Below are positions 1 to 64,000 of a stretch of 64,000 nt of DNA, in pieces. The translations under genes and the position numbers were made by a program. The notes beneath the pieces are model-generated. The model did no database searches. It was not told where the DNA came from and saw only the letters and a list, made by a program, of their open reading frames with translations. The stretch comes from Vibrio casei (GTDB lineage: Bacteria; Pseudomonadota; Gammaproteobacteria; Enterobacterales; Vibrionaceae): positions 2,108,001 to 2,172,000 of the forward strand of contig NZ_AP018680.1 in assembly GCF_002218025.2 (NCBI RefSeq). The letters run 5' to 3'. Every line of letters begins with the position of its first letter. Position 1 is the stretch's first letter.

Positions 1-1262
1 CGAATAAAGGGGATAAGTTACACGTCCATGCTTGTGTCGGATTACCGCTAATTGCACATGGCCATTTGATTGGGGCGCTGACGATAGATGGTTTTGATGC
101 GCATCAGTTTGATACTTTCACCGATAGTGACTTACGAACCATTAGTGCGCTGGCAGCCGCGAGCTTACATACCTCCTTATTAGTGAAGCAATTGGAATCA
201 CAGGTGGTGAATGCCAGTGATACAGACTCTCATATCACCAAAGAAATGAATTTAAGTGAGGAGATGGTTGGTCAGTCGGGCGCGATGATGGATTTAAGAA
301 TGCAGATCCAAGCGGTGGCGAATACCGACCTTTCGGTTTTGATTATGGGAGAAACCGGGGTTGGTAAAGAGCTTGTCGCGACCGCCATTCATAATCAATC
401 GAATCGTGCCAAGCAAAACTTGGTGTATTTAAACTGTGCGGCTTTACCTGAGTCGGTGGCGGAAAGTGAGTTATTTGGCCATGTAAAAGGGGCCTTTACT
501 GGCGCGATTAGTCACCGTAAAGGCAAGTTTGAATTAGCCGATAATGGCACGTTATTTTTAGATGAAGTGGGTGAATTGCCTTTAGGGCTGCAATCCAAAT
601 TATTGCGAGTATTGCAATATGGCGATTTACAGCGAGTTGGCGATGACAGTGTGCTTAAAGTGAATACCCGCATTGTGGCAGCAACCAACCGAGACTTGCA
701 TCAAGATGTAGTGAACGGCAAGTTTCGGGCGGATTTATATCACCGCTTGAGTGTTTTTCCCATTCATGTTCCGGCGCTCAGAGAGCGAACAGGGGATATT
801 ACCTTGTTGAGTGGCTTTTTTATTGAAAAGTGCAAACACAAACTGAATTTGAATCATCTAAGTATCTCCCCTGCGGCTTTGCAGTTATTGGGGCAATATA
901 GTTGGCCGGGTAATATTCGTCAGCTTGAGCATGCTATCCACCGTGCTGCGGTCTTAGCCAAAACAGAAACGAGACAACCCAGTCCCATAATTTTACAGCC
1001 CCATCATTTTGAATTAATACAAACAGAATCACCTTCAACACAAGGTGGTGAGAATCAAAATCAGCTAGAGGATACCGTTAATTCTGATATAACTAAGGAC
1101 TACTCTTTGGGTCTAAAAGCGGCTACTGAAACATTTCAGGCGCAAGTGATCATGGATGCACTGAACAATAATCAGCAAAACTGGTCTGCTACTGCTCGTG
1201 AGTTAAAAATTGACAGTGGTAATTTGCATCGATTAGCAAGACGTCTAGGATTAAAGTCATAG
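1..1262 (+). CDS. norR: NorR, nitric-oxide-responsive sigma-54 activator (5' end outside window)
   Basis: The reading frame is open from base 3 to the stop at 1260-1262 without a usable start, so the gene enters from outside the window; about 419 residues are visible of a family of roughly 500. The first visible residues ([11 protein letters not shown], then [11 protein letters not shown]) match the end of the GAF domain that senses NO through iron in NorR. The AAA+ domain follows, with Walker A GETGVGKE, the sigma-54 contact loop GAFTGA and Walker [12 protein letters not shown] Fis-type helix-turn-helix closes the protein ([24 protein letters not shown]). NorR activates NO-detoxification genes from sigma-54 promoters. 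A YeaR-like gene follows 77 bp downstream on the same strand. The family call is firm; the NorR subtype rests on the GAF remnant and the overall match. Confidence 0.9.
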
Positions 1263-1297
1263 TTTTGCCATACTCAATAAAATCAGTCCACTAAACA

Positions 1298-1311
1298 ATG
1301 ATACCTATCAT
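1298..1311. promoter_or_regulatory. Short palindrome in the norR-yeaR gap, candidate operator
   Basis: ATGATA-CC-TATCAT is a 6-2-6 inverted repeat about 30 bp upstream of the YeaR-like start. It overlaps a NarL-like heptamer TACCTAT (1302-1308), and a second one, ATGGGTA, lies at 1319-1325. Their spacing is not the standard 7-2-7, so the factor is unknown. Confidence 0.3.
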
Positions 1312-1339
1312 GAGATTAATGGGTAATTAAGGGGAATAT

Positions 1340-1711
1340 ATGAGCCATTTAGTCATACCAACACATTGGAAAATCCGACGTTCTACTCACTTTTTTACGA
1401 AAGATAATGTGCCTAAAGCGTTATTGACTCATCACAATACCGCAGAAGGTGTTTTTGGGCAGATCTGTGTGATGCAAGGAACGGTTACTTTTTATGGGTT
1501 TGCAAATGAGCAGGCCACTGAGCCAGAACAAGTAGTGGTGATTAATGCCGGTTCGTTTGCCACGAGTCCTCCTCAATATTGGCATCGTGTTGAACTCAGC
1601 GATGATGCTCAATTTAATATTAATTTTTGGGCGGAAGAAGAGACCGGTAATAAAGCAATGTTTAAGAGCTCAAGAATTCATAACAAACCAATCGATGGTT
1701 TACTTGATTAG
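1340..1711 (+). CDS. YeaR/TehB-type DUF1971 cupin protein
   Basis: This 123-residue protein matches the DUF1971 family, which includes E. coli YeaR and the N-terminal part of some TehB proteins: it starts LVIPTHWKIRRSTHFF, then has the cupin-like stretch VMQGTVTFYGFA, the family motif SPPQYWHRVELS and the end FNINFWAEE. YeaR is induced by nitrate, nitrite and NO in E. coli, which fits the norR gene just upstream. The biochemical activity of the family is not established. An AAGGGG ribosome binding site precedes the ATG at 1340. The gene is intact and of normal length. Confidence 0.8.
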   Translation: MSHLVIPTHWKIRRSTHFFTKDNVPKALLTHHNTAEGVFGQICVMQGTVTFYGFANEQATEPEQVVVINAGSFATSPPQYWHRVELSDDAQFNINFWAEEETGNKAMFKSSRIHNKPIDGLLD

Positions 1712-1720
1712 GATTAAGCT

Positions 1721-1771
1721 ATGACTATCACCATATTCGATGGGACATGCCTTAACAATGAACCATTTTAG
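1721..1771 (+). other. 16-codon ORF stub, possible truncated gene start
   Basis: An ATG nine bases after the YeaR-like stop opens a reading frame MTITIFDGTCLNNEPF that ends at once. Its position and start suggest the first codons of the next gene in a native operon, cut by the insertion that follows. It is too short to identify, and chance is a fair alternative. Confidence 0.25.
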
Positions 1772-1859
1772 TTAAAACTATTCGATTAATTTGATAATTT
1801 TGGCTGGGTTTCCTCCACATCAGTCAGTTTCTCGTAACGAATGAACATGGACAGCTTCA

Positions 1860-2399
1860 CTATAGAGTAATGCATGAACTTAAATAAAGCTGATTTTGAC
1901 TTGTTATAGCTGGTTGACTTAAGCAAAACTTGGTCTCTTCTGATAGCTGCTCAAAGAAGGAGATCAAAACTTCTTCTTTTCGGCCATGTTCAACCCAAAT
2001 AAAATGTCCAGAGACGAGGTCATAAACAACCGTCATATAATCATGTCTCTTGGATCTGGCAACTTCATCGACGCCAATATGAATGAGGTTATTCAGTTTC
2101 TCTGGGTCTAACGCTGGCAAGCTTGAAGGCAAGTATTCTCTATCGATGTTTTTTACGGTTTCCCAGAGAATTCCTAAATATTGAAAGACGGCATGTATAC
2201 TCATGTTGCGACATAAACCACTGATGAACTTGCAAAAGCGAGCGGTATAACGACCGCCTTTAGCGACATATTCAGTATCTTCAATCAACCGTCTTCCTTC
2301 TTTGTCTCGTGTTTTAGCCAGTTCGACTTCAATCGTGCATGGCCGCCCACTCACAGGTAAATCTTGAAGACGTCTTCTACTGAACAAAATTGAACACAT
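1860..2399 (-). pseudogene. ISL3-family transposase remnant
   Basis: The frame encodes the middle of an ISL3-type DDE transposase. Recognisable parts are RRRLQDLPVSGRP near the start, the catalytic-region motif HIGVDEVARSKRHDYMTVVYD, and GHFIWVEHGRKEEVLISFFEQL. Full transposases of this family are about 400 residues. Here both ends are missing: the usual N-terminal zinc-binding part is absent, and homology stops near residue 158, leaving an unrelated 20-residue tail. No terminal inverted repeats could be identified. It lies between native-looking genes and the plasmid-derived block, so it may mark a deletion or insertion edge. The 240 bases that follow (2400-2640) hold no gene I can recognise. 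Confidence 0.75.
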
Positions 2400-2642
2400 T
2401 GGCCTTTAAAGCTAAATAACGAGGAAGATCAAGATGACAAAATAGCCTACTAACTTACGTTCAAAATAAGCATTATAAATCATGTAATTATGATAAATCA
2501 GCCTTTAATTACAGATTTATGAAAGCGGAGAAGAGCCCATCAGCTAATCCGTTAAATGCTAATTTAGCAGAGCCACTGACTAGCTTTTATCCAGAAACAA
2601 GTTATAGCTTCCCCCTAATCAGCCATATGTATATGGAAAATG

Positions 2643-2668
2643 CGGGCCGGTGCACCATCACCGGCCCG
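2643..2668 (-). terminator. Terminator hairpin closing the trb/tra block
   Basis: A perfect 10-bp stem (CGGGCCGGTG / CACCGGCCCG) with a 6-base loop sits just after the last minus-strand gene. On the minus strand it is followed by a short T-rich stretch (CATTTTCC). Confidence 0.6.
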
Positions 2669-2680
2669 TGTACTTTCTAA

Positions 2681-2935
2681 CTACTTGCGTCGGCCAAACG
2701 GCCAGCGTCTCATTTTGTCGATTTGATCGACTGATCTCGTCATGTCCTTGTAAGCTCGCCCGGCTAACCTGTTTTGGAATACCTCCATTTTGTCGGCAAT
2801 GGCCTTCATCTTCGGGCCGTGTCCGGTGCTGAGCAGCCACTGCCCCAAAAAATAGAAGGCTAACATCACAATGAACATCACTGCGAAGAAACCAAATACC
2901 TCCGCAAGGTTTTGAGGTGGAAAGTTAAACTCCAT
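2681..2935 (-). CDS. Small predicted membrane protein of the conjugation block
   Basis: An 84-residue protein with one hydrophobic segment at about residues 12-34 (FGFFAVMFIVMLAFYFLGQW) and a basic C-terminal tail ending RRWPFGRRK. I do not recognise a family. It is the last gene of the minus-strand run that contains trbJ, trbK and trbL homologues and lies 20 bp downstream of its neighbour, so it is probably co-transcribed. In IncP plasmids small trb genes of poorly known function follow trbL, but no clear match to trbM-trbP is visible. Confidence 0.6.
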   Translation of the reverse strand: MEFNFPPQNLAEVFGFFAVMFIVMLAFYFLGQWLLSTGHGPKMKAIADKMEVFQNRLAGRAYKDMTRSVDQIDKMRRWPFGRRK

Positions 2936-2955
2936 AATCAGTAATCCTTATCTAG

Positions 2956-3228
2956 TTAGGCCATGCGACCTTTTTTAACAAAACTGGCAACCTCTTCGTT
3001 GCGCTCCTGCTGGCGTTCCTGGGCATACGACACATAGTCCTCAACGTCGAAGGTGCGCTTTTCCGGGTCTCGCTCTTGCCATTCTGCGTGTGCTTGGTGG
3101 GCTTCTTTCTGGTCCTCACTGGATAATCCATCAAAGCCACCGGTTTGATTCATCCAGCCAGTACCCACACCGCCCAAGCTATCGTTATCAAATACAGTTG
3201 AAGCGTCGTCAGTCGCCCTCCTGGTCAT
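2956..3228 (-). CDS. Small charged hypothetical protein of the conjugation block
   Basis: About 90 residues, strongly charged and without a hydrophobic segment, so probably cytoplasmic. The second half (EDQKEAHQAHAEWQERDPEKR, then VSYAQERQQERNEEV) looks helical. I chose the ATG at 3228, preceded by GGGGA, over the GTG at 3231. The start lies inside the end of the upstream trbL-like gene (20-base overlap), which suggests translational coupling. No family recognised. Confidence 0.55.
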   Translation of the reverse strand: MTRRATDDASTVFDNDSLGGVGTGWMNQTGGFDGLSSEDQKEAHQAHAEWQERDPEKRTFDVEDYVSYAQERQQERNEEVASFVKKGRMA

Positions 3229-4501
3229 CACTATCCCCGTTATCTTTCGTATTGTTTCTGATCGAGCTGGCTAAACGGCCTCCAGCAGTGCCACTGATTC
3301 TATCCCCGGCCATATCACCCACTCCCTTCATCAAATTCGCACCGGTATCCGCTGCAATACGCCCCGCTTTTACAGCGCTACCTTTAAAGCCGCCAGAGGA
3401 TTCGCCACCACTAGAAGATTGACCGGAAGCTTGGGAAAAGGAGCCAGCTTCATCAGAATCGCTGCCACCGCTAAATGCTCTGCCCAGGCTCGACATAACA
3501 TCAGTATTGTTCGCTACGTTCTCACCCGCTTTTGCAAATGCAGCTTGAATAGCAGACGCACCGCCGGCGGTAGCCATTGCTGCACCGGCAGCCATACCGC
3601 CAGTGGCAACAGCCGCTCCGGCCATCGCTCCGGCACTGATACTGCCAGCACCTACCGCCGCGCCGCCTCCAGGAACCAGGCTGGCGACCACATTGGAAAC
3701 CGAGTGAATGAGCATCACAAGAACCAGTGAAACGACAAAGATCACCAGCAGTTCACGCATAGGGGCATCATTGGATAGGTCGGCATAGAAACCGTCCATG
3801 ATCGACATGGCAATACCAATGAGCAACGTCATTGTCATCAACTTCAAAGCAACGCCCAATACGCTTTTGAAGTAGTTGATTGCTATATCTGAAGTCCAAC
3901 GCGAACCACCAAACCCCAGCACGAAGACACCGGCATAGATCAATATCCAAGCCGTCACCAAGGCCAACAACACATTGGCCGCCACTACCGCCATACAGGC
4001 CAAAATTGCCAGCGTGATTAAGAAGATAGACAAGTTATCTATCGGGCTTGTAATGCTGTAGGACTCACCCGCTTTCACAATAATATCGAACGCAATACTA
4101 ATAGGTTCAGACGGGGTTAGGTCTCTCGGAAGGCCACCGGCTTGAGCACCGATCATTCTCAACGAGTCAATGATTGACGTCGCAAAGTCTGGGCCGTTTC
4201 TGAGCAACCAAAGAAAGAAACCAAACGTCAGGATGAAGCGGACGAACTCGGCAAAAAACTCCCTTATATCCGCTTGTTTAAGGATTAAGGTCCCGCCAGT
4301 CCAAACAAGGGATATCGTACCCAGCGTCCAGAATAGCCAGGCGGCATAGTTTGTAATTACCGTGCCCCAAGTAGCACTGGCCGTCATGAAACGCACGGCC
4401 ACTTCATCCAAGACACCATTAGGATCAATGGCCGCTGACGCAGTTTGCGAAGTCAGTAAAACTGCCAGGAGCATCACAAGTCGAATGAATATCTTGTTCA
4501 T
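3209..4501 (-). CDS. trbL: TrbL/VirB6-family inner-membrane protein of type IV secretion
   Basis: A 430-residue polytopic protein. It has an N-terminal signal-like segment (LVMLLAVLLTSQTASAA), several membrane spans between residues 40 and 270 (such as LFWTLGTISLVWTGGTLIL and LLVIFVVSLVLVMLIHSV), then a long Gly/Ala/Ser-rich tail. This layout is typical of TrbL/VirB6, the polytopic channel component of conjugative transfer machines. It follows trbK- and trbJ-like genes, the same J-K-L order as in IncP plasmids. The other transfer genes (ATPases, VirB8-10 type proteins, coupling protein) are not in the window, so its function here without a helper is doubtful. Confidence 0.8.
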   Translation of the reverse strand: MNKIFIRLVMLLAVLLTSQTASAAIDPNGVLDEVAVRFMTASATWGTVITNYAAWLFWTLGTISLVWTGGTLILKQADIREFFAEFVRFILTFGFFLWLLRNGPDFATSIIDSLRMIGAQAGGLPRDLTPSEPISIAFDIIVKAGESYSITSPIDNLSIFLITLAILACMAVVAANVLLALVTAWILIYAGVFVLGFGGSRWTSDIAINYFKSVLGVALKLMTMTLLIGIAMSIMDGFYADLSNDAPMRELLVIFVVSLVLVMLIHSVSNVVASLVPGGGAAVGAGSISAGAMAGAAVATGGMAAGAAMATAGGASAIQAAFAKAGENVANNTDVMSSLGRAFSGGSDSDEAGSFSQASGQSSSGGESSGGFKGSAVKAGRIAADTGANLMKGVGDMAGDRISGTAGGRLASSIRNNTKDNGDSDDQEGD

Positions 4502-4503
4502 GG

Positions 4504-4701
4504 TTAGAACCCCTTGTTCTTGGAGCGATCAGTGGGTTCGCCCATATCCCAAAGACAGTTCCCTTTTTCCTTCTGCTCTTTCGTCAGGTTCGGGTTGTCA
4601 CAGTTGATCGTTGCAGGCTTTGGCCCGTCATCTTCGCCGCACCCCACCATAGCAAAAGAGGCCAACGCGCTAACGATAAAAACTCGGGTGATATTCTTCA
4701 T
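4504..4701 (-). CDS. trbK: TrbK-like lipoprotein, candidate entry-exclusion factor
   Basis: A 65-residue lipoprotein precursor: a basic N-terminus, a hydrophobic core and the lipobox MVGC followed by GEDDG. RP4 TrbK is a lipoprotein of similar size that mediates entry exclusion, and its gene also lies between trbJ and trbL. The call rests mainly on size, lipobox and position, because these proteins diverge fast. The C-terminus DMGEPTDRSKNKGF is nearly the same as the end of the TrbJ-like protein next door, and the gap to the next ATG is also the same (2 bp). Confidence 0.65.
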   Translation of the reverse strand: MKNITRVFIVSALASFAMVGCGEDDGPKPATINCDNPNLTKEQKEKGNCLWDMGEPTDRSKNKGF

Positions 4702-4703
4702 GA

Positions 4704-5477
4704 TTAAAACCCCCTGTTTTCTGAACGGTCGGTTGGCTCGCCCATATCGAACAACCTTTCACGAGACGCTTGATATTGAGCTTCGCGGTCAGCATCCGCC
4801 TGCATTCGAGTGCCAACGGCATTCTGCTGAGCAATCAGCAGGCTACGGATTTGCAGGAGCTGGTTAGCCTGGTTGCTGGCGAGCTGGTTAGCGTAGCCAA
4901 TAGCCGCCAATTGGCCGTCCGCGCTCTGAGCACCAGATTGCAGGCGGTTAAGCTGACGGGCATCGGCTTCCAAGTTATCTTGCTGCTGCTCCAGACTCCT
5001 AAACAGTGCGTCGTTGGCCTTTTTCTGCGATTCAGACGCAAGGCGTCGGTTCTCGGTCATTGCGGCCCGTTCTGCATCGCTGCACCCCGCTGCCGAGAAA
5101 CAAGGAGAGCTGCGGTAATAGGCCACGTCCTGGAACTTGCCTAGGTAAGCATCGAGGCTGCCAAGCTGGTTCTGGTAATAGGCGAGCGTGTTGGTCGCCT
5201 GGTTCAGATCGTTGATGGTGCGCTGCGCCTGGTCCCAAATATAAGAAGCTGGGGCCATCGAGTTTTGCAGCATATTTTCGTACTGCTGCAACTGGGTTTG
5301 ATACTGCTGAATTTGTTTAGCAGTCTGTGTAACAGCTTCCATTGCCGACATGATGTTCTGAATTAGATTCGTACCATCAGCAACCGGAATCCCCGCATAT
5401 ACAGGATTAGAAAGGTTTAACGCCAAGGAGATGGCAAGCACGGGAATTTTAGCCGCTAAAATTTTTCGTTTTAGCAT
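4704..5477 (-). CDS. trbJ: TrbJ-like (VirB5-type) conjugal transfer protein
   Basis: A 257-residue exported protein. Residues 1-28 form a signal peptide ending near NPVYAG; the rest is Gln-rich and helical (TAKQIQQYQTQLQQYENMLQ, RSLEQQQDNLEADARQLN), which is typical of TrbJ/VirB5 proteins. These proteins lie in the periplasm or at the pilus tip. In IncP plasmids trbJ has also been connected with entry exclusion. It opens the minus-strand run trbJ-trbK-trbL. About 240 bp separate it from the relaxase gene. The last 14 residues, DMGEPTDRSENRGF, are shared with the TrbK-like protein. Confidence 0.8.
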   Translation of the reverse strand: MLKRKILAAKIPVLAISLALNLSNPVYAGIPVADGTNLIQNIMSAMEAVTQTAKQIQQYQTQLQQYENMLQNSMAPASYIWDQAQRTINDLNQATNTLAYYQNQLGSLDAYLGKFQDVAYYRSSPCFSAAGCSDAERAAMTENRRLASESQKKANDALFRSLEQQQDNLEADARQLNRLQSGAQSADGQLAAIGYANQLASNQANQLLQIRSLLIAQQNAVGTRMQADADREAQYQASRERLFDMGEPTDRSENRGF

Positions 5478-5714
5478 GGTTAATTACTCTTAGTTGTTAT
5501 GACTAAAAGTTGCATTCACCAACCTGTAGAAACTTGATCTCTACTCCTACCGTTACCAGCGGTGAATGTGGGCCTGTACAGAGCTAGCTCGCCACTTACT
5601 ATCTCGGCGCCCGACCAGCGCGACACCGTTAAACGCGCGGTCAAATAGGGTTAAACATCGGTGTCATTACCAACCGAAGCGGTTAGGGCTTCCGTCGATT
5701 CCTTTGCCATCACA

Positions 5715-7475
5715 TCAACGTGAGTGGCTCTTTTGTTGTCGTTTCGCTTTTTTAGCTGCCTGCTCAGCTTGGAGCTTAGCTTTACGCTGCTCTAGTGCCG
5801 ACATGACCGCCGCTTTTTGAGTTACAGAGCCTGACTGTATCGCTAAGACCTCTAACTGAGATAGGTTTTGCAACCGGCCACGGCGTGGAGGTGGCACTTT
5901 GCCAATCGGTAACACGCCAGGCTTATCAGACCGCTTGGCCATGTTATTCTGGGCCATTAATGCCTGACGACGGCGTTCTAGTTCTTGATCGGCAAATTTG
6001 ATAGACAGATTGCCATCTACCGCCGCCTTGATTACTCGCGCTTTGAACTCAGGCGAACCATTCACGGTAATACGATTACCGTAACGCTCCATTGCTATCT
6101 TTAGTGCAGTTAAGACACTGGTTTGGTTGGAAGCCGTCGACACTTGCAGACGCTCACCATCATCACGCACGGCGCTGTTACCTGCTCGATAAATAATGGT
6201 GCCTTTTTTCGTAATCGTATCGACCGTTGCTTTGGGCTCAGCCTGAACTGCATCTCCTTTGAGGGTATTACCTTTAAGCTTTTGTGCAGCCTCTCTGCTA
6301 CGTAGCGCTTTGAGGGCCTCGCTATCTCCCAGCAATGCCTCGCTCTTTAACCAATCCGCCCAGGCTTGGCGTTTATTGCTTTGATATATCGTTTGCCGTT
6401 GCTCTTGGTAACGCTTGTGAATGCGCTCAAGCTCGCTTTTTAATGCATTGCTGGCCTGTTTGTACAAAAGCGTCTTAGTAAGCTTATTGCTACCGGTTAA
6501 CTTAATCGCTGCGCGACGGCCACGCCCTTTCCTCTTGGCGTTTTCAACATGTCGATCTTTATCACGACGAGCCTGTTCAAGGGCTTGCGACTTACTCGCT
6601 GCGGCACGTTTCTGCTCTGCTTGATAACGGGCATATAGCTCGGTGGTATTCACCTTAAAGTGAACAGGTCGGTGTGTATATTGGCGGCTCGGCTTAACAG
6701 AATCCGATGCAGTCGCTTCAAAGGGACCAAGGCGCGCTTCGAGTTTGGGTTTAGAAAACTCACGTCCCAAGGTGCTCGCTTTGATGATCGCTTCACCGTC
6801 GGCAACGATCACTAGACCATTTCCTCTGGTTCTTAACTGCAAACCATTGTCCTGCATGACCTGGTGCAACGCCTGCCAGCTATTGGCTGATTTAATCTCG
6901 TCCATGCATTCGCGCTTCACCCAACCCACTAAGCTTTCAATACCCGAATGCCGCTCCATATCCATCGCACGTGATTCGGCCCCGCGCTTGCGCGGTATAT
7001 GATTATCCGGCTGCAAACCAAAGTCCTGCTCGATGGCCTCGCACATTTCCGCTAGCTTCTTATGCGGGTAGTACGGCTCATGGATTGTGTTGCGAGTAGG
7101 GTGAATCTTGTTAATTGCTATATGGATATGTTGATTGTCCGTATCGTTATGTACAGCACTGACACGCTGATGCTCACCGTAGCCCAAGCCTTGGCAAAGG
7201 CGTTCTTCTATCGCGGCTAAAGTATGCGCTTCTAACTGTTCACCATTAGGGAAGCTCACTATCAGGTGGTAGGTTTTATCACTCTTTGCTCGGGTGTTCG
7301 CAAACTGAGTCGCCAACACCTCACTGATCGCATCGCGTACGCTTTTCGCTTCACAGTTATTTAAACGAACGTTACCAAGTCGATGCGCTTTGCACTGGTG
7401 ATCGGTGATGTAATTCACCAAGCCTGCAAAGTCAGATTTCCCCTGAGAACGCATCGGTACATGCTTGGCGATCAT
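5715..7475 (-). CDS. traI: IncP/RP4-type relaxase TraI
   Basis: A 586-residue MOB-P relaxase very close to RP4 TraI at its N-terminus (MIAKHVPMRS). The likely nicking tyrosine is Tyr22 (LVNYITDHQ), and the metal-binding histidines His116 and His118 lie in HNDTDNQHIHIAINKIHP, the same numbers as in RP4. The enzyme cuts one strand at oriT and stays covalently bound to the 5' end during transfer. The C-terminal part is shorter than in RP4 (about 730 residues) and ends in a Lys/Gln-rich tail. The start codon overlaps the end of traJ (ATGA), as expected for a coupled relaxosome operon reading away from oriT. Confidence 0.93.
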   Translation of the reverse strand: MIAKHVPMRSQGKSDFAGLVNYITDHQCKAHRLGNVRLNNCEAKSVRDAISEVLATQFANTRAKSDKTYHLIVSFPNGEQLEAHTLAAIEERLCQGLGYGEHQRVSAVHNDTDNQHIHIAINKIHPTRNTIHEPYYPHKKLAEMCEAIEQDFGLQPDNHIPRKRGAESRAMDMERHSGIESLVGWVKRECMDEIKSANSWQALHQVMQDNGLQLRTRGNGLVIVADGEAIIKASTLGREFSKPKLEARLGPFEATASDSVKPSRQYTHRPVHFKVNTTELYARYQAEQKRAAASKSQALEQARRDKDRHVENAKRKGRGRRAAIKLTGSNKLTKTLLYKQASNALKSELERIHKRYQEQRQTIYQSNKRQAWADWLKSEALLGDSEALKALRSREAAQKLKGNTLKGDAVQAEPKATVDTITKKGTIIYRAGNSAVRDDGERLQVSTASNQTSVLTALKIAMERYGNRITVNGSPEFKARVIKAAVDGNLSIKFADQELERRRQALMAQNNMAKRSDKPGVLPIGKVPPPRRGRLQNLSQLEVLAIQSGSVTQKAAVMSALEQRKAKLQAEQAAKKAKRQQKSHSR

Positions 7476-7846
7476 TGGTCCGCTCTCGGGCGAAGAATAG
7501 ATTCCATAAGTGAACTCATTTGATCTTGCGTCTCCTCGATACGATTAAGCACTGCCAAGATCGTATTGGCCCCAACATGTGCCACCTTGGCATCATTACT
7601 AAGCCATAACTTAAGCAAACCACCCAAACGCCCTAAGTCACCATTCACTCTTACCAGTTCGCGTACCTGTTCAACATCAGTAACTCCTTGAATGCGATAA
7701 CCTTGGCCTACTTCACGCAAATAGGTCGAAGTACTGAGCCCTGCCTGTGCTGACATGGATTCGATCAGCGCACGCTCTTCCGGTAGGCAATAGACCTTAA
7801 TCGGAGGACTATTCTTTCTCGTCGTCTTATTTGTGTTGTTCTCCAT
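7472..7846 (-). CDS. traJ: TraJ-type oriT recognition protein
   Basis: A 124-residue protein matching RP4 TraJ (123 residues) along its length: SPPIKVYCLPEERALIE, TYLREVGQGYRI, and RVNGDLGRLGGLLKLWL. TraJ binds the right arm of the oriT inverted repeat next to nic and recruits TraI. I chose the ATG at 7846, preceded by GAGAGG, because a longer upstream frame would start inside oriT. As in RP4, traJ reads away from oriT and is followed by traI with a 4-base overlap. Confidence 0.9.
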   Translation of the reverse strand: MENNTNKTTRKNSPPIKVYCLPEERALIESMSAQAGLSTSTYLREVGQGYRIQGVTDVEQVRELVRVNGDLGRLGGLLKLWLSNDAKVAHVGANTILAVLNRIEETQDQMSSLMESILRPRADQ

Positions 7847-7867
7847 CTGTGTATCCTCTCTCAGGCC

Positions 7868-7975
7868 CCGCAGGGCAGGATCAACGTTGAGTGCCGAAGG
7901 TGCGAATAAGTCATAAGTGAAGAGGCTTCGCCATGCTTGCATGGAGGGCCTACTTCACACATCCTGCCCGCATTT
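7868..7975. other. IncP/RP4-like origin of transfer (oriT)
   Basis: The segment carries the landmarks of RP4 oriT in the right order: GCAGGATC...CGTTGAG (7875-7891), AGGTGCGAATAAG (7898-7910), an inverted repeat of left arm GTGAAGAGGC (7917-7926) and right arm GCCTACTTCAC (7948-7958), a small inner hairpin (CCATG/CATGG, 7931-7944), and the nic region CTTCACACATCCTGCCCG (7953-7970). By analogy with RP4 the cut would fall in ATCCTG^C between 7966 and 7967. Its place directly upstream of traJ-traI supports the call. No traK gene is found on the other side. Confidence 0.9.
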
Positions 7976-8080
7976 CAACTTTGGTTTTATCACGGAAAGT
8001 TATGCATGCCCTTGTGCATTTCTCTGTATTTAACTGTTTATTCCTGTGTAAACTATGTTTACCTGATAAGTCAGATACTT

Positions 8081-8141
8081 ATAGCGGTATGACAGCGTAC
8101 TTATAGCGACTGAATAGCGCTAAAATAGCGGCCTTACAGCG
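8081..8141. repeat. Six A(T/C)AGCG sites at an exact 11-bp period
   Basis: Copies start at 8081, 8092, 8103, 8114, 8125 and 8136. Four read ATAGCG and two ACAGCG, each followed by an unrelated 5-base spacer. The strict 11-bp period puts all sites on one face of the helix, which points to cooperative binding by one protein. The array lies about 115 bp from nic, on the side where traK sits in RP4, and just before the long tandem repeat. The binding protein is not known. Confidence 0.75.
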
Positions 8142-8167
8142 ATTTATGTGTATTGGCTTTACTCAAT

Positions 8168-8520
8168 ATCACGACACAGAAAAACACCGCTTTCCTAACA
8201 CTTTCCGCTCTAGGCTAAATTCAAAGCCTTCGTATTTAACTGCCCCTCAAGTGTCAATGAATGTTTAAACACCAAGGTAACCACCATAAAAATACATAAC
8301 TTCCAAAAAATGATTTCATTGACAGTTTTGATCACGACACAGACAAACATCGCTTTCTTAACACTGTCCGCCCTATGGTAAATTCAAAGCCTTCGTGTTT
8401 GACTGCCCCTCAAATGTCAATAAATGCTTAGACGCCAAGGTGAAAATAATAAAAATTACTTTATCTTCATATGGTTAAAAAAATACAACTTCCAAAAAAA
8501 TGATTTCATTGACACTTTTG
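8168..8520. repeat. Two tandem copies of a 163/190-bp repeat
   Basis: Copy 1 spans 8168-8330 and copy 2 8331-8520. Both begin ATCACGACACAGA and share the block AAATTCAAAGCCTTCGT, the block ACTGCCCCTCAA and the end ATGATTTCATTGACA. Copy 2 has about 27 extra AT-rich bases near 8445-8480. No reading frame is conserved between the copies, so this is a DNA-level duplication. It lies between oriT and the DnaA box and iterons and is probably part of the plasmid origin region. Confidence 0.8.
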
Positions 8521-8539
8521 AGCAACCTATTGATCAAAG

Positions 8540-8548
8540 TTATCCACA
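8540..8548 (+). promoter_or_regulatory. DnaA box
   Basis: A perfect TTATCCACA lies next to a very AT-rich stretch (8570-8590) and upstream of the iterons. The arrangement is typical of iteron plasmid origins, which load host DnaA. Confidence 0.7.
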
Positions 8549-8657
8549 ATATTTGTTTGTTCAACTACAGGTTTATTTTTTTATATAGGTATACCTACAG
8601 GAAAGACTATAGGAGGTTCTGCAACCACATGTTATTAAAAAGCTTTTTAGCCTTTCT

Positions 8658-8757
8658 AGAAACAGAACATGCGCACTCAGAAACAAAACATGCGCAGCCA
8701 GAAACAGAACATGCGCAAAATCCCCCCTTTAAAGGGAAACAGAACATGCGTGGATAA
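8658..8757. repeat. Iteron array of a plasmid replication origin, with a second DnaA-like box
   Basis: Four direct repeats of AGAAACARAACATGCGCA start at 8658, 8679 and 8700 (21-bp period), with a fourth, slightly changed copy at 8735-8752. The fourth runs into CGTGGATAA (8749-8757), a one-mismatch DnaA box on the other strand. The array lies about 55 bp beyond the stop codon of a RepA-family gene. Such iterons bind the plasmid's own initiator to start and limit replication. Short reading frames cross the array on both strands but only reflect the repeats. Confidence 0.85.
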
Positions 8758-8812
8758 CTTTCTAAACACCCAGGCTTACTAACATCAAGAATGGTGCGTA
8801 CATACTGTTTCA

Positions 8813-9819
8813 TCACACTTCAATATCCCGTGAAACCTGTAGCTTTGTCTGACGAGGTACTTGAGGAGCACTAGGCTTCAAAAGCAACCCTTTTTCGGTT
8901 GGAGTAGCATCTAGCTCTGGCCATGCCTGCTGTACCTTTTTCAGTCCATCCTTAAACCGCTGCTTAAAGCTTTTTACATTGGCATAATTAGACCCCATTT
9001 GCTCCATCAAACCTGACCACGGAATAATTGTGGCTCGCTTTAAGTAACTCACCCGATAAGTCGCCCAACAATATATGTCTAAAGCCATCGGAGAACGCTT
9101 AATCAACCGCAACACTCTCATATCCAGAGGGACCGGTTTATCAGTAATCAATTGAAAAAATTTAGGCGACAGTTCCACCCAAGATTCCCATAGTGAATCT
9201 TGATCAGGTTGCTTCGTACTCCACCAAATATGGGAAATATCAGCAACTCTGGCTCCAGTTTCATCTTCACAAATATATCCACTTTCATCATTTAGCTCTG
9301 TATAGCTAACACTGATCGTCGTTTTAAATAATCGCCGCATTTGTTCTCGAAAAGGACCAATGGTTCCATTTTCGCCTCCAGTTGAACCTAGCCCTAGCTC
9401 TTCCATAAAACGTCTTTGAGAATGTCCCAGATCAAGCTTGCGTGCTTCCTGTTCAGTGATAAAACCACTGTCCAGTCTTGACTTATTTCTTACTGCTTGT
9501 GTACTGACCCAAACCAACAACAAACGTGCATAGCAACCGTAAGGCAAACCTACAGATGAGGGGGCCATCATGTGCATTGTGAAATGACCATTCTTGCGGC
9601 TCCACTCATTCGATTTGGGCTTACTATGCGGTATAGTTGCTTGAATCAGAAGCCGAGCGATAAAACCGAGTTCATTCGCTTCCTGAGCACTGCGCTCCTG
9701 GATTGCTATGATGTTGTCGATATATTTGTGCTGATCTCTAGCTTACCGCTGGTAACCGAGGCACTTTTTCGCCGAGTGGTTCCCTTAGCCTGAACATCCG
9801 TTACATCTTTAATCGTCAT
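8813..9819 (-). pseudogene. repA: RepA-family plasmid replication initiator, frameshifted near its 5' end
   Basis: The main frame matches the plasmid RepA C-terminal family: VGLPYGCYARLLLVWVSTQAV, then LGHSQRRFMEELGLGSTGG and QMRRLFKTTISV. The longest ATG frame (8813-9577, 254 residues) starts inside the conserved part. Homology-like sequence continues upstream in the same frame to 9742 (IDNIIAIQERSAQEANELGF, ARLLIQATIPHSKPKSNEWS) with no ATG, GTG or TTG. A start ATG at 9817-9819, 12 bp after the alpA-like gene, opens another frame (MTIKDVTDVQAKG) that ends at 9706. Joining the two needs a -1 shift between 9709 and 9742, which fits a one-base deletion. The gene is therefore probably inactive, unless the base is a sequencing error or translation starts inside. 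Confidence 0.8.
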
Positions 9820-9831
9820 GTGGACTCAGAC

Positions 9832-10056
9832 TTACCAAATAAAACCAGGTCTTGCGGCTTTTAACGCAGACCTACGTTTTTCTTCTATCCAGTTCTCAAC
9901 CTCAGTTAGGTCCCAAGCAACACTTCGGCTGGTCAGAACAATACGGCGAGGGAACTCCCCACGCTGTTCCAGGTTATAGATGGTTCGATCAGATAGCGGA
10001 ACCATACGCAGTAATGTTTTTCTATTAATCAGTGTCTTATGTGCTAGTTCATGCAT
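9832..10056 (-). CDS. AlpA-family helix-turn-helix regulator
   Basis: A 74-residue DNA-binding protein with the AlpA/MerR-like winged helix: LINRKTLLRMVPLSDRTIYNLE, then RGEFPRRIVL, SRSVAWDLTEVENWI and EKRR. Proteins of this family act as excision or transcription regulators in phages and islands. I chose the ATG at 10056, which has AGAGG seven bases upstream, over a longer frame without such a site. Its stop is 12 bp before the repA start, so the two probably form an operon, and it may control replication or excision. An unknown gene is transcribed divergently from 10214. Confidence 0.75.
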   Translation of the reverse strand: MHELAHKTLINRKTLLRMVPLSDRTIYNLEQRGEFPRRIVLTSRSVAWDLTEVENWIEEKRRSALKAARPGFIW

Positions 10057-10213
10057 GGTAATACCTCTACTTGCTGTAAGAGGTTTAATCATGCCAAACA
10101 CGATAAAAGTTTAATCTTAGATTCAGGACAGAAAGGTGGAATATGAATGCTAGCCTTAGCATGCCATTACAAGACATTTCCTTTTATTGCCAATTAACAG
10201 ATAAATTCTTATA

Positions 10214-11422
10214 GTGAAACTTTATAAAAATCGCATGTTGAGACTGGGTAATGATATGGATAGTATTGAGTCAGAAAAAGATGCAGCAAAGCGCTTAGGC
10301 TTATACAATTTTTTAATCATAGATAAAGGCTGTGATGAGTTTGTATCTCAGGCTATCAAAAGATTCCGGGATGAATGGGGGCCATATTCTCAGTACTCTA
10401 CGCGTAGGAATATTATTAACTTAATTCACAAATCATTAGACAATAGCATTTCAAGATTTATTAATAATCTTCCTGAGAAGTATCAATATTTCTTTCCAAA
10501 ACAAGACAAAAAGATATCTTTAAGCTTATTGATTAAAGAGTTAGGTTTTCAAGAAGCCCATAAGGAAATAAAAAGACATCTAGCATTTTTCATCGAATAC
10601 AATAGTTCTGGCACTGAAACAGATAGACGATTTATCGCCACTTTAGAAGCAATAATAAATCTAGTTTGGATGTGTTATCTAAGACGGCCGAAATTCCAAG
10701 AGTACTCAACTGATGTAAAAATTAATACTACTAGAAAGCAGACTTTATGTGAGTTCTGCGGCGAAAAAACAGAATTAACGTCATTTATAGAATCATTAGA
10801 TAAGAATATCATTCAATATAAAGATCTAGACGATATAAAATTAATGGCTCTAAGCCATAATTTTTGCTCACGCCATAAACAAAAGAAAAATAATACTTCG
10901 GCTTATAAACGAGCAAAACGCTCTCAAAATCAGTTTGAAACCGAAGTATTAAGATTACGCCGACAAGTAGCCAAACCAGATAAGCGTAATGCTATGTCAG
11001 GTGATGAACTCATAGACGAATATTTCTATCTCTACCTTCAGGGGAAAATGGTCACGTCAGAACAAGCTGAAGCTTATATGAACTATGTACGCAAAACATT
11101 TGGCAATCAAATAAAAGTCGATACAACTATGCTCCATCACTTACATGAGATTTCGGATTCTCTGACTAATGAAGGAACTATGATTTCTTCCGGTGATATT
11201 GACAAAATTCGAAACATAGCTCGAAGAATGGTCGATTCGAGGATCACTGATAACAAGAAAAGAATACTAGTTTTGAAACAAAGAAAGCTTAGCCAAAAAG
11301 AGATTGCTCAAGAACTTTCAGAATACACTGGTCAGCACATAATTCACCAAACCGTATCTAAGGCGCTTTCATCTGTTCGAGATGAATTTTTTCTATGTGT
11401 TAATTTAGCCGCTAAAATTTGA
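10214..11422 (+). CDS. Unknown protein with Cys/His cluster and C-terminal helix-turn-helix
   Basis: A 402-residue protein that I do not recognise. It has no signal peptide or membrane span. A CxxC pair (Cys179, Cys182) and a cluster His215-Cys218-His221 (SHNFCSRH) could bind one zinc ion. Around residues 350-392 the stretch KQRKLSQKEIAQELSEY followed by TVSKALSSV looks like a helix-turn-helix of the sigma-region-4/GerE kind. The region before is basic (RAKRSQNQ, RLRRQVAK). The start is a GTG; ATGs at residues 8 and 15 are possible. The gene is clearly more AT-rich than the tra genes, suggesting a separate origin. A DNA-binding regulator or a defence-type accessory protein are both possible. 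Confidence 0.7.
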   Translation: MKLYKNRMLRLGNDMDSIESEKDAAKRLGLYNFLIIDKGCDEFVSQAIKRFRDEWGPYSQYSTRRNIINLIHKSLDNSISRFINNLPEKYQYFFPKQDKKISLSLLIKELGFQEAHKEIKRHLAFFIEYNSSGTETDRRFIATLEAIINLVWMCYLRRPKFQEYSTDVKINTTRKQTLCEFCGEKTELTSFIESLDKNIIQYKDLDDIKLMALSHNFCSRHKQKKNNTSAYKRAKRSQNQFETEVLRLRRQVAKPDKRNAMSGDELIDEYFYLYLQGKMVTSEQAEAYMNYVRKTFGNQIKVDTTMLHHLHEISDSLTNEGTMISSGDIDKIRNIARRMVDSRITDNKKRILVLKQRKLSQKEIAQELSEYTGQHIIHQTVSKALSSVRDEFFLCVNLAAKI

Positions 11423-11670
11423 CTCAAAAGTAACGGGGTTTCATCTGACAGGCAGGTATGAACGTTCAAGGAGGGGATCATTACGATAACTTGGCGCAAT
11501 TATTAGTTCAACTGAGCAAAGCAGACGTTCGCCTAACTTGTTTCTGCCCCATTTCTTGCCAGCTGTGCTCAACCTCACAAATCATAGTGAGGTTATTTAA
11601 CCTACTTTTTCTAATCTGTGTAATGTCTAATGCGTTAGAGCCCCACTACTTGTTCTGAGTCAACAGTCGA

Positions 11671-11958
11671 TTGAGAACAAGAAATTCGATATTGGTAAAT
11701 TTGATGGAAGAATATGATTTTTATTTTAAAAATGGCTGCGATCACTATTATTACACTAAATTGTCAGCGCGACACGCTGGAGGAAATTGCAGAGAAAATG
11801 CCCTCATTGTTGTTCAAGTGAATAACAACCAGCCCAAATCAATGGTAGTTATTGTGGACAAATGTCAAACTACCGTTGAAGCAAACAAAGAGAAAATAAT
11901 TTACGAAACAGAGAGTTGTAACATGGTCACAGCGAAGAACAATTCGTATTCCAGTTAA
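11671..11958 (+). CDS. Doubtful small ORF
   Basis: A 95-codon frame from a TTG, or 84 codons from the ATG at 11704. The product has a short hydrophobic piece (ALIVVQVNNN) and no recognised domain, and no clear ribosome binding site is seen. An 8-bp inverted repeat (CTTGTTCT at 11649-11656, AGAACAAG at 11674-11681) overlaps the TTG. It may be a decayed gene or chance. The shorter frame just upstream (11458-11658) looks non-coding. Confidence 0.25.
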   Translation: MRTRNSILVNLMEEYDFYFKNGCDHYYYTKLSARHAGGNCRENALIVVQVNNNQPKSMVVIVDKCQTTVEANKEKIIYETESCNMVTAKNNSYSS

Positions 11959-12344
11959 AGGTCAAGTTACCCGGAGAGCTTGCTGAGGAATGACTGACGG
12001 TACGAGGCATCATGTAATGGTACGGCATCAAGTGAAAAATGGTAAAGGCCGTGTAGATACCTCATATTACATAAGCGCTAAGTCGCGAATTACAAATTGT
12101 TAGCCCACTATATTCTATTCGTCAGCATTGGGGATAACTTGCTCAAGGTATGCTCGCTCCCTGGTCTTGAGTTCAGGTCTAAACCTTGTGAGTGAAAATT
12201 AAACACTCATACGTCCACCCAGTTTTATTTACTGTGTTGTTAGCCAATATATTGGATACTATGCCCAAGTGACTCAACTCTGAATTCTGTATCTTGAAGT
12301 CACTTGGAGATATGGCAATAGTGCATTATTGAAGGAAATAGGTA
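11959..12344. other. Gene-poor stretch before the maltose operon
   Basis: No credible gene was found here. It contains two similar AT-rich blocks, TTGTTAGCCCACTATATT near 12097 and TTGTTAGCCAATATATT near 12237, and a long-armed palindrome at 12265-12307 just before the lacI-type gene. Promoter elements for that gene must lie here but none stands out. Confidence 0.5.
12265..12307. repeat. Palindromic intergenic repeat with 10-bp arms
   Basis: Arms CCAAGTGACT (12265-12274) and AGTCACTTGG (12298-12307) are perfect complements around a 23-base centre. The arms and the AGATACAGAATT-type centre resemble short dispersed palindromes that I recall from Vibrio intergenic regions, which suggests a MITE-like element rather than an operator. 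It could also form a hairpin in the leader of the regulator gene. Confidence 0.5.
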
Positions 12345-13310
12345 ATGAGTAAAAAAATGACCATGGCTGAGATTTCAAGGCAGCTTGGAATTTCAACAAT
12401 GACTGTGTCGCGTTACTTTAATGGCGGTTATGTCTCGGAAGAGAACCGCCTTAAAATTGATGCCATCGTCAAAGAGAGTCATTACACGCCTAATATATTT
12501 GCTCGCTCCATTCGTAGCCAATCCAATATTATTGGTTTCATCGCGCCTCGTATTGAGTCATATACGACCAGTTTAGTGATTAAAGGGGCGCTGGCTGCTG
12601 CCAATGAATCACAAGTACGAATGCTGTTTCATGCCACAGGGTTTAACCATGAGTCAGAATGCCAAGCTGTGAGAGAGTTTAACGGCTTAAATGCATTGGG
12701 CACGATTATTATTGCGTCAAAGCACAGTGTCGAAGAGACTTTTTATCGAACCTTAGACAATGTGGTATTTATTGGCAAAAATACCCCCCACCATTGCTGT
12801 TTATATTACCCCGATCATGCAGCGATTAAAGCCCTCGTCTCCCACACCATCACTCAGTTAAAACAGCAGCAGGCACCGCTGGCTGCCGTACATTATATTT
12901 ATGATGAGCGTATGCTTTCTAGCCGCACTAAGTTGATGCAAGCCACTATTACCGACACCGTCCCTGAGTTGAATTTATCACTACAAGCCCTAGCCAACTC
13001 GGAGGACAAAGCTGGCTATCAGGCCGTTCAATTACAGCCTAATCATGTCTACTTTTGTGCCACCGATAATATTGCCATTCGTTTATATCGTCGCGCCAAA
13101 GAACAGCAACTCAAGATCGGTCATAACGTATGGATTGTAGGCATGGGTGACTATGACTACAGCGATTTGTTAGTCCCGAGCCTGACGACTGTCGCTTTTA
13201 ACTACTATCAAGTGGGCTACCAAGCTGTCAAAAAATTGCTCAAGCGCGATTTCAGTTCTGTTGAAGGCACATTCGACATAAAGATGAGAGAAAGCTCACA
13301 ATTCCTCTGA
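12345..13310 (+). CDS. LacI-family regulator of the alpha-glucoside operon
   Basis: A 321-residue LacI-type repressor. The N-terminal helix-turn-helix is clear (MAEISRQLGISTMTVSRYFNG) and is followed by the hinge helix region (NIFARSIRSQSNIIGFIAP) and a periplasmic-binding-protein-like sensor domain to about residue 315. It lies upstream of, and on the same strand as, a GH13 glucosidase, a PTS transporter and a MapP-like phosphatase. The LacI-type operator at 13348-13365 sits between it and those genes. It probably represses them until an alpha-glucoside, or its phosphorylated form, is present. The effector is not known. Confidence 0.85.
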   Translation: MSKKMTMAEISRQLGISTMTVSRYFNGGYVSEENRLKIDAIVKESHYTPNIFARSIRSQSNIIGFIAPRIESYTTSLVIKGALAAANESQVRMLFHATGFNHESECQAVREFNGLNALGTIIIASKHSVEETFYRTLDNVVFIGKNTPHHCCLYYPDHAAIKALVSHTITQLKQQQAPLAAVHYIYDERMLSSRTKLMQATITDTVPELNLSLQALANSEDKAGYQAVQLQPNHVYFCATDNIAIRLYRRAKEQQLKIGHNVWIVGMGDYDYSDLLVPSLTTVAFNYYQVGYQAVKKLLKRDFSSVEGTFDIKMRESSQFL

Positions 13311-13347
13311 AATTGTGTTGAGTCCAAATCGGTTCTACTTAACCATG

Positions 13348-13365
13348 TGTGTTAACGATAACACA
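13348..13365. promoter_or_regulatory. LacI-type operator before the glucosidase gene
   Basis: TGTGTTA-ACGA-TAACACA has perfect 7-bp arms around a central CG, the usual shape of LacI-family operators. It lies 13 bp before the glucosidase start codon and 38 bp after the regulator gene. No second copy was found upstream of the regulator gene. Confidence 0.7.
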
Positions 13366-13378
13366 TATGGTATAACCG

Positions 13379-15112
13379 ATGACACTCGCTCCTAATATGC
13401 ACTCAAAACCACTCGCGTGGTGGAAGAAAGCAACCGCCTACCAAATTTATCCCCGTAGTTTTTATGATACAAACCAGGACGGTATTGGTGACATCAATGG
13501 CATCATTGCTAAGCTCGATTATCTTGCTGATTTGGGCATTGATTTAATATGGATTTGCCCATTCTATGCATCACCTAATGATGATAACGGGTACGATATT
13601 AGTGACTATCAAGCGATTCATCCTGACTTTGGAACCCTTGAGGATGTGGATGAACTAATCAGTGCTGCTCATAAACGTGGCATTCGCATTATTATGGATT
13701 TAGTGATCAACCACACTAGCGACGAGCACCCATGGTTCATTGAATCTCGAGATAACAAAAATAGCCCTAAGCGCGATTGGTATATTTGGCGTGATGGTTG
13801 TGAGCCTACCGCTGAAAAACCGACTTGCGACCCAAACAACTGGGAAAGTATTTTTCATGGCAGTGCATGGGAATATGATAAAAAAACTGCACAGTACTAC
13901 TTGCACCTATTTTCAAAAAAACAACCTGATCTGAATTGGGAAAATCCTGAAGTTAAACAAGCACTATTTAAAATGATTTGTTGGTGGTTGGAGCGCGGTA
14001 TTGATGGTTTTCGTGTGGATGCAATAAGCCATATTCAGAAACAACCAGGTTTACCTTCTTTACCCAATCCAAAGGGTGAAAAGTATGTCTCTTCGTTTGA
14101 TTATCATATGAATGTGGCAGGGATTGAAAAACATCTGCATGAGTTAAAAGAGCAGGCGTTTGATCCCTTTAACATAGTGACAGTTGGTGAGGCTAATGGG
14201 GTGACTGCCGACAATGCATTACTTTGGGTTGCCGAAGCGACCGAGCACGATCAAGGCGGTGTTTTCAACATGATTTTTCAGTTTGAACACATGAAGCTAT
14301 GGTCGGAAGAACAAAGCAACGTGCCTTTAGATCTAGTGGAGTTCAAACGCATTTTATCGCGTTGGCAAGATGCATTAGAAGGTAAAGGCTGGAATGCGCT
14401 TTATTTAGAAAACCACGATCAAGCTCGTAGCATTGATACTTTTGCCGACCCTACCTCTAGGTATGCCAGTGCTACCGCGTTAGCGAGTTGTTATTTCTTG
14501 ATGAAAGGAACTCCGTTTATTTATCAGGGCCAAGAGATTGGTATGGTAAATCATCAGTTTACTTCTCTTGATGAATTTAATGATGTGTCTGCTAGAAATT
14601 TAATTCAAAAGCTATCTCAACAAGGTCAAAGCGATGCAGACATCTTAGCCTTGTTAAATCAAGTATCTCGCGACCACAGTCGCTTGCCAATGCAATGGAA
14701 TGCGCAGGATTTTGCCGGTTTTTCTGAGGTGCAACCTTGGTTCTCCGTCAATCAACAGTACGCAGATATCAATGTTGAGCAACAACAGAAAGATCCAAAT
14801 TCGATTTTGAGTTTCTATAAGCAGCTGATTGCTCTGCGTAAGTCAAATGTAAGTTTAGTGGTTGGCCGCTATCAATTGCTGCTACCTAACGACCCTAATA
14901 TCTATGCTTATCAACGTGTTGCACAAGATATGACATGGACCATTATTACCAATTTAAGTCCACAAGAGAGCATCGTTGATATCGACCGCATGCAATTAGG
15001 CGAGTTAATGCTTGATAATCAGAATATCAACAATGAACACGTTCGCTCAGATTTTATAGCGACGCAAATTGCCCCACCTTATGCTGCGTATATATTTGCA
15101 AGAAAGCACTAA
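13379..15112 (+). CDS. GH13 alpha-glucosidase (maltase type)
   Basis: A 577-residue cytoplasmic enzyme of the alpha-amylase family. It starts WWKKATAYQIYPRSFYDTNQDG and carries the conserved regions: MDLVINHT, FRVDAISH with the nucleophile Asp, VGEANG with the acid/base Glu, and ENHDQAR with the third acidic residue. In this subfamily an Ala or Thr just after the nucleophile usually goes with alpha-1,4 specificity and Val with alpha-1,6; here it is Ala (VDAIS), favouring maltose-type substrates. Trehalose-6-phosphate hydrolase is the main alternative. No ribosome binding site is visible before the ATG at 13379; a later ATG at 13397 is possible. It lies in an operon with a PTS permease and a MapP-like phosphatase. 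Confidence 0.85.
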   Translation: MTLAPNMHSKPLAWWKKATAYQIYPRSFYDTNQDGIGDINGIIAKLDYLADLGIDLIWICPFYASPNDDNGYDISDYQAIHPDFGTLEDVDELISAAHKRGIRIIMDLVINHTSDEHPWFIESRDNKNSPKRDWYIWRDGCEPTAEKPTCDPNNWESIFHGSAWEYDKKTAQYYLHLFSKKQPDLNWENPEVKQALFKMICWWLERGIDGFRVDAISHIQKQPGLPSLPNPKGEKYVSSFDYHMNVAGIEKHLHELKEQAFDPFNIVTVGEANGVTADNALLWVAEATEHDQGGVFNMIFQFEHMKLWSEEQSNVPLDLVEFKRILSRWQDALEGKGWNALYLENHDQARSIDTFADPTSRYASATALASCYFLMKGTPFIYQGQEIGMVNHQFTSLDEFNDVSARNLIQKLSQQGQSDADILALLNQVSRDHSRLPMQWNAQDFAGFSEVQPWFSVNQQYADINVEQQQKDPNSILSFYKQLIALRKSNVSLVVGRYQLLLPNDPNIYAYQRVAQDMTWTIITNLSPQESIVDIDRMQLGELMLDNQNINNEHVRSDFIATQIAPPYAAYIFARKH

Positions 15113-15171
15113 ATTATATTTATCGCAGGGCCTTGATAAGGCTACCCTGCATTTAAACCAAGGAATCATTT

Positions 15172-16800
15172 ATGAGTCAGTTACTATCTTTTGATTTTTG
15201 GCAACGATTTGGGAAATCCCTTATCGTTGTTATCGCGGTGATGCCAGCCGCTGGTATCATGATATCACTCGGTAAAGTTGTCGCAATGTATGCCGGTGGT
15301 ATTGGTGCCATTGAAACACTAGGCGCTATTATGGAAAACATAGGCTGGGGGATCATAGTTAATCTTCACCTATTATTTGCTGTCGCTATTGGTGGATCAT
15401 GGGCTAAAGAACGTGCAGGAGGAGCATTTGCCGCGCTGATCGCCTTCATCTTAATTAACCGTATCACTGGGGTTATATTAGGCGTGGATAACGCTATGCT
15501 CAGTGATCCCGAGGCGGTTGTGATGAGCCTATTTGGTTCTGAGCTACCTGTCTCTCAATTCTTCACTAATATTTTGGGTGCTCCTGCTCTAAATATGGGT
15601 GTGTTTATCGGTATTATGTCTGGCTATTTAGGTGCCAACTTATTTAACCGTTATCATGACTTCGCTCGCTTACCTCAGGCATTAGCATTTTTCAACGGTA
15701 AGCGTTTTGTACCTTTTGTTGTTATTTTCTATTCGATGATTATTGCGTTTGCTTTATCAATCGTATGGCCTTTAATTCAAGGTGCGCTTAATGATTTTGG
15801 TCAATGGATTGCAACCTCTAAAGACACTGCGCCGATCACTGCTCCTTTCTTGTATGGTACGTTAGAGCGCTTATTACTGCCATTTGGTTTACACCACACT
15901 TTAACTATTCCAATGAATTACACCGAGTTGGGTGGTACTTATGAGCTTTTAACAGGGGTGAATGCGGGGGCAAGTGTTTATGGTCAAGATCCACTATGGC
16001 TTGCTTGGGTTAGCGATTTAAATAATCTTAAATTAAGCGATCCGACAACTTACCAACATCTATTAGATACGGTGCATCCAGCACGTTTTAAAGCGGGCCA
16101 AGTTATTATCGCAGCGTCTTCATTGATTGGTATTGGACTTGCGATGTATCACTGTGTTGATAGTGATAAGCGCGCACAATACAAGCCAATGTTTTTATCT
16201 GCGTGTCTTGCTGTGTTATTAACCGGTGTGACAGAGCCTATTGAATTCATGTTTATGTTTATTGCTCCTGTTTTGTATGTTGCGCATGCGGTATTAACAG
16301 GGATTGCATTTGCGTTGGTCGATGTGATGGACCTACGTATACATGCCTTTGGTTTGATTGAGTTACTCACTCGTATACCTATGATGGTTTCAGCGGGAAT
16401 CGGTGGTGATTTGGTTCGCTTCGCATTGGTTTCTATTGTTTTCTTTGGTGTTAACTATGGATTATTCCGTGTGCTCATTGTCAAATTTAAATTGCCAACA
16501 CCGGGCCGTATGGGTAACTACCTCGATGAAAGTTCAGAATCCATGTCAGAAGATGAGAAGATGGACATTATTATTCAGAATTTAGGTGGCCGTGCCAATA
16601 TTGCTGAGATTGATGCTTGTATGACTCGCTTGCGCATTACAGTTAATGACCCGCAGTTGGTTGCTGAATATGCATTATGGAAGCCGACAGGAGCACTTGG
16701 TGCTGTAATTAAAGAACAGGGAGTACAAGTTATTTATGGTCCAGGAGTGGATGTCATTAAATCTAGATTAGTTGAGAAGCTTTCAGCACAACCTGCGTAA
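15172..16800 (+). CDS. Alpha-glucoside PTS permease, IICB
   Basis: A 542-residue PTS transporter of the glucose/glucoside superfamily. The membrane IIC domain takes up residues 10-440 and includes the substrate-site motif LPFGLHHTLTIP and GVTEPIEFMFMF. A IIB domain follows at the C-terminus with the phosphorylated Cys in DACMTRLRITV. No IIA domain is fused, so a host IIA-Glc-type protein must supply the phosphate. The IIC-IIB order and the motifs fit the alpha-glucoside group, which imports maltose-like sugars as 6'-phosphates, rather than TreB, which has IIB first. It lies 59 bp after the glucosidase gene. Confidence 0.85.
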   Translation: MSQLLSFDFWQRFGKSLIVVIAVMPAAGIMISLGKVVAMYAGGIGAIETLGAIMENIGWGIIVNLHLLFAVAIGGSWAKERAGGAFAALIAFILINRITGVILGVDNAMLSDPEAVVMSLFGSELPVSQFFTNILGAPALNMGVFIGIMSGYLGANLFNRYHDFARLPQALAFFNGKRFVPFVVIFYSMIIAFALSIVWPLIQGALNDFGQWIATSKDTAPITAPFLYGTLERLLLPFGLHHTLTIPMNYTELGGTYELLTGVNAGASVYGQDPLWLAWVSDLNNLKLSDPTTYQHLLDTVHPARFKAGQVIIAASSLIGIGLAMYHCVDSDKRAQYKPMFLSACLAVLLTGVTEPIEFMFMFIAPVLYVAHAVLTGIAFALVDVMDLRIHAFGLIELLTRIPMMVSAGIGGDLVRFALVSIVFFGVNYGLFRVLIVKFKLPTPGRMGNYLDESSESMSEDEKMDIIIQNLGGRANIAEIDACMTRLRITVNDPQLVAEYALWKPTGALGAVIKEQGVQVIYGPGVDVIKSRLVEKLSAQPA

Positions 16801-16886
16801 TTCATTCTCTACCCTAGATAAAATAACCTCGAGAAACGCAGCCTTGAGCTGCGTTTAACTCGCTACAATGAATAAGTGAATAATAA

Positions 16887-17693
16887 ATGAAGTTAATGAC
16901 GCTAAATACCCATAGTTGGCAAGAAGAGAAACAACTAGAAAAGTTGGATGTGGTAGCGCAAGCCATTATCGAGCAAGGGTGCGATGTCGTTGCATTACAG
17001 GAAGTGAATCAACATCAAAATAGCCCGGCTGTTGATGCCAATATATTAACTAATCACACCGTGCTCGCTGATAACTATGGATATTTATTACAGAAAAAAC
17101 TCATGGAATACGGCTATCACTACCAACTTACATGGGATTTCGTTCATCAAAGTTATGACGTATATCAAGAGGGACTGGCATTCTTGACGCGACTGCCGAT
17201 TGTCGAGCATGAGGTCATTGACCTAAGTGATAACTATGATGTGAACTTTTGGAAACATAGGCGAGCAGTGCGTATTAAGGTCACTTCTCAACGAGGTGAT
17301 TTCAATCTTTATAATTGTCATTGCGGCTGGTGGAGTGACTCAGAGAGCTCATTTGAGGACCAGTTCAACAGAATAAAGGCAACATTATCAACAGAGTTGA
17401 GCTTTCTATTAGGCGATTTCAACAACCCAAGCCATATACGCAATGAAGGTTATGATTATGTATTACAGTGCGGTTTGATAGATTGTTATGAAATAGCAGA
17501 AATAAAAGACTCCGGAACTACTGTAATTAAAAATATTGACGGTTGGGAACAAAATAGCCAAGCGCTACGCATTGATTTGGTTCTTAGTAATCAACCGATG
17601 GTGGTAAAGCAGCATCAGGTGATTTTTAATAACGATTTTTATCCGGTTGTATCGGATCACTTTGGGGTTCTGGTGGAAGTAGACATTATTTAA
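16887..17693 (+). CDS. mapP: EEP-family phosphatase, probable maltose 6'-phosphate phosphatase MapP
   Basis: A 268-residue endonuclease/exonuclease/phosphatase-fold protein. Metal and catalytic residues are in place: Asn in LNTHSW, Glu in ALQEVNQ, the His pair region NCHCGWW, GDFNNP, and the final SDHFGV. The start MKLMTLNTHSWQEE is characteristic of the MapP group known from enterococci, which removes phosphate from maltose 6'-phosphate after PTS uptake. Its position directly after an alpha-glucoside PTS gene and a maltase-type glucosidase supports that role over a DNA-repair function. It is the last gene of the operon, 86 bp after the permease. The 267 bp that follow hold no recognised gene. 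Confidence 0.75.
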   Translation: MKLMTLNTHSWQEEKQLEKLDVVAQAIIEQGCDVVALQEVNQHQNSPAVDANILTNHTVLADNYGYLLQKKLMEYGYHYQLTWDFVHQSYDVYQEGLAFLTRLPIVEHEVIDLSDNYDVNFWKHRRAVRIKVTSQRGDFNLYNCHCGWWSDSESSFEDQFNRIKATLSTELSFLLGDFNNPSHIRNEGYDYVLQCGLIDCYEIAEIKDSGTTVIKNIDGWEQNSQALRIDLVLSNQPMVVKQHQVIFNNDFYPVVSDHFGVLVEVDII

Positions 17694-17960
17694 TGTTTAT
17701 TCATAGACTAAACCTTAAGCAATACTGGACTTTTAATTACGTGACTTTGCAATACCTGTAGTTATTCAGGACTTTCTAATTTAGTAAAGGCGCTGACACG
17801 TTTTTGTCCAAAAATCAGTTACGTTGAATGTCAGTTACCTTAACAAGCTTAAAATGAGACGAGTCAAAAATGATACTTAGATGGCTGTCAGATATGATTA
17901 ATTTCTCATCAAATCTGACAGATCAAGTTAAGACTTACTCGTATAATTGATAGCAAGATA

Positions 17961-19148
17961 TTAAGTGGTCCACTCATCAATCATGTCAGACCAGTCCTGC
18001 AACATGGCCGCGCGCTGTTCTCGGTATTCGGCTTTATTGTAAACAGCCCTCACTCCTTTCTGTTCGTGCGCCAGGCATTTTTCTATCCAATCAGTGTTGT
18101 ATCCTGCTTCATGCAGCAGTGTACTCGCTGTTCTACGAAGGTCATGCGGCCCAAACTTACTTAGTGACTGCCCATCCTTCTGCGCAGCCTTGTATGTTAG
18201 AGCCAATACACGATTCATTGTCGCACTGCTCATTGGGGCATCTGAGTCATAACGAGAAGGAAGAATGTAATCAGACCCACCGGCAAATGTCTTCAAGGCG
18301 ATCAAAATATCCATCACCTGGCGTGACAAAAACACCAGATGCGGGTTACGTCGTTTCATCCTTTCTTTAGGGATTGTCCACAACGCTTCGCTAAAGTTAA
18401 TTTCACTCCAAGTTGCATTGGTTAACTCGCTTTTACGTACCATAGTCAGCAAAAGCAACTTTACCGCAGCACGAATCGAAGGCGTGGTTCCTACCTTTTC
18501 CATATAGCGGTACATCAAACCGATCTCAGCAGGTGATAATGTTCGGTCTCTTGGCTCAAACCGAGCGATACTTGCAGGCCTCACCAAATCTGCCGGGTTC
18601 TCAACTTTCTGCCCTCTCTCAATTGCCCACCGATACACCTGGAGTACAATATCACGCGTGTGTACAGCCGTTGCGGGCGCGCCACGCTCTACTATCGCGT
18701 CAGTCAGTGCTCGCAGATCTTCATGGGTAATTTCTGTGAGTTTCCAATTACCAAATTTATCTTTAAGTTCTCGGGCATAGACTGAACGACGCATATCCCA
18801 GGTGGAATCGGCCATCTGATAGCCACGCAGCCATTTTATAGCCCAGGCACCAAAAGTTTCAGCATCTTTCGTTCTCGCCTTCGCACGGGCTTTCTCTTTG
18901 GCCGGTGACTTTCCATCAATAACCATTCTCTTCGCTTCATTGAGGCGCTCACGCGCTTCTGCTAGCGTGATGCCCCCTACTCCGTAGCGTCCAAAGGTGA
19001 TGGTTTCTTGCCTGCCATTGATTGAGTAGTTGTAGCGAAAGGAGATAGACCCCGCTTTGGTGACAGCAACATAGAGGCCATCACGGTCATTGACTTTGTA
19101 AAGTTTACCTTTGGGGTTGAGATTGCGTAGCTTGGTATCAGTCAGCAT
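17961..19148 (-). CDS. P4-type tyrosine integrase of a guaA-associated island
   Basis: A 395-residue site-specific recombinase. The N-terminal DUF4102-like arm-binding domain (MLTDTKLRNLNPKGKLYKV, RQETITFGRYG) is followed by a core-binding domain and a catalytic domain. Catalytic residues are visible: Arg in TMVRKSELTNATW, HDLRRTAS, the His in LAHEQKG, and the nucleophile Tyr in VRAVYNKAEY. The start lies about 310 bp from the 3' end of guaA, a known integration site for genomic islands. The matching site at the far end was not found. The gene is intact. Confidence 0.9.
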   Translation of the reverse strand: MLTDTKLRNLNPKGKLYKVNDRDGLYVAVTKAGSISFRYNYSINGRQETITFGRYGVGGITLAEARERLNEAKRMVIDGKSPAKEKARAKARTKDAETFGAWAIKWLRGYQMADSTWDMRRSVYARELKDKFGNWKLTEITHEDLRALTDAIVERGAPATAVHTRDIVLQVYRWAIERGQKVENPADLVRPASIARFEPRDRTLSPAEIGLMYRYMEKVGTTPSIRAAVKLLLLTMVRKSELTNATWSEINFSEALWTIPKERMKRRNPHLVFLSRQVMDILIALKTFAGGSDYILPSRYDSDAPMSSATMNRVLALTYKAAQKDGQSLSKFGPHDLRRTASTLLHEAGYNTDWIEKCLAHEQKGVRAVYNKAEYREQRAAMLQDWSDMIDEWTT

Positions 19149-19172
19149 GTTTCGACCTATTATTCTTATTTA

Positions 19173-19320
19173 ATACCATGCTGAAACACCTCTAAAAAAC
19201 TAGAGATTAATACTTATAAAACAGATAGATATAAAAATTTAATACCATACCCCATCAAAAACACTCAGCATGGTATCGGGCGTAATCCATGGCATTACCG
19301 ATGAATCATACCCATCAAAA
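19173..19320. promoter_or_regulatory. Inverted and direct repeats upstream of the integrase gene
   Basis: ATACCATGCTGA (19173-19184) and TCAGCATGGTAT (19265-19276) are perfect inverted copies. A related AATACCATAC lies at 19241-19250. CCCATCAAAA occurs at 19251-19260 and again at 19311-19320, exactly 60 bp apart. Such sets near integrase genes often serve as arm-type integrase or excisionase sites and as autoregulatory operators. The crossover site itself could not be placed. Confidence 0.5.
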
Positions 19321-19386
19321 TACCACGGTCAAACCGTGCTTGGCGTTGCCAGACATTGCCAAAAATGACTAGGCCAAAAACAAAAA

Positions 19387-19408
19387 AAGTCCGCAATTAC
19401 GCGGACTT
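19387..19408 (-). terminator. Terminator after guaA
   Basis: A perfect 8-bp stem AAGTCCGC / GCGGACTT with a 6-base loop, followed on the minus strand by a run of T. It lies 48 bp beyond the guaA stop, before the integrase control region. Confidence 0.8.
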
Positions 19409-19455
19409 AAGGTTGATTTAGTGCCTGTTAATGCCAGACCTTTCTTAAAGGAAGA

Positions 19456-21033
19456 TTATTCCCACTCAATCGTCGCGGGTGGTTTGCCTGAAATATCGTA
19501 AACCACACGAGAGATACCATCGATTTCATTGATGATACGGTTAGAAACCTTACCTAGGAAATCGTATGGTAGGTGCGCCCAATGTGCGGTCATGAAATCA
19601 ATGGTTTCTACCGCGCGTAGTGATACAACCCAATCGTATTTACGGCCATCGCCCATGACGCCAACCGAGCGTACAGGTAGGAATACCGTAAAGGCTTGAG
19701 ATACTTTATTATAAAGATCCGCAGCATGAAGCTCTTCAATGAAGATAGCATCGGCGCGACGTAGTAAGTCACAGTATTCTTTCTTCACTTCACCCAGTAC
19801 ACGCACACCTAGACCAGGACCAGGGAATGGGTGACGGTAAAGCATGTTGTACGGCAAACCTAGCTCTAGGCCAATCTTACGTACTTCATCTTTAAACAGT
19901 TCGCGTAATGGCTCAACTAAGCCCATTTCCATATCATCAGGCAAGCCGCCAACGTTATGGTGAGATTTGATCACGTGCGCTTTACCGGTTTTCGATGCCG
20001 CAGACTCAATCACATCTGGGTAGATAGTGCCTTGAGCTAACCATTTAGCATTTTGAAGTTTCTTCGATTCTTCATCAAAGATATCGACAAAAACATGACC
20101 AATAATTTTACGTTTCGCTTCTGGTTCCGCTTCGCCACCAAGTGCATCAAGGAAGCGATTTTCTGCATCAACATGAATAATGTTAAGACCGAAGTGATCG
20201 CCAAACATGTCCATCACTTGCTCGGCTTCGTTCAAACGCAATAAGCCGTTATCAACGAATACACAGGTAAGCTTAGGACCAATTGCGCGGTGGATTAGCA
20301 TTGCAACCACTGACGAATCAACACCACCAGATAGACCTAGGATCACTTCATCATCGCCCACTTGCTCTTTAATGCGAGCAACCGCGTCTTCGATGATTGA
20401 AGATGGCGTCCATAGTTTGCTACAACCACAGATGTTCAACACAAAGTTCTCAAGCATGCGTAAGCCTTGACGAGTGTGCGTCACTTCTGGGTGAAATTGT
20501 ACGCCGTAGAAGCGTTTTTCATCATTAGCCATTGCCGCGTATGGGCAAGTATCCGTTTGAGCAACTTTGGTGAAATCACTTGGGATCTCGACCACTTTAT
20601 CACCGTGGCTCATCCAAACATCTAAAAGCGGTTTGCCATCTTCAGAGATTGCATCTTCAATGTTGGCAAACAAAGCGCAGTCTTCAACCATTTTCACTTG
20701 CGCGTAGCCAAACTCACGTTCATTAGAACCGGCGACTTTACCACCTAGTTGCTCAGACATGGTTTGCATGCCGTAACAAACGCCAAATACCGGTACGCCA
20801 GCATTAAAAACATATTCAGGTGCGCGAGGAGAACCGGCTTCTGTGACGCTTTCAGGTCCACCAGATAAGATAATACCGTTTGGATTAAATTCGCGGATAT
20901 CCGCTTCGTCTACATCCCAGCTCCACAGTTCACAGTACACACCGATTTCACGGATACGACGAGCAATCAATTGAGTGTATTGAGAGCCAAAATCTAAAAT
21001 TAAAATGCGTTCAGCATGGATATTGGTTGTCAT
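19456..21033 (-). CDS. guaA: GMP synthase (glutamine-hydrolysing)
   Basis: A 525-residue enzyme that converts XMP to GMP using ATP and glutamine. The class I amidotransferase domain (residues 8-205) has the catalytic Cys in VFGVCYGMQ and the His in GVQFHPEV. The ATP-pyrophosphatase domain has the P-loop SGGVDSSV, and the C-terminal dimer domain ends [10 protein letters not shown]. It follows guaB on the same strand with a 172-bp gap, so the two form the usual guaBA operon. The 3' end is intact even though an island integrase sits next to it, which is normal for islands that restore the target gene on insertion. Confidence 0.98.
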
Positions 21034-21067
21034 TAGTGTTCTCTAATAATCTAATCAAAGTGGGTGT

Positions 21068-21122
21068 GGTACGAGTTTCGAGAAGACTAGCTTCCCTTTG
21101 TTTAAACTCAAACACTCGTACC
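21068..21122. other. Hairpin in the guaB-guaA gap
   Basis: GGTACGAGT (21068-21076) and ACTCGTACC (21114-21122) form a perfect 9-bp stem around a 37-base loop. There is no T-run, so it is not a standard terminator. It could stabilise or process the guaB transcript or tune guaA expression. Confidence 0.45.
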
Positions 21123-21205
21123 ATTAAAAATTTTCATAGCAAATGCCAAGTCAGATCTGGGTAAAGCTTCACCGTAATGACTCACTTTACCCATAGATTA
21201 AAGAC

Positions 21206-22669
21206 TTACATTCTGTTGTAGTTTGGTGCTTCTTTGGTGATCTGCACATCATGCACATGCGACTCTTGCATGCCCGCACCTGAGATACGAACAAACTCAG
21301 CTTTAGTACGCATATCTTCGATGGTTGCGCTACCGGTTAAGCCCATACTTGAACGTAAACCACCCATTTGTTGGTGGATAATTTCTTTTAGGCGACCTTT
21401 GTATGCGATGCGACCTTCAATACCTTCTGGTACTAGCTTGTCTGCAGCATTATCCGATTGGAAGTAACGGTCAGATGAACCTTGAGACATCGCACCTAGT
21501 GAACCCATACCACGGTAAGACTTGTAAGAACGACCTTGGAAAAGAATTACTTCACCCGGGGCTTCTTCTGTACCTGCAAACATAGAGCCAACCATGACGC
21601 AAGATGCGCCAGCGGCAATCGCTTTACAGATATCACCAGAGAAACGAATACCACCATCAGCAATCACAGGAATGCCAAATTCAGCTGCTGCACTTGCCGC
21701 TTCTGAAATAGCCGTAATTTGCGGAACGCCAACACCCGTTACGATACGAGTAGTACAAATCGAACCCGGGCCAATACCCACTTTAACCGCATCAACACCT
21801 GCATCGATAAGAGCACGCGCCCCCGCTGCAGTTGCTACGTTACCACCGATGATTTGTAGATCAGGATATAGTGCGCGTGTTTCTTTAATGCGATCAAGTA
21901 CGCCTTGCGAGTGACCATGTGATGAGTCAATCAATAGCACATCAACGCCAGCTTCAACTAACGCTTTAACACGCTCTTCGTTACCAGCGCCTGCGCCAAC
22001 CGCTGCGCCAACACGCAATCGGCCGCGCTCATCTTTACAAGCGTTCGGTTTACGTTCCGCTTTTTGGAAATCTTTTGCCGTGATCATGCCTGACAGTTGG
22101 AAAGCATCATTGACGACCAATACTTTCTCAACACGATAGGCTTGCATGCATTGCTGAACTTCACTCATTGATGCGCCTTCTTTTACAGAAGCAAGGCGAT
22201 CTTTTGGTGTCATTACTTGTTCAACAGTTTTAGTTAAATCGGTTACAAAACGCACATCACGACCGGTAATAATACCGACAAGATCGTTGCTTTGTGTCAC
22301 AACAGGAAAACCAGCAAAACCGTGTTTCTCGGTTAATGCTTTTACATCAGCAATGGTTTCATCAGGACGGATTGTCACAGGATTGCTAACCACACCCGCT
22401 TCGTAAATTTTTACTAAGCGAACTTCTTCAGCTTGTTGCTCGATCGACATATTCTTGTGAATAAAACCGATACCGCCTTCTTGAGCTAAAGCAATAGCCA
22501 AACGAGCTTCTGTTACCGTATCCATAGCGGCAGAGATCATTGGTACATTAAGGGTGATCTTTTTAGTCAACTGAGTGCGAAGATCAGCTGTATTTGGAAG
22601 AACAGTGGAGTGTGCTGGGACGAGCAGTACGTCATCAAACGTTAAAGCTTCTTTAGCGATTCGTAACAT
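21206..22669 (-). CDS. guaB: Inosine-5'-monophosphate dehydrogenase
   Basis: A 487-residue enzyme that oxidises IMP to XMP with NAD+, the committed step to GMP. It has the N-terminal barrel start [15 protein letters not shown], a CBS-domain pair at about residues 95-205 ([29 protein letters not shown]), the catalytic loop [13 protein letters not shown] with the active-site Cys near 305, and the flap region ([11 protein letters not shown]). Length is normal. It is the first gene of guaBA. A promoter with a GC-rich discriminator and a PurR-like site lies upstream at 22795-22822. Confidence 0.98.
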
Positions 22670-22794
22670 TGCAATATCTCACATAAGAGTGTTAGAAGGA
22701 TAAATCCCACTTTTTGAGTCTAAACCCATCAGCGATAAATTCATTTCGTCGTTTCGCATAACAAAATAAATTTGGGATTTGATATTGCAGCGGG

Positions 22795-22822
22795 ATTATA
22801 CGCCTCGCGCAATCGTTTGACT
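22795..22822 (-). promoter_or_regulatory. guaB promoter with PurR-like box
   Basis: On the minus strand a perfect TATAAT (22800-22795) is followed by a GC-rich stretch (CCCGCTGC), typical of promoters under stringent control. Just upstream, 22807-22822 reads on the plus strand GCGCAATCGTTTGACT, close to the PurR consensus CGCAAACGTTTGCG, and overlaps the -35 region. The rest of the 330-bp guaB-xseA gap shows nothing else clear. Confidence 0.55.
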
Positions 22823-22999
22823 AGACGTTTTTATAGTTTCTTTATTAAAATTTAGTGAATAATGTAAAATCGTATTCAAGTGGCTGAAAATTGTATAATA
22901 CAGGTTCTATTTGTCCGTTATTTCTAGGTTGGCACTCCCTTAGATTCGTATTTAAAGATCAAATACCGCTATACTAAGCTTCTATTTGTAACCCTATAA

Positions 23000-24349
23000 T
23001 TGAGATTAACCACCGCCATGAGCTCTAATACCAATCCAAATATATTTACCGTTTCTCGTTTAAATGCAGAAGTCCGAATGCTGCTAGAAAATGAAATGGG
23101 GATCGTTTGGCTAGTCGGTGAGCTCTCTAATTTTTCAGCCCCAGTTTCTGGGCATTGGTATTTCTCTCTTAAAGATTCTCGAGCACAAGTGAAGTGCGCC
23201 ATGTTTAAAGGGAATAATCGACGAGTCGTCTTTAAACCCGCCAATGGTAATCAAGTTCTCGTCAAAGCTCGTTTATCACTATATGAGCCTCGCGGTGACT
23301 ATCAGCTTATTATTGAAAGTATGCAGCCAGAGGGAGATGGTCGCCTACAGCAAATGTTCGATGAATTAAAAATGAAACTGGCTGGTGAAGGTTTATTTGC
23401 TCAAAGCTTAAAGCAACCTTTGCCGAAAAATCCAAAGTGTATTGGGGTAATTACCTCGAAAACAGGCGCAGCACTCTATGACATCTTAGATGTATTAAAA
23501 CGCCGAGATCCTAGCTTGCCCGTTATTATCTACCCTACTGTTGTGCAAGGAGAAGATGCCCCCTTTAAAATAGCGCAGGCAATTGGACGAGCAAACACTC
23601 GTAATGAGTGTGATATTTTAATTGTTGGTCGAGGTGGGGGTTCATTGGAAGATCTGTGGTGCTTTAACCATGAAATTGTGGCAAGGACAATTGCAGCAAG
23701 CCAAATACCCATCGTCAGCGCCGTCGGCCATGAAATTGATGTCACGATTGCCGATTTTGTTGCCGATGTCCGAGCACCAACGCCCTCTGCGGCAGCTGAA
23801 ATAGTGAGCCGAGATAATAGCCATAAAGATCACACTCTAGTCACTAAACAGCAAAGACTTCAAAGTGCGTGGCGACAATATTTAAGTGATCAAAAAGTTC
23901 TGTTAAACCGTCTCACTCATCAATTAGAAAGACGTCACCCGCGCTACCAATTAGAAAAACAAAGCCAACGGTTGGATGACATATCTGCTCGCCTTTATAG
24001 AGCCACACGTAAAAAAATAGACATTTTGTATCGTCAATTAGAAAACACCCAGCAGAGTCTTGGCTTCTACTCACCAGCTAATACATTAAATCGTCAACGG
24101 TACAACTTACAGCAAAAGCAAGATCGTTTAATTCAATCGATGAAAAGCCAATTAATACAAAACAAACACCAGCTTGCACTGAGAGTTGAGAAGCTCGATA
24201 CTGTTAGCCCTCTATCAACATTAAAACGAGGGTACTCGATTACAAAAAACAATGATGGGGAACTAATCACTCAAGTCGAACAACTAAAATCAGGTCAAGA
24301 AATTAGCACTACCTTTGCTAACGGTACTGTTCGCTCTATCGTTAAATGA
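23000..24349 (+). CDS. xseA: Exodeoxyribonuclease VII large subunit
   Basis: A 449-residue protein, the catalytic subunit of the single-strand-specific exonuclease VII used in mismatch repair. It has the N-terminal OB-fold (FTVSRLNAEVRMLLE, ISNF-like LSNFSAPVSGHWYFSLKD), the core motif GVITSKTGAALYDI, the glycine-rich stretch DILIVGRGGGSLEDLW, and SAVGHEIDVTIADFVADVRAPTPS split over two neighbouring motifs, followed by a long coiled-coil region. It is divergent from guaB, the order usual in gamma-proteobacteria. Its stop codon abuts the original end of the convergent yfgJ-like gene. Confidence 0.97.
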   Translation: MRLTTAMSSNTNPNIFTVSRLNAEVRMLLENEMGIVWLVGELSNFSAPVSGHWYFSLKDSRAQVKCAMFKGNNRRVVFKPANGNQVLVKARLSLYEPRGDYQLIIESMQPEGDGRLQQMFDELKMKLAGEGLFAQSLKQPLPKNPKCIGVITSKTGAALYDILDVLKRRDPSLPVIIYPTVVQGEDAPFKIAQAIGRANTRNECDILIVGRGGGSLEDLWCFNHEIVARTIAASQIPIVSAVGHEIDVTIADFVADVRAPTPSAAAEIVSRDNSHKDHTLVTKQQRLQSAWRQYLSDQKVLLNRLTHQLERRHPRYQLEKQSQRLDDISARLYRATRKKIDILYRQLENTQQSLGFYSPANTLNRQRYNLQQKQDRLIQSMKSQLIQNKHQLALRVEKLDTVSPLSTLKRGYSITKNNDGELITQVEQLKSGQEISTTFANGTVRSIVK

Positions 24350-24602
24350 TCATTTCTCATCGTTAGGCTCAAATTCAACGTTGATACGAGACTTGGATTT
24401 GAGTTCATTACAAAAGAAAACAGAAATAATTTGTCACCCCACAAGCTTGAATAAGGCTTAATTTATTTCTGCAATCCGGACATGTTGTAATTTTTTCCAT
24501 ATCAATTTGACAATAATCGCAATGATACCTTTGTTCATCTTTAGCTGTTTTTTCTTTCCAGACCAAAAGACTTTCCCTATGAGGGCTAATATTCGACGCC
24601 AT
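24350..24602 (-). pseudogene. yfgJ: YfgJ-like zinc-ribbon protein with +1 frameshift
   Basis: The ATG frame (24408-24602) gives 64 residues with zinc-ribbon pairs HCDYC and TCPDCRNKL and the family stretch LIQACGVTNYFC. It then ends early (FCFLL). One base further on, another frame continues with CNELKSKSRINVEFEPNDEK and stops at 24350, directly against the xseA stop. Removing one T from the TTTT run near 24411 restores YFCFLCNEL, the last CxxC of the ribbon. E. coli yfgJ lies in the same place between xseA and der. So this is a one-base frameshift or a sequencing error in a homopolymer. The function of YfgJ is unknown. Confidence 0.75.
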
Positions 24603-25040
24603 AGTAACCTCATCACATTCTATATTTCCAGTAGCCTAACATTATGACCCCCCATGAATGCATATAAATCATTTATAGCAAACATCATCACAAAGTTGTC
24701 TTCTTATGGTGTTAATTCATATCAAACTAAGATTAAATATAAATAACGCCTTTCTTGCCATTTTTTAGATCTTAATACGATCTTGAGCTTTCTTACTTCT
24801 GATCAGCGATCTACCCCTTTAAGAATATTTATATCACCATATCCCGAAAGCATAAGTTACATGTTCTGCATTTCAATTTTAAAAAGCATAAAAAACCAAA
24901 ACAAACAAAATAAACCTCATGATCCAATATTTTCAATATGACTAAAATCACAATAAAGACTATAAAACTAAAAGATCATTACTTAGTAGAAGAACGCTCT
25001 GCCATATAAACATCATTTCCTATAGAAAATTTAAGACAAA
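24603..25040. other. AT-rich gap without recognised features
   Basis: About 440 bp between the yfgJ-like start and the der terminator. No reading frame with a plausible product, no repeat and no RNA gene could be recognised. It presumably holds the promoter for the minus-strand yfgJ-like gene. Confidence 0.5.
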
Positions 25041-25068
25041 AAAATACCACTCATAGGAGTGGTATTTT
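25041..25068 (-). terminator. Terminator after der
   Basis: A perfect 12-bp stem (AAAATACCACTC / GAGTGGTATTTT) with a 4-base loop lies 43 bp beyond the der stop. The stem itself supplies the T-run. Confidence 0.85.
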
Positions 25069-25111
25069 CAATGATAATTTCAAGGTCGATTAAAAACGCC
25101 TCATCAGATGA

Positions 25112-26617
25112 CTACTTTTTACGGCCACGTTTAATTAAGCTAACCATACGCTTGCGTTTTTGATCTTCAGAATAACCCGCTTTCTTAGTTGGTGCTTGAG
25201 ATTCAAATGGGTTTTCACTATTTTGGAACTGAATACGGATTGGCGTGCCCATAATTTCAAGTGAACGACGGAAGTAATTCATTAAATAACGCTTATAAGA
25301 ATCAGGAAGCTCTTTTACTTGGTTACCGTGTACTACGATAATCGGTGGGTTATACCCTCCTGCGTGAGCATATTTCATCTTCACACGACGGCCACGCACC
25401 AATGGTGGTTGGTGATCATCTTGTGCCATTTTCATAATACGAGTAAGGACCGATGTCCCTACACGTGTTGTCGCTGATTTATATGCTTCTTGTACCGATT
25501 CAAACAAATGGCCCACACCAGTGCCATGTAAAGCCGATATAAAGTGGATACGAGCGAAATCAACAAAACCTAAACGACGGTCCAGTTCTTTCTTCACCGC
25601 TTCTTTCACATCGGTATCTAAACCATCCCATTTATTGACAGCAATAACTATCGAGCGTCCAGCATTAAGAGCAAAACCTAGCAGGCTAAGATCTTGATCT
25701 GAGATATTTTCACGGGCATCAATAATAACTAAAACAACGTTAGCATCTTCAATCGCTTTCAACGTTTTGATGACCGAAAATTTTTCCACCACTTCATTAA
25801 TACGCTTACGGCGACGTACACCAGCAGTGTCAATCAAGACATATTCACGCTCATCACGTTTCATTGGAATGTAGATAGAATCACGAGTAGTACCAGGCAT
25901 ATCGTAAACAACAACACGCTCTTCACCCAAAATACGGTTAGTTAGCGTGGATTTACCAACATTCGGACGCCCAATGATTGCCAATTTAATTGGCTGATCT
26001 TGTAGACGTTTATACTCAGCTTCCGCTTCTTCTTCCGTGTATTCTAGTTGTTCTTCTTCTTCGTCAATATGACCGGTTAAATCTTCTATTTCTGCTTTTA
26101 ACTTAGCTTCTTCTTCAGCCAATTCATCAGAGAAAGGCTTCAAAGCTTTGTCAATCAAGCTCATTACACCACGACCATGTGCCGCTGCAATTTGATAAAT
26201 TTTATCCATGCCTAGCTGCCAAAATTCCGCACTGGCTGCATCAGCATCGATACCATCAACTTTATTCACGACAAGCATGGTTGGTTTTTCACGCATACGT
26301 AAATGACGAGCGATCCCTTCATCAGAAACTGTTAGCCCTGCACGCCCATCTACCATAAACAATACAACATCGGCTTCTTCTATCGCCGCTAATGATTGTT
26401 CTGCCATCTTGGTTTCTACGCCATCTTCGGTGCCATCAATACCACCAGTATCAATCACGATGAACTCATGTTCACCCGATTTTGCTTGACCATATTTACG
26501 ATCGCGAGTTAAGCCTGGAAAGTCAGCAACCAGCGCGTCACGTGTACGTGTAAGACGATTAAATAACGTTGATTTACCAACGTTTGGACGCCCAACTAGA
26601 GCCACTACAGGAATCAT
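25112..26617 (-). CDS. der: Ribosome-assembly GTPase Der (EngA)
   Basis: A 501-residue double GTPase needed for maturation of the 50S subunit. The first G domain has [16 protein letters not shown] and NKVDG; the second has [20 protein letters not shown] and NKWDG. Between them is a very acidic linker ([18 protein letters not shown]), and a KH-like domain follows ([12 protein letters not shown]). The basic tail [16 protein letters not shown] is typical of the gamma-proteobacterial form. It lies downstream of bamB on the same strand, with a 211-bp gap containing a hairpin. Confidence 0.98.
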
Positions 26618-26758
26618 ATTTACCTCAACAATCTTTTAAAATAACGACAGCAGTTATAGGTAAGTACCATGGTGATGACACCTTACCTATAACCACTTGC
26701 TCAAGAAATTGTTCTCAACCATACTTTTCTAATTAAAACTTATGGCTAAGAATAACAA

Positions 26759-26789
26759 CGGCTCCTATATCCGAGACGGAAAGGAGCCG
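26759..26789 (-). terminator. Hairpin between bamB and der
   Basis: CGGCTCCT (26759-26766) pairs with AGGAGCCG (26782-26789) around a 15-base loop, followed on the minus strand by TTGTTATTC. A weak or partial terminator after bamB is likely. Confidence 0.55.
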
Positions 26790-26828
26790 ATTACTCATAC
26801 TCTGATAAAATCAGGGCGGCAGATTATA

Positions 26829-27995
26829 TCATGATCCTGATGGGATCTGCATTTTCTTTATTTCACCATCACGAGTTATCACAATGAAACCATCAGCCGT
26901 TTCGATAGGTGAAACAGCAATACCTTCATCATCAATCAGTTGTTGTGCAATAAATTTACCACTAGTGCGATCCATCCAGTGTAAATAACCTTCACTATCA
27001 CCAACCACTAAGTAGTCACCAATCATAACTGGTGCGGTTAACTGACGATATTGTAGAGAGCTATTATCCCACAATTTTGTTCCACTGCGGACATCAACAG
27101 CAGAGATATGATCTTTATCCGTCACAACAAAAATTCGGCTTCCATCTGTCGCTAGATCGGTCGCAGAAGAATACGCACGTTTCCACATTGGAGAACCAGA
27201 ACGCAAGTCAATTGCAACAAGCTGTCCATTAATACCAACAGCATAAAGATTAGAACCGATAATTAATGGGCTAGCATCCACATCCACTAAGCGGTCAATT
27301 TCAGTTGAACCTTTTGGTGTGCCAATAGGCTGTTGCCACAATAACTGGCCCTTTTGAATCAATGCTGCAGCTAATCTGCCATTCGACATGCCCCAAAAAA
27401 CACCACCAGAAACCGAAACAGGAGAGCTATCCCCACGAAGTGTTAAATTAGGTACTTCGTTACGGATTTCCCAAGCACTATCGCCCGAGTCCTGCCTCAC
27501 CGCAACCAATGAGCCTTTATTGGTATGAAACATCACTAAATTTTCATCTGCTAGTGGTTTAGCCAATACTTCGCCATCCACTTTTTTCTGCCAAACGATG
27601 GAACCATCTTCTACCGATAATGCATATGCTTGGCCATTTTCAGAGCCAACAAAAACTTTGTCGTATGACGCCGTTAACCCGCCAGATAATCGAGCTGGAA
27701 CATCATCACCAAGATCGACTTCCCACAGTGTTTTGCCGTTTTCAGGATCTAAAGCTTTCACTTCGCCATCACGGCTAGCGACGAATACTTTGTCATAAGC
27801 ATAAACCGGTGACAATTTAGAAAAAAAATGTCCAACGCCATCACCAACGGATGCTGTCCATTCAGTACTCGGTGTAAACTCGCTTTTCACGATAGGTAAA
27901 GGCGACATTACAATAGTATCTTCTTCGCTTGAGCATCCTAAGAGCCCAAGAGCAATAACCGTTAATGCTAAACTACGACTGAACATTTTTCTCAT
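26829..27995 (-). CDS. bamB: Outer-membrane assembly lipoprotein BamB
   Basis: A 388-residue lipoprotein with signal MRKMFSRSLALTVIALGLLGC and lipidated Cys in LLGCSS. The mature part is a beta-propeller of PQQ-like repeats, seen as recurring VFVGSENGQAYALSVEDGSIVW-type units (VFVASRDGEVKALDPENG, LVAIDLRSGSPMW, ISAVDVRSGTKLW). BamB supports BamA in folding outer-membrane proteins. I took the ATG at 27995, with AAGG upstream; an earlier ATG at 28004 is possible. It lies 12 bp after yfgM, in the common order hisS-yfgM-bamB-der. Confidence 0.96.
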   Translation of the reverse strand: MRKMFSRSLALTVIALGLLGCSSEEDTIVMSPLPIVKSEFTPSTEWTASVGDGVGHFFSKLSPVYAYDKVFVASRDGEVKALDPENGKTLWEVDLGDDVPARLSGGLTASYDKVFVGSENGQAYALSVEDGSIVWQKKVDGEVLAKPLADENLVMFHTNKGSLVAVRQDSGDSAWEIRNEVPNLTLRGDSSPVSVSGGVFWGMSNGRLAAALIQKGQLLWQQPIGTPKGSTEIDRLVDVDASPLIIGSNLYAVGINGQLVAIDLRSGSPMWKRAYSSATDLATDGSRIFVVTDKDHISAVDVRSGTKLWDNSSLQYRQLTAPVMIGDYLVVGDSEGYLHWMDRTSGKFIAQQLIDDEGIAVSPIETADGFIVITRDGEIKKMQIPSGS

Positions 27996-28007
27996 GCAAG
28001 ACATCCC

Positions 28008-28625
28008 TTACTTTGCAAGATCATCAATTTTAATTTGTAACGCTTGATCGGTAGAGCCATCTTGTTGCGCTTGTGTATAAGCTTTTACTGCAGACTCTTT
28101 ATCACCTTTCAGCAAATAAACATCCCCCATTAGCTCTTGATTACGAGCACTCCAAGATTTAGATTTCATCGACGTAATCTTAGTAATTGCTTCATCGTAT
28201 TGCCCTTGAGCAGATAACACTCGAGCAATACGGTAAGCGATCAATGGTGTTAATGCTTCATCATCCGTATGTGCTTGAGCCCATTTCAACTGAGCTAAGG
28301 CATCATCCAGTTTATTCGCTTCCACTTGCACTTTGGCTAACTGTAAAGAAGTTAAAACTGCATAAGACGTTTTATCATTTGCATCAATAAACGTTTGAGC
28401 TGAGGTTTCCGCAGCAATACCTTGCGATTGAATATCTTCAATCACAGCAGAATAACCATGAGACGCAGCTTCTTGCTCATTTGTTATCTTATCTTGGTAG
28501 TAACGCCAACCGATAAGGCCACCGATACCAACCACAACACCGATAACAACCGCTTTACCGTTTGCTCGCCACCAATCTTTAATTGCTTCTACTTGTTGTT
28601 CTTCATCAGCGTCGAAGATGCTCAC
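28008..28625 (-). CDS. yfgM: YfgM, membrane-anchored TPR ancillary protein of the SecYEG translocon
   Basis: A 205-residue protein with a cytoplasmic N-terminus (DADEEQQVEAIKDWWRANGK), one membrane span (AVVIGVVVGIGGLIGWRYY) and a periplasmic tetratricopeptide-like part (AKVQVEANKLDDALAQLKWAQ, EAITKITSMKS, LLKGDKESAVKAY). In E. coli YfgM works with PpiD at the translocon and affects the Rcs response. It sits between hisS and bamB in the conserved order. Length and topology match the family. Confidence 0.93.
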   Translation of the reverse strand: MSIFDADEEQQVEAIKDWWRANGKAVVIGVVVGIGGLIGWRYYQDKITNEQEAASHGYSAVIEDIQSQGIAAETSAQTFIDANDKTSYAVLTSLQLAKVQVEANKLDDALAQLKWAQAHTDDEALTPLIAYRIARVLSAQGQYDEAITKITSMKSKSWSARNQELMGDVYLLKGDKESAVKAYTQAQQDGSTDQALQIKIDDLAK

Positions 28626-28680
28626 GTCCTATCCTCTTTAAAAATTCGATAAATAATAGTATTGATACTCATTGTATTCA

Positions 28681-29949
28681 TTAAATCGCATTTGCTAAAT
28701 AATTCGCAAGATCAGATTGCGCGAGAGTTTGTTGCTCACCACCAGTAAGATCTTTCACGACAACAGTGTTGTCTAAAACTTCATTTTCGCCTAAAACTAA
28801 TGCCATTGATGCACCGACTTTATCTGCGCGTTTAAATTGTTTTTTAAAGTTTCCGCCACCAAAATGTGTCATAAGACGCAGACCCGGCACACTTTCTCTA
28901 AGTTGTTCAGCCAACTTCATGCCATTGATTAACGTCCCTTCACCTGCAGTCACTAAATAAACATCTACTGCTTTACGGACATCATTCAATTCAAGCGTTT
29001 CAAGCATTAATACCAAGCGCTCTAAGCCCATAGCAAAACCAACCGCAGGGGCTGGTTTTCCACCTAACTGCTCGACCAAACCATCGTAACGACCACCAGC
29101 ACATACTGTACCTTGCGCACCTAAACTATCAGTGATCCACTCAAAAACCGTTTTATTGTAATAATCTAAACCACGAACTAAACGTTGATTGATTTGATAC
29201 TCAATTCCTGCTGCGTCTAATAAAGCACAGAGACCTTCAAAATGTTCTTTCGAATCATCATCAAGGTAATCTGCCAACTGTGGCGCATCCACTAAGATGG
29301 CTTGTATATCACGGTTTTTCGTATCAAGCACACGTAATGGATTGGTATACATGCGGCGTTTACAGTCTTCATCTAATACATCAATATGCTGTTCTAAAAA
29401 TTCAATCAGTACTGCACGATAGTTTGCTCGTGATTCGACAGAACCAATTGAATTTAGTTCTAAACGAACGTGTTTATTAATACCTAATTCACGCCATAAA
29501 CGTGCCGTCATCATAATAAGCTCGGCGTCAACATCGGGTCCTTGCAGCCCAAATGTCTCAACACCCACCTGATGAAATTGACGATAACGACCTTTTTGAG
29601 GGCGCTCGTGACGAAACATTGGACCCATATACCAAAGACGTTGCTCTTGATTATAAATTAAACCATTTTCAATACCAGCACGGACACAACCCGCCGTACC
29701 TTCTGGCCGTAAGGTCAAACTGTCACCATTACGGTCTTCAAATGTATACATTTCTTTTTCAACGACATCAGTAACTTCACCGATCGCACGCTTAAATAAA
29801 TTAGTCACTTCAACAATAGGCATACGAATTTCGCTGTAACCATAAGAGCTGACTACATTTTTAACTGCCTCTTCCACTTTATGCCAAAGTGGGGATTGTG
29901 TAGGAAGGCAATCGTTCATGCCTCGAATTGCTTGAATTGTTTTACTCAC
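28681..29949 (-). CDS. hisS: Histidyl-tRNA synthetase
   Basis: A 422-residue class II aminoacyl-tRNA synthetase. Motif 2 is [17 protein letters not shown], the histidine-specific motif is [13 protein letters not shown], and motif 3 is [14 protein letters not shown]. The C-terminal anticodon-binding domain starts near residue 330 ([12 protein letters not shown]). It charges tRNA-His with histidine in the cytoplasm. It lies 37 bp after ispG and upstream of yfgM on the same strand, the conserved gamma-proteobacterial order. Confidence 0.98.
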
Positions 29950-29986
29950 AGTCTGTACCGTTCACTTTAATTGTCGTGGAGTGTCA

Positions 29987-31108
29987 TTATTTATCAATGT
30001 GGTTAATCTCAATACGATTATTTGTATCTAACATGGCAGCTTTAGCGCGAATTTTTGACTCCAATTGATCAATAACATTGTCGTTATCGAAACGTTCCTT
30101 TTGGCGTTTACCATCTTCATAAAAAGCACTTTTCTTATTCCCGCCAGCAATACCCATATGTGAAACTTCAGCTTCACCTGGGCCATTAACAACACAGCCT
30201 ATAATCGACACATCCATTGGGGTAATAATATCTTCTAATCGATCTTCTAATGCATTAACAGTAGCAATAACATCAAACTCTTGACGAGAACAAGTTGGGC
30301 ACGCAATAAAGTTAATTCCTCTAGAACGAATACGAAGTGATTTTAAAATATCGAAACCAACTTTAATTTCTTCTACAGGATCGGCAGCCAACGAAATGCG
30401 TAATGTATCACCAATGCCTTCGGCTAATAGCATCCCTAATCCAACCGCAGATTTCACCGATCCAGCACGAGCACCGCCCGCTTCAGTAATGCCTAGGTGT
30501 AAAGGTTGATCGATCTGCTTTGCCAACAAGCGATACGATTCTACCGCTAAAAAAACATCAGAAGCTTTTACGCTGACTTTGAATTGATCAAAATTAAGAC
30601 GATCAAGAATATCCACATGGCGCATCGCAGATTCAACTAAGGCTTGCGCCGTTGGCTCACCATATTTGAGCTGGATTTCTTTTTCTAATGAACCGCCATT
30701 AACCCCAATTCGAATTGGAATGTTTTTATCACGGGCACAATCAACAACAGCACGAATACGCTCTTCATTCCCGATGTTACCTGGGTTAATACGTAAGCAA
30801 TCAACACCATATTCAGCCACTTTTAAAGCAATTCGGTAATCGAAATGAATATCCGCGACTAAAGGAACGTTCACTTGTTGTTTAATTAGTTTAAAAGCTT
30901 CTGCTGCATCCATCGTAGGAACAGAAACTCGTACAATGTCTGCGCCCACCTTTTCTAAAGATCGAATCTGTGCCACGGTCGCTTCCACATCTGTGGTGCG
31001 AGTGTTCGTCATCGATTGAACAGCGATTGGGGCACCGTTGCCAATAGGCACGTTACCAACATAAATTCGTGTCGACGGGCGACGTTTAATAGGAGATTCG
31101 TGATGCAT
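29987..31108 (-). CDS. ispG: 4-hydroxy-3-methylbut-2-enyl diphosphate synthase (flavodoxin/ferredoxin)
   Basis: A 373-residue [4Fe-4S] enzyme of the MEP isoprenoid pathway, making HMBPP from the cyclic diphosphate MEcPP. It has the start [15 protein letters not shown], the barrel segments [10 protein letters not shown] and [11 protein letters not shown], and the cluster-binding cysteines in [13 protein letters not shown] and [12 protein letters not shown], with the conserved Glu in the latter. It lies 17 bp after rodZ and upstream of hisS. Cluster supply would come from the isc operon further along the window. Confidence 0.98.
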
Positions 31109-31125
31109 AATTTATCTACGCTTAT

Positions 31126-32103
31126 CTATGGTAATGTCAATCGAGCAACTTTACCTGCCGTAAATCGAGAAAGATCAACAGGTTCATTGGCTAAAGTAAT
31201 AGAAACCCCTTCTGGTGCTCCTAGAATAATAGAATAAGGCGTTTTACCTTCAAGAGTTAAGGACTGGCCAGCTTTTTTAAGACCAGTAGACAAAACATTA
31301 CCGCTGCTGTCTTTTACTTGAATCCAACAATCATCTTTAAACGACATGGATAGGACATTATTCGCCGTTTCAGATGAAGAAAGTGCTTTGATTTCTTCAT
31401 TTTCAGAAAGCTTCTCATCTGAATCTTTACTTAAGCTTGATGATTTATTGGCTTGAGTCATTGTCGACTCGGTAGATGACTGTACTGAAAAATCATTCAT
31501 CGATTCATCATCCGTGTCAACATTCACTGTCTCATTTGATGGATCGTCACTTAATTCCGAGTTACTCGATATGTTTTTATCAGAATCAATACGATTAAAG
31601 TCATCACTTTGATCTTCTGTATTCATTTCATCGGAAGTCGGTGGCGAATAAGAAGAAGGCGCCAGCGTATCTTGCTGGTGATTTTGCCACCACCAGATCG
31701 AAGATATCCCTAAGATCACAACCAAGATCCCCCACGTTAATCGCATAATATGATTATCGTGCTGTTGCTTTTTAGTCTTTTGAGAAAAACTGTGCATGGG
31801 CTGCTCTTTGTGCTGCCCTCGTCCTGATTGCTCTAACGCAGATAAAATTTGCTTTTCACTGATACCGACAGCTTTAGCGTAAGATCGAAAATAGCCACGA
31901 ATAAAAGTGGCTACTTGATAAGAGTCAAAATGATTACTTTCTATACTTTCAATGACAGAAACTTTCAAACGTAAACGTTCAGAGATATCTTTTTGGCTTA
32001 AGCCTAATTCTTCCCTGCGCTTACGGAGCATTTCCCCCGGAAGTAATTCATTTTTTGATGTTGGCGTTTCTAGCTCTGTTTCCGTATGATTTTCAGTACT
32101 CAT
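31126..32103 (-). CDS. rodZ: Cell-shape protein RodZ
   Basis: A 325-residue bitopic protein that links MreB to the membrane elongation machinery. The N-terminal helix-turn-helix of XRE type runs LPGEMLRKRREELGLSQKD then FIRGYFRSYAKAVG. A single membrane span lies near residue 120-138 (LTWGILVVILGISSIWWW). A Ser/Asp/Glu-rich linker and a beta-rich C-terminal domain (MSFKDDCWIQVKDSSGNVLSTG) follow. I chose the ATG at 32103, which overlaps the pilW stop by 11 bases (ATGAGTACTGA), over a longer frame reaching into pilW. Confidence 0.95.
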   Translation of the reverse strand: MSTENHTETELETPTSKNELLPGEMLRKRREELGLSQKDISERLRLKVSVIESIESNHFDSYQVATFIRGYFRSYAKAVGISEKQILSALEQSGRGQHKEQPMHSFSQKTKKQQHDNHIMRLTWGILVVILGISSIWWWQNHQQDTLAPSSYSPPTSDEMNTEDQSDDFNRIDSDKNISSNSELSDDPSNETVNVDTDDESMNDFSVQSSTESTMTQANKSSSLSKDSDEKLSENEEIKALSSSETANNVLSMSFKDDCWIQVKDSSGNVLSTGLKKAGQSLTLEGKTPYSIILGAPEGVSITLANEPVDLSRFTAGKVARLTLP

Positions 32104-32860
32104 TCTGCCTGTACTTCTGATATTGAATAGAGTCTGGATATTTCGTCTTAAGTATGTCGCCATACTTAGACACTAGCTCAGAATTATTATCTTTATGTTC
32201 TAGTTTTATTAACAAACCTAAGCTAACTGGACGGTATCCATATCTCTTATTAAACTTAAATAAACGAACCCTTGCATCGGAAAACTTGTCCTTTTCGATT
32301 TCCAACTCAGCCAATTGTAGCAATGACCGAGCCCTGCCTGGATCATGATCTAGAGCTCTTGAAAAGTACGCTGCGGCCTTTTCTTCGTTACCACTTTTTA
32401 ATGAACACAAACCAGCATTTTCATAACTTGCAGCGACTAAATAGTAGTAAGGTTGCTCTATAGCACGGTTAAAAAATTCATCCGCTTTTTCGTATTCACC
32501 TTGCCGACATAAGAAAGCACCGTAGTTATTCAATACATCTCCATTTTTTGGAGAACTATCCAATGCGTCTTCATATGCTTGTTCGGCTAATTCATTTTCA
32601 CCTACTTTTTGATAATAATAAGCAACAGAATTTAATGCTCGATAATAAGATGGCGCATATTTCACCGCCATTTCAAGATTTTCTCGAGCTTTAATCATGT
32701 TCCCTTCTTCTAAATATCCCAAACCTAATGAGATTCTAGCTTCAGAGGCTTTTATATTATCAAACTTAGCAGTATTTGGCTTGTCAGTCACTGTAACACA
32801 ACCAACTAAGAAACTAACTACTAAAGTAAAAACTATCCTTTTAACGATTAACATGGGCAT
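32093..32860 (-). CDS. pilW: Type IV pilus biogenesis lipoprotein PilW/PilF
   Basis: A 255-residue outer-membrane lipoprotein. The signal ends with the lipobox FLVGC. Six or so tetratricopeptide repeats follow (ARISLGLGYLEEGNMIKARENLEMA, ALNSVAYYYQKVGENELAEQAYEDAL, VLNNYGAFLCRQGEYEKADEFF given by their key parts). The protein is the pilotin for PilQ secretin assembly in type IV pili. It lies between rlmN and rodZ, the usual order, and its stop overlaps the rodZ start. An ATG at residue 3 is an alternative start. Confidence 0.92.
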   Translation of the reverse strand: MPMLIVKRIVFTLVVSFLVGCVTVTDKPNTAKFDNIKASEARISLGLGYLEEGNMIKARENLEMAVKYAPSYYRALNSVAYYYQKVGENELAEQAYEDALDSSPKNGDVLNNYGAFLCRQGEYEKADEFFNRAIEQPYYYLVAASYENAGLCSLKSGNEEKAAAYFSRALDHDPGRARSLLQLAELEIEKDKFSDARVRLFKFNKRYGYRPVSLGLLIKLEHKDNNSELVSKYGDILKTKYPDSIQYQKYRQNEY

Positions 32861-32899
32861 CTACCTAAATGTGCAAGAGGCCCAAAGTTATCTAATTAG

Positions 32900-34018
32900 T
32901 TAGATAGCCTTCACTGGGATTGGTTCCCCTTGTTGTTTTTGCTTGGTGCGTTTTGTTCTATCGATCACATCGCCGACTAATTGACCGCAAGCCGCATCAA
33001 TATCATCACCACGTGTTTTTCTAACGGTCACGGTATAATCGTATTCCATCAATGTTTTTTGAAAACGATCAATACGAGAATTACTTGGTTTCTTATATGG
33101 TGACCCAGGATAAGGGTTAAATGGAATTAAATTAATTTTTGAAGGCGTATCTTTTAACAACTCTGCGAGCTGTCTTGCATGTTGCATATCATCATTAACA
33201 TGATCGAGTAAAACATATTCAATGGTAACTCGGCCACGGTTGGCATTTGAAGAGGCAATGTAACGCTGAACGGACTCTAAAAATGCTTCAATATTCCAGC
33301 GATCGTTAATTGGCATGATTTGGCTGCGTAATTCATCGGTTGGAGCATGCAATGAAATTGCCAACGCAACATCGATATTTCCCGTCATTTGATCAAGACC
33401 TGAAACCACACCAGAAGTTGAAACGGTGACACGGCGTTTTGATAAACCAAAGCCTAAGTCATCCAACATTATCTCTAATGATGGGATTAAATTTTTCATG
33501 TTCAGCAAAGGCTCGCCCATCCCCATCATCACAATATTGGTAATGGGACGACGACCCGTTTCTTTTTGTAAGCCAATCTCACGTGCCGCGCGCCAAACTT
33601 GCCCAATAATTTCAGACACTTTAAGATTACGGTTAAAGCCTTGTTGACCTGTAGAACAGAACTTACATTCTAGTGCACAACCCACTTGTGAAGACACACA
33701 CAAAGTTGCACGATCATCTTCTGGAATATAAACCGTTTCTACATCTTGATCACCTACACGCATAGCCCATTTAATGGTGCCATCATTAGAATGCAGCGCT
33801 TCTGAAACATAAGGGGCGCGGATTTCACAACGCTCTTCTAATTTAGAACGCAAAACCTTATTAATATTGTTCATTTTAGAGAAATCATCACAACCAAAAT
33901 GATAGATCCATTTCATGATTTGATCGGCTCTGAAAGCTTTTTCATTTAGTTCTTCAGAAAAATACTGGCGTAGACCTTTGCGATCAAAGTCCAGCAAATT
34001 TACTTTTGTCATGGTCAT
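32900..34018 (-). CDS. rlmN: 23S rRNA A2503 / tRNA A37 methyltransferase RlmN
   Basis: A 372-residue radical SAM enzyme that makes 2-methyladenosine in 23S rRNA and some tRNAs. The cluster motif is [14 protein letters not shown] (CxxxCxxC), and the methyl-carrying Cys near the end is in [10 protein letters not shown]. The N-terminal domain [14 protein letters not shown] and [11 protein letters not shown] are typical. I chose ATG 34018 rather than the 19-residue-longer frame, because family members begin just before KVNLLDF; ATG 34012 is also possible. The gene starts the minus-strand run rlmN-pilW-rodZ-ispG-hisS. Confidence 0.97.
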
Positions 34019-34124
34019 GCTTTTCTCACTAATAGAACAATAAATAAGGGCGCGAATTGTACAGCCTTTATACATTCACAACAAGGTTTGTCGACATATC
34101 TAGGGGAAATAGTAGTAATAAAAA

Positions 34125-34144
34125 AAGAGGCCAAGTAGCCTCTT
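34125..34144 (-). terminator. Terminator after ndk
   Basis: A 7-bp stem AAGAGGC / GCCTCTT with a 6-base loop and a T-run on the minus strand, 36 bp beyond the ndk stop. Confidence 0.75.
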
Positions 34145-34179
34145 AATTATAGTGGTTTATTGCAAATTCATCGTAACAT

Positions 34180-34608
34180 TTATGATCGTGGGCAAATTTC
34201 TGATTCAGGGAAAAAGAATTCAATCTCTCGTGCTGCTGATTCTGGGCTGTCTGAACCGTGCACTGAGTTTAAACGCATACTCACTGCGTAATCTGCGCGT
34301 AATGTGCCACATGCTGCTTCTTCTGGGTTGGTTTTTCCCATTAATTCACGATAACGTGTAATCGCATTTTCACCTTCAAGAACTTGAACCATAATCGGCC
34401 CGGATGTCATGAACTCTTTCAGTGGCTCAAAAAATGGTTTCCCTTCATGTTCAGCATAAAATCCACTTGCTTGTTCTTCTGTCAAGTGAACCATTTTTGC
34501 CGCGATGATAGTCAATCCGGCTTTTTCCATACGCTGATAAATAGCACCAATTAGGTTTCTCTCAACGGCATCGGGCTTAATAATTGAAAATGTTCTTTCT
34601 AAAGCCAT
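34180..34608 (-). CDS. ndk: Nucleoside diphosphate kinase
   Basis: A 142-residue enzyme that balances nucleoside triphosphate pools by phosphate transfer through an active-site His. The start [20 protein letters not shown] and the active-site stretch [17 protein letters not shown] with the phosphorylated His are clear. Length fits the family. It lies between pepB and rlmN on the minus strand, with its own terminator downstream. Confidence 0.98.
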
Positions 34609-34712
34609 TAGTTATCCTTAATTATTTCATTGAAAGGGAAAGTCACTATCCCTTAACGTAATGTTATATGAATGCTTTCTACTCACATTCTCTGATATTT
34701 CGTAACTGGAAT

Positions 34713-36008
34713 CTATTTAGATTGGTCGACTAAAATACGGGCTAAAGTTCTTACTCCCATACCTGTCGCGCCAGCAGACCATTTATCACTTGATGTTTTG
34801 CGGTAGGTACCCGCACAGTCAAAGTGTAACCAGCCCTTTTTGTAATCATCGACGAAATAAGACAAAAACGCCGCAGCGGTACTCGCACCTGGTGCATATC
34901 CAGCACTTGATATGTTAGACATATCTGCAAAATTTGATGGTAGCATTGTTCGATGAAAGTCAGCTAATGGTAGCTGCCACAAACCTTCAGATTCTGATTC
35001 TGCACTTTTCAGTGCTTTTTGAGCCAACTTATTATCGAACGTTAGTAAGGCATGATAATCATTACCTAACGCATTTTTCGCAGCCCCCGTTAAGGTGGCA
35101 CAATCAATAATCAACTGGGGTTTTTGCTCACAGGCAAACAGTAGCCCATCGGCAAGAACTAAACGACCTTCTGCATCCGTGTTCATCACTTCAACGGTTT
35201 TACCGTTCTTATAAGTAATGATGTCACCTAATTTAAGTGCTCGGCCTGAAATCATATTTTCTGCACAGCAAAGAATAAGTTTTACTCGCTTATTTAATCC
35301 ACGAGCAATGGCAAGTGCTAGTCCACCAGTAATCGTACCTGAACCGCCCATATCCGCTTTCATTGAATCCATGAAACCTGATGCTTTAATACTGTAACCA
35401 CCTGAATCAAAAGTGATACCTTTACCAACCAAACAAGCATATACAGGCGCATTGTCATCACCTGTTGGATTAAAATCTAATTGCAGCATGGCTGAAGTAC
35501 GCTCAGAGCCACGACCGACGGCATAAATACCATCCCAACCTTCTGTCAATAAATCCTTATCCTTCACAATGCGGTAGTTTACCGAGCCTTCAGGCGCTAG
35601 TGATTTAATGAATTCACCGGCCATTGTTGCTAATTGACGTGGCGCAACTTCTTCTGCACTTTTATTGATGATATCGCGAACCCAATCCGTCACGGTAACA
35701 CGTGCTTCCAATTCAACTTGTTGATTTTTTTCAAGCTCAGGCCACGTAACAAGATTGCCTTTTTTCGATGAACGAAACCCTTGGATAAAAGCCCAAATCG
35801 ATTCAATATCCCACTGCTCGCCAACTAAGACGACTTTCTTGATGCCTTGAGAATCAAGCTTGCGACCTGCGCGCTGAACATTATCAATTGCCGATACTGA
35901 AGATGCATGAACAATTGCACCTTCTGACCCAAATGAAAGGATAGCGTTTTCTCCCCATTGAGCATCCGCTGGTTGACGAGAAATAGCGACTGACATCTGT
36001 GTTGACAT
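34713..36008 (-). CDS. pepB: Peptidase B (leucyl aminopeptidase family M17)
   Basis: A 431-residue metallo-aminopeptidase. Family motifs are [24 protein letters not shown] and the signature [14 protein letters not shown], which supply the two-zinc ligands. Together with other peptidases it breaks down peptides in the cytoplasm. I chose ATG 36008, preceded by AAGGAG, over a frame eleven codons longer. It follows the isc operon, which is the usual place of pepB in enterobacteria and vibrios. Confidence 0.95.
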
Positions 36009-36283
36009 TATTACTCCTTGCCTTCGTTTAAAAATGATCAATCACTTTCAAACACTATAGGCTTGTCATGATATTAAAATAAAAAGGCAGAATCCGAAAA
36101 AGCCTTAAAAACACTTCCACCATACATTGAAACGACAGTAAGAATATGAATATTGAAAAGTTACGCTATATCATAATATATACGATAACAAGTATCACTC
36201 TATGACCCTGATTGTTGTGGGCTCTATACCAAAACTCACTATCAAACTAGCGAGATGAAACTACCGCTAGTATCCAAACAACA

Positions 36284-36307
36284 AAAAAGCCTCAAAAGAG
36301 GCTTTTT
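36284..36307 (-). terminator. Terminator of the isc operon
   Basis: A perfect 10-bp stem AAAAAGCCTC / GAGGCTTTTT with an AAAA loop, 21 bp beyond iscX. It separates the isc genes from pepB. The rest of the 320-bp pepB-iscX gap shows nothing distinct. Confidence 0.85.
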
Positions 36308-36328
36308 CGGTCATTCAATAACCCTTGA

Positions 36329-36526
36329 TTACACTTCATCCAACCAGCACAATAATATCGCTTCTAGGATCTTTTCATTAGAACGATTAGGTTCATCTTC
36401 AAAATCCTCTAACTCGGTAATCCACTGATGCATATCGGTAAAGCGCACTGTTTGAGGATCAAGATCTGGGAATTTTTCAGCCAATTCAATAGCAATATCT
36501 TGTGAATCCGTCCATTTCAAGCCCAT
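36329..36526 (-). CDS. iscX: IscX, small acidic Fe-S assembly protein
   Basis: A 65-residue acidic protein ([48 protein letters not shown]). IscX binds IscS and iron and tunes cluster assembly speed. It is the last gene of the isc operon, 22 bp after fdx, in its standard place. Confidence 0.95.
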
Positions 36527-36548
36527 AGCTTAATTCCTTATTCTAAGA

Positions 36549-36887
36549 TTAATGTTTTTCTGATGCCAAGTTAATTGTATAACGAGGAATCTCAACTACA
36601 AGATCTTGATCGGCGACTCTTGCTTGGCACCCTAAACGAGACTCAGGCTCTAAACCCCATGCTTTATCTAGCATGTCATCTTCTAATTCTTCACTTTCTT
36701 CAAGAGAATCAAAACCTTCACGAATAACTAAATGACAAGTTGTACACGCGCATGACTTTTCACAAGCATGCTCTATTCCAATGCCATTTTTAAGCGCAAC
36801 ATCTAACACCGTTTCACCGGTTTCAGCTTCCAATACAGCACCTTCTGGGCATAAATCTTCATGAGGTAACACTATAATCTTAGGCAT
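36549..36887 (-). CDS. fdx: [2Fe-2S] ferredoxin of the isc system
   Basis: A 112-residue adrenodoxin-type ferredoxin. Cluster ligands are the Cys residues in HACEKSCACTTCHLVI and the later one in SRLGCQARV. It provides electrons for cluster assembly on IscU. It follows hscA with a 74-bp gap and precedes iscX, as is standard for the operon. Length is normal. Confidence 0.97.
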   Translation of the reverse strand: MPKIIVLPHEDLCPEGAVLEAETGETVLDVALKNGIGIEHACEKSCACTTCHLVIREGFDSLEESEELEDDMLDKAWGLEPESRLGCQARVADQDLVVEIPRYTINLASEKH

Positions 36888-36961
36888 AATCCATCCTACT
36901 AAAGTTTGTCACTGATAAAGCCTATTCATCAACAACAAAGATAATTACATTAATGATTAAG

Positions 36962-38812
36962 TTAAATATCATCGACCGATTGGCCGGACAATGCGGCACG
37001 AATTGAAACATCCATACGACGAGAGGCAAACTCTTGACTCATTTTATCGGTATCTTTAATACCTTGTTCAATAGCATCCGCATCATCGCCATTACGCAAT
37101 TGAATTAAAGCTTTCAATGAGGCCTCTATAGATTGATATTCATCAACACTAAGAAGCTGTTCACCATTCTCTTGTAAGGCAACCAATAACCCTTCAATGA
37201 CACGATCCGCTTCTACTTTCTGCTCAGCTAATGCACGAGCTTGCATGTCTTCTTTTGCATACGTCATCGAAGCGCGAAGCATGTCAGCAATTTCAGTGTC
37301 ACTCAAACCGTAAGAAGGTTTGACTTGAATATCCGATTGTACGCCTGTGCTTTTTTCCATCGCCGTAACGGATAAAAGACCATCAGCATCAACTTGATAG
37401 GTCACTCGAATATGAGCGGCACCCGCTTTCATTGGTGGTATACCATTTAAAGTAAAACGGGCTAATGAGCGACAGTCATCAATCATCTCCCTCTCACCTT
37501 GAGTCACATGTACTAACATGGCCGTTTGACCATCTTTGAATGTGGTAAATTCTTGCGCTTTCGCAACTGGGATTGTGGTGTTACGAGGGATAATTTTCTC
37601 AACTAATCCCCCCATAGTTTCTATACCAAGTGATAATGGAATAACGTCCAACAACAACATGTCAGAATCGGGTTTATTTCCCACTAAGATGTCCGCTTGG
37701 ATACCCGCACCAATTGCCACTACTTCATCTGGATTAATGCTTGTAAGCGGAGTACGACCAAAAAACTCACCTACCATTGTGCGAACAAGAGGCGTGCGTG
37801 TAGAACCTCCGACCATCACAACTTCAACGACTTCGTTGTTATCCACTCCGGCATCTTTCAAGGCTCGACGACATGATAATAACGTTTTTTTAATTAATGG
37901 CTGGATCAGTTGATCAAATTGTTCGCGTGTAAAAGCAATGGTTTTACCTAAAACTTCCACATTGACAGAGTCGGCATCGGATAATTGAATTTTTGCTTGC
38001 GTTGCAGCATCCAAAAGTACGCGATGTTGTTCTGCGCTTAATTTTTCGGTAATGCCAACTTGCTGCTTAAAATATTCTAACAATAAATCATCAAAATCAT
38101 CCCCACCAAGGGCAGAATCACCACCGGTCGCTAATACCTCAAACACACCTTTTGATAAGCGCAGCAAAGAGACATCAAACGTGCCACCCCCTAAATCGTA
38201 AACGGCAATCACACCTTCTTGGCCAGAGTCTAATCCATAAGCTATCGCGGCAGCCGTTGGTTCATTCAGTAAGCGTAACACTTTAAGACTGGCGAGTTCT
38301 GCCGCATCTTTGGTACCAGCACGCTGGGCATCATCAAAATAAGCTGGAACGGTAATCACCACACCTTCAAGTGCGTGATCTAAGGTTTTTTCAGCCCGTT
38401 CGGCCAAACTTTTCAGAATCTCACTAGAAACTTGAATAGGATTGACATGACCAGTAGGAATCTCAATTAAAGGCAACCCATTATCACTGGCTTTAAACTG
38501 ATAAGGTAAATCGGCATAACGAGTCTGTACATCTTGTAATGAACGGCCAATTAACCGTTTCACTGAACTGATCGTATTCTTGGGATCTTGTTTCGCACGT
38601 AACTTAGCTTCATTACCTACTAAGATGACCTCCGCAGAATAATGCACAACCGAAGGCAAAATAGCCTGCTCATTTTCATCAACCAAAGGGCTACATGAAC
38701 CATTTCTAACGGCTGCAACGAGCGAGTTAGTCGTTCCTAAATCAATACCAACGGCAAATTTATGTTGATGAGGAGCGGCACTTTGACCAGGTTCTGCAAT
38801 TTGAAGTAACAT
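36962..38812 (-). CDS. hscA: Hsp70-type chaperone HscA
   Basis: A 616-residue specialised Hsp70 that, with HscB, helps move clusters from IscU to target proteins. The nucleotide-binding domain starts [17 protein letters not shown] and includes [14 protein letters not shown] and [12 protein letters not shown]. The substrate-binding domain begins near [17 protein letters not shown], and a helical lid follows. Length matches the family. It lies 51 bp after hscB. Confidence 0.97.
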
Positions 38813-38863
38813 TGTTGCACTGTCCTTTATTTATGAGCTGGGTGAATCGGCTTGATTGTCGCC

Positions 38864-39379
38864 TTATCCTAACAATTTATCTTCTAAGCGCTCTATTTCA
38901 TAACGTAATTTATTCACAAATTTAAGCTTGCGTACGCTATCGGCTGCGACATCCCATTGTTGGGCGGCTAATTCAGATTGAAGACGCTTGAGATGCTCCT
39001 GATACATTCCTTGAACTTTATTATCAAAATCAAATAAAGCAGAGTCAGGATCAGAGGAATGAGGAATGTCTTCGATCGTTTCACGTAATTCCATTTGTTC
39101 CATTAAGAACTCAGGATCACTCATGGTTTGTTGTTCTGCTCGAATGTCCACACCTTGTATCAACAAAATGTATTCTGCACGCGAGATAGGGGATTTTAAA
39201 GTTTGATAAGCATCGTTAATTTCAGCGGCTTTTTGAACCGCCATCAAACGATCTCGCTCAGATGATGAAGCAAACTTGTCTGGATGAAAACGACGTTGAA
39301 GTTCACGAAACGTCTCAGACAAGGTATTGCTATCCAATTCAAACTGATTGGGTAAGCCAAATAATTCAAAATGGTTCAT
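38864..39379 (-). CDS. hscB: J-domain co-chaperone HscB
   Basis: A 171-residue protein. The N-terminal J domain includes the HPD motif in RRFHPDKFASS, which stimulates HscA ATPase. The C-terminal helical bundle (DPEFLMEQMELRETIED, then LRYEIERLEDKL) binds IscU. It lies between iscA and hscA. Confidence 0.97.
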   Translation of the reverse strand: MNHFELFGLPNQFELDSNTLSETFRELQRRFHPDKFASSSERDRLMAVQKAAEINDAYQTLKSPISRAEYILLIQGVDIRAEQQTMSDPEFLMEQMELRETIEDIPHSSDPDSALFDFDNKVQGMYQEHLKRLQSELAAQQWDVAADSVRKLKFVNKLRYEIERLEDKLLG

Positions 39380-39487
39380 AGCGATTTTTGTCCGGTATAT
39401 TTATCGGTTGAAAATACAATAACCGAGTTCTATTAAATGGCAATGGCACCCTAAATATAGAGTGCCATCAAGGTCTGAAAGTAGCAT

Positions 39488-39811
39488 TTAAACGTTGAAG
39501 CTTTCACCGCAACCACATTCACCTTTTACATTTGGGTTGTTAAACCTAAAGCCTTCATTTAAGCCTTCTTTGGCAAAATCAAGCTCGGTACCATCAAGGT
39601 ACACCAAACTTTTAGGATCAATAATCACTTTCACACCATCATGTTCGAAAATTTCATCTTCTTCATTCAGGTTATCAACAAATTCAAGGACGTAAGCCAT
39701 ACCAGAACAACCTGTCGTTCTTACCCCTAAGCGAAGACCAATGCCTTTGCCTCGATTGTCTAAGAAAGTTCTAACGCGATCAGCTGCCGCATCTGTCATG
39801 GTGATGGCCAT
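39488..39811 (-). CDS. iscA: A-type Fe-S carrier IscA
   Basis: A 107-residue A-type carrier. The three conserved cysteines are in [14 protein letters not shown] and in GECGCGESF at the C-terminus. It accepts clusters or iron and passes them on, mainly for [4Fe-4S] proteins. It lies between iscU and hscB in the standard order. Confidence 0.97.
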
Positions 39812-39907
39812 ACTTCAACCTTATATTTATCGGGTAATATATGTAAAAAATGAAATTTGTAAACTTAAAATAACGCAAGGGAAGGTGTTACCCTCCCCTT
39901 TGATTAT

Positions 39908-40291
39908 TTATTGCTGATGTTTCTTTTTGTAATCAGACACTGCCGCTTTAATCGCATCTTCTGCAAGAATTGAGCAGTGAACTTTTACTGGTGGTAATGC
40001 TAACTCTTCAGCGATTTCAGAGTTCTTAATTGAAGCCGCTTCATCTAAGCTTTTGCCTTTTACCCATTCAGTAACAAGGGAGCTGGAAGCAATCGCAGAA
40101 CCACAACCGTAAGTTTTAAATTTCGCATCTTCGATAATGCCTTCAGGTGATACTTTAATTTGCAGTTTCATTACGTCACCACAAGCCGGAGCACCAACCA
40201 TACCACTACCAATAGAAGGATCTTCTTTGTCGAAAGAACCTACGTTACGTGGGTTCTCATAATGTTCAATTACTTTTTCACTATACGCCAT
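39908..40291 (-). CDS. iscU: Fe-S scaffold IscU
   Basis: A 127-residue scaffold on which clusters are built. Ligand cysteines are in GAPACGDVMK, KTYGCGSAIASSS and KVHCSILAEDA, with the Asp after the first Cys motif. The sequence PPVKVHC includes the HscA-binding LPPVK motif. It lies 33 bp after iscS. Confidence 0.98.
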   Translation of the reverse strand: MAYSEKVIEHYENPRNVGSFDKEDPSIGSGMVGAPACGDVMKLQIKVSPEGIIEDAKFKTYGCGSAIASSSLVTEWVKGKSLDEAASIKNSEIAEELALPPVKVHCSILAEDAIKAAVSDYKKKHQQ

Positions 40292-40324
40292 AATCTATAC
40301 CTCGAATTCTCGACTTCCTTGAGA

Positions 40325-41539
40325 TTAATGATGAGCCCACTCAACAGTGTTCAAATCAATCCCTTCTTTGTACATGTCCCATAATGGCGACATGTCACGG
40401 AGTTTATCTACTGCTACTCGAATTTGTTCAACAGCATAATCAACTTCTTCTGCTGTTGTGAAACGACCAAATGAGAAACGAACCGAGCTATGTGCTAACT
40501 CATCATCAAGACCTAATGCCCGTAAAACATAGGAAGGCTCAAGGCTTGCAGATGTGCATGCCGAACCAGAAGAAACAGCAAGATCTTTAAGTGCCATTAA
40601 TAATGATTCACCTTCAACAAACGCAAAACTTACGTTGAGGTTATTGGGTAAACGTTGTTCCAAATCACCATTGATTGTGACCGCTTCCATGTCTTTAACA
40701 CCATCCAACAGGCGGTTACGCAACATTAGAGCGTGATCATAATCTTTTTGCATATCTTGTTTTGCAACAGCACAAGCTTCACCCATACCCACGATTTGGT
40801 GAGTTGGAAGTGTCCCTGAACGGAAACCTCGCTCATGACCACCACCGTGCATTTGTGCCTCAAGGCGAATACGTGGCTTACGACGAACATAAAGTGCGCC
40901 AATACCTTTCGGGCCATAAATCTTATGAGCAGACAGTGAGATCAAATCCACTTTTAAGGCCTGAGTATCAATAGGCAACTTACCTGCAGATTGAGCAGCA
41001 TCCACATGGAAAACGGTTTTGTTTGCACGACAGAGTTCACCAATCGCTGCAATATCTTGAATCACACCAATTTCGTTATTCACATGCATAATAGACACTA
41101 AAACCGTATCTTCACGTAATGCCGCTTTAAATTTTTCAAGATCAATAAGACCATTACTTTCTGGATCAAGGTAAGTCACTTCATAGCCTTCACGCTCTAA
41201 TTGGCGACAAGGATCAAGTACCGCTTTATGCTCAGTTTTACAAGTAATAATGTGCTTACCTTGCTTAGCATAAAAATGCGCAACCCCTTTAATGGCAAGG
41301 TTATCCGATTCCGTCGCCCCAGAAGTAAACACAATTTCACGAGGATCTGCATTTAGAATGTCAGCAATTTGCTCACGAGCATGGTCAACGGCTTCTTCTG
41401 CTTGCCAACCAAAACGGTGAGAACGAGATGCAGGGTTACCAAAGGTGCCATCCATCGTCATAAATTGAACCATTTTTTCAGCCACACGAGGGTCGACCGG
41501 ACATGTCGCTGAATAGTCAAAATAAATAGGCAGTTTCAT
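40325..41539 (-). CDS. iscS: Cysteine desulfurase IscS
   Basis: A 404-residue PLP enzyme that removes sulfur from cysteine for Fe-S clusters, tRNA thiolation and other uses. The start [19 protein letters not shown], the PLP lysine in [12 protein letters not shown], and the sulfur-carrying Cys in [13 protein letters not shown] are clear. I chose ATG 41539, five bases after GGAG, over a frame four codons longer. It is the first enzyme gene after iscR, 78 bp downstream. Confidence 0.98.
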
Positions 41540-41617
41540 TCTTTGCTCCAATGTAAAAACTTATTGCTCACATAAAAAGCGAGCATTTATACCGGTAGTG
41601 TGTCTGCTAGATTACGA

Positions 41618-42100
41618 TTAATTTGAAGCGTAATTCTTATTACCAAAGCTATTATTGACTACCAGTTCAATATTTTGACGCTCTGAAATATCAAGGACTT
41701 CACTATCACGCATTAATTCACCCAGCGTAATACCATCTAAGAACTCGCTGATCCGAGAACTTAAGTCATGCCATAGCGTGTGTGTTAAACAACGAACTCC
41801 GCCTTGACAATCGCCTTTACCTTGACATTTTGTCGCATCAACTGATTCATCGACTGCGGCAATCACAGCACCAACTGCGATATCATTCGCATCAATACCT
41901 AAACGATAACCACCGCCGGGACCACGCACACTTGCCACTAAGCCAGCTTTGCGTAATCGAGAAAAAAGTTGCTCCAAATAGGATAATGAAATCCCTTGGC
42001 GTTCTGAAATATCAGCTAACGGAACCGGCCCTTTATTTGAATGTAACGCTACATCCAGCATGGCTGTTACCGCATATCTTCCTTTTGATGTGAGTCTCAT
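41618..42100 (-). CDS. iscR: Fe-S-sensing regulator IscR
   Basis: A 160-residue Rrf2-family regulator that binds a [2Fe-2S] cluster and represses the isc operon when clusters are sufficient. It starts [21 protein letters not shown], with a winged helix to about residue 80 ([19 protein letters not shown]). Ligands are three cysteines in [17 protein letters not shown] plus the nearby His. I chose ATG 42100, where family members begin; the longer frame runs into the promoter. Two IscR type 1 sites lie upstream. Confidence 0.97.
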
Positions 42101-42142
42101 ATCGCACCGTGTCCACAGTAAGTATGTGGACTCTATATTTTC

Positions 42143-42192
42143 ATACCTGACTAAATTGGTCAAGTATTAAATTGACTAATTTAGTCAGGTAT
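42143..42192 (-). promoter_or_regulatory. isc promoter with two IscR type 1 sites
   Basis: Positions 42143-42167 and 42168-42192 are back-to-back 25-bp sites matching the type 1 IscR pattern, with GACT and (A/G)GTC half-sites flanked by AT-rich ends. The first covers a minus-strand TTGACC -35 element (42163-42158). A -10-like AAATAT lies 17 bp further. The [2Fe-2S] form of IscR would block transcription here. Confidence 0.75.
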
Positions 42193-42202
42193 TCGTAAGT
42201 GA

Positions 42203-42943
42203 TTATTTTTTATCTGAAATTGACTTTTCAACCGAAGTAAGAATACCTCTTAGCATATTCAATTCTTGTAATTCTGGTCTCACACGGCTAAATAAACGAC
42301 GTAATTTGTTCATCACCAGGTTAGGTTTATCTTTGGATATAAACTGGGTCTCAAACATGACATTTTCAAGGTGTTGATAAAATAATTCCAACTCTTTATG
42401 TCGAGGGTATTCTTCTTCAACGGGAGTTGAATATTGCTGAGCATCATCTTCCAACCAAGCCATACGGATTTCATAGCTTAATGTCTGAACCGCCATGGCT
42501 AGATTTAAAGAACTATACTCAGGGTTAGCAGGAATGCAGACATGATAATGACATTTTTGAAGCTCTTCATTTGTCAGCCCTGTTCTTTCTCGCCCAAATA
42601 CCAGAGCAACTTTGCCCTTTTTAGCTTCTTGAATAAACTTAACGCCACATTCCCTTGGTTCTAGCATTGGCCATTCAAGCGTGCGAGAACGAGCACTTGA
42701 CCCAACAACCAAAACACAATCATCAACGGCTTCTTCAAGACTATTAACGATCTTAGCATGTTGAGCCACATCGCCAGCACCAGAAGCTAAAGACATGGTC
42801 TGTTCATCGACCTCACATTGAGGCGATACCAGAACCATTTCAGTCAATCCCATGACCTTCATAGCTCTCGCTGCTGAGCCTATATTACCGGAATGAGATG
42901 TCCCAACCAAAATCACTTTTACATTATCTAGCATGGTATTCAT
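42203..42943 (-). CDS. trmJ: tRNA Cm32/Um32 methyltransferase TrmJ
   Basis: A 246-residue SPOUT-class methyltransferase that modifies the ribose at tRNA position 32. The knot regions are visible: [33 protein letters not shown] and [17 protein letters not shown]. It stands upstream of iscR on the same strand and is divergent from suhB, the standard arrangement. Length is normal. Confidence 0.97.
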
Positions 42944-43111
42944 CGTTAACGTGAAAAATTGGCCGAATCATACCATATATTGGAATAAAATAAGCCTTTC
43001 CTTAAACTCTATGCTCAACAACTGACCAAAAAATAGTCGCTTTCTATTTAGATAAACTTTGGTATACTGCACGCCGCTTTTTCGTTCTTTAACATCCGTT
43101 GGGAAAACTAT

Positions 43112-43915
43112 ATGCATCCTATGCTAAATATTGCGATTCGTGCTGCACGAATGGCTGGCAATCATATTGCTAAATCTGCAGAAAATACTGACAAAATTGA
43201 AACCACTCAAAAAGGTCAGAATGACTTTGTTACTAACATTGACAAAGAAGCAGAACAGCTGATTATTGATACCATCAAAAAATCTTACCCTGATCACTGC
43301 ATCATCTGCGAAGAAAGCGGTTCTATTGATGGCAAAGATACCGATGTTCAATGGATCATAGACCCACTGGATGGCACGAATAACTTTGTAAAAGGTTTCC
43401 CGCACTTTTCTGTTTCTATCGCAGTACGTATGCGCGGTAAAACCGAAGTTGCTTGTGTTTACGATCCTATCCGTAATGAATTATTCACCGCACAGCGTGG
43501 TTCTGGTGCACAACTGAACAATGCACGTCTTCGTATTAATCCAATTAAAGATTTAAACGGCGCAATCCTTGCTACTGGCTTCCCATTTAAGCAAAAGCAA
43601 CACGCTGAAAGCTTTGTTAAAATTGTGGGTGGCTTATTCACTGAATGCTCAGATTTCCGTCGTACTGGTTCAGCCGCACTCGATCTTTGTTACTTAGCAG
43701 CAGGCCGTGTTGATGGGTATTTTGAGCTAGGCTTAAAACCTTGGGATATCGCAGCAGGCGAATTGATTGCTCGTGAAGCTGGCGCGATTTTAACCGACTT
43801 CTCAGGCGGCACGAACTACCTTGCTTCGGGGAACCTTGTTGCTTCAAGTGCTCGTGGTGTGAAGAATATTCTGAAACACGTACGTGAGCATGCCAATGAA
43901 GGAATGATGAAATAA
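43112..43915 (+). CDS. suhB: Inositol-1-monophosphatase SuhB
   Basis: A 267-residue Mg-dependent phosphatase. The metal-binding motifs are CEESG, IDPLDGTNNFVKGFPHFSVSI and the C-terminal KPWDIAAGELIA. In E. coli SuhB also joins the ribosomal RNA antitermination complex and helps rRNA maturation, which explains its conservation. It is divergent from trmJ and ends in a strong terminator. Confidence 0.97.
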   Translation: MHPMLNIAIRAARMAGNHIAKSAENTDKIETTQKGQNDFVTNIDKEAEQLIIDTIKKSYPDHCIICEESGSIDGKDTDVQWIIDPLDGTNNFVKGFPHFSVSIAVRMRGKTEVACVYDPIRNELFTAQRGSGAQLNNARLRINPIKDLNGAILATGFPFKQKQHAESFVKIVGGLFTECSDFRRTGSAALDLCYLAAGRVDGYFELGLKPWDIAAGELIAREAGAILTDFSGGTNYLASGNLVASSARGVKNILKHVREHANEGMMK

Positions 43916-43933
43916 TCACCTCTAGATAAACAT

Positions 43934-43967
43934 AAAAACGCCAATACTTTGACGTATTGGCGTTTTT
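43934..43967 (+). terminator. Terminator after suhB
   Basis: A perfect 14-bp stem (AAAAACGCCAATAC / GTATTGGCGTTTTT) with a 6-base loop, 18 bp beyond the suhB stop. Confidence 0.9.
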
Positions 43968-43997
43968 TATTTTAAAAGATCCCAAACTAAAGATAAT

Positions 43998-44032
43998 AAA
44001 AAGGACTTTGAAATACATTCAAAGTCCTTTTT
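43998..44032 (-). terminator. Terminator after secF
   Basis: A perfect 14-bp stem (AAAAAGGACTTTGA / TCAAAGTCCTTTTT) with a 7-base loop, 20 bp beyond the secF stop. It faces the suhB terminator 30 bp away. Confidence 0.9.
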
Positions 44033-44052
44033 ATTTAAATAGAATATGCAGA

Positions 44053-45003
44053 TTAAGGCATCATTGAATCTTGATCCGCACCTTCTTTCTCGACTTGCGT
44101 TGGCATTAAGTGCTCGCGGGTCAACCCGAGTTTTAAGGCCAATGCAGAGGCAACGTAAATCGATGAATACGTACCAACCGTGATACCCAATAGCAATGCG
44201 AGTGCAAAGCCATGAATATTCGCACCACCTTGCATGAACAACGCAATAACCACAAACAATGTTGTACCAGAAGTAATTAAAGTACGACTAAGCGTTTGAG
44301 TAATTGACTGATTAATAATGCCATCAGGCTCGTCATTTCTCATTTTACGGAAGTTTTCACGAATACGGTCAAATACGACGATAGTATCATTCAGTGAATA
44401 ACCAACCACCGTGAGTAACGCGGCTACAATAGTTAAATCAATCTCAATTTGTAAGAATGAAAAGACACCAAGCGTAATGATGACATCATGAGCCAAAGAG
44501 AAGACGGCACCTGCAGATAAACGCCATTCAAATCGCATTGATACATAAAGTAAAATACAAATCAACGAAACCAAGATCGCAAGACCGCCGGCTTCTGCTA
44601 ATTCGCCACCCACATTAGGGCCAACGAATTCAATGCGCTTCAATTCAACTTGATCGCCCGTTCCTTTTTTCAAAGATTCTAAGACTTGGTTACCAATAAC
44701 CTCACCTTTAGCGCCTTCACGAGGACGCATACGTACCATCACATCGTGAGCAGAACCAAAGTTTTGTACGGTTGCATCTGCAAATCCATCTTTTCTTAAT
44801 GCTTCACGCAACACTGGTAAGTTCGCAGGTTGCTCAAAAGTGACCTCAATTAATGTGCCACCAGTGAAATCTAACCCCCAGTTAAACCATTTGGTTGAGA
44901 TCGAGAACAACGATGCAGCGATCATTAACCCAGAAAACACAAAGGCAAACTTAGACCAACGCATAAAGTCGATCGCTTTGCTAGTTTTCAATATTTGAAA
45001 CAT
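44053..45003 (-). CDS. secF: Protein translocase subunit SecF
   Basis: A 316-residue membrane protein. It has an N-terminal span (FAFVFSGLMIAASLFSI), the periplasmic motif WFNWGLDFTGGTLIEV, and five more spans at the C-terminus including VVGYSLNDTIVVFDRIREN. With SecD it uses the proton gradient to pull exported proteins through SecYEG. It follows secD by nine bases. Confidence 0.98.
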   Translation of the reverse strand: MFQILKTSKAIDFMRWSKFAFVFSGLMIAASLFSISTKWFNWGLDFTGGTLIEVTFEQPANLPVLREALRKDGFADATVQNFGSAHDVMVRMRPREGAKGEVIGNQVLESLKKGTGDQVELKRIEFVGPNVGGELAEAGGLAILVSLICILLYVSMRFEWRLSAGAVFSLAHDVIITLGVFSFLQIEIDLTIVAALLTVVGYSLNDTIVVFDRIRENFRKMRNDEPDGIINQSITQTLSRTLITSGTTLFVVIALFMQGGANIHGFALALLLGITVGTYSSIYVASALALKLGLTREHLMPTQVEKEGADQDSMMP

Positions 45004-45012
45004 AACTATTCC

Positions 45013-46863
45013 TTAGATCGACAATTTTTTCAGATTACGTTTGCCGCCATATATCAGGTTAACCACACAACGTGTGCCGATGATAGCCGTAAACATAGAT
45101 GTTAAAATACCGATAGACAGAGTAACGGCAAACCCCTTAATCGCACCTGTACCGACTGCAAATAGAATAATTGCGGTGATAAGGGTGGTGATGTTTGCAT
45201 CTGCAATGGTACTGAAAGCGTTGGCGTAACCTTGGTGAATCGCTTGCTGAGGACTACGTCCTTCTTGCAGCTCTTCACGTATCCGCTCAAAGATTAGTAC
45301 GTTAGCATCAACGGCCATACCAACAGTTAATACAATACCGGCAATCCCTGGAAGGGTCATTGTCGCCCCTGGAATTAAAGACATAATACCGATAATCAAT
45401 ACCAAGTTAGCCATTAATGCCATGTTGGCAATTAACCCAAACTTACGGTAATAGATTAACGTAAATAGCATAACTGCCACCATGCCCCATAGACAAGCTT
45501 GCATTCCTTTATCGATATTTTGTTGGCCCATTGATGGCCCAATAGTTCGCTCTTCAACAATGGAAATAGGTGCAATTAAAGCACCAGCACGTAATAACAA
45601 GGCAAGGTTATGGGCTTCTGCCGAGGAGTCAATACCGGTAATTCGGAAGCTACGGCCAAGTGCTGACTGAATCGTTGCTTGGTTAATTACTTCTTCATGC
45701 TTAACGAGTATCACTTTACCTTCGGGGCTACGACGACCGCTGTCTTTGTATTCAGTGAATACTGTCGCCATTAACTTACCAATATTTTTCTTAGAGAAGT
45801 CAGACATTTTACTGCCGCCTTCACTATCTAATGAAATATTGACTTGTGGACGTCCATATTCATCAGCACTAGAACTTGCATCGGTAATGCTTGAACCACC
45901 TAAAATCACACGTTTCTTCAATACAGCTGGGCGACCATCTTTATCAAACTTCACTTCACTGCCTGGTGGCACACGGCCGTCAGCCGCAGCTGCTAAATCG
46001 GCTTTATCATCCACTTCGCGAAATTCCAGCGTTGCTGTCGCTCCTAAAATTTCTTTAGCACGAGCGGTATCTTGAACACCTGGTAATTCAACCACTATAC
46101 GGCTTGCGCCTTGGCGTTGAACCAGAGGCTCTGCCACACCTAATTCATTTACACGATTACGTAAAATAGTAATATTTTGCTCAACCGCATAATTACGAAT
46201 TTCCAGTAAACGAGCATCAGTAAACTTTGCAATTAAAGAATTGTTATTGCCTTCAGTGAAGGTCATGTCGCGGTGTTTATCGGCAAGAATGCTCTTAGCT
46301 TTTTCTAATTGTTCCGCATTACGCAGAACAATTTCAACGCCGTCTTTGTCAATAGGCCGAATGCCGCGGTAACGAATGCGTTCATCTCTAAGATCACTTC
46401 GAAAAGATTCTTCCTGCTGGCCGACCAATTTTTCCATCGCAGCATCCATATCCACTTCCATTAAGAAGTGAACACCACCACGTAGATCAAGGCCAAGCTT
46501 CATTGGTGTGGCACCGATCGTGTCCATCCAACCTGGCGTGGCAGGGGCTAGATTCAAAGCGACAATATAATCTTTACCGAGTGATTGAGTAATTAAATCA
46601 CGAGCACTAATTTGTGAGTCAGTATCTTTAAATCGAACGAGAACAGAACCATTTTCTAAGGCAACTGACGTGGTTTCGATCTTTTTCTCTTTGAGTACGG
46701 TATTAACAGAATCCAGTGTAGACATGTCAACTGAGGCGCCGCGCGCCCCAGTGACTTGTACCGCAGGATCTTCACCGTAAATATTTGGAAGCGCGTATAG
46801 CGCACTGATGAGAATGACTGTAGCCACCATCAGATACTTCCATAACGGGTAACGGTTTAGCAC
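45013..46863 (-). CDS. secD: Protein translocase subunit SecD
   Basis: A 616-residue membrane protein with six spans and a large periplasmic region between the first and second. Motifs are [16 protein letters not shown], the six-residue NRVNEL region, and [18 protein letters not shown] in the membrane domain. It forms the SecDF part of the export machine. It lies between yajC and secF. Confidence 0.98.
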
Positions 46864-46898
46864 AGCGATTATCCTTTAGCTGTTATAGCAAGCTATAA

Positions 46899-47234
46899 TT
46901 AAAGAGATTTAAGCGTACCCTTAGGCAGCACTGCTGTAACAAAATCTTTTTTAATCGTGATTTCATTCGTCTCGTTCAGCGCTAATAAGATGTAGTCAGT
47001 ATCATCTGAAATTTTAACGATCTTACCAACTAAACCACCACCAGTTAGAACTTCATCGCCTTTTCCCATCGATGCCATCAAGTTTTTATGCTCTTTTACA
47101 CGCTTAGCTTGTGGACGATAAATCATGAAATAAAAGATAACCGCAAACATACCAAGCATGATGAACATTTCCATACCGCCACCAGCAGAAGAACCAGCGG
47201 TTGATGCGTGTGCTTCAGAAATAAATAAGCTCAT
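46899..47234 (-). CDS. yajC: YajC, SecDF-associated membrane protein
   Basis: A 111-residue protein with one membrane span (MFIMLGMFAVIFYFMIYRP) followed by KRVKEHKNLMASMGKGDEV, the YajC signature, and a small beta-rich domain. It joins the holotranslocon with SecDF. It lies in the order tgt-yajC-secD-secF. Confidence 0.97.
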   Translation of the reverse strand: MSLFISEAHASTAGSSAGGGMEMFIMLGMFAVIFYFMIYRPQAKRVKEHKNLMASMGKGDEVLTGGGLVGKIVKISDDTDYILLALNETNEITIKKDFVTAVLPKGTLKSL

Positions 47235-47346
47235 TAAAACATTTCCTTTTCTATAATTTAATAATCGGTTTATTAATTGGGTTTCCCTGTACCATTTTCA
47301 AGGCAAAGAGATAACTTAACTCACTTACAAAGTTAAGAATTTCAGC

Positions 47347-48537
<1,191 letters not shown>

Positions 48538-48579
48538 TCAATTGATCGAGTCTTATCTATTAAGTAACAAAATTCTAAA

Positions 48580-49632
48580 TTATGAATCTCGTTTAGTGAC
48601 AAACATCGCATCCCCATAACTAAAGAAGCGATATTCTTTATTTACTGCGTGCTTATAAGCTGCCATTACATTGTCATAGCCAGCAAAAGCACTCACTAAC
48701 ATAATCAGTGTTGATTCAGGCAAATGGAAATTAGTGATCAAAACATCGATCAATTGATACTCATACCCTGGATAAATAAAGATTTCAGTATCACCAAAAA
48801 ATGGTACGAGTTCTGTTCCCTTTTGCTTGGCATCTTGAGCGGCGCTTTCTAAAGAACGAACCGATGTCGTTCCGACAGCAACAATTCGTCCACCACGTGC
48901 TTTGGTTTCAGCTATCGCATCAACTACGTCTTGTGGCACTTCCACGTATTCAGAATGCATGTGATGATCATTAATGTCATCGACACGAACCGGCTGAAAA
49001 GTACCTGCGCCAACATGCAACGTCACATAGGCGAATGATACTCCCTTAGCTTTAATCTTATCCAAAAGCTCATTATCAAAATGAAGCCCAGCGGTAGGCG
49101 CAGCGACTGCACCAGGCTTTTTATTATAAACTGTTTGATATCGTTCTTTATCCGCATCTTCATCTGGGCGATCAATATAAGGAGGCAATGGCATATGTCC
49201 GACATCATTCAATACCTCCAATACGCTTTTATCTGAATCAAAACGAATTTCAAATAACGCATCATGGCGAGCCACCATTACCGCTTTAAATTCATCATTT
49301 TCACCTAAGAACAATTCATTACCCGGTTTTGGTGATTTCGACGCTCTAACATGCGCAAGAATGCTTTTTTCATCAATAACTCGTTCAACCAATACTTCTA
49401 TTTTTCCGCCGGAAGCTTTACGTCCGAAGACTCGAGCAGGAATAACTCGGGTGTTATTAAAAACCACCAAATCTCCGGCTTGAACAAGATCAAGCACATC
49501 CGTAAATTGCCCATCGGTTAGCGCTCCTGATTCCCCATTTAATTGAAGTAAACGGCTCGCCGTACGTTGCGGTTGCGGATAACGAGCGATCAGCTCATCT
49601 GGAAGTTCAAAGTCAAAATCAGATACTTGCAT
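48580..49632 (-). CDS. queA: S-adenosylmethionine:tRNA ribosyltransferase-isomerase
   Basis: A 350-residue enzyme that adds a ribosyl group from SAM to preQ1-tRNA to form epoxyqueuosine. Typical segments are [43 protein letters not shown] and [21 protein letters not shown]. It starts the minus-strand run queA-tgt-yajC-secD-secF. Confidence 0.98.
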
Positions 49633-49725
49633 GAAGGGTCACTTTCTTAAGGCTAAACAGTTATTCAATTTGAAAATTAGCGGTCTATAAATCAGGCGGT
49701 AGTATAGAGTTTGAAGCGTCTTGAA

Positions 49726-50631
49726 TCAAAGTAAACCTTCAACAACCTTTGCTAACGCTTCAAAAGTATCAATTCGGTTAGAGGTGGGCCGCCAAATAAG
49801 CCCAATCTCTCGATAGGCATTTTTGCCCGGAGGCTTAATAACTACTAAATTCTGGTTATCAAGTAACCCATGATCAATCGCCATTTGTGGAATGAACGTT
49901 GTACCTAATCCATTAGCAACCATTTGAACAAGTGTATGTAAACTGGTGGCAGAAAAAGGATTTATTTTTTCCTTTTTCGTTAAACGGCAAGCAGAAACAG
50001 CGTGCTCGGTTAAGCAGTGTTCATTCTCCAGTAAGAAAACCGATTCATCGGGTAAGTCATCATAACGAAAGGGGATTCTAATGTCGTTAGCTTGTTGTCG
50101 GCTAATTATCATTCGAAAAGGGTCTTGCCCGACAATTCTGCATTCCATACCATCAATATCAACAGGCATGGCGAGGATTAACACATCTAGATCACCATGA
50201 CGCAATGCTTTTAATAAATTCCCCGTGGTGTCTTCTCTTAATAACAAGGTCAACTGGGGGAATTGAAAATTGATTTTTTGTACGAGATCGCCAAGTAAAA
50301 AAGGAGCAATAGTAGGAATACACCCCACCCTTAACTGACCTTGCATATTACCACCTTGGCACAACGATCCCAATTCTAGTAAATCTTGACTTTTTGCGAG
50401 TAACTCTCGCCCTTGCTTAACTACTTTTTCCCCCGCCAAAGTAAATACTAAAGGACTTTTCTTATCTTTCTTTTCATACAACGGACAACCAATCAATTGT
50501 TCAAGGTTTTGAATACCTTTACTTAACGTCGATTGACTCACAAAGCAACGTTCAGCAGCTTCGCTAAAATGTCGTGTTTCATACAGCGTCACTGCATAAT
50601 GAAGTTGTTTTAAACTAGGCCATTTAGTCAT
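49726..50631 (-). CDS. oxyR2: OxyR2-type peroxide sensor (LysR family)
   Basis: A 301-residue LysR regulator. The N-terminal helix-turn-helix (HFSEAAERCFVSQSTLSKGI) and the effector domain are complete. The redox cysteines are Cys206 and Cys215, in ENEHCLTEHAVSACR. Glu at position 204, two residues before the sensing Cys, matches what is described for Vibrio vulnificus OxyR2, where it tightens the response to low peroxide; OxyR1 proteins have Gly there. The gene is divergent from a 2-Cys peroxiredoxin, the same arrangement as oxyR2-prx2. Confidence 0.85.
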   Translation of the reverse strand: MTKWPSLKQLHYAVTLYETRHFSEAAERCFVSQSTLSKGIQNLEQLIGCPLYEKKDKKSPLVFTLAGEKVVKQGRELLAKSQDLLELGSLCQGGNMQGQLRVGCIPTIAPFLLGDLVQKINFQFPQLTLLLREDTTGNLLKALRHGDLDVLILAMPVDIDGMECRIVGQDPFRMIISRQQANDIRIPFRYDDLPDESVFLLENEHCLTEHAVSACRLTKKEKINPFSATSLHTLVQMVANGLGTTFIPQMAIDHGLLDNQNLVVIKPPGKNAYREIGLIWRPTSNRIDTFEALAKVVEGLL

Positions 50632-50697
50632 ATTAAATTTCTATGATATTCCATCGTAATTTCGTTCTGATCACAAAATAACAATAATCGTTTTTTT

Positions 50698-50712
50698 CGA
50701 TTAAGTTAATCG
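50698..50712. promoter_or_regulatory. Palindrome in the oxyR2-prx gap, candidate OxyR site
   Basis: CGATTAA-G-TTAATCG is a perfect 7-bp palindrome in the 200-bp divergent region, flanked by related ATCG-bearing pieces (ATAATCG at 50684-50690). OxyR sites are degenerate, so binding is only inferred from position. Confidence 0.4.
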
Positions 50713-50832
50713 GTTTAATTCGCTTTTTTTCATACTACAACTTGTACTATAGTTTGTCTCGCATGAAACATACTCAAACAGAGTGGTTTGAGTATCGATG
50801 TTTTATATCAAAGCCAATTTAGGAGCAAAATA

Positions 50833-51444
50833 ATGGTACTAGTAGGTCGTCAAGCCCCAGATTTCACAGCTGCAGCAGTTTTAGGTAACGGTGAAATTGT
50901 TGATGCATTCAACTTTACAGAATTCACTAAAGGCAAGAAAGCAGTTGTTTTCTTCTACCCTCTAGACTTCACATTCGTTTGCCCATCTGAGCTAATTGCT
51001 TTCGACAAACGTTTTGAAGACTTCCAAGCAAAAGGCGTTGAAGTAATCGGTGTTTCTATCGATTCACAATTCTCTCACAACGCATGGCGTAACACAGCTA
51101 TCGCTGATGGCGGTATCGGTCAAGTTAAATACCCTCTTGTTGCTGACGTTAAACATGAAATCGTAAAAGCTTACGATGTTGAGCACCCTGAAGCCGGTGT
51201 TGCTTTCCGTGGTTCTTTCTTAATCGACGAAGATGGTGTTGTACGCCACCAAGTCGTAAACGATCTTCCTTTAGGTCGTAACATTGATGAAATGCTACGT
51301 ATGGTTGACGCACTAAACTTCCACCAGAAAAATGGTGAAGTATGTCCTGCACAATGGGAAGAAGGTAAAGCTGGTATGACTGGTTCTACTGCTGGTGTTG
51401 CTGCTTACTTATCTGAGCATTCAGAAGATCTAGGCAAAAAATAA
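50833..51444 (+). CDS. prx2: Typical 2-Cys peroxiredoxin (AhpC/Prx2-like)
   Basis: A 203-residue peroxiredoxin that reduces hydrogen peroxide and organic peroxides. The peroxidatic Cys is in FTFVCPSELIAF and the resolving Cys in GEVCPAQW near the end. I chose ATG 50833, eight bases after AGGAG, over an upstream ATG 15 codons earlier. The divergent OxyR2-type gene probably controls it. No ahpF lies nearby, so it must use another reductase. Confidence 0.93.
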   Translation: MVLVGRQAPDFTAAAVLGNGEIVDAFNFTEFTKGKKAVVFFYPLDFTFVCPSELIAFDKRFEDFQAKGVEVIGVSIDSQFSHNAWRNTAIADGGIGQVKYPLVADVKHEIVKAYDVEHPEAGVAFRGSFLIDEDGVVRHQVVNDLPLGRNIDEMLRMVDALNFHQKNGEVCPAQWEEGKAGMTGSTAGVAAYLSEHSEDLGKK

Positions 51445-51463
51445 TTTAGTTTAAAAACTCTTT

Positions 51464-51490
51464 AAAAAGTCCGCCTAGTGCGGACTTTTT
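51464..51490 (+). terminator. Terminator after the peroxiredoxin gene
   Basis: A perfect 11-bp stem (AAAAAGTCCGC / GCGGACTTTTT) with a 5-base loop and a further T-run, 20 bp beyond the stop. Confidence 0.9.
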
Positions 51491-51589
51491 TTATCATATA
51501 TAAATACCGACTCCTAGTGATATTCATCATTTTTATTTGCCATATTATCTTCTACAATACACCTTCACCCTTTATAGCAAGAGAACACA

Positions 51590-52333
51590 ATGAGTATTAA
51601 TTTGGAAGTCTGCATTGATAATTTAGAATCCCTTCACCTTGCTATTGCTGGCGGCGCGACTCGAATTGAACTGTGTTCATCACTTGCCCTTGGTGGGTTA
51701 ACGCCAAGCTATGGTTTTATGAAAAAATCTGCAGAGATTTCAAGCATACCGGTTTACGCTATGATCCGCCCTCGCCAAGGTGATTTCCTTTATAGCGCTG
51801 AAGATATTGAATCCATGATTGAAGATATTCATATCGCAAAGAAAGCGGGTCTACAAGGTGTAGTATTTGGCACATTAAGCGCAGAAGGCAATATTGATAT
51901 GCCATCCGCTCGCCTATTGATGAAAGCCGCTAGCAATTTAGGGGTCACGTTCCATAGGGCGATTGATCAATGCAATGACTATAAACAAGCCATCGAAGAC
52001 ATTGCCGAATTGGGATGTGAGCGTATTTTGACGTCTGGATTGGCAAGCAATGCAGAACAAGGAACTGAGGTAATTGCAGACATGGTAAAACGTGCCCAAG
52101 GTCGTTTTTCTGTCATGGCTGGAGCAGGAGTGAATATCCATAATGCAGTCACTATTATCAGAAATACGGGAGTAAGTGAAATTCACCTATCCGGTAAAAC
52201 CACTCGCCCAAGCCACATGCAAGTGCTTGCTAATAAAGCGAAAATGGGCGCAGATTCAGTGGATGACTTTGCCATTCCAGTGACGAACCCTGAGACGATT
52301 CAATCGGTTAAGCAAGCTATTTCAATACTGTAA
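51590..52333 (+). CDS. cutC: CutC family protein
   Basis: A 247-residue TIM-barrel protein. Family stretches are [46 protein letters not shown] and [10 protein letters not shown]. CutC was named for copper tolerance in E. coli, but its direct role in copper handling is disputed. It lies alone on the plus strand and ends 15 bp from the convergent phoU gene. Confidence 0.93.
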
Positions 52334-52348
52334 CAACTCGTGAGTGAA

Positions 52349-53047
52349 TCACTCATCCAGTAACGACTGTAGATATTCAGGATCGTGACGTACATCCTTA
52401 CCTTTTACGAAGTAAATGATGTACTCACAAATATTTTGGCAGCGATCACCTACCCGCTCAATCGCTTGAGCACAAGAGACTATCTGCATAATTTTCGGCA
52501 CGGAACTGGGCTCTTCCATCATAAAGTCCATCATTTGACGTAATACCTTCTTGTACTCAGCATCAAGCTCATCATCCATATGGTAAACTTTAGCCGCCGC
52601 TTGCACATCCATACGGGCAAAGGCGTCTAATACTTGATGCAACATATGAACCGCCATTCGGCCAAAGGATTCAACCAACACAATCATACTTTCTTGCTTG
52701 GGTGAAAATTGCTCTTGAGCGACATAACCGATCTTAGTGGCCACATCCCCAATACGCTCTAAATCTGTAATGGTTTTAATGATTGCCATGATCAAGCGGA
52801 GATCTTTTGCTGTTGGTTGACGCTTAGCAATGATACGAGTACATGCTTCATCAATCGCCATCTCCATCTGATTTACTTTATGATCATTACGATTCACCTT
52901 ACTCGCCAATTGCGAATCGTGTTTATACAATGCATGTAACGCCAACGAAATTTGCTCTTCAACCAAGCCACCCATTGCCAGAACATGGGTACGAATGGAT
53001 TCAAGCTCAACGTTAAACTGCCCAGATATATGACGACCAAGTTGCAT
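52349..53047 (-). CDS. phoU: Phosphate signalling protein PhoU
   Basis: A 232-residue helical protein with two PhoU repeats (HISGQFNVELESIRTHVLAMG and the second from SFGRMAVHMLHQVLDAF) and the metal-binding type motifs (ERIGDVATKIG, ERVGDRCQNICEY). It passes the state of the Pst transporter to PhoR and prevents toxic phosphate uptake. It is the last gene of pstC-pstA-pstB-phoU. Confidence 0.97.
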   Translation of the reverse strand: MQLGRHISGQFNVELESIRTHVLAMGGLVEEQISLALHALYKHDSQLASKVNRNDHKVNQMEMAIDEACTRIIAKRQPTAKDLRLIMAIIKTITDLERIGDVATKIGYVAQEQFSPKQESMIVLVESFGRMAVHMLHQVLDAFARMDVQAAAKVYHMDDELDAEYKKVLRQMMDFMMEEPSSVPKIMQIVSCAQAIERVGDRCQNICEYIIYFVKGKDVRHDPEYLQSLLDE

Positions 53048-53117
53048 GCAATTCCTTTTAAAATTGAAATAAAAACATCAGGTAGTGATAGTAAATAACA
53101 ATACTATATTAGTTAGC

Positions 53118-53936
53118 CTAGCCGTAGCGCCCTGTAATATAGTCTTCCGTTTTTTTCATTTTAGGTGAAGTAAAAATAGAATCAGTATCGCTATATTCTA
53201 CCAACTGCCCCATATGAACAAAGGCGGTATGGTCACTCACTCGAGCGGCCTGTTGCATATTATGCGTGACAATCACTACCGTGTATTTTGTCTTGAGCTC
53301 TGAGATCAATTCTTCAATGGTTAAAGTCGATATAGGATCAAGAGCTGAGGTCGGTTCATCTAGCAATAAAACCTCAGGCTCTATCGCAATTGCCCGCGCA
53401 ATCACCAAGCGTTGCTGCTGACCACCTGAAAGCCCAAACGCATTTTCATGTAACCTATCTTTCACTTCTTTCCATAATGCTGCGGCTCGAAGCGAACGCT
53501 CTACCGCGTCATCAAGAGTTCGAGAATCTTTCACTCCTTGAAGCCTCAACCCATACACCACATTTTCATAGATGGACTTGGGGAAAGGATTAGGACGTTG
53601 AAATACCATACCTACCCGACGACGCAAACTCGCCACATCGACATTAGGGTGATAAATATTACTACCATGTAAATTGATCGCCCCTTCAACTCTACAGCCC
53701 TCCACCAAATCATTCATCCGATTAATACAGCGTAATAACGTGGATTTACCACACCCTGATGGCCCAATAAAAGCCGTGACATGCCCTTTAGGAATTCGCA
53801 TCGTAATATCTTTCAACGCTTGGGCCTGTTGATAGTAAAGATTCAGCCCTTCAATTGAAATGGCAGTTTGGCTATCAGTAAGTTGATTAACATCTAGCGG
53901 TTCGGCATAACCAAGTGCCGAATGGATCGAAAACAT
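53118..53936 (-). CDS. pstB: Phosphate ABC transporter ATPase PstB
   Basis: A 272-residue ABC ATPase. Walker A is GPSGCGKST, the signature is LSGGQQQR and Walker B is [12 protein letters not shown]; the switch His is in [15 protein letters not shown]. It drives phosphate import through PstC-PstA. It starts one base after the pstA stop region, so the two are tightly coupled. Confidence 0.98.
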
Positions 53937-53937
53937 A

Positions 53938-55476
53938 TTAATCGCTTCCTAAAGTTCTGAATTTTTCACGTAAATTATTACGGATCATAATCGCGGTAAT
54001 ATTGAGTCCTACCACCACACTTATCAGTAAAAATGACGTGGCAAAGACAAGAGGACGCGCAGCTTCAATATTTGGTGTTTGAAAACCGACATCATAAATA
54101 TGAAAGCCCAAATGCATGAACTTACGCTCTAAGTGTAGATAAGGAAAAGCGCCATCAATCGGTAAGCTTGGTGCAAGTTTCACGACCCCCACCAGCATAA
54201 GTGGAGCAACTTCTCCCGCAGCGCGAGCAACCGCCAAAATGAGACCTGTCATGATTGCCGGACTCACCATTGGCAAAATGATCCGCCATAATGTTTCAAA
54301 CTTAGTCGCACCGAGCGCATAAGAGCCATGACGAACCGCACTTGGTACTCGCGCTAACCCTTCTTCTGTTGCAACGATCACAACAGGTAACGTTAAAATA
54401 GCCAACGTTAAAGCCGACCAAAGTAATCCGGGCGTCCCAAATGTCGGTGTAGGTAAAGCCGAAGAATAAAACAACTTATCAATAGAGCTACCTATGGTGT
54501 AGACAAAAAAACCAAGGCCAAACACACCATACACAATAGACGGCACGCCCGCTAGATTCACAACAGAGATACGAATTAGCTTTGTTAAGGTTGTATTTCT
54601 AGCGTACTCATGCAAATAAATAGCCGCAATAACCCCTAATGGCATCACCATTATCGACATTAAAATGACCAATAATACCGTACCAAAAATAGCAGGAAAC
54701 ACCCCACCTTCAGAGTTTGATTCTCTTGGCGTCTCGGTCAAAAATTTCTTAACCTGAGTAATCCAGTGCAGAGCTTTATCTGATAAGCGCATATTATTGG
54801 GGTACCAAACATCTAGAACAGTCTCTATAGGGAGAGAAACGCGTTGTCCTCTCATGTCTTCAACTACAATGAACTGTTGGCGTAACTGACCTTGAAGTAA
54901 GTCAACTTTTTGCTCTAGCGCTGCTTGATGAATATCACCTTGTATAATCTCATCAATTTGTTGTCGAATATCATCAGCATTGCTTATCACTTTTTTAATC
55001 TGGGAAGGTAAGTTTGTCTCTATCTTCTTTTGACCATCAATGAACATCACTGGTGTACCGATAAAATCACCACTTCGGGTTCTTTCAAATACAGCAACAT
55101 TATTAGGGGCTTTTTTATGGTATAAATCGATGGCTAACACCGAAATAAAATCCTGAGGATAAAGATCTCGGTTAGCCACTTTGATGGAAAGTCTTTCAAC
55201 CTCACCTTTATCAATAATTGATTGAGGCCACTTCCTTCCCTGTTCAGAAAGATGATCTAAAGATACATAGTCACGTTGATAAACTTGCCCTAATAATATC
55301 GATCCGTCTTTATCTTGCCATTGATAAACTGGCGTAGGCCAAAAATAGACTAAGCCCTTCCAACCAATCAAAAGTAAAAGCCCTAAAACAGAAATTAAGC
55401 TAATGCTCACCGAACCCGCGGTTAGCCATATCCAAGGGGTGCCTGATTTAATCCAACCAAACCCATTATTTTTCAC
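53938..55476 (-). CDS. pstA: Phosphate ABC transporter permease PstA (long form)
   Basis: A 512-residue permease, much longer than the roughly 300-residue E. coli protein. After the first membrane span ([15 protein letters not shown]) comes an extracytoplasmic insert of about 200 residues (to near residue 250). The usual permease core follows with the ABC contact loop [27 protein letters not shown] in its conserved form and [14 protein letters not shown]. The long form pairs with a long PstC and is common in vibrios. Confidence 0.95.
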
Positions 55477-55509
55477 AATAAATACTTCCCTGATACTGGG
55501 TTTGTTAAG

Positions 55510-57759
55510 CTATAACGCACTGTATTTTTCTCTTAAACGTTGACGAACTAACTCAGCGATAGAATTCACCACAAAAGTAAAAACAAACAATAGAAAAGCC
55601 GATAAAAAGAGCAGCCTAAAATGAGAGCTCCCAACTTCTGACTCCGGCATTTCGATCGCGATATTAGCCGACAAAGTTCGCATACCCTCAAAGATATTCC
55701 AGTCCATCACTGGTGTGTTGCCCGTTGCCATCAGTACAATCATAGTTTCACCAACCGCTCGACCTAACCCCATCATCACCGCAGAGAAAATCCCTGGCGA
55801 TGCGGTCACGAGTACAACCGTCGTTAAACATTGCCATGACGTTGCACCCAACGCACTGGCTCCATCAGACAAATGTTTAGGCACGGAAAAAATCGCATCT
55901 TCTGCGATGGTAAAAATGGTTGGAATAACCGCAAATCCCATAGCAAAGCCAACAATCAATGCATTTCGTTGATCAAAATCAAGGCCGATTTCAGCCATAA
56001 ATAAACGAACATCACCACCAAACAACCAATGCTCCACGTTATGACCATAATTCATAATCAATAAGGCGAAACCAAGCACAACAGGTATCAAGATTAAGGC
56101 AACCCAACCTTGGTAGGCTTCTACTCCCAAATATTGACGAATCATCTGCCATATAAAAGCGCAAACCAAAATGACGACCGGTAATAAAGTCATAAACAAT
56201 ATTGTGTTCAACAAATTCATTTCCACAATTGGAGCCAGCCATAACCCGGCTAAAAAACCAATGATAACCGTTGGCAGAGCTTCCATCAGTTCAATCGTAG
56301 GCTTTACATAACGACGCATTCTGGTAGTCATAAAGTACGCGGTATAGATAGCACCACAGATGGCAATCGGTACTGCAAAAATCATCGCAAAAACAGCCGA
56401 TTTAAGCGTTCCAAAAGCAATGGGAACCAAACTAAATTTAGCTTCGAAATCATTACTGGCAGCGGTCGATTGCCAAACATATTCAGGTTCAGGGTATCCT
56501 TCATACCATACCTTTTTCCACAGCGAGGAAAATGAAATTTCAGGATATGAGTTATTTACAGAGTAAACATTCAAACCGCCAAGGTTTGCGGTAATCAAAT
56601 AGTTTTCACTCGACGATATTCCAGCCGTTAAGGGGATATTATCCGTAACACGTTTCGAAAAAACTCGGTCATTCGATGTGGTATAAAAGTTCTCAATGAC
56701 ACCATTATCATGAAAACTATAAAATCCTTTACGATAATAATCCGGCAGCACAAAATTCACGTTAGGTGCTAACTTAAAATCTCGAATATAGGTGAAATGA
56801 CGCTCACCATTTTTCAAAACATCAAACCACTGAGAAACTTGTCCTGTTTCATCAGTAACTAAAACCGAGTTAGCCCCAGAGAGTAATGCTAAGTGATTCC
56901 CTATTCGCGTTTTACCTGCAGAGGAAAGCGGTACAACTTCTCTTAATACAAATTTATTGGCTTGACGCTTAAGTACCGTTATTGAATCAGCAGATAAGAC
57001 GTATACGGTTTTACCATCGGGAGTAACACGATAATCCTTCACGTCAATATTCAACGTTGGAAAATAAAGACGACTTTCTTGCCAAAGTGGCTCAACGTTC
57101 GTTTGGTTAAACTGAGTGGGTTTCGAATACGCCATACCTTGCCAATCATTTTCACTATTCTGTCCAATAAAAATAGCGTCATTAGCATTAATCGCAAAAT
57201 CAAACGAGGTGATCGGCAACCCTGCAGGATCTAATTGAACTGGGCTATGTACAAAAGCGCTCACACTGGGTGAAGAATGCCGTCCGTTAGAAGTAAATAC
57301 ATTCGAAAACTTAGGATGGACAGCAATAATCTGACCTTGATGATTCGCATACCCATACCAACGGCTATTCATCATTGCAGCTCTAAAGGCAACAGGATCT
57401 GTTGCTACGTTCATGGTAAGCAAAGGCTTGTCGTGACTATCTCCCACCTTACCTAGCGCAATAAAGCTCAATTGTCCTTGTTCGGTAAAGGTAAATGCGG
57501 TTTTTGCATTGTCATCGATCCCTACCGCAATCGGGGTATTTTTCTCACTCAACCCCGGCAGAGCTTTATGATTAAGCGGAGTAATATTCGCAGCAGAAAA
57601 GATAGGAGCGATCACGATGATCAAATAAAAAATCAGTAACACAAGAGCAAGCAAAACAGTGATACCACCAAGTTTAATCACCGAGCTCGCCAAGCGATCA
57701 GTCACCCAGCGTCTTTTATCTCGTTGTTTAAAAAAAGTATCAACTTGAGCCATGTTCAC
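55510..57759 (-). CDS. pstC: Phosphate ABC transporter permease PstC (long form)
   Basis: A 749-residue permease; E. coli PstC has about 320. One membrane span near residue 33-52 (VLLALVLLIFYLIIVIAPIF) is followed by about 370 residues of probable extracytoplasmic domain rich in beta-propeller-like repeats (FIALGKVGDSHDKPLL, VYVLSADSITVLKR, YLITANLGGLNVYSV). The permease core runs from residue 450 on, with LSDGASALGATSWQ and LGRAVGETMIVLMATG. It is the first gene of pstC-pstA-pstB-phoU and divergent from ppk. The role of the extra domain is not known. Confidence 0.95.
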   Translation of the reverse strand: MNMAQVDTFFKQRDKRRWVTDRLASSVIKLGGITVLLALVLLIFYLIIVIAPIFSAANITPLNHKALPGLSEKNTPIAVGIDDNAKTAFTFTEQGQLSFIALGKVGDSHDKPLLTMNVATDPVAFRAAMMNSRWYGYANHQGQIIAVHPKFSNVFTSNGRHSSPSVSAFVHSPVQLDPAGLPITSFDFAINANDAIFIGQNSENDWQGMAYSKPTQFNQTNVEPLWQESRLYFPTLNIDVKDYRVTPDGKTVYVLSADSITVLKRQANKFVLREVVPLSSAGKTRIGNHLALLSGANSVLVTDETGQVSQWFDVLKNGERHFTYIRDFKLAPNVNFVLPDYYRKGFYSFHDNGVIENFYTTSNDRVFSKRVTDNIPLTAGISSSENYLITANLGGLNVYSVNNSYPEISFSSLWKKVWYEGYPEPEYVWQSTAASNDFEAKFSLVPIAFGTLKSAVFAMIFAVPIAICGAIYTAYFMTTRMRRYVKPTIELMEALPTVIIGFLAGLWLAPIVEMNLLNTILFMTLLPVVILVCAFIWQMIRQYLGVEAYQGWVALILIPVVLGFALLIMNYGHNVEHWLFGGDVRLFMAEIGLDFDQRNALIVGFAMGFAVIPTIFTIAEDAIFSVPKHLSDGASALGATSWQCLTTVVLVTASPGIFSAVMMGLGRAVGETMIVLMATGNTPVMDWNIFEGMRTLSANIAIEMPESEVGSSHFRLLFLSAFLLFVFTFVVNSIAELVRQRLREKYSAL

Positions 57760-57961
57760 ATTACCTATTTAGATTCATGCCATAATATGTCGAATACATG
57801 ACATTTTTATTACTACATTTTGCAGCATGCTTGATTTTATTGCCTTTACGATAAGGAAGTTCATCCTTTGAAATAAAAATGTCACATTTTAGCACTACAT
57901 TCCAAGGACTCTAGGATAGAAATTATTTCCCTTTCTCTATTTTTACAAGCTGGATGGTAAA

Positions 57962-60046
57962 ATGAGCTCAGAAAAACTTTACATTGAAAAAGAACTTAGT
58001 TGGCTGTCTTTCAACGAACGTGTATTGCAAGAGGCCGCAGACAAAACCGTTCCACTAATTGAACGCGTTCGCTTTTTAGGCATTTTTTCAAGTAACTTAG
58101 ACGAGTTCTACAAAGTCCGTTTTGCTGATGTCAAACGTCGTATATTAATAAGCCAAGAGAGCAAAAGCAGCGACAGTCCTAAACACTTATTAACCAAGAT
58201 GCAAACTAAGGTGCTAAAACTCAATCAGCGATTCGATGAACTCTACAATGAATTGATTCTTGAAATGGCGCGCCGTCGAATTTTCTTAGTGAATGAATCC
58301 CAGCTACAAGAATACCAACAAAAATGGATAAAGAAATATTTCGAACGTGAAGTTCTTCCTCATATCACGCCTTTTTTAATGAGTTCCGATACCGATGTCC
58401 TCAGCTTCTTAAAAGATGAACATTCTTATCTTGCCGTTGAGATAACCAATAATGATCAACGTAATTTTGCATTAATTGATATCCCAACCAATCACCTTCC
58501 GCGATTTATCATGGTGCCAGAACAAAAAGGGAAAAGCCGTAAAACCATCATATTATTAGATAATATTATCCGTTTTTGTTTAGATGATATTTTTAAAGGT
58601 TTCTTTGAGTACGAAGAACTTAAGTGCTATACCATGACGATGACACGCGATGCAGAATATGATTTACGTCATGAAGTAGAACACAGTTTACTTGAACAAA
58701 TGTCTGATGGCGTGAATCAACGCTTAACGGCTATGCCAGTACGTTTAGTATATCAGCGTGATATGCCAGAACATCTATTGAAGTTTTTATGTGAAAAACT
58801 CAATATGAGCAGTTACGACAGCTTGATCCCAGGGGGGCGCTATCATAACTTTAAAGATTTCACGAGCTTCCCTAACGTTGGGCGAGACTATTTAGAAAAT
58901 AAACCTCTTCCACCTTTAAAGTGCGCTGATTTTGACGGTTACCCTAACAGCTTTGAAGCGATTAGCGCGCAAGATATTTTATTATATTATCCCTACCACT
59001 CATTCGATCATATCACTGAATTGGTTCGCCAAGCCTCATTCGATCCCAAAGTGATTAGCATAAAAATCAACATTTACCGCGTGGCTAAGAACTCCAAATT
59101 AATGAATTCGTTAATGGATGCGGTTCACAATAAAAAGAAAGTCACTGTAGTGGTGGAGCTTCAAGCCCGCTTTGATGAGGAAGCCAACATTGAATGGGCA
59201 AAATTATTAACCGATGCTGGCGTTCACGTTATTTTTGGTGCACCCGGCCTTAAAATCCACTCGAAATTACTCTTAATTACTAGACGTGAACAGGAAGAAT
59301 TAAAACGCTACGCACATGTTGGAACAGGTAACTTCCATGAAAAAACCGCTCGAATTTATACCGATTTTGCCTTACTGACGGCCGATCCTTTGATCACTAG
59401 CGAAGTGCGCAATGTATTTGGTTATATAGAGAACCCTTACCGGCCAGTAAGATTCAATCAATTAATGGTTTCACCTCGTAATTCTCGTCAACAAATATAT
59501 AAGATCATTGATAGTGAAATAGCCATAGCAAAAGAAGGCAGGAAAGCAAGCATCATATTAAAAGTAAATAACCTAGTTGATAAGGGCTTAGTCAGTAAAT
59601 TATATGGGGCAAGTAATGCGGGCGTGAAGATAAAAATGATCATTCGCGGTATGTGTTCATTGGTTCCGGGAATTCAAGGCGTGAGTGAAAACATCACCAT
59701 CATTAGTGTCATCGATCGTTTTCTTGAGCATCCTCGCGTGATGGTGACTGAAAATGACGGTGATCCTAAAGTCTATATCTCTTCTGCCGACTGGATGACA
59801 CGAAATATCGATTATCGAATTGAAGTGGCAACTCCCGTTCATTCCCCACGTTTAAAACAACGTATTATTGATATTTTAAACATACACTTCATTGATACGG
59901 TCAAAGCTCGAGTCATCGATAAAGAAATGAGTAACACTTATGTGCCACGCGGTAACCGGAAAAAAGTTCGCTCACAAATTGCTATTTATGATTATTTAAA
60001 GCAAATTGAAAAGAAAGCACGTCAAAAAATAGAGCCAACAGAATAA
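57962..60046 (+). CDS. ppk: Polyphosphate kinase 1
   Basis: A 694-residue enzyme that makes polyphosphate from ATP. Family landmarks are the start [17 protein letters not shown], the FPNVGR segment, [15 protein letters not shown], and the histidine-bearing [13 protein letters not shown] with the partner [17 protein letters not shown]. The phosphorylated His lies in the IHSK motif. Upstream it is divergent from pstC. ppx follows after one base, so synthesis and breakdown are co-transcribed. Confidence 0.98.
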
Positions 60047-60047
60047 T

Positions 60048-61634
60048 ATGAATTCAACCAACGAACCTAACATTGCACCTAAAGCATCGGGATCAAGTGA
60101 GAACGCACCTAGCGATAGACAAATTGCGGCGATTGATCTTGGCTCAAATAGTTTTCATATGGTCGTCGCTAAAGTGATTGGTAGCGACTTACAAATTGTC
60201 AGCCGTCATAAACAAAGAGTGCGTTTAGCTGATGGCCTAGATAGCTATATGAATCTAGATAATGCCGCCATACAAAGAGGCTTAGACTGCCTTGCCATGT
60301 TTGCAGAAAGGCTTGTCGATTTTGCCCCACAGAATGTCCGAATTGCGGCCACTCATACTTTACGTCAAGCTAATAATACACATATTTTTTTATCTAGAGC
60401 TAAGCATGTTTTACCGTTTCCAATTGAAGTAATTCCAGGAGTAGAAGAAGCTCGTTTGATCTATTTAGGCGTTGCACATACTCAACCAGAATGGGAAAAA
60501 AAATTAGTCGTCGACATTGGTGGCGGCAGTACTGAAATGATCATTGGTGAAGCTTTTGAACCCCACCTACTTAACAGTAAACAACTTGGCTGTGTCAGTT
60601 ATACCAATAAATTCTTCCATAATGGAAAGCTCTCTAAGAAAAACTTTTCGAAGGCTATTTTAGCGGCCGAACAAAAACTCGAGTCATTAAGCCAATCTTA
60701 TAAAAAACTAGGATGGGATGCGGCTCTTGGCTCATCTGGCACTATCAAAGCCATCCGTGAAGTCCTTATGGGTCTTGGCCATGAAGATGGGTTAATTACG
60801 ATTGAAAGGCTCAAACACCTGATTGATGAGCTGTGTGAACTGGATCAAATTGACGACATAAAATTAGAAGGCCTCACGGACGATAGAAAGCCCGTCTTTG
60901 CTGCAGGTGTGGCTATTTTATATGCGGTTTTTAATTCTTTTTCGATCGACCACATGCATTTTTCTGATGGGGCATTACGCGAAGGATTAATGTATGAAAT
61001 GGAAGATAGATTCCAGCGCTCTGATATTCGAATGAGGACAGCGGAGAACCTTGCCGAGAAACATCAAGTTGATTTAACACATGCTAGCCATGTTCGAGAT
61101 CAGGCTGAATTATTTTTAAATCAAGTTGGCTCTAGCTTATCTATCGAACCTGAAAGCGAACTTTGCAGCTTACTCAGTTGGGGAGCTTTATTACATGAAG
61201 TTGGTTTAAGCATTGGCTATAAAGGCTTTCATCGTCACTCCGCTTATATTCTACAGCACACCAATATGCCAGGATTCAATCAAGAACAGCAGCAAGTTTT
61301 AGCCGCTTTGGTTCGCTTTCAACGTAAAGCATTAAAACTTCAAGAAATGCCAGCTCTTTCCATTTATAAGGCAAAACAAATCCTACCTTTAATTGCAATT
61401 TTACGTCTCGCAATTGTGCTTAATGGACAGCGACAGGGAGTTGCAGACCTACCCTCTTTAACTCTCTCTATTCTTGATATTAATGATGAGGTTGATGGGG
61501 AGGATGGCATTCAACAAAAATGGAAAATAACGTGCTCGAATCCAGATTGGCTAAGTGAAAATCGCTTACTGCATGCAGATCTTGTCACAGAAAAAGCGTA
61601 TTGGAAAAGTGCTGGATGGCACTTAATGTTTTAA
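60048..61634 (+). CDS. ppx: Exopolyphosphatase (Ppx/GppA family)
   Basis: A 528-residue enzyme of the actin-like ATPase fold. It carries [42 protein letters not shown] and [14 protein letters not shown], and a C-terminal HD-like domain ([22 protein letters not shown] in part). It removes phosphate from polyphosphate ends; GppA-type activity on pppGpp is also found in the family. Coupled to ppk, it supports Ppx. Confidence 0.95.
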
Positions 61635-61643
61635 TTTTCATAA

Positions 61644-61702
61644 AAAATAGCCGCATAATCAAAGCTCAGTAATAAGAGTATTCTTCAGTATGCGGCTATT
61701 TT
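61644..61702. terminator. Shared terminator between ppx and pstS
   Basis: AAAATAGCCGCATA (61644-61657) pairs perfectly with TATGCGGCTATTTT (61689-61702) around a 31-base loop. With T-runs on both strands it can serve both converging genes. Confidence 0.75.
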
Positions 61703-61746
61703 ATATTGAACACTTATATTCCAAATACGCCTCAAAGCCGCTCCTC

Positions 61747-62712
61747 CTAAAGTTCCAAACCAACCTTATTCAATTCAGATTTCGCTAGCTCAGAAGAAAG
61801 CGGAACATAACCATCTTTTTCCACACCAAGTTGGCCTTGCTTTGAAAAAATAAACTTCAAAAATTCAGCTTCACTTACGGGTAGAGGCTTCAGTGGGTCT
61901 TTATTCACATACAAGTATAAATAACGAGCTAATGGATAACGCCCGGTTAAAATATTTTCTCTTGTTGGTTCAACATAATCACTTCCCTTTCTTGCAAGAG
62001 GAAGAAGCCTGGCTTTTGACACTTGATAACCAATACCAGAATAACCAATACTGTTAATCGATGAGGCCACCGATTGAACGACAGAAGCCGATCCTGGTTG
62101 CTCATTCACTCCACGCTTAAAATCACCGCCACACAAAGCGTGTTGCTTAAAATAGCCATAAGTACCTGACACCGAATTACGACCAAATAATTGAAAGCCT
62201 AATCGAGCCCAATCGGACTGAATCCCTAACTGCTGCCAACGATCTAATGGTTTCGTACCGCCACATTGCATCGTTGATGAAAAAATCGCATCTAATTGTT
62301 CAAAGTTCAGTCCCTTAATGGGGTTGTCTTTATGAACAAAAATACCAATGGCATCAATAGCCACTTTTAATGACACAGGGGGGTAGCCATATTGACGCTC
62401 AAAAGCCTCAATTTCTTTTGCTTTCATCGGGCGGCTCATTGGGCCAAATTGTGATGTCCCCTCAGTCAATGCGGTTGGAGCGGTTGACGAACCCGATGCC
62501 TGTATTTGCATATTAATATTCGGGTAAATATTGTGAAATTCTTGCGCCCACAAAGTGATCAAACTGGCTAAAGTATCAGAACCAACCGACGATATCGTAT
62601 CGGAGATACCTGATCTTTTTTGATAATCAGGAAGCTCATCAACTTCCATTTTATTGGCATAACTAGAAAAAGAAAACATGATGAGCAATACGACGGCGCT
62701 AATCTTACACAT
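61747..62712 (-). CDS. pstS: Phosphate-binding protein PstS
   Basis: A 321-residue periplasmic protein with signal peptide ([16 protein letters not shown]). Phosphate-binding stretches are [36 protein letters not shown], and [19 protein letters not shown]. It delivers phosphate to PstC-PstA. Its start overlaps the phoR stop by eight bases, so it belongs to a phoB-phoR-pstS transcript rather than to the pstCAB operon. Confidence 0.95.
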
Positions 62713-64000
62713 TGTCTCCCCTTTCTATTATGTTACGTGCAACCAACTTTTTAGGTAACACAAATGAAAAACAGCTGCCTTCTCCTACTTGGCTTTGAAT
62801 GTCTAAATAGGACTCATGATGACTTAAAGCATGCTTAGCTATCGCCAACCCTAGCCCACTACCGCCCGTTTCTCTTGAACGAGCTTTATCTACTCGATAA
62901 AAACGCTCAGTAAGACGATGAATATGCTGAGGCTCAATGCCATCTCCACTGTCTTTTACAGATAAACATGCCCCTTTAGGGGTTTCATGCCACTTAACAC
63001 AAACATCAGCTCCAGGTGGCGTATATTTAACGGCGTTATACACTAAGTTAGAAATAGCACTGCGCAATTGATCTTCATCTCCATATACATTTAGCTTCTT
63101 ATCAATATCGAAAACAATATTGTGTTGATGAGGCCCACTTAACGCCACCGCTTCTTTCTCTAAAATATCAAGCATTGAGGGTATGTTGACGATCTCATCA
63201 AGATCATGAATTGGTGCGGCCTCTATTTTGGATAAGGTCAGTAATTGTTCAACTAATGAATTCATCCGCGATAATTGTTCCGTCATTACACCATGGGCTT
63301 TCGACCACATTGGCCCAGCAAGAACTTCCGGATCTTCCGTCATTTCTAAATAACCTTGTAACACCGTCATTGGCGTTCGTAACTCATGAGAAACATTAGC
63401 AAAAAAGTTACGACGCATACCTTCAAGCTGCTTAAGTTGTGTGATATCACGCACGACCATAAGATGCTCACCATCGGTGTACGGGACTATACGTAGTTCA
63501 AGAACACGGTCCGGTGTTAATGGCGATAACATCTCTAGAGGTTCTGAAAAATCTTTTTTCGAAAGATATTTAATAAAATCGGGCGTCCGAATCAAGTTAG
63601 CTATAGGCTGTCCGGTGTCATCTGGCCAACGAAAACCAAGTAATGATTGTGCAAGTTTATTACACCAAACAATGTTGCCTTCGCTGCGAAAAACCACCAC
63701 GGCATCAGGTAAAGACTCGGCACCATTACGGAAGCGACGAATAATGTTACCTAATTCTTTACGGCGACGACGCTGCTTTTGTTGTAAACGATAAATGCCA
63801 TTAAATAAAGGCTCCCAACTCCCATTACCAGAAGGCGGGCTTAAGCGTTTTTCATCCCATAACCATTCCGATAAACGGACTTGATTATGTAATTGCCACA
63901 ACAATTGTAAGACTGTCGCGGCTAACAGCAACCAACTCATCGAGCCAAAGAACCACCCGATTAAAATCCAAGGGAGGTAAAAAAAAGCCAGCGACCAAGC
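62705..64000 (-). CDS. phoR: Phosphate-regulon sensor kinase PhoR (5' end outside window)
   Basis: The frame stays open to the window edge: upstream of the ATG at 63940 it reads [15 protein letters not shown], the first membrane segment, so the start is outside. About 431 residues are visible. The order is two N-terminal membrane segments, a PAS domain ([23 protein letters not shown]), the phosphorylated His in [16 protein letters not shown], and the ATPase domain with N-box ([16 protein letters not shown]), DSGDGI and GGSGLGLAI. It phosphorylates PhoB in low phosphate, with PhoU and Pst giving the signal. It overlaps pstS. Confidence 0.96.

What the first reader, a model, noticed from the sequence alone, without database searches (positions are those of the whole stretch)
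7472..7975. RP4/IncP-type relaxosome (traJ plus oriT) on a chromosomal element in a Vibrio-like genome
Seen: oriT landmarks of RP4 in order, with nic region ATCCTGCCC, next to TraJ- and TraI-like genes, and TraI keeping Tyr22, His116 and His118 at RP4 numbering. Established: in IncP plasmids TraJ and TraI act at this site. Inference: the element can be mobilised by an IncP-like helper that supplies coupling protein and channel, because no traG, traK or trbB-I genes are in the window.
Basis: partly seen in the sequence, partly recalled or inferred. Interest (0 to 1): 0.72.

Follow-up and report, generated by a model that had tools for sequence, protein, structure and literature searches.

The report
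IncP island with tail-mimicking exclusion cassette
The chromosomal DNA element is an ordinary hitch-hiking island that borrows a plasmid's transfer machine, but it led to an unexpected pattern: the small protein thought to shield a cell from repeat DNA transfer ends in nearly the same short sequence as the transfer machine's own tip protein, which may explain how cells recognise and refuse their own kind of plasmid.

Summary
The oriT, TraJ and TraI are real and RP4-like. No TraG or TrbE family member was found in the genome. This is a guaA-integrated 'IncP island', a known kind of integrative mobilizable element, in a lineage where no TraK was found (0 of 15 members). That part is ordinary.

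Not ordinary: the last ~15 residues of TrbJ (VirB5 tip protein) and TrbK (entry-exclusion lipoprotein) match each other within an element, while the shared sequence differs between element types (window: FDMGEPTDRSENRGF / WDMGEPTDRSKNKGF). Over 22 non-redundant systems no shuffle of 100,000 reaches the observed match; two later sets repeat it (0 and 41 of 50,000). Identical residues share codons no more than codon usage predicts. The tail co-varies with TrbL residues ~100-280, hardly with the rest of TrbJ. Near-identical islands carry three different tails. I infer that TrbK mimics the TrbJ tail, that this sets exclusion specificity, and that TrbL is the likely partner. RP4's own pair is only modestly alike. 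No experiment was done.

The parts
2681..2935 (-). small ORF, 84 aa (MEFNFPPQNL...), at the distal end
   Evidence: read from the sequence; a query made from nearly this stretch in a shifted frame gave 81-88% tblastn hits at the same place in L002, L003, L004, L043, L045
2956..3231 (-). small ORF, 91 aa, downstream of trbL; 66-92% identical in L002-L009, L043, L045
3209..4501 (-). trbL (VirB6 family), 430 aa; residues ~100-280 co-vary with the TrbJ tail
   Evidence: NCBIfam TIGR02783 254.5 bits, cut-off 128.85; co-variation
4504..4701 (-). trbK, 65-aa entry-exclusion-type lipoprotein (lipobox MVGC), tail WDMGEPTDRSKNKGF
   Evidence: position between trbJ and trbL; tail match
4704..5477 (-). 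trbJ (VirB5 family), 257 aa, tail FDMGEPTDRSENRGF
   Evidence: NCBIfam NF010452 389 bits, cut-off 286
5715..7475 (-). traI, MobP relaxase, 586 aa
   Evidence: NF041893 568.6 bits, cut-off 250; catalytic residues; the one PF03432 match in the genome
7472..7846 (-). traJ, oriT-binding relaxosome protein, 124 aa
   Evidence: NF010451 181.7 bits, cut-off 134, match starting at residue 33 of the longer ORF
7865..7970 (+). oriT; nic between 7966 and 7967 on the + strand (inferred from RP4)
   Evidence: alignment to RP4 and with 26 other elements
8168..8456 (.). two 126-bp direct repeats (8168-8293, 8331-8456; 85% identical) where other elements have traK
   Evidence: no TraK found
8658..8752 (+). 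four 18-bp iterons (AGAAACAGAACATGCGCA); GTTATCCAC and GTGGATAAC arms at 8536-8547 and 8750-8761; likely replication origin (inferred)
8813..9577 (-). repA (RepA_C family PF04796)
9832..10056 (-). AlpA-like small DNA-binding protein, 74 aa (name recalled, no family search made)
   Evidence: sequence and conserved place in relatives; a gene annotated AlpA family lies upstream of trbJ in pL29
10214..11422 (+). 402-aa ORF without Pfam or NCBIfam match; distant relatives (32-44%) at the corresponding place in many islands, none detected in L008
12345..17693 (+). cargo: LacI-type regulator, GH13 alpha-amylase family enzyme, PTS EIIBC, exo/endonuclease-phosphatase family protein
17961..19148 (-). 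tyrosine integrase with Arm-DNA-binding domain
19456..19500 (-). 3' end of guaA, insertion site (attachment core GAGTGGGAATAA inferred from relatives)

Best explanation
A guaA-integrated mobilizable island of the IncP-island kind. Inferred cycle: the integrase excises it, RepA and the iterons may keep the circle, TraI/TraJ nick oriT, and an IncP-like helper supplies the coupling protein and most of the channel. The island adds its own tip protein TrbJ, platform TrbL and exclusion lipoprotein TrbK. Shown here: in many MPF-T systems the exclusion protein ends in the type-specific tail of the VirB5/TrbJ of its own element, and that tail co-varies with TrbL residues ~100-280. Inferred: the TrbJ tail docks on TrbL, and TrbK in the recipient presents the same tail, so that it captures or competes for the matching part of an incoming machine. 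The tail is then the exclusion 'type'.
For: Element. Tail match: 22 non-redundant systems, summed own score 1081 against shuffle mean 437 and maximum 758 of 100,000; own TrbK ranks first for 13 of 22 TrbJ tails and in the top three for 21 of 22; of five control segment pairings four gave sums below the shuffle mean and one z 0.3. Held-out set 1: 16 independent loci, own partner best in 6, 0 of 50,000 shuffles. Held-out set 2: 17 independent loci, own best in 6, 41 of 50,000. Codons, tested in 14 of the 22 systems: 114 identical residues (M and W left out), 48 identical codons, 45.2 expected from codon usage. Islands with TraI 92-96% identical to the window's carry three tail types, with TrbL 94-96%, 61-62% or 42% identical. 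Across 23 systems TrbJ-tail similarity correlates 0.78 with TrbL 1-280 and 0.33 with the TrbJ body; along TrbL, 40-residue windows starting at 101-261 give 0.68-0.81, those at 301-381 give 0.14-0.29 (22 systems). Published, passages seen: in RP4-mediated killing, of the tra2 genes and traF expressed in recipients only trbJ and trbK protect, and R388 and R6K do not (PMC11045733); C-terminal truncation or an early stop in TrbK ends exclusion in pKPC_UVA01 (PMC8923210); known donor targets TraG and TraY stand in the VirB6 row of the table in PMC12624023.
Against: RP4's own pair is only a modest match (score 28; GSYRASPSKTW / GGFKPSEKKEW) and its TrbJ tail scores higher with at least five other IncP-type TrbKs (35-46). 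pP9014 is weak (25, rank 10 of 22); IncN R46 and IncW R388 score only 21 and 22, though ranked 1-3. Ten of 16 loci in set 1 and 11 of 17 in set 2 do not rank first; many of those candidate ORFs look spurious or may not be exclusion proteins. trbJ 3' end, trbK and trbL are adjacent, so linkage can create part of the co-variation; the window-wise correlations carry no significance test. How a recipient protein would reach donor TrbL is not clear. In pKPC_UVA01 exclusion also needed trbK in the donor, and its TrbK excluded IncP and IncN plasmids too (PMC8923210), neither of which my model predicts. No transfer, binding or structure data; the fold job never ran.
Confidence: 0.65

Rival explanations
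1. Plain IncP-island IME; the TrbJ/TrbK tail similarity is a relic of descent: trbK arose by duplication of the 3' end of trbJ and is kept similar by gene conversion, without a role in recognition.
For: The genes are adjacent and in the same orientation; paralogy would give similarity for free.
Against: Identical residues share codons only as often as codon usage predicts (48 of 114, expected 45.2, in 14 systems), so no recent conversion; tails differ strongly between types yet match within them; the TrbK C terminus is needed for exclusion in print.
Confidence: 0.15
2. The co-variation of TrbJ tail, TrbK and TrbL is linkage only: the stretch is exchanged as one DNA block, and TrbL is not the partner of the tail.
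For: trbK and trbL lie directly downstream of the tail codons; TrbK tail (r 0.90) and TrbL (0.73) both follow the TrbJ tail.
Against: Along TrbL the correlation dips to 0.33 and 0.17 at windows starting at 41 and 61, nearer to trbJ, then rises to 0.75-0.81 at 101-141; a window of similar conservation further on (start 181, mean identity 0.70) keeps 0.68 against 0.17 for window 61 (0.74).
Confidence: 0.3
3. One reading: simple mobilisable element using a helper's complete channel; trbJKL are decaying leftovers of an integrated IncP plasmid.
For: No TraG, TrbE or second PF03432 relaxase was found.
Against: trbJ, trbK and trbL have open frames and are conserved in close relatives (TrbJ body 80-100%). 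Of 73 loci, 29 hold trbJ and trbL, all 29 with a TrbK-like lipoprotein frame between them, 28 of them within about 1 kb of traI (L074 is the exception), and none of the 29 shows traG or trbB-I within the fetched DNA.
Confidence: 0.1

Closest known systems
IncP island (Brucella suis 1330; Burkholderia glumae / Acidovorax), as described in the review PMC5704250 (passages; primary papers not held)
   Same: guaA 3' end, tyrosine integrase, RepA, MobP relaxase, TraJ, TrbJ-TrbK-TrbL, no TraG or other Trb reported
   Different: no TraK found here; different cargo (sugar PTS set); no distal attachment repeat found in this genome. The review proposes reshaping of the helper's mating apparatus; the passages read do not mention a TrbJ/TrbK tail match
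GIsul2 (taken as L123 in pIP40a, by the reference title in PMC5704250)
   Same: guaA-site island (review) with trbJ-trbK-trbL; tails match (MRTWTFRPSPADNY / MRQWEFKPSPKDDY)
   Different: no relaxase or TraJ according to the review
pMATVIM-7 / pPE52IMP-type mobilizable plasmids (L119; PMC9501424 passages)
   Same: traJ-traI-trbJ-trbK-trbL without the rest
   Different: free plasmids with TraK, partition genes and resistance cargo; other tail type (NWLEL)
Salmonella genomic island 1 (from PMC5704250)
   Same: mobilizable island that brings replacement subunits of the helper's mating apparatus, including TraG
   Different: other genes (TraG, TraH, TraN), no relaxase
RP4 TrbK/TrbJ entry exclusion
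   Same: same gene order and families; TrbJ or TrbK in the recipient protects against RP4 killing (PMC11045733)
   Different: RP4 tails are of a G-x-[YF]-[RK]-x-S...W class and only modestly alike

Membership tests
IncP island (guaA-integrated IME) | insertion at the 3' end of guaA with a tyrosine integrase next to it | tested here: met
   integrase 17961-19148 beside guaA 19456-21033; same order in relatives whose locus reaches guaA
IncP island (guaA-integrated IME) | own MobP relaxase of IncP type plus TraJ and oriT | tested here: met
IncP island (guaA-integrated IME) | trbJ-trbK-trbL and no other Trb genes or TraG | tested here: met
   trbB, C, D, F-I tested only in window 1-26000
IncP island (guaA-integrated IME) | TraK (reported for the B. 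glumae island) | tested here: not met
   no significant TraK in window 1-26000 nor in 14 close relatives (L002-L009, L043, L045; L108-L111). I therefore call it a TraK-less lineage close to the family rather than a typical member
IncP island (guaA-integrated IME) | direct attachment repeats at both ends | tested here: inconclusive
   24-bp repeat in L006 and 13-bp in L003; none found in most other loci examined nor in the window, where an ISL3 transposase fragment lies at the distal end
IncP island (guaA-integrated IME) | transfer with an IncP helper | not testable with these tools
TrbK-type entry exclusion protein | small lipoprotein between trbJ and trbL | tested here: met
   65 aa, lipobox
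TrbK-type entry exclusion protein | excludes cognate transfer from a recipient | not testable with these tools
   needs mating experiments

The most novel reading that the evidence does not exclude
Entry exclusion in MPF-T conjugation systems (IncP, IncN, IncW, Ti-like, Neisseria and many islands) works by molecular mimicry: the exclusion protein carries a copy of the C-terminal tail of its own VirB5 tip protein, the tail is read by VirB6, and mobile islands change exclusion type by swapping the trbJ tail-trbK-trbL cassette.
Probability: 0.55. Interest if true: 0.9.

Novelty: new variant of a known kind. Interest (0 to 1): 0.78.

Why it matters
How IncP-type plasmids recognise their own kind is open: PMC8923210 (passage) states that no donor partner of TrbK has been identified for IncP. 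A shared, type-specific tail between the tip protein and the exclusion protein gives a sequence rule that could predict exclusion groups from genomes, names the tail and TrbL 100-280 as sites to test, and would explain why TrbJ as well as TrbK protects recipients. It also points to unannotated exclusion genes. Blocking conjugation with tail peptides would be a possible use.

Tried and rejected
Attachment repeats in the window: no direct repeat of 14 bases between 17600-19800 and the rest; in the 24- to 11-mer scan only an 11-mer inside guaA; no near copy of the guaA end beyond chance (4 matches at up to 3 mismatches, itself included, 3.05 expected). The distal end may have been rearranged around the ISL3 remnant (inference). 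A hidden TraK between oriT and repA: best E 1.2, elsewhere, in window 1-26000, and only short open frames there. TrbK as a query in plasmids finds one record at E 0.01. Structure prediction of TrbJ (alignment A1) never ran: machine busy, and closed the tool; no fold search was made. Solved structures of R388 TrwJ (7o3v, 8rt9, 8rtd) and TraC (1r8i) exist, but coordinates could not be read; the window TrbJ has no solved relative (one chance-level match). pKPC_UVA01 was not in the collection, so its tails are unchecked.

Rows dropped before counts. L078-L107 (shorter copies), L013 and L114 (TrbJ called short), L111 (trbJ frame shifted before its tail, TrbK without its usual start), L135 (annotated TrbK lacks a tail), L124, L129, L133 (no gene between trbJ and trbL); 53 elements remained, 22 after redundancy removal (TrbK under 60% and TrbJ under 85% identity). 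Systems added after (QKH54, pYKBG006, pCMS1, second pHH3414 frame, RP4) are not in that count; 50 loci, 1 without ORF, 27 without lipoprotein ORF, 22 left, 6 dropped as redundant. In one search the score against the last 50 residues of TrbK was chosen; the earlier 20-by-20 score gives 332 against a shuffle maximum of 330, the later one 404 against 369; 48 loci, 33 with an anchored small ORF, 17 independent; shuffle maximum 398 exceeds the observed 364; of the 6 that rank first I find L205, L224, L226 and L228 credible by eye, L201 and L230 not.

In one search trbK and the 84-aa ORF were translated from wrong ends (stops turned to X in the query file); one search gives the correct TrbK.
Full report
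What is there. The window is 64 kb of contig C1 of a 4.14 Mb genome. The genus is Vibrio: genome G135, listed as same genus, has the island at the position given for Vibrio cincinnatiensis NZ_SGOM01000004.

Surroundings. From right to left: guaA, tyrosine integrase, a cargo of sugar genes, a 402-aa ORF of unknown family, an AlpA-like gene, repA with four iterons, oriT, traJ, traI, trbJ, trbK, trbL and two small ORFs, then an ISL3 transposase fragment. The backbone recurs in Vibrio, Salinivibrio, Photobacterium and Marinomonas with TraI 91-94% identical (L002-L009, L043, L045). Within the family of the window's genome TraI of 92% or more occurs in 11 of 329 genomes, own included. Of the 73 loci, 29 hold both trbJ and trbL; none of the 29 shows traG or trbB-I within the fetched DNA, while most of the other 44 have traG beside traI, as in complete IncP-type plasmids. 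The own genome shows no VirB4/TrbE and no VirD4/TraG family member.

Known kind. The review PMC5704250 (passages) describes this: 'IncP islands' at the guaA 3' end with RepA, MobP relaxase, TraJ, TraK, TrbJ, a small TrbK-like protein and TrbL, proposed to subvert the helper's mating apparatus as SGI1 does. The present island is of that kind, in a lineage without detectable TraK (window plus 14 relatives). So the finding as given is ordinary.

The unexpected observation. Listing the C termini of TrbJ and TrbK side by side showed much the same tail in both proteins of an element: window LFDMGEPTDRSENRGF / LWDMGEPTDRSKNKGF; Marinomonas L006 YKGLREPVDRSKSKEY / YQSLEGPVDRSKSKEY; Photobacterium L008 LRAWEFQPSPIDDF / MGKWEFNPSPEDDF; Halomonas L011 MRTWNYQPSSADRY / MREWEFEPSSPDRY; pMATVIM-7 SPRNWLELTR / KPMNWLELAD. 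I then fetched 15 further plasmid systems for diversity (tails): 11 have a gene annotated between the virB5- and virB6-type genes, one (gonococcal) has an unannotated one, three have none. Examples: Sinorhizobium REKFFNADVKSIPEGQKMEPRW / KEKFFGAGKALPPIKDGQEMGPRW; Novosphingobium TKPTPIGTYQN / TKPTTIGTYQN; R388 GNQGMPTIQ / GDGMPKIR (weak). In the gonococcal plasmid the small ORF, unannotated in the record, ends VDQDVLKRPYKRKE next to a TrbJ ending VRTSDILKHPYRRGQ; PMC2848598 (passage) noted that the neisserial TrbK has very little homology to known TrbKs in its mature part. Later, Sphingopyxis pCMS1 gave RSGSYTKDATGTYGYTTPN / RGGSYKKTPPGKYEYTTPK with no lipobox, and in pHH3414 the annotated TrbK stops where its tail should begin while a second lipoprotein frame behind it ends MTKGQYRAAEPQTF beside TrbJ MTKGTYNMPTPQTF.

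Tests. 22 systems after redundancy removal: summed own-pair score 1081, shuffles mean 437, maximum 758 of 100,000; the TrbJ tail against the TrbK segment before its tail or against the TrbK start, upstream TrbJ segments against the TrbK tail, and start against start give nothing. Because the pattern was seen in part of that set, two further sets were drawn by family searches, without regard to tails. Set 1: 50 loci, 16 independent usable ones, own partner best in 6 (new tails such as SVGPDELPKQTKSW, SSGEPFELN, YIVSMKQDNGAK), 0 of 50,000 shuffles by either score; controls 3,041 and 44,065 of 50,000. Set 2: 48 loci, 17 independent, own best in 6 of which I trust 4, 41 of 50,000 shuffles; an automatic gene finder was used there and many candidate ORFs look spurious. 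In the 14 systems where codons were compared, 114 identical residues share the codon 48 times, 45.2 expected from codon usage: the DNA has diverged to saturation while the peptide match was kept.

Exclusion types switch. Among islands with TraI 92-96% identical to the window, TrbJ tails are 94-100%, 31% or 6% identical, with TrbL 94-96%, 61-62% and 42%. Conversely L026 and L112, with TraI only 59% and 57% identical, share 81% of the TrbJ tail. Across 23 systems TrbJ-tail similarity follows TrbL 1-280 (r 0.78; partial 0.79 given the TrbJ body; 0 of 5,000 permutations) far better than the TrbJ body (r 0.33). Along TrbL (22 systems, 40-residue windows) r is 0.61-0.66 at starts 1 and 21, 0.33 and 0.17 at 41 and 61, 0.48 at 81, 0.68-0.81 from 101 to 261, 0.48 at 281 and 0.14-0.29 from 301 on; along TrbJ it stays 0.15-0.34. 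Linkage alone should fall steadily with distance from the tail codons; it does not, though linkage cannot be excluded.

How it may work. In print (passages seen): VirB5 binds between VirB6 subunits in R388 (PMC9259494) and forms the pilus tip (PMC12624023); TrbK is in the cytoplasmic membrane, and of the genes tried only TrbJ and TrbK protect recipients from RP4 killing, while R388 or R6K do not (PMC11045733); the C terminus of TrbK is needed in pKPC_UVA01 (PMC8923210); the targets known elsewhere, TraG and TraY, are listed as VirB6-type (PMC12624023). Inferred: the TrbJ tail is a docking peptide for TrbL, and TrbK or TrbJ made in the recipient offers the same peptide and so captures or jams the matching incoming machine.

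Against. RP4's own pair is modest (28) and its TrbJ tail scores better with other IncP-type TrbKs; pP9014 is weak, IncN and IncW are weak though well ranked. Some systems have no gene between virB5 and virB6 (L124, L129, L133, L192). pKPC_UVA01 exclusion needed trbK in the donor too and was broad. A recipient protein acting on donor VirB6 needs a contact that is not understood. Nothing was tested in cells.

Literature. Searches for TrbK+TrbJ+entry exclusion+C-terminal (5 papers), entry exclusion+VirB5+VirB6+mimic (2), entry exclusion+VirB5+C-terminal+Eex (4) and entry exclusion+pilus tip+VirB5 since 2015 (7, 6 listed) brought no title or abstract start on such a tail match. Passages were seen of PMC8923210, PMC2848598, PMC7690428, PMC13381706, PMC11045733, PMC12624023, PMC12857230 and PMC9259494, and the exclusion section of PMC12624023 in full; none of what I saw mentions it. 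The other papers listed were not opened. Subscription papers such as Haase 1996 were not held; Lyras 1994 was seen only as a reference.

Noticed in passing
window 8536-8761: Four iterons and GTTATCCAC / GTGGATAAC arms that look like DnaA boxes (recalled) lie next to repA: the excised island may replicate.
   Followed up: no
window 8168-8456: Two 126-bp direct repeats (85% identical) occupy the place of traK beside oriT.
   Followed up: partly
window 7873-7881 and 7961-7969: An inverted copy of the nic-region sequence (GGGCAGGAT) lies at the traJ side of oriT; G[G/A]GCAGGAT is present in 26 of 27 elements aligned (L008 differs) and in RP4.
   Followed up: no
window 12345-17693: Cargo looks like a sugar PTS uptake and cleavage set; in the loci the only match was a 29% amylase-family hit in L043.
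   Followed up: no
window 10214-11422: 402-aa protein of no known family kept near alpA in many islands at only 32-44% identity: a fast-evolving backbone gene.
   Followed up: no
L118 (V. alginolyticus pL29): A 29.7-kb 'plasmid' record is annotated with YfgM and beta-propeller genes like those near guaA in the window, plus AlpA and trbJKL of the L008 tail type, and no relaxase; it looks like a guaA-site island with its flank.
   Followed up: no
L135 2432-2960: pHH3414 has two trbK frames; the annotated one lacks the tail, the unannotated one carries the tail matching TrbJ.
   Followed up: partly
L111 (G302): In this relative the trbJ frame shifts before its tail and TrbK lacks its usual start; whether this is decay or a sequencing error is unknown.
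   Followed up: no
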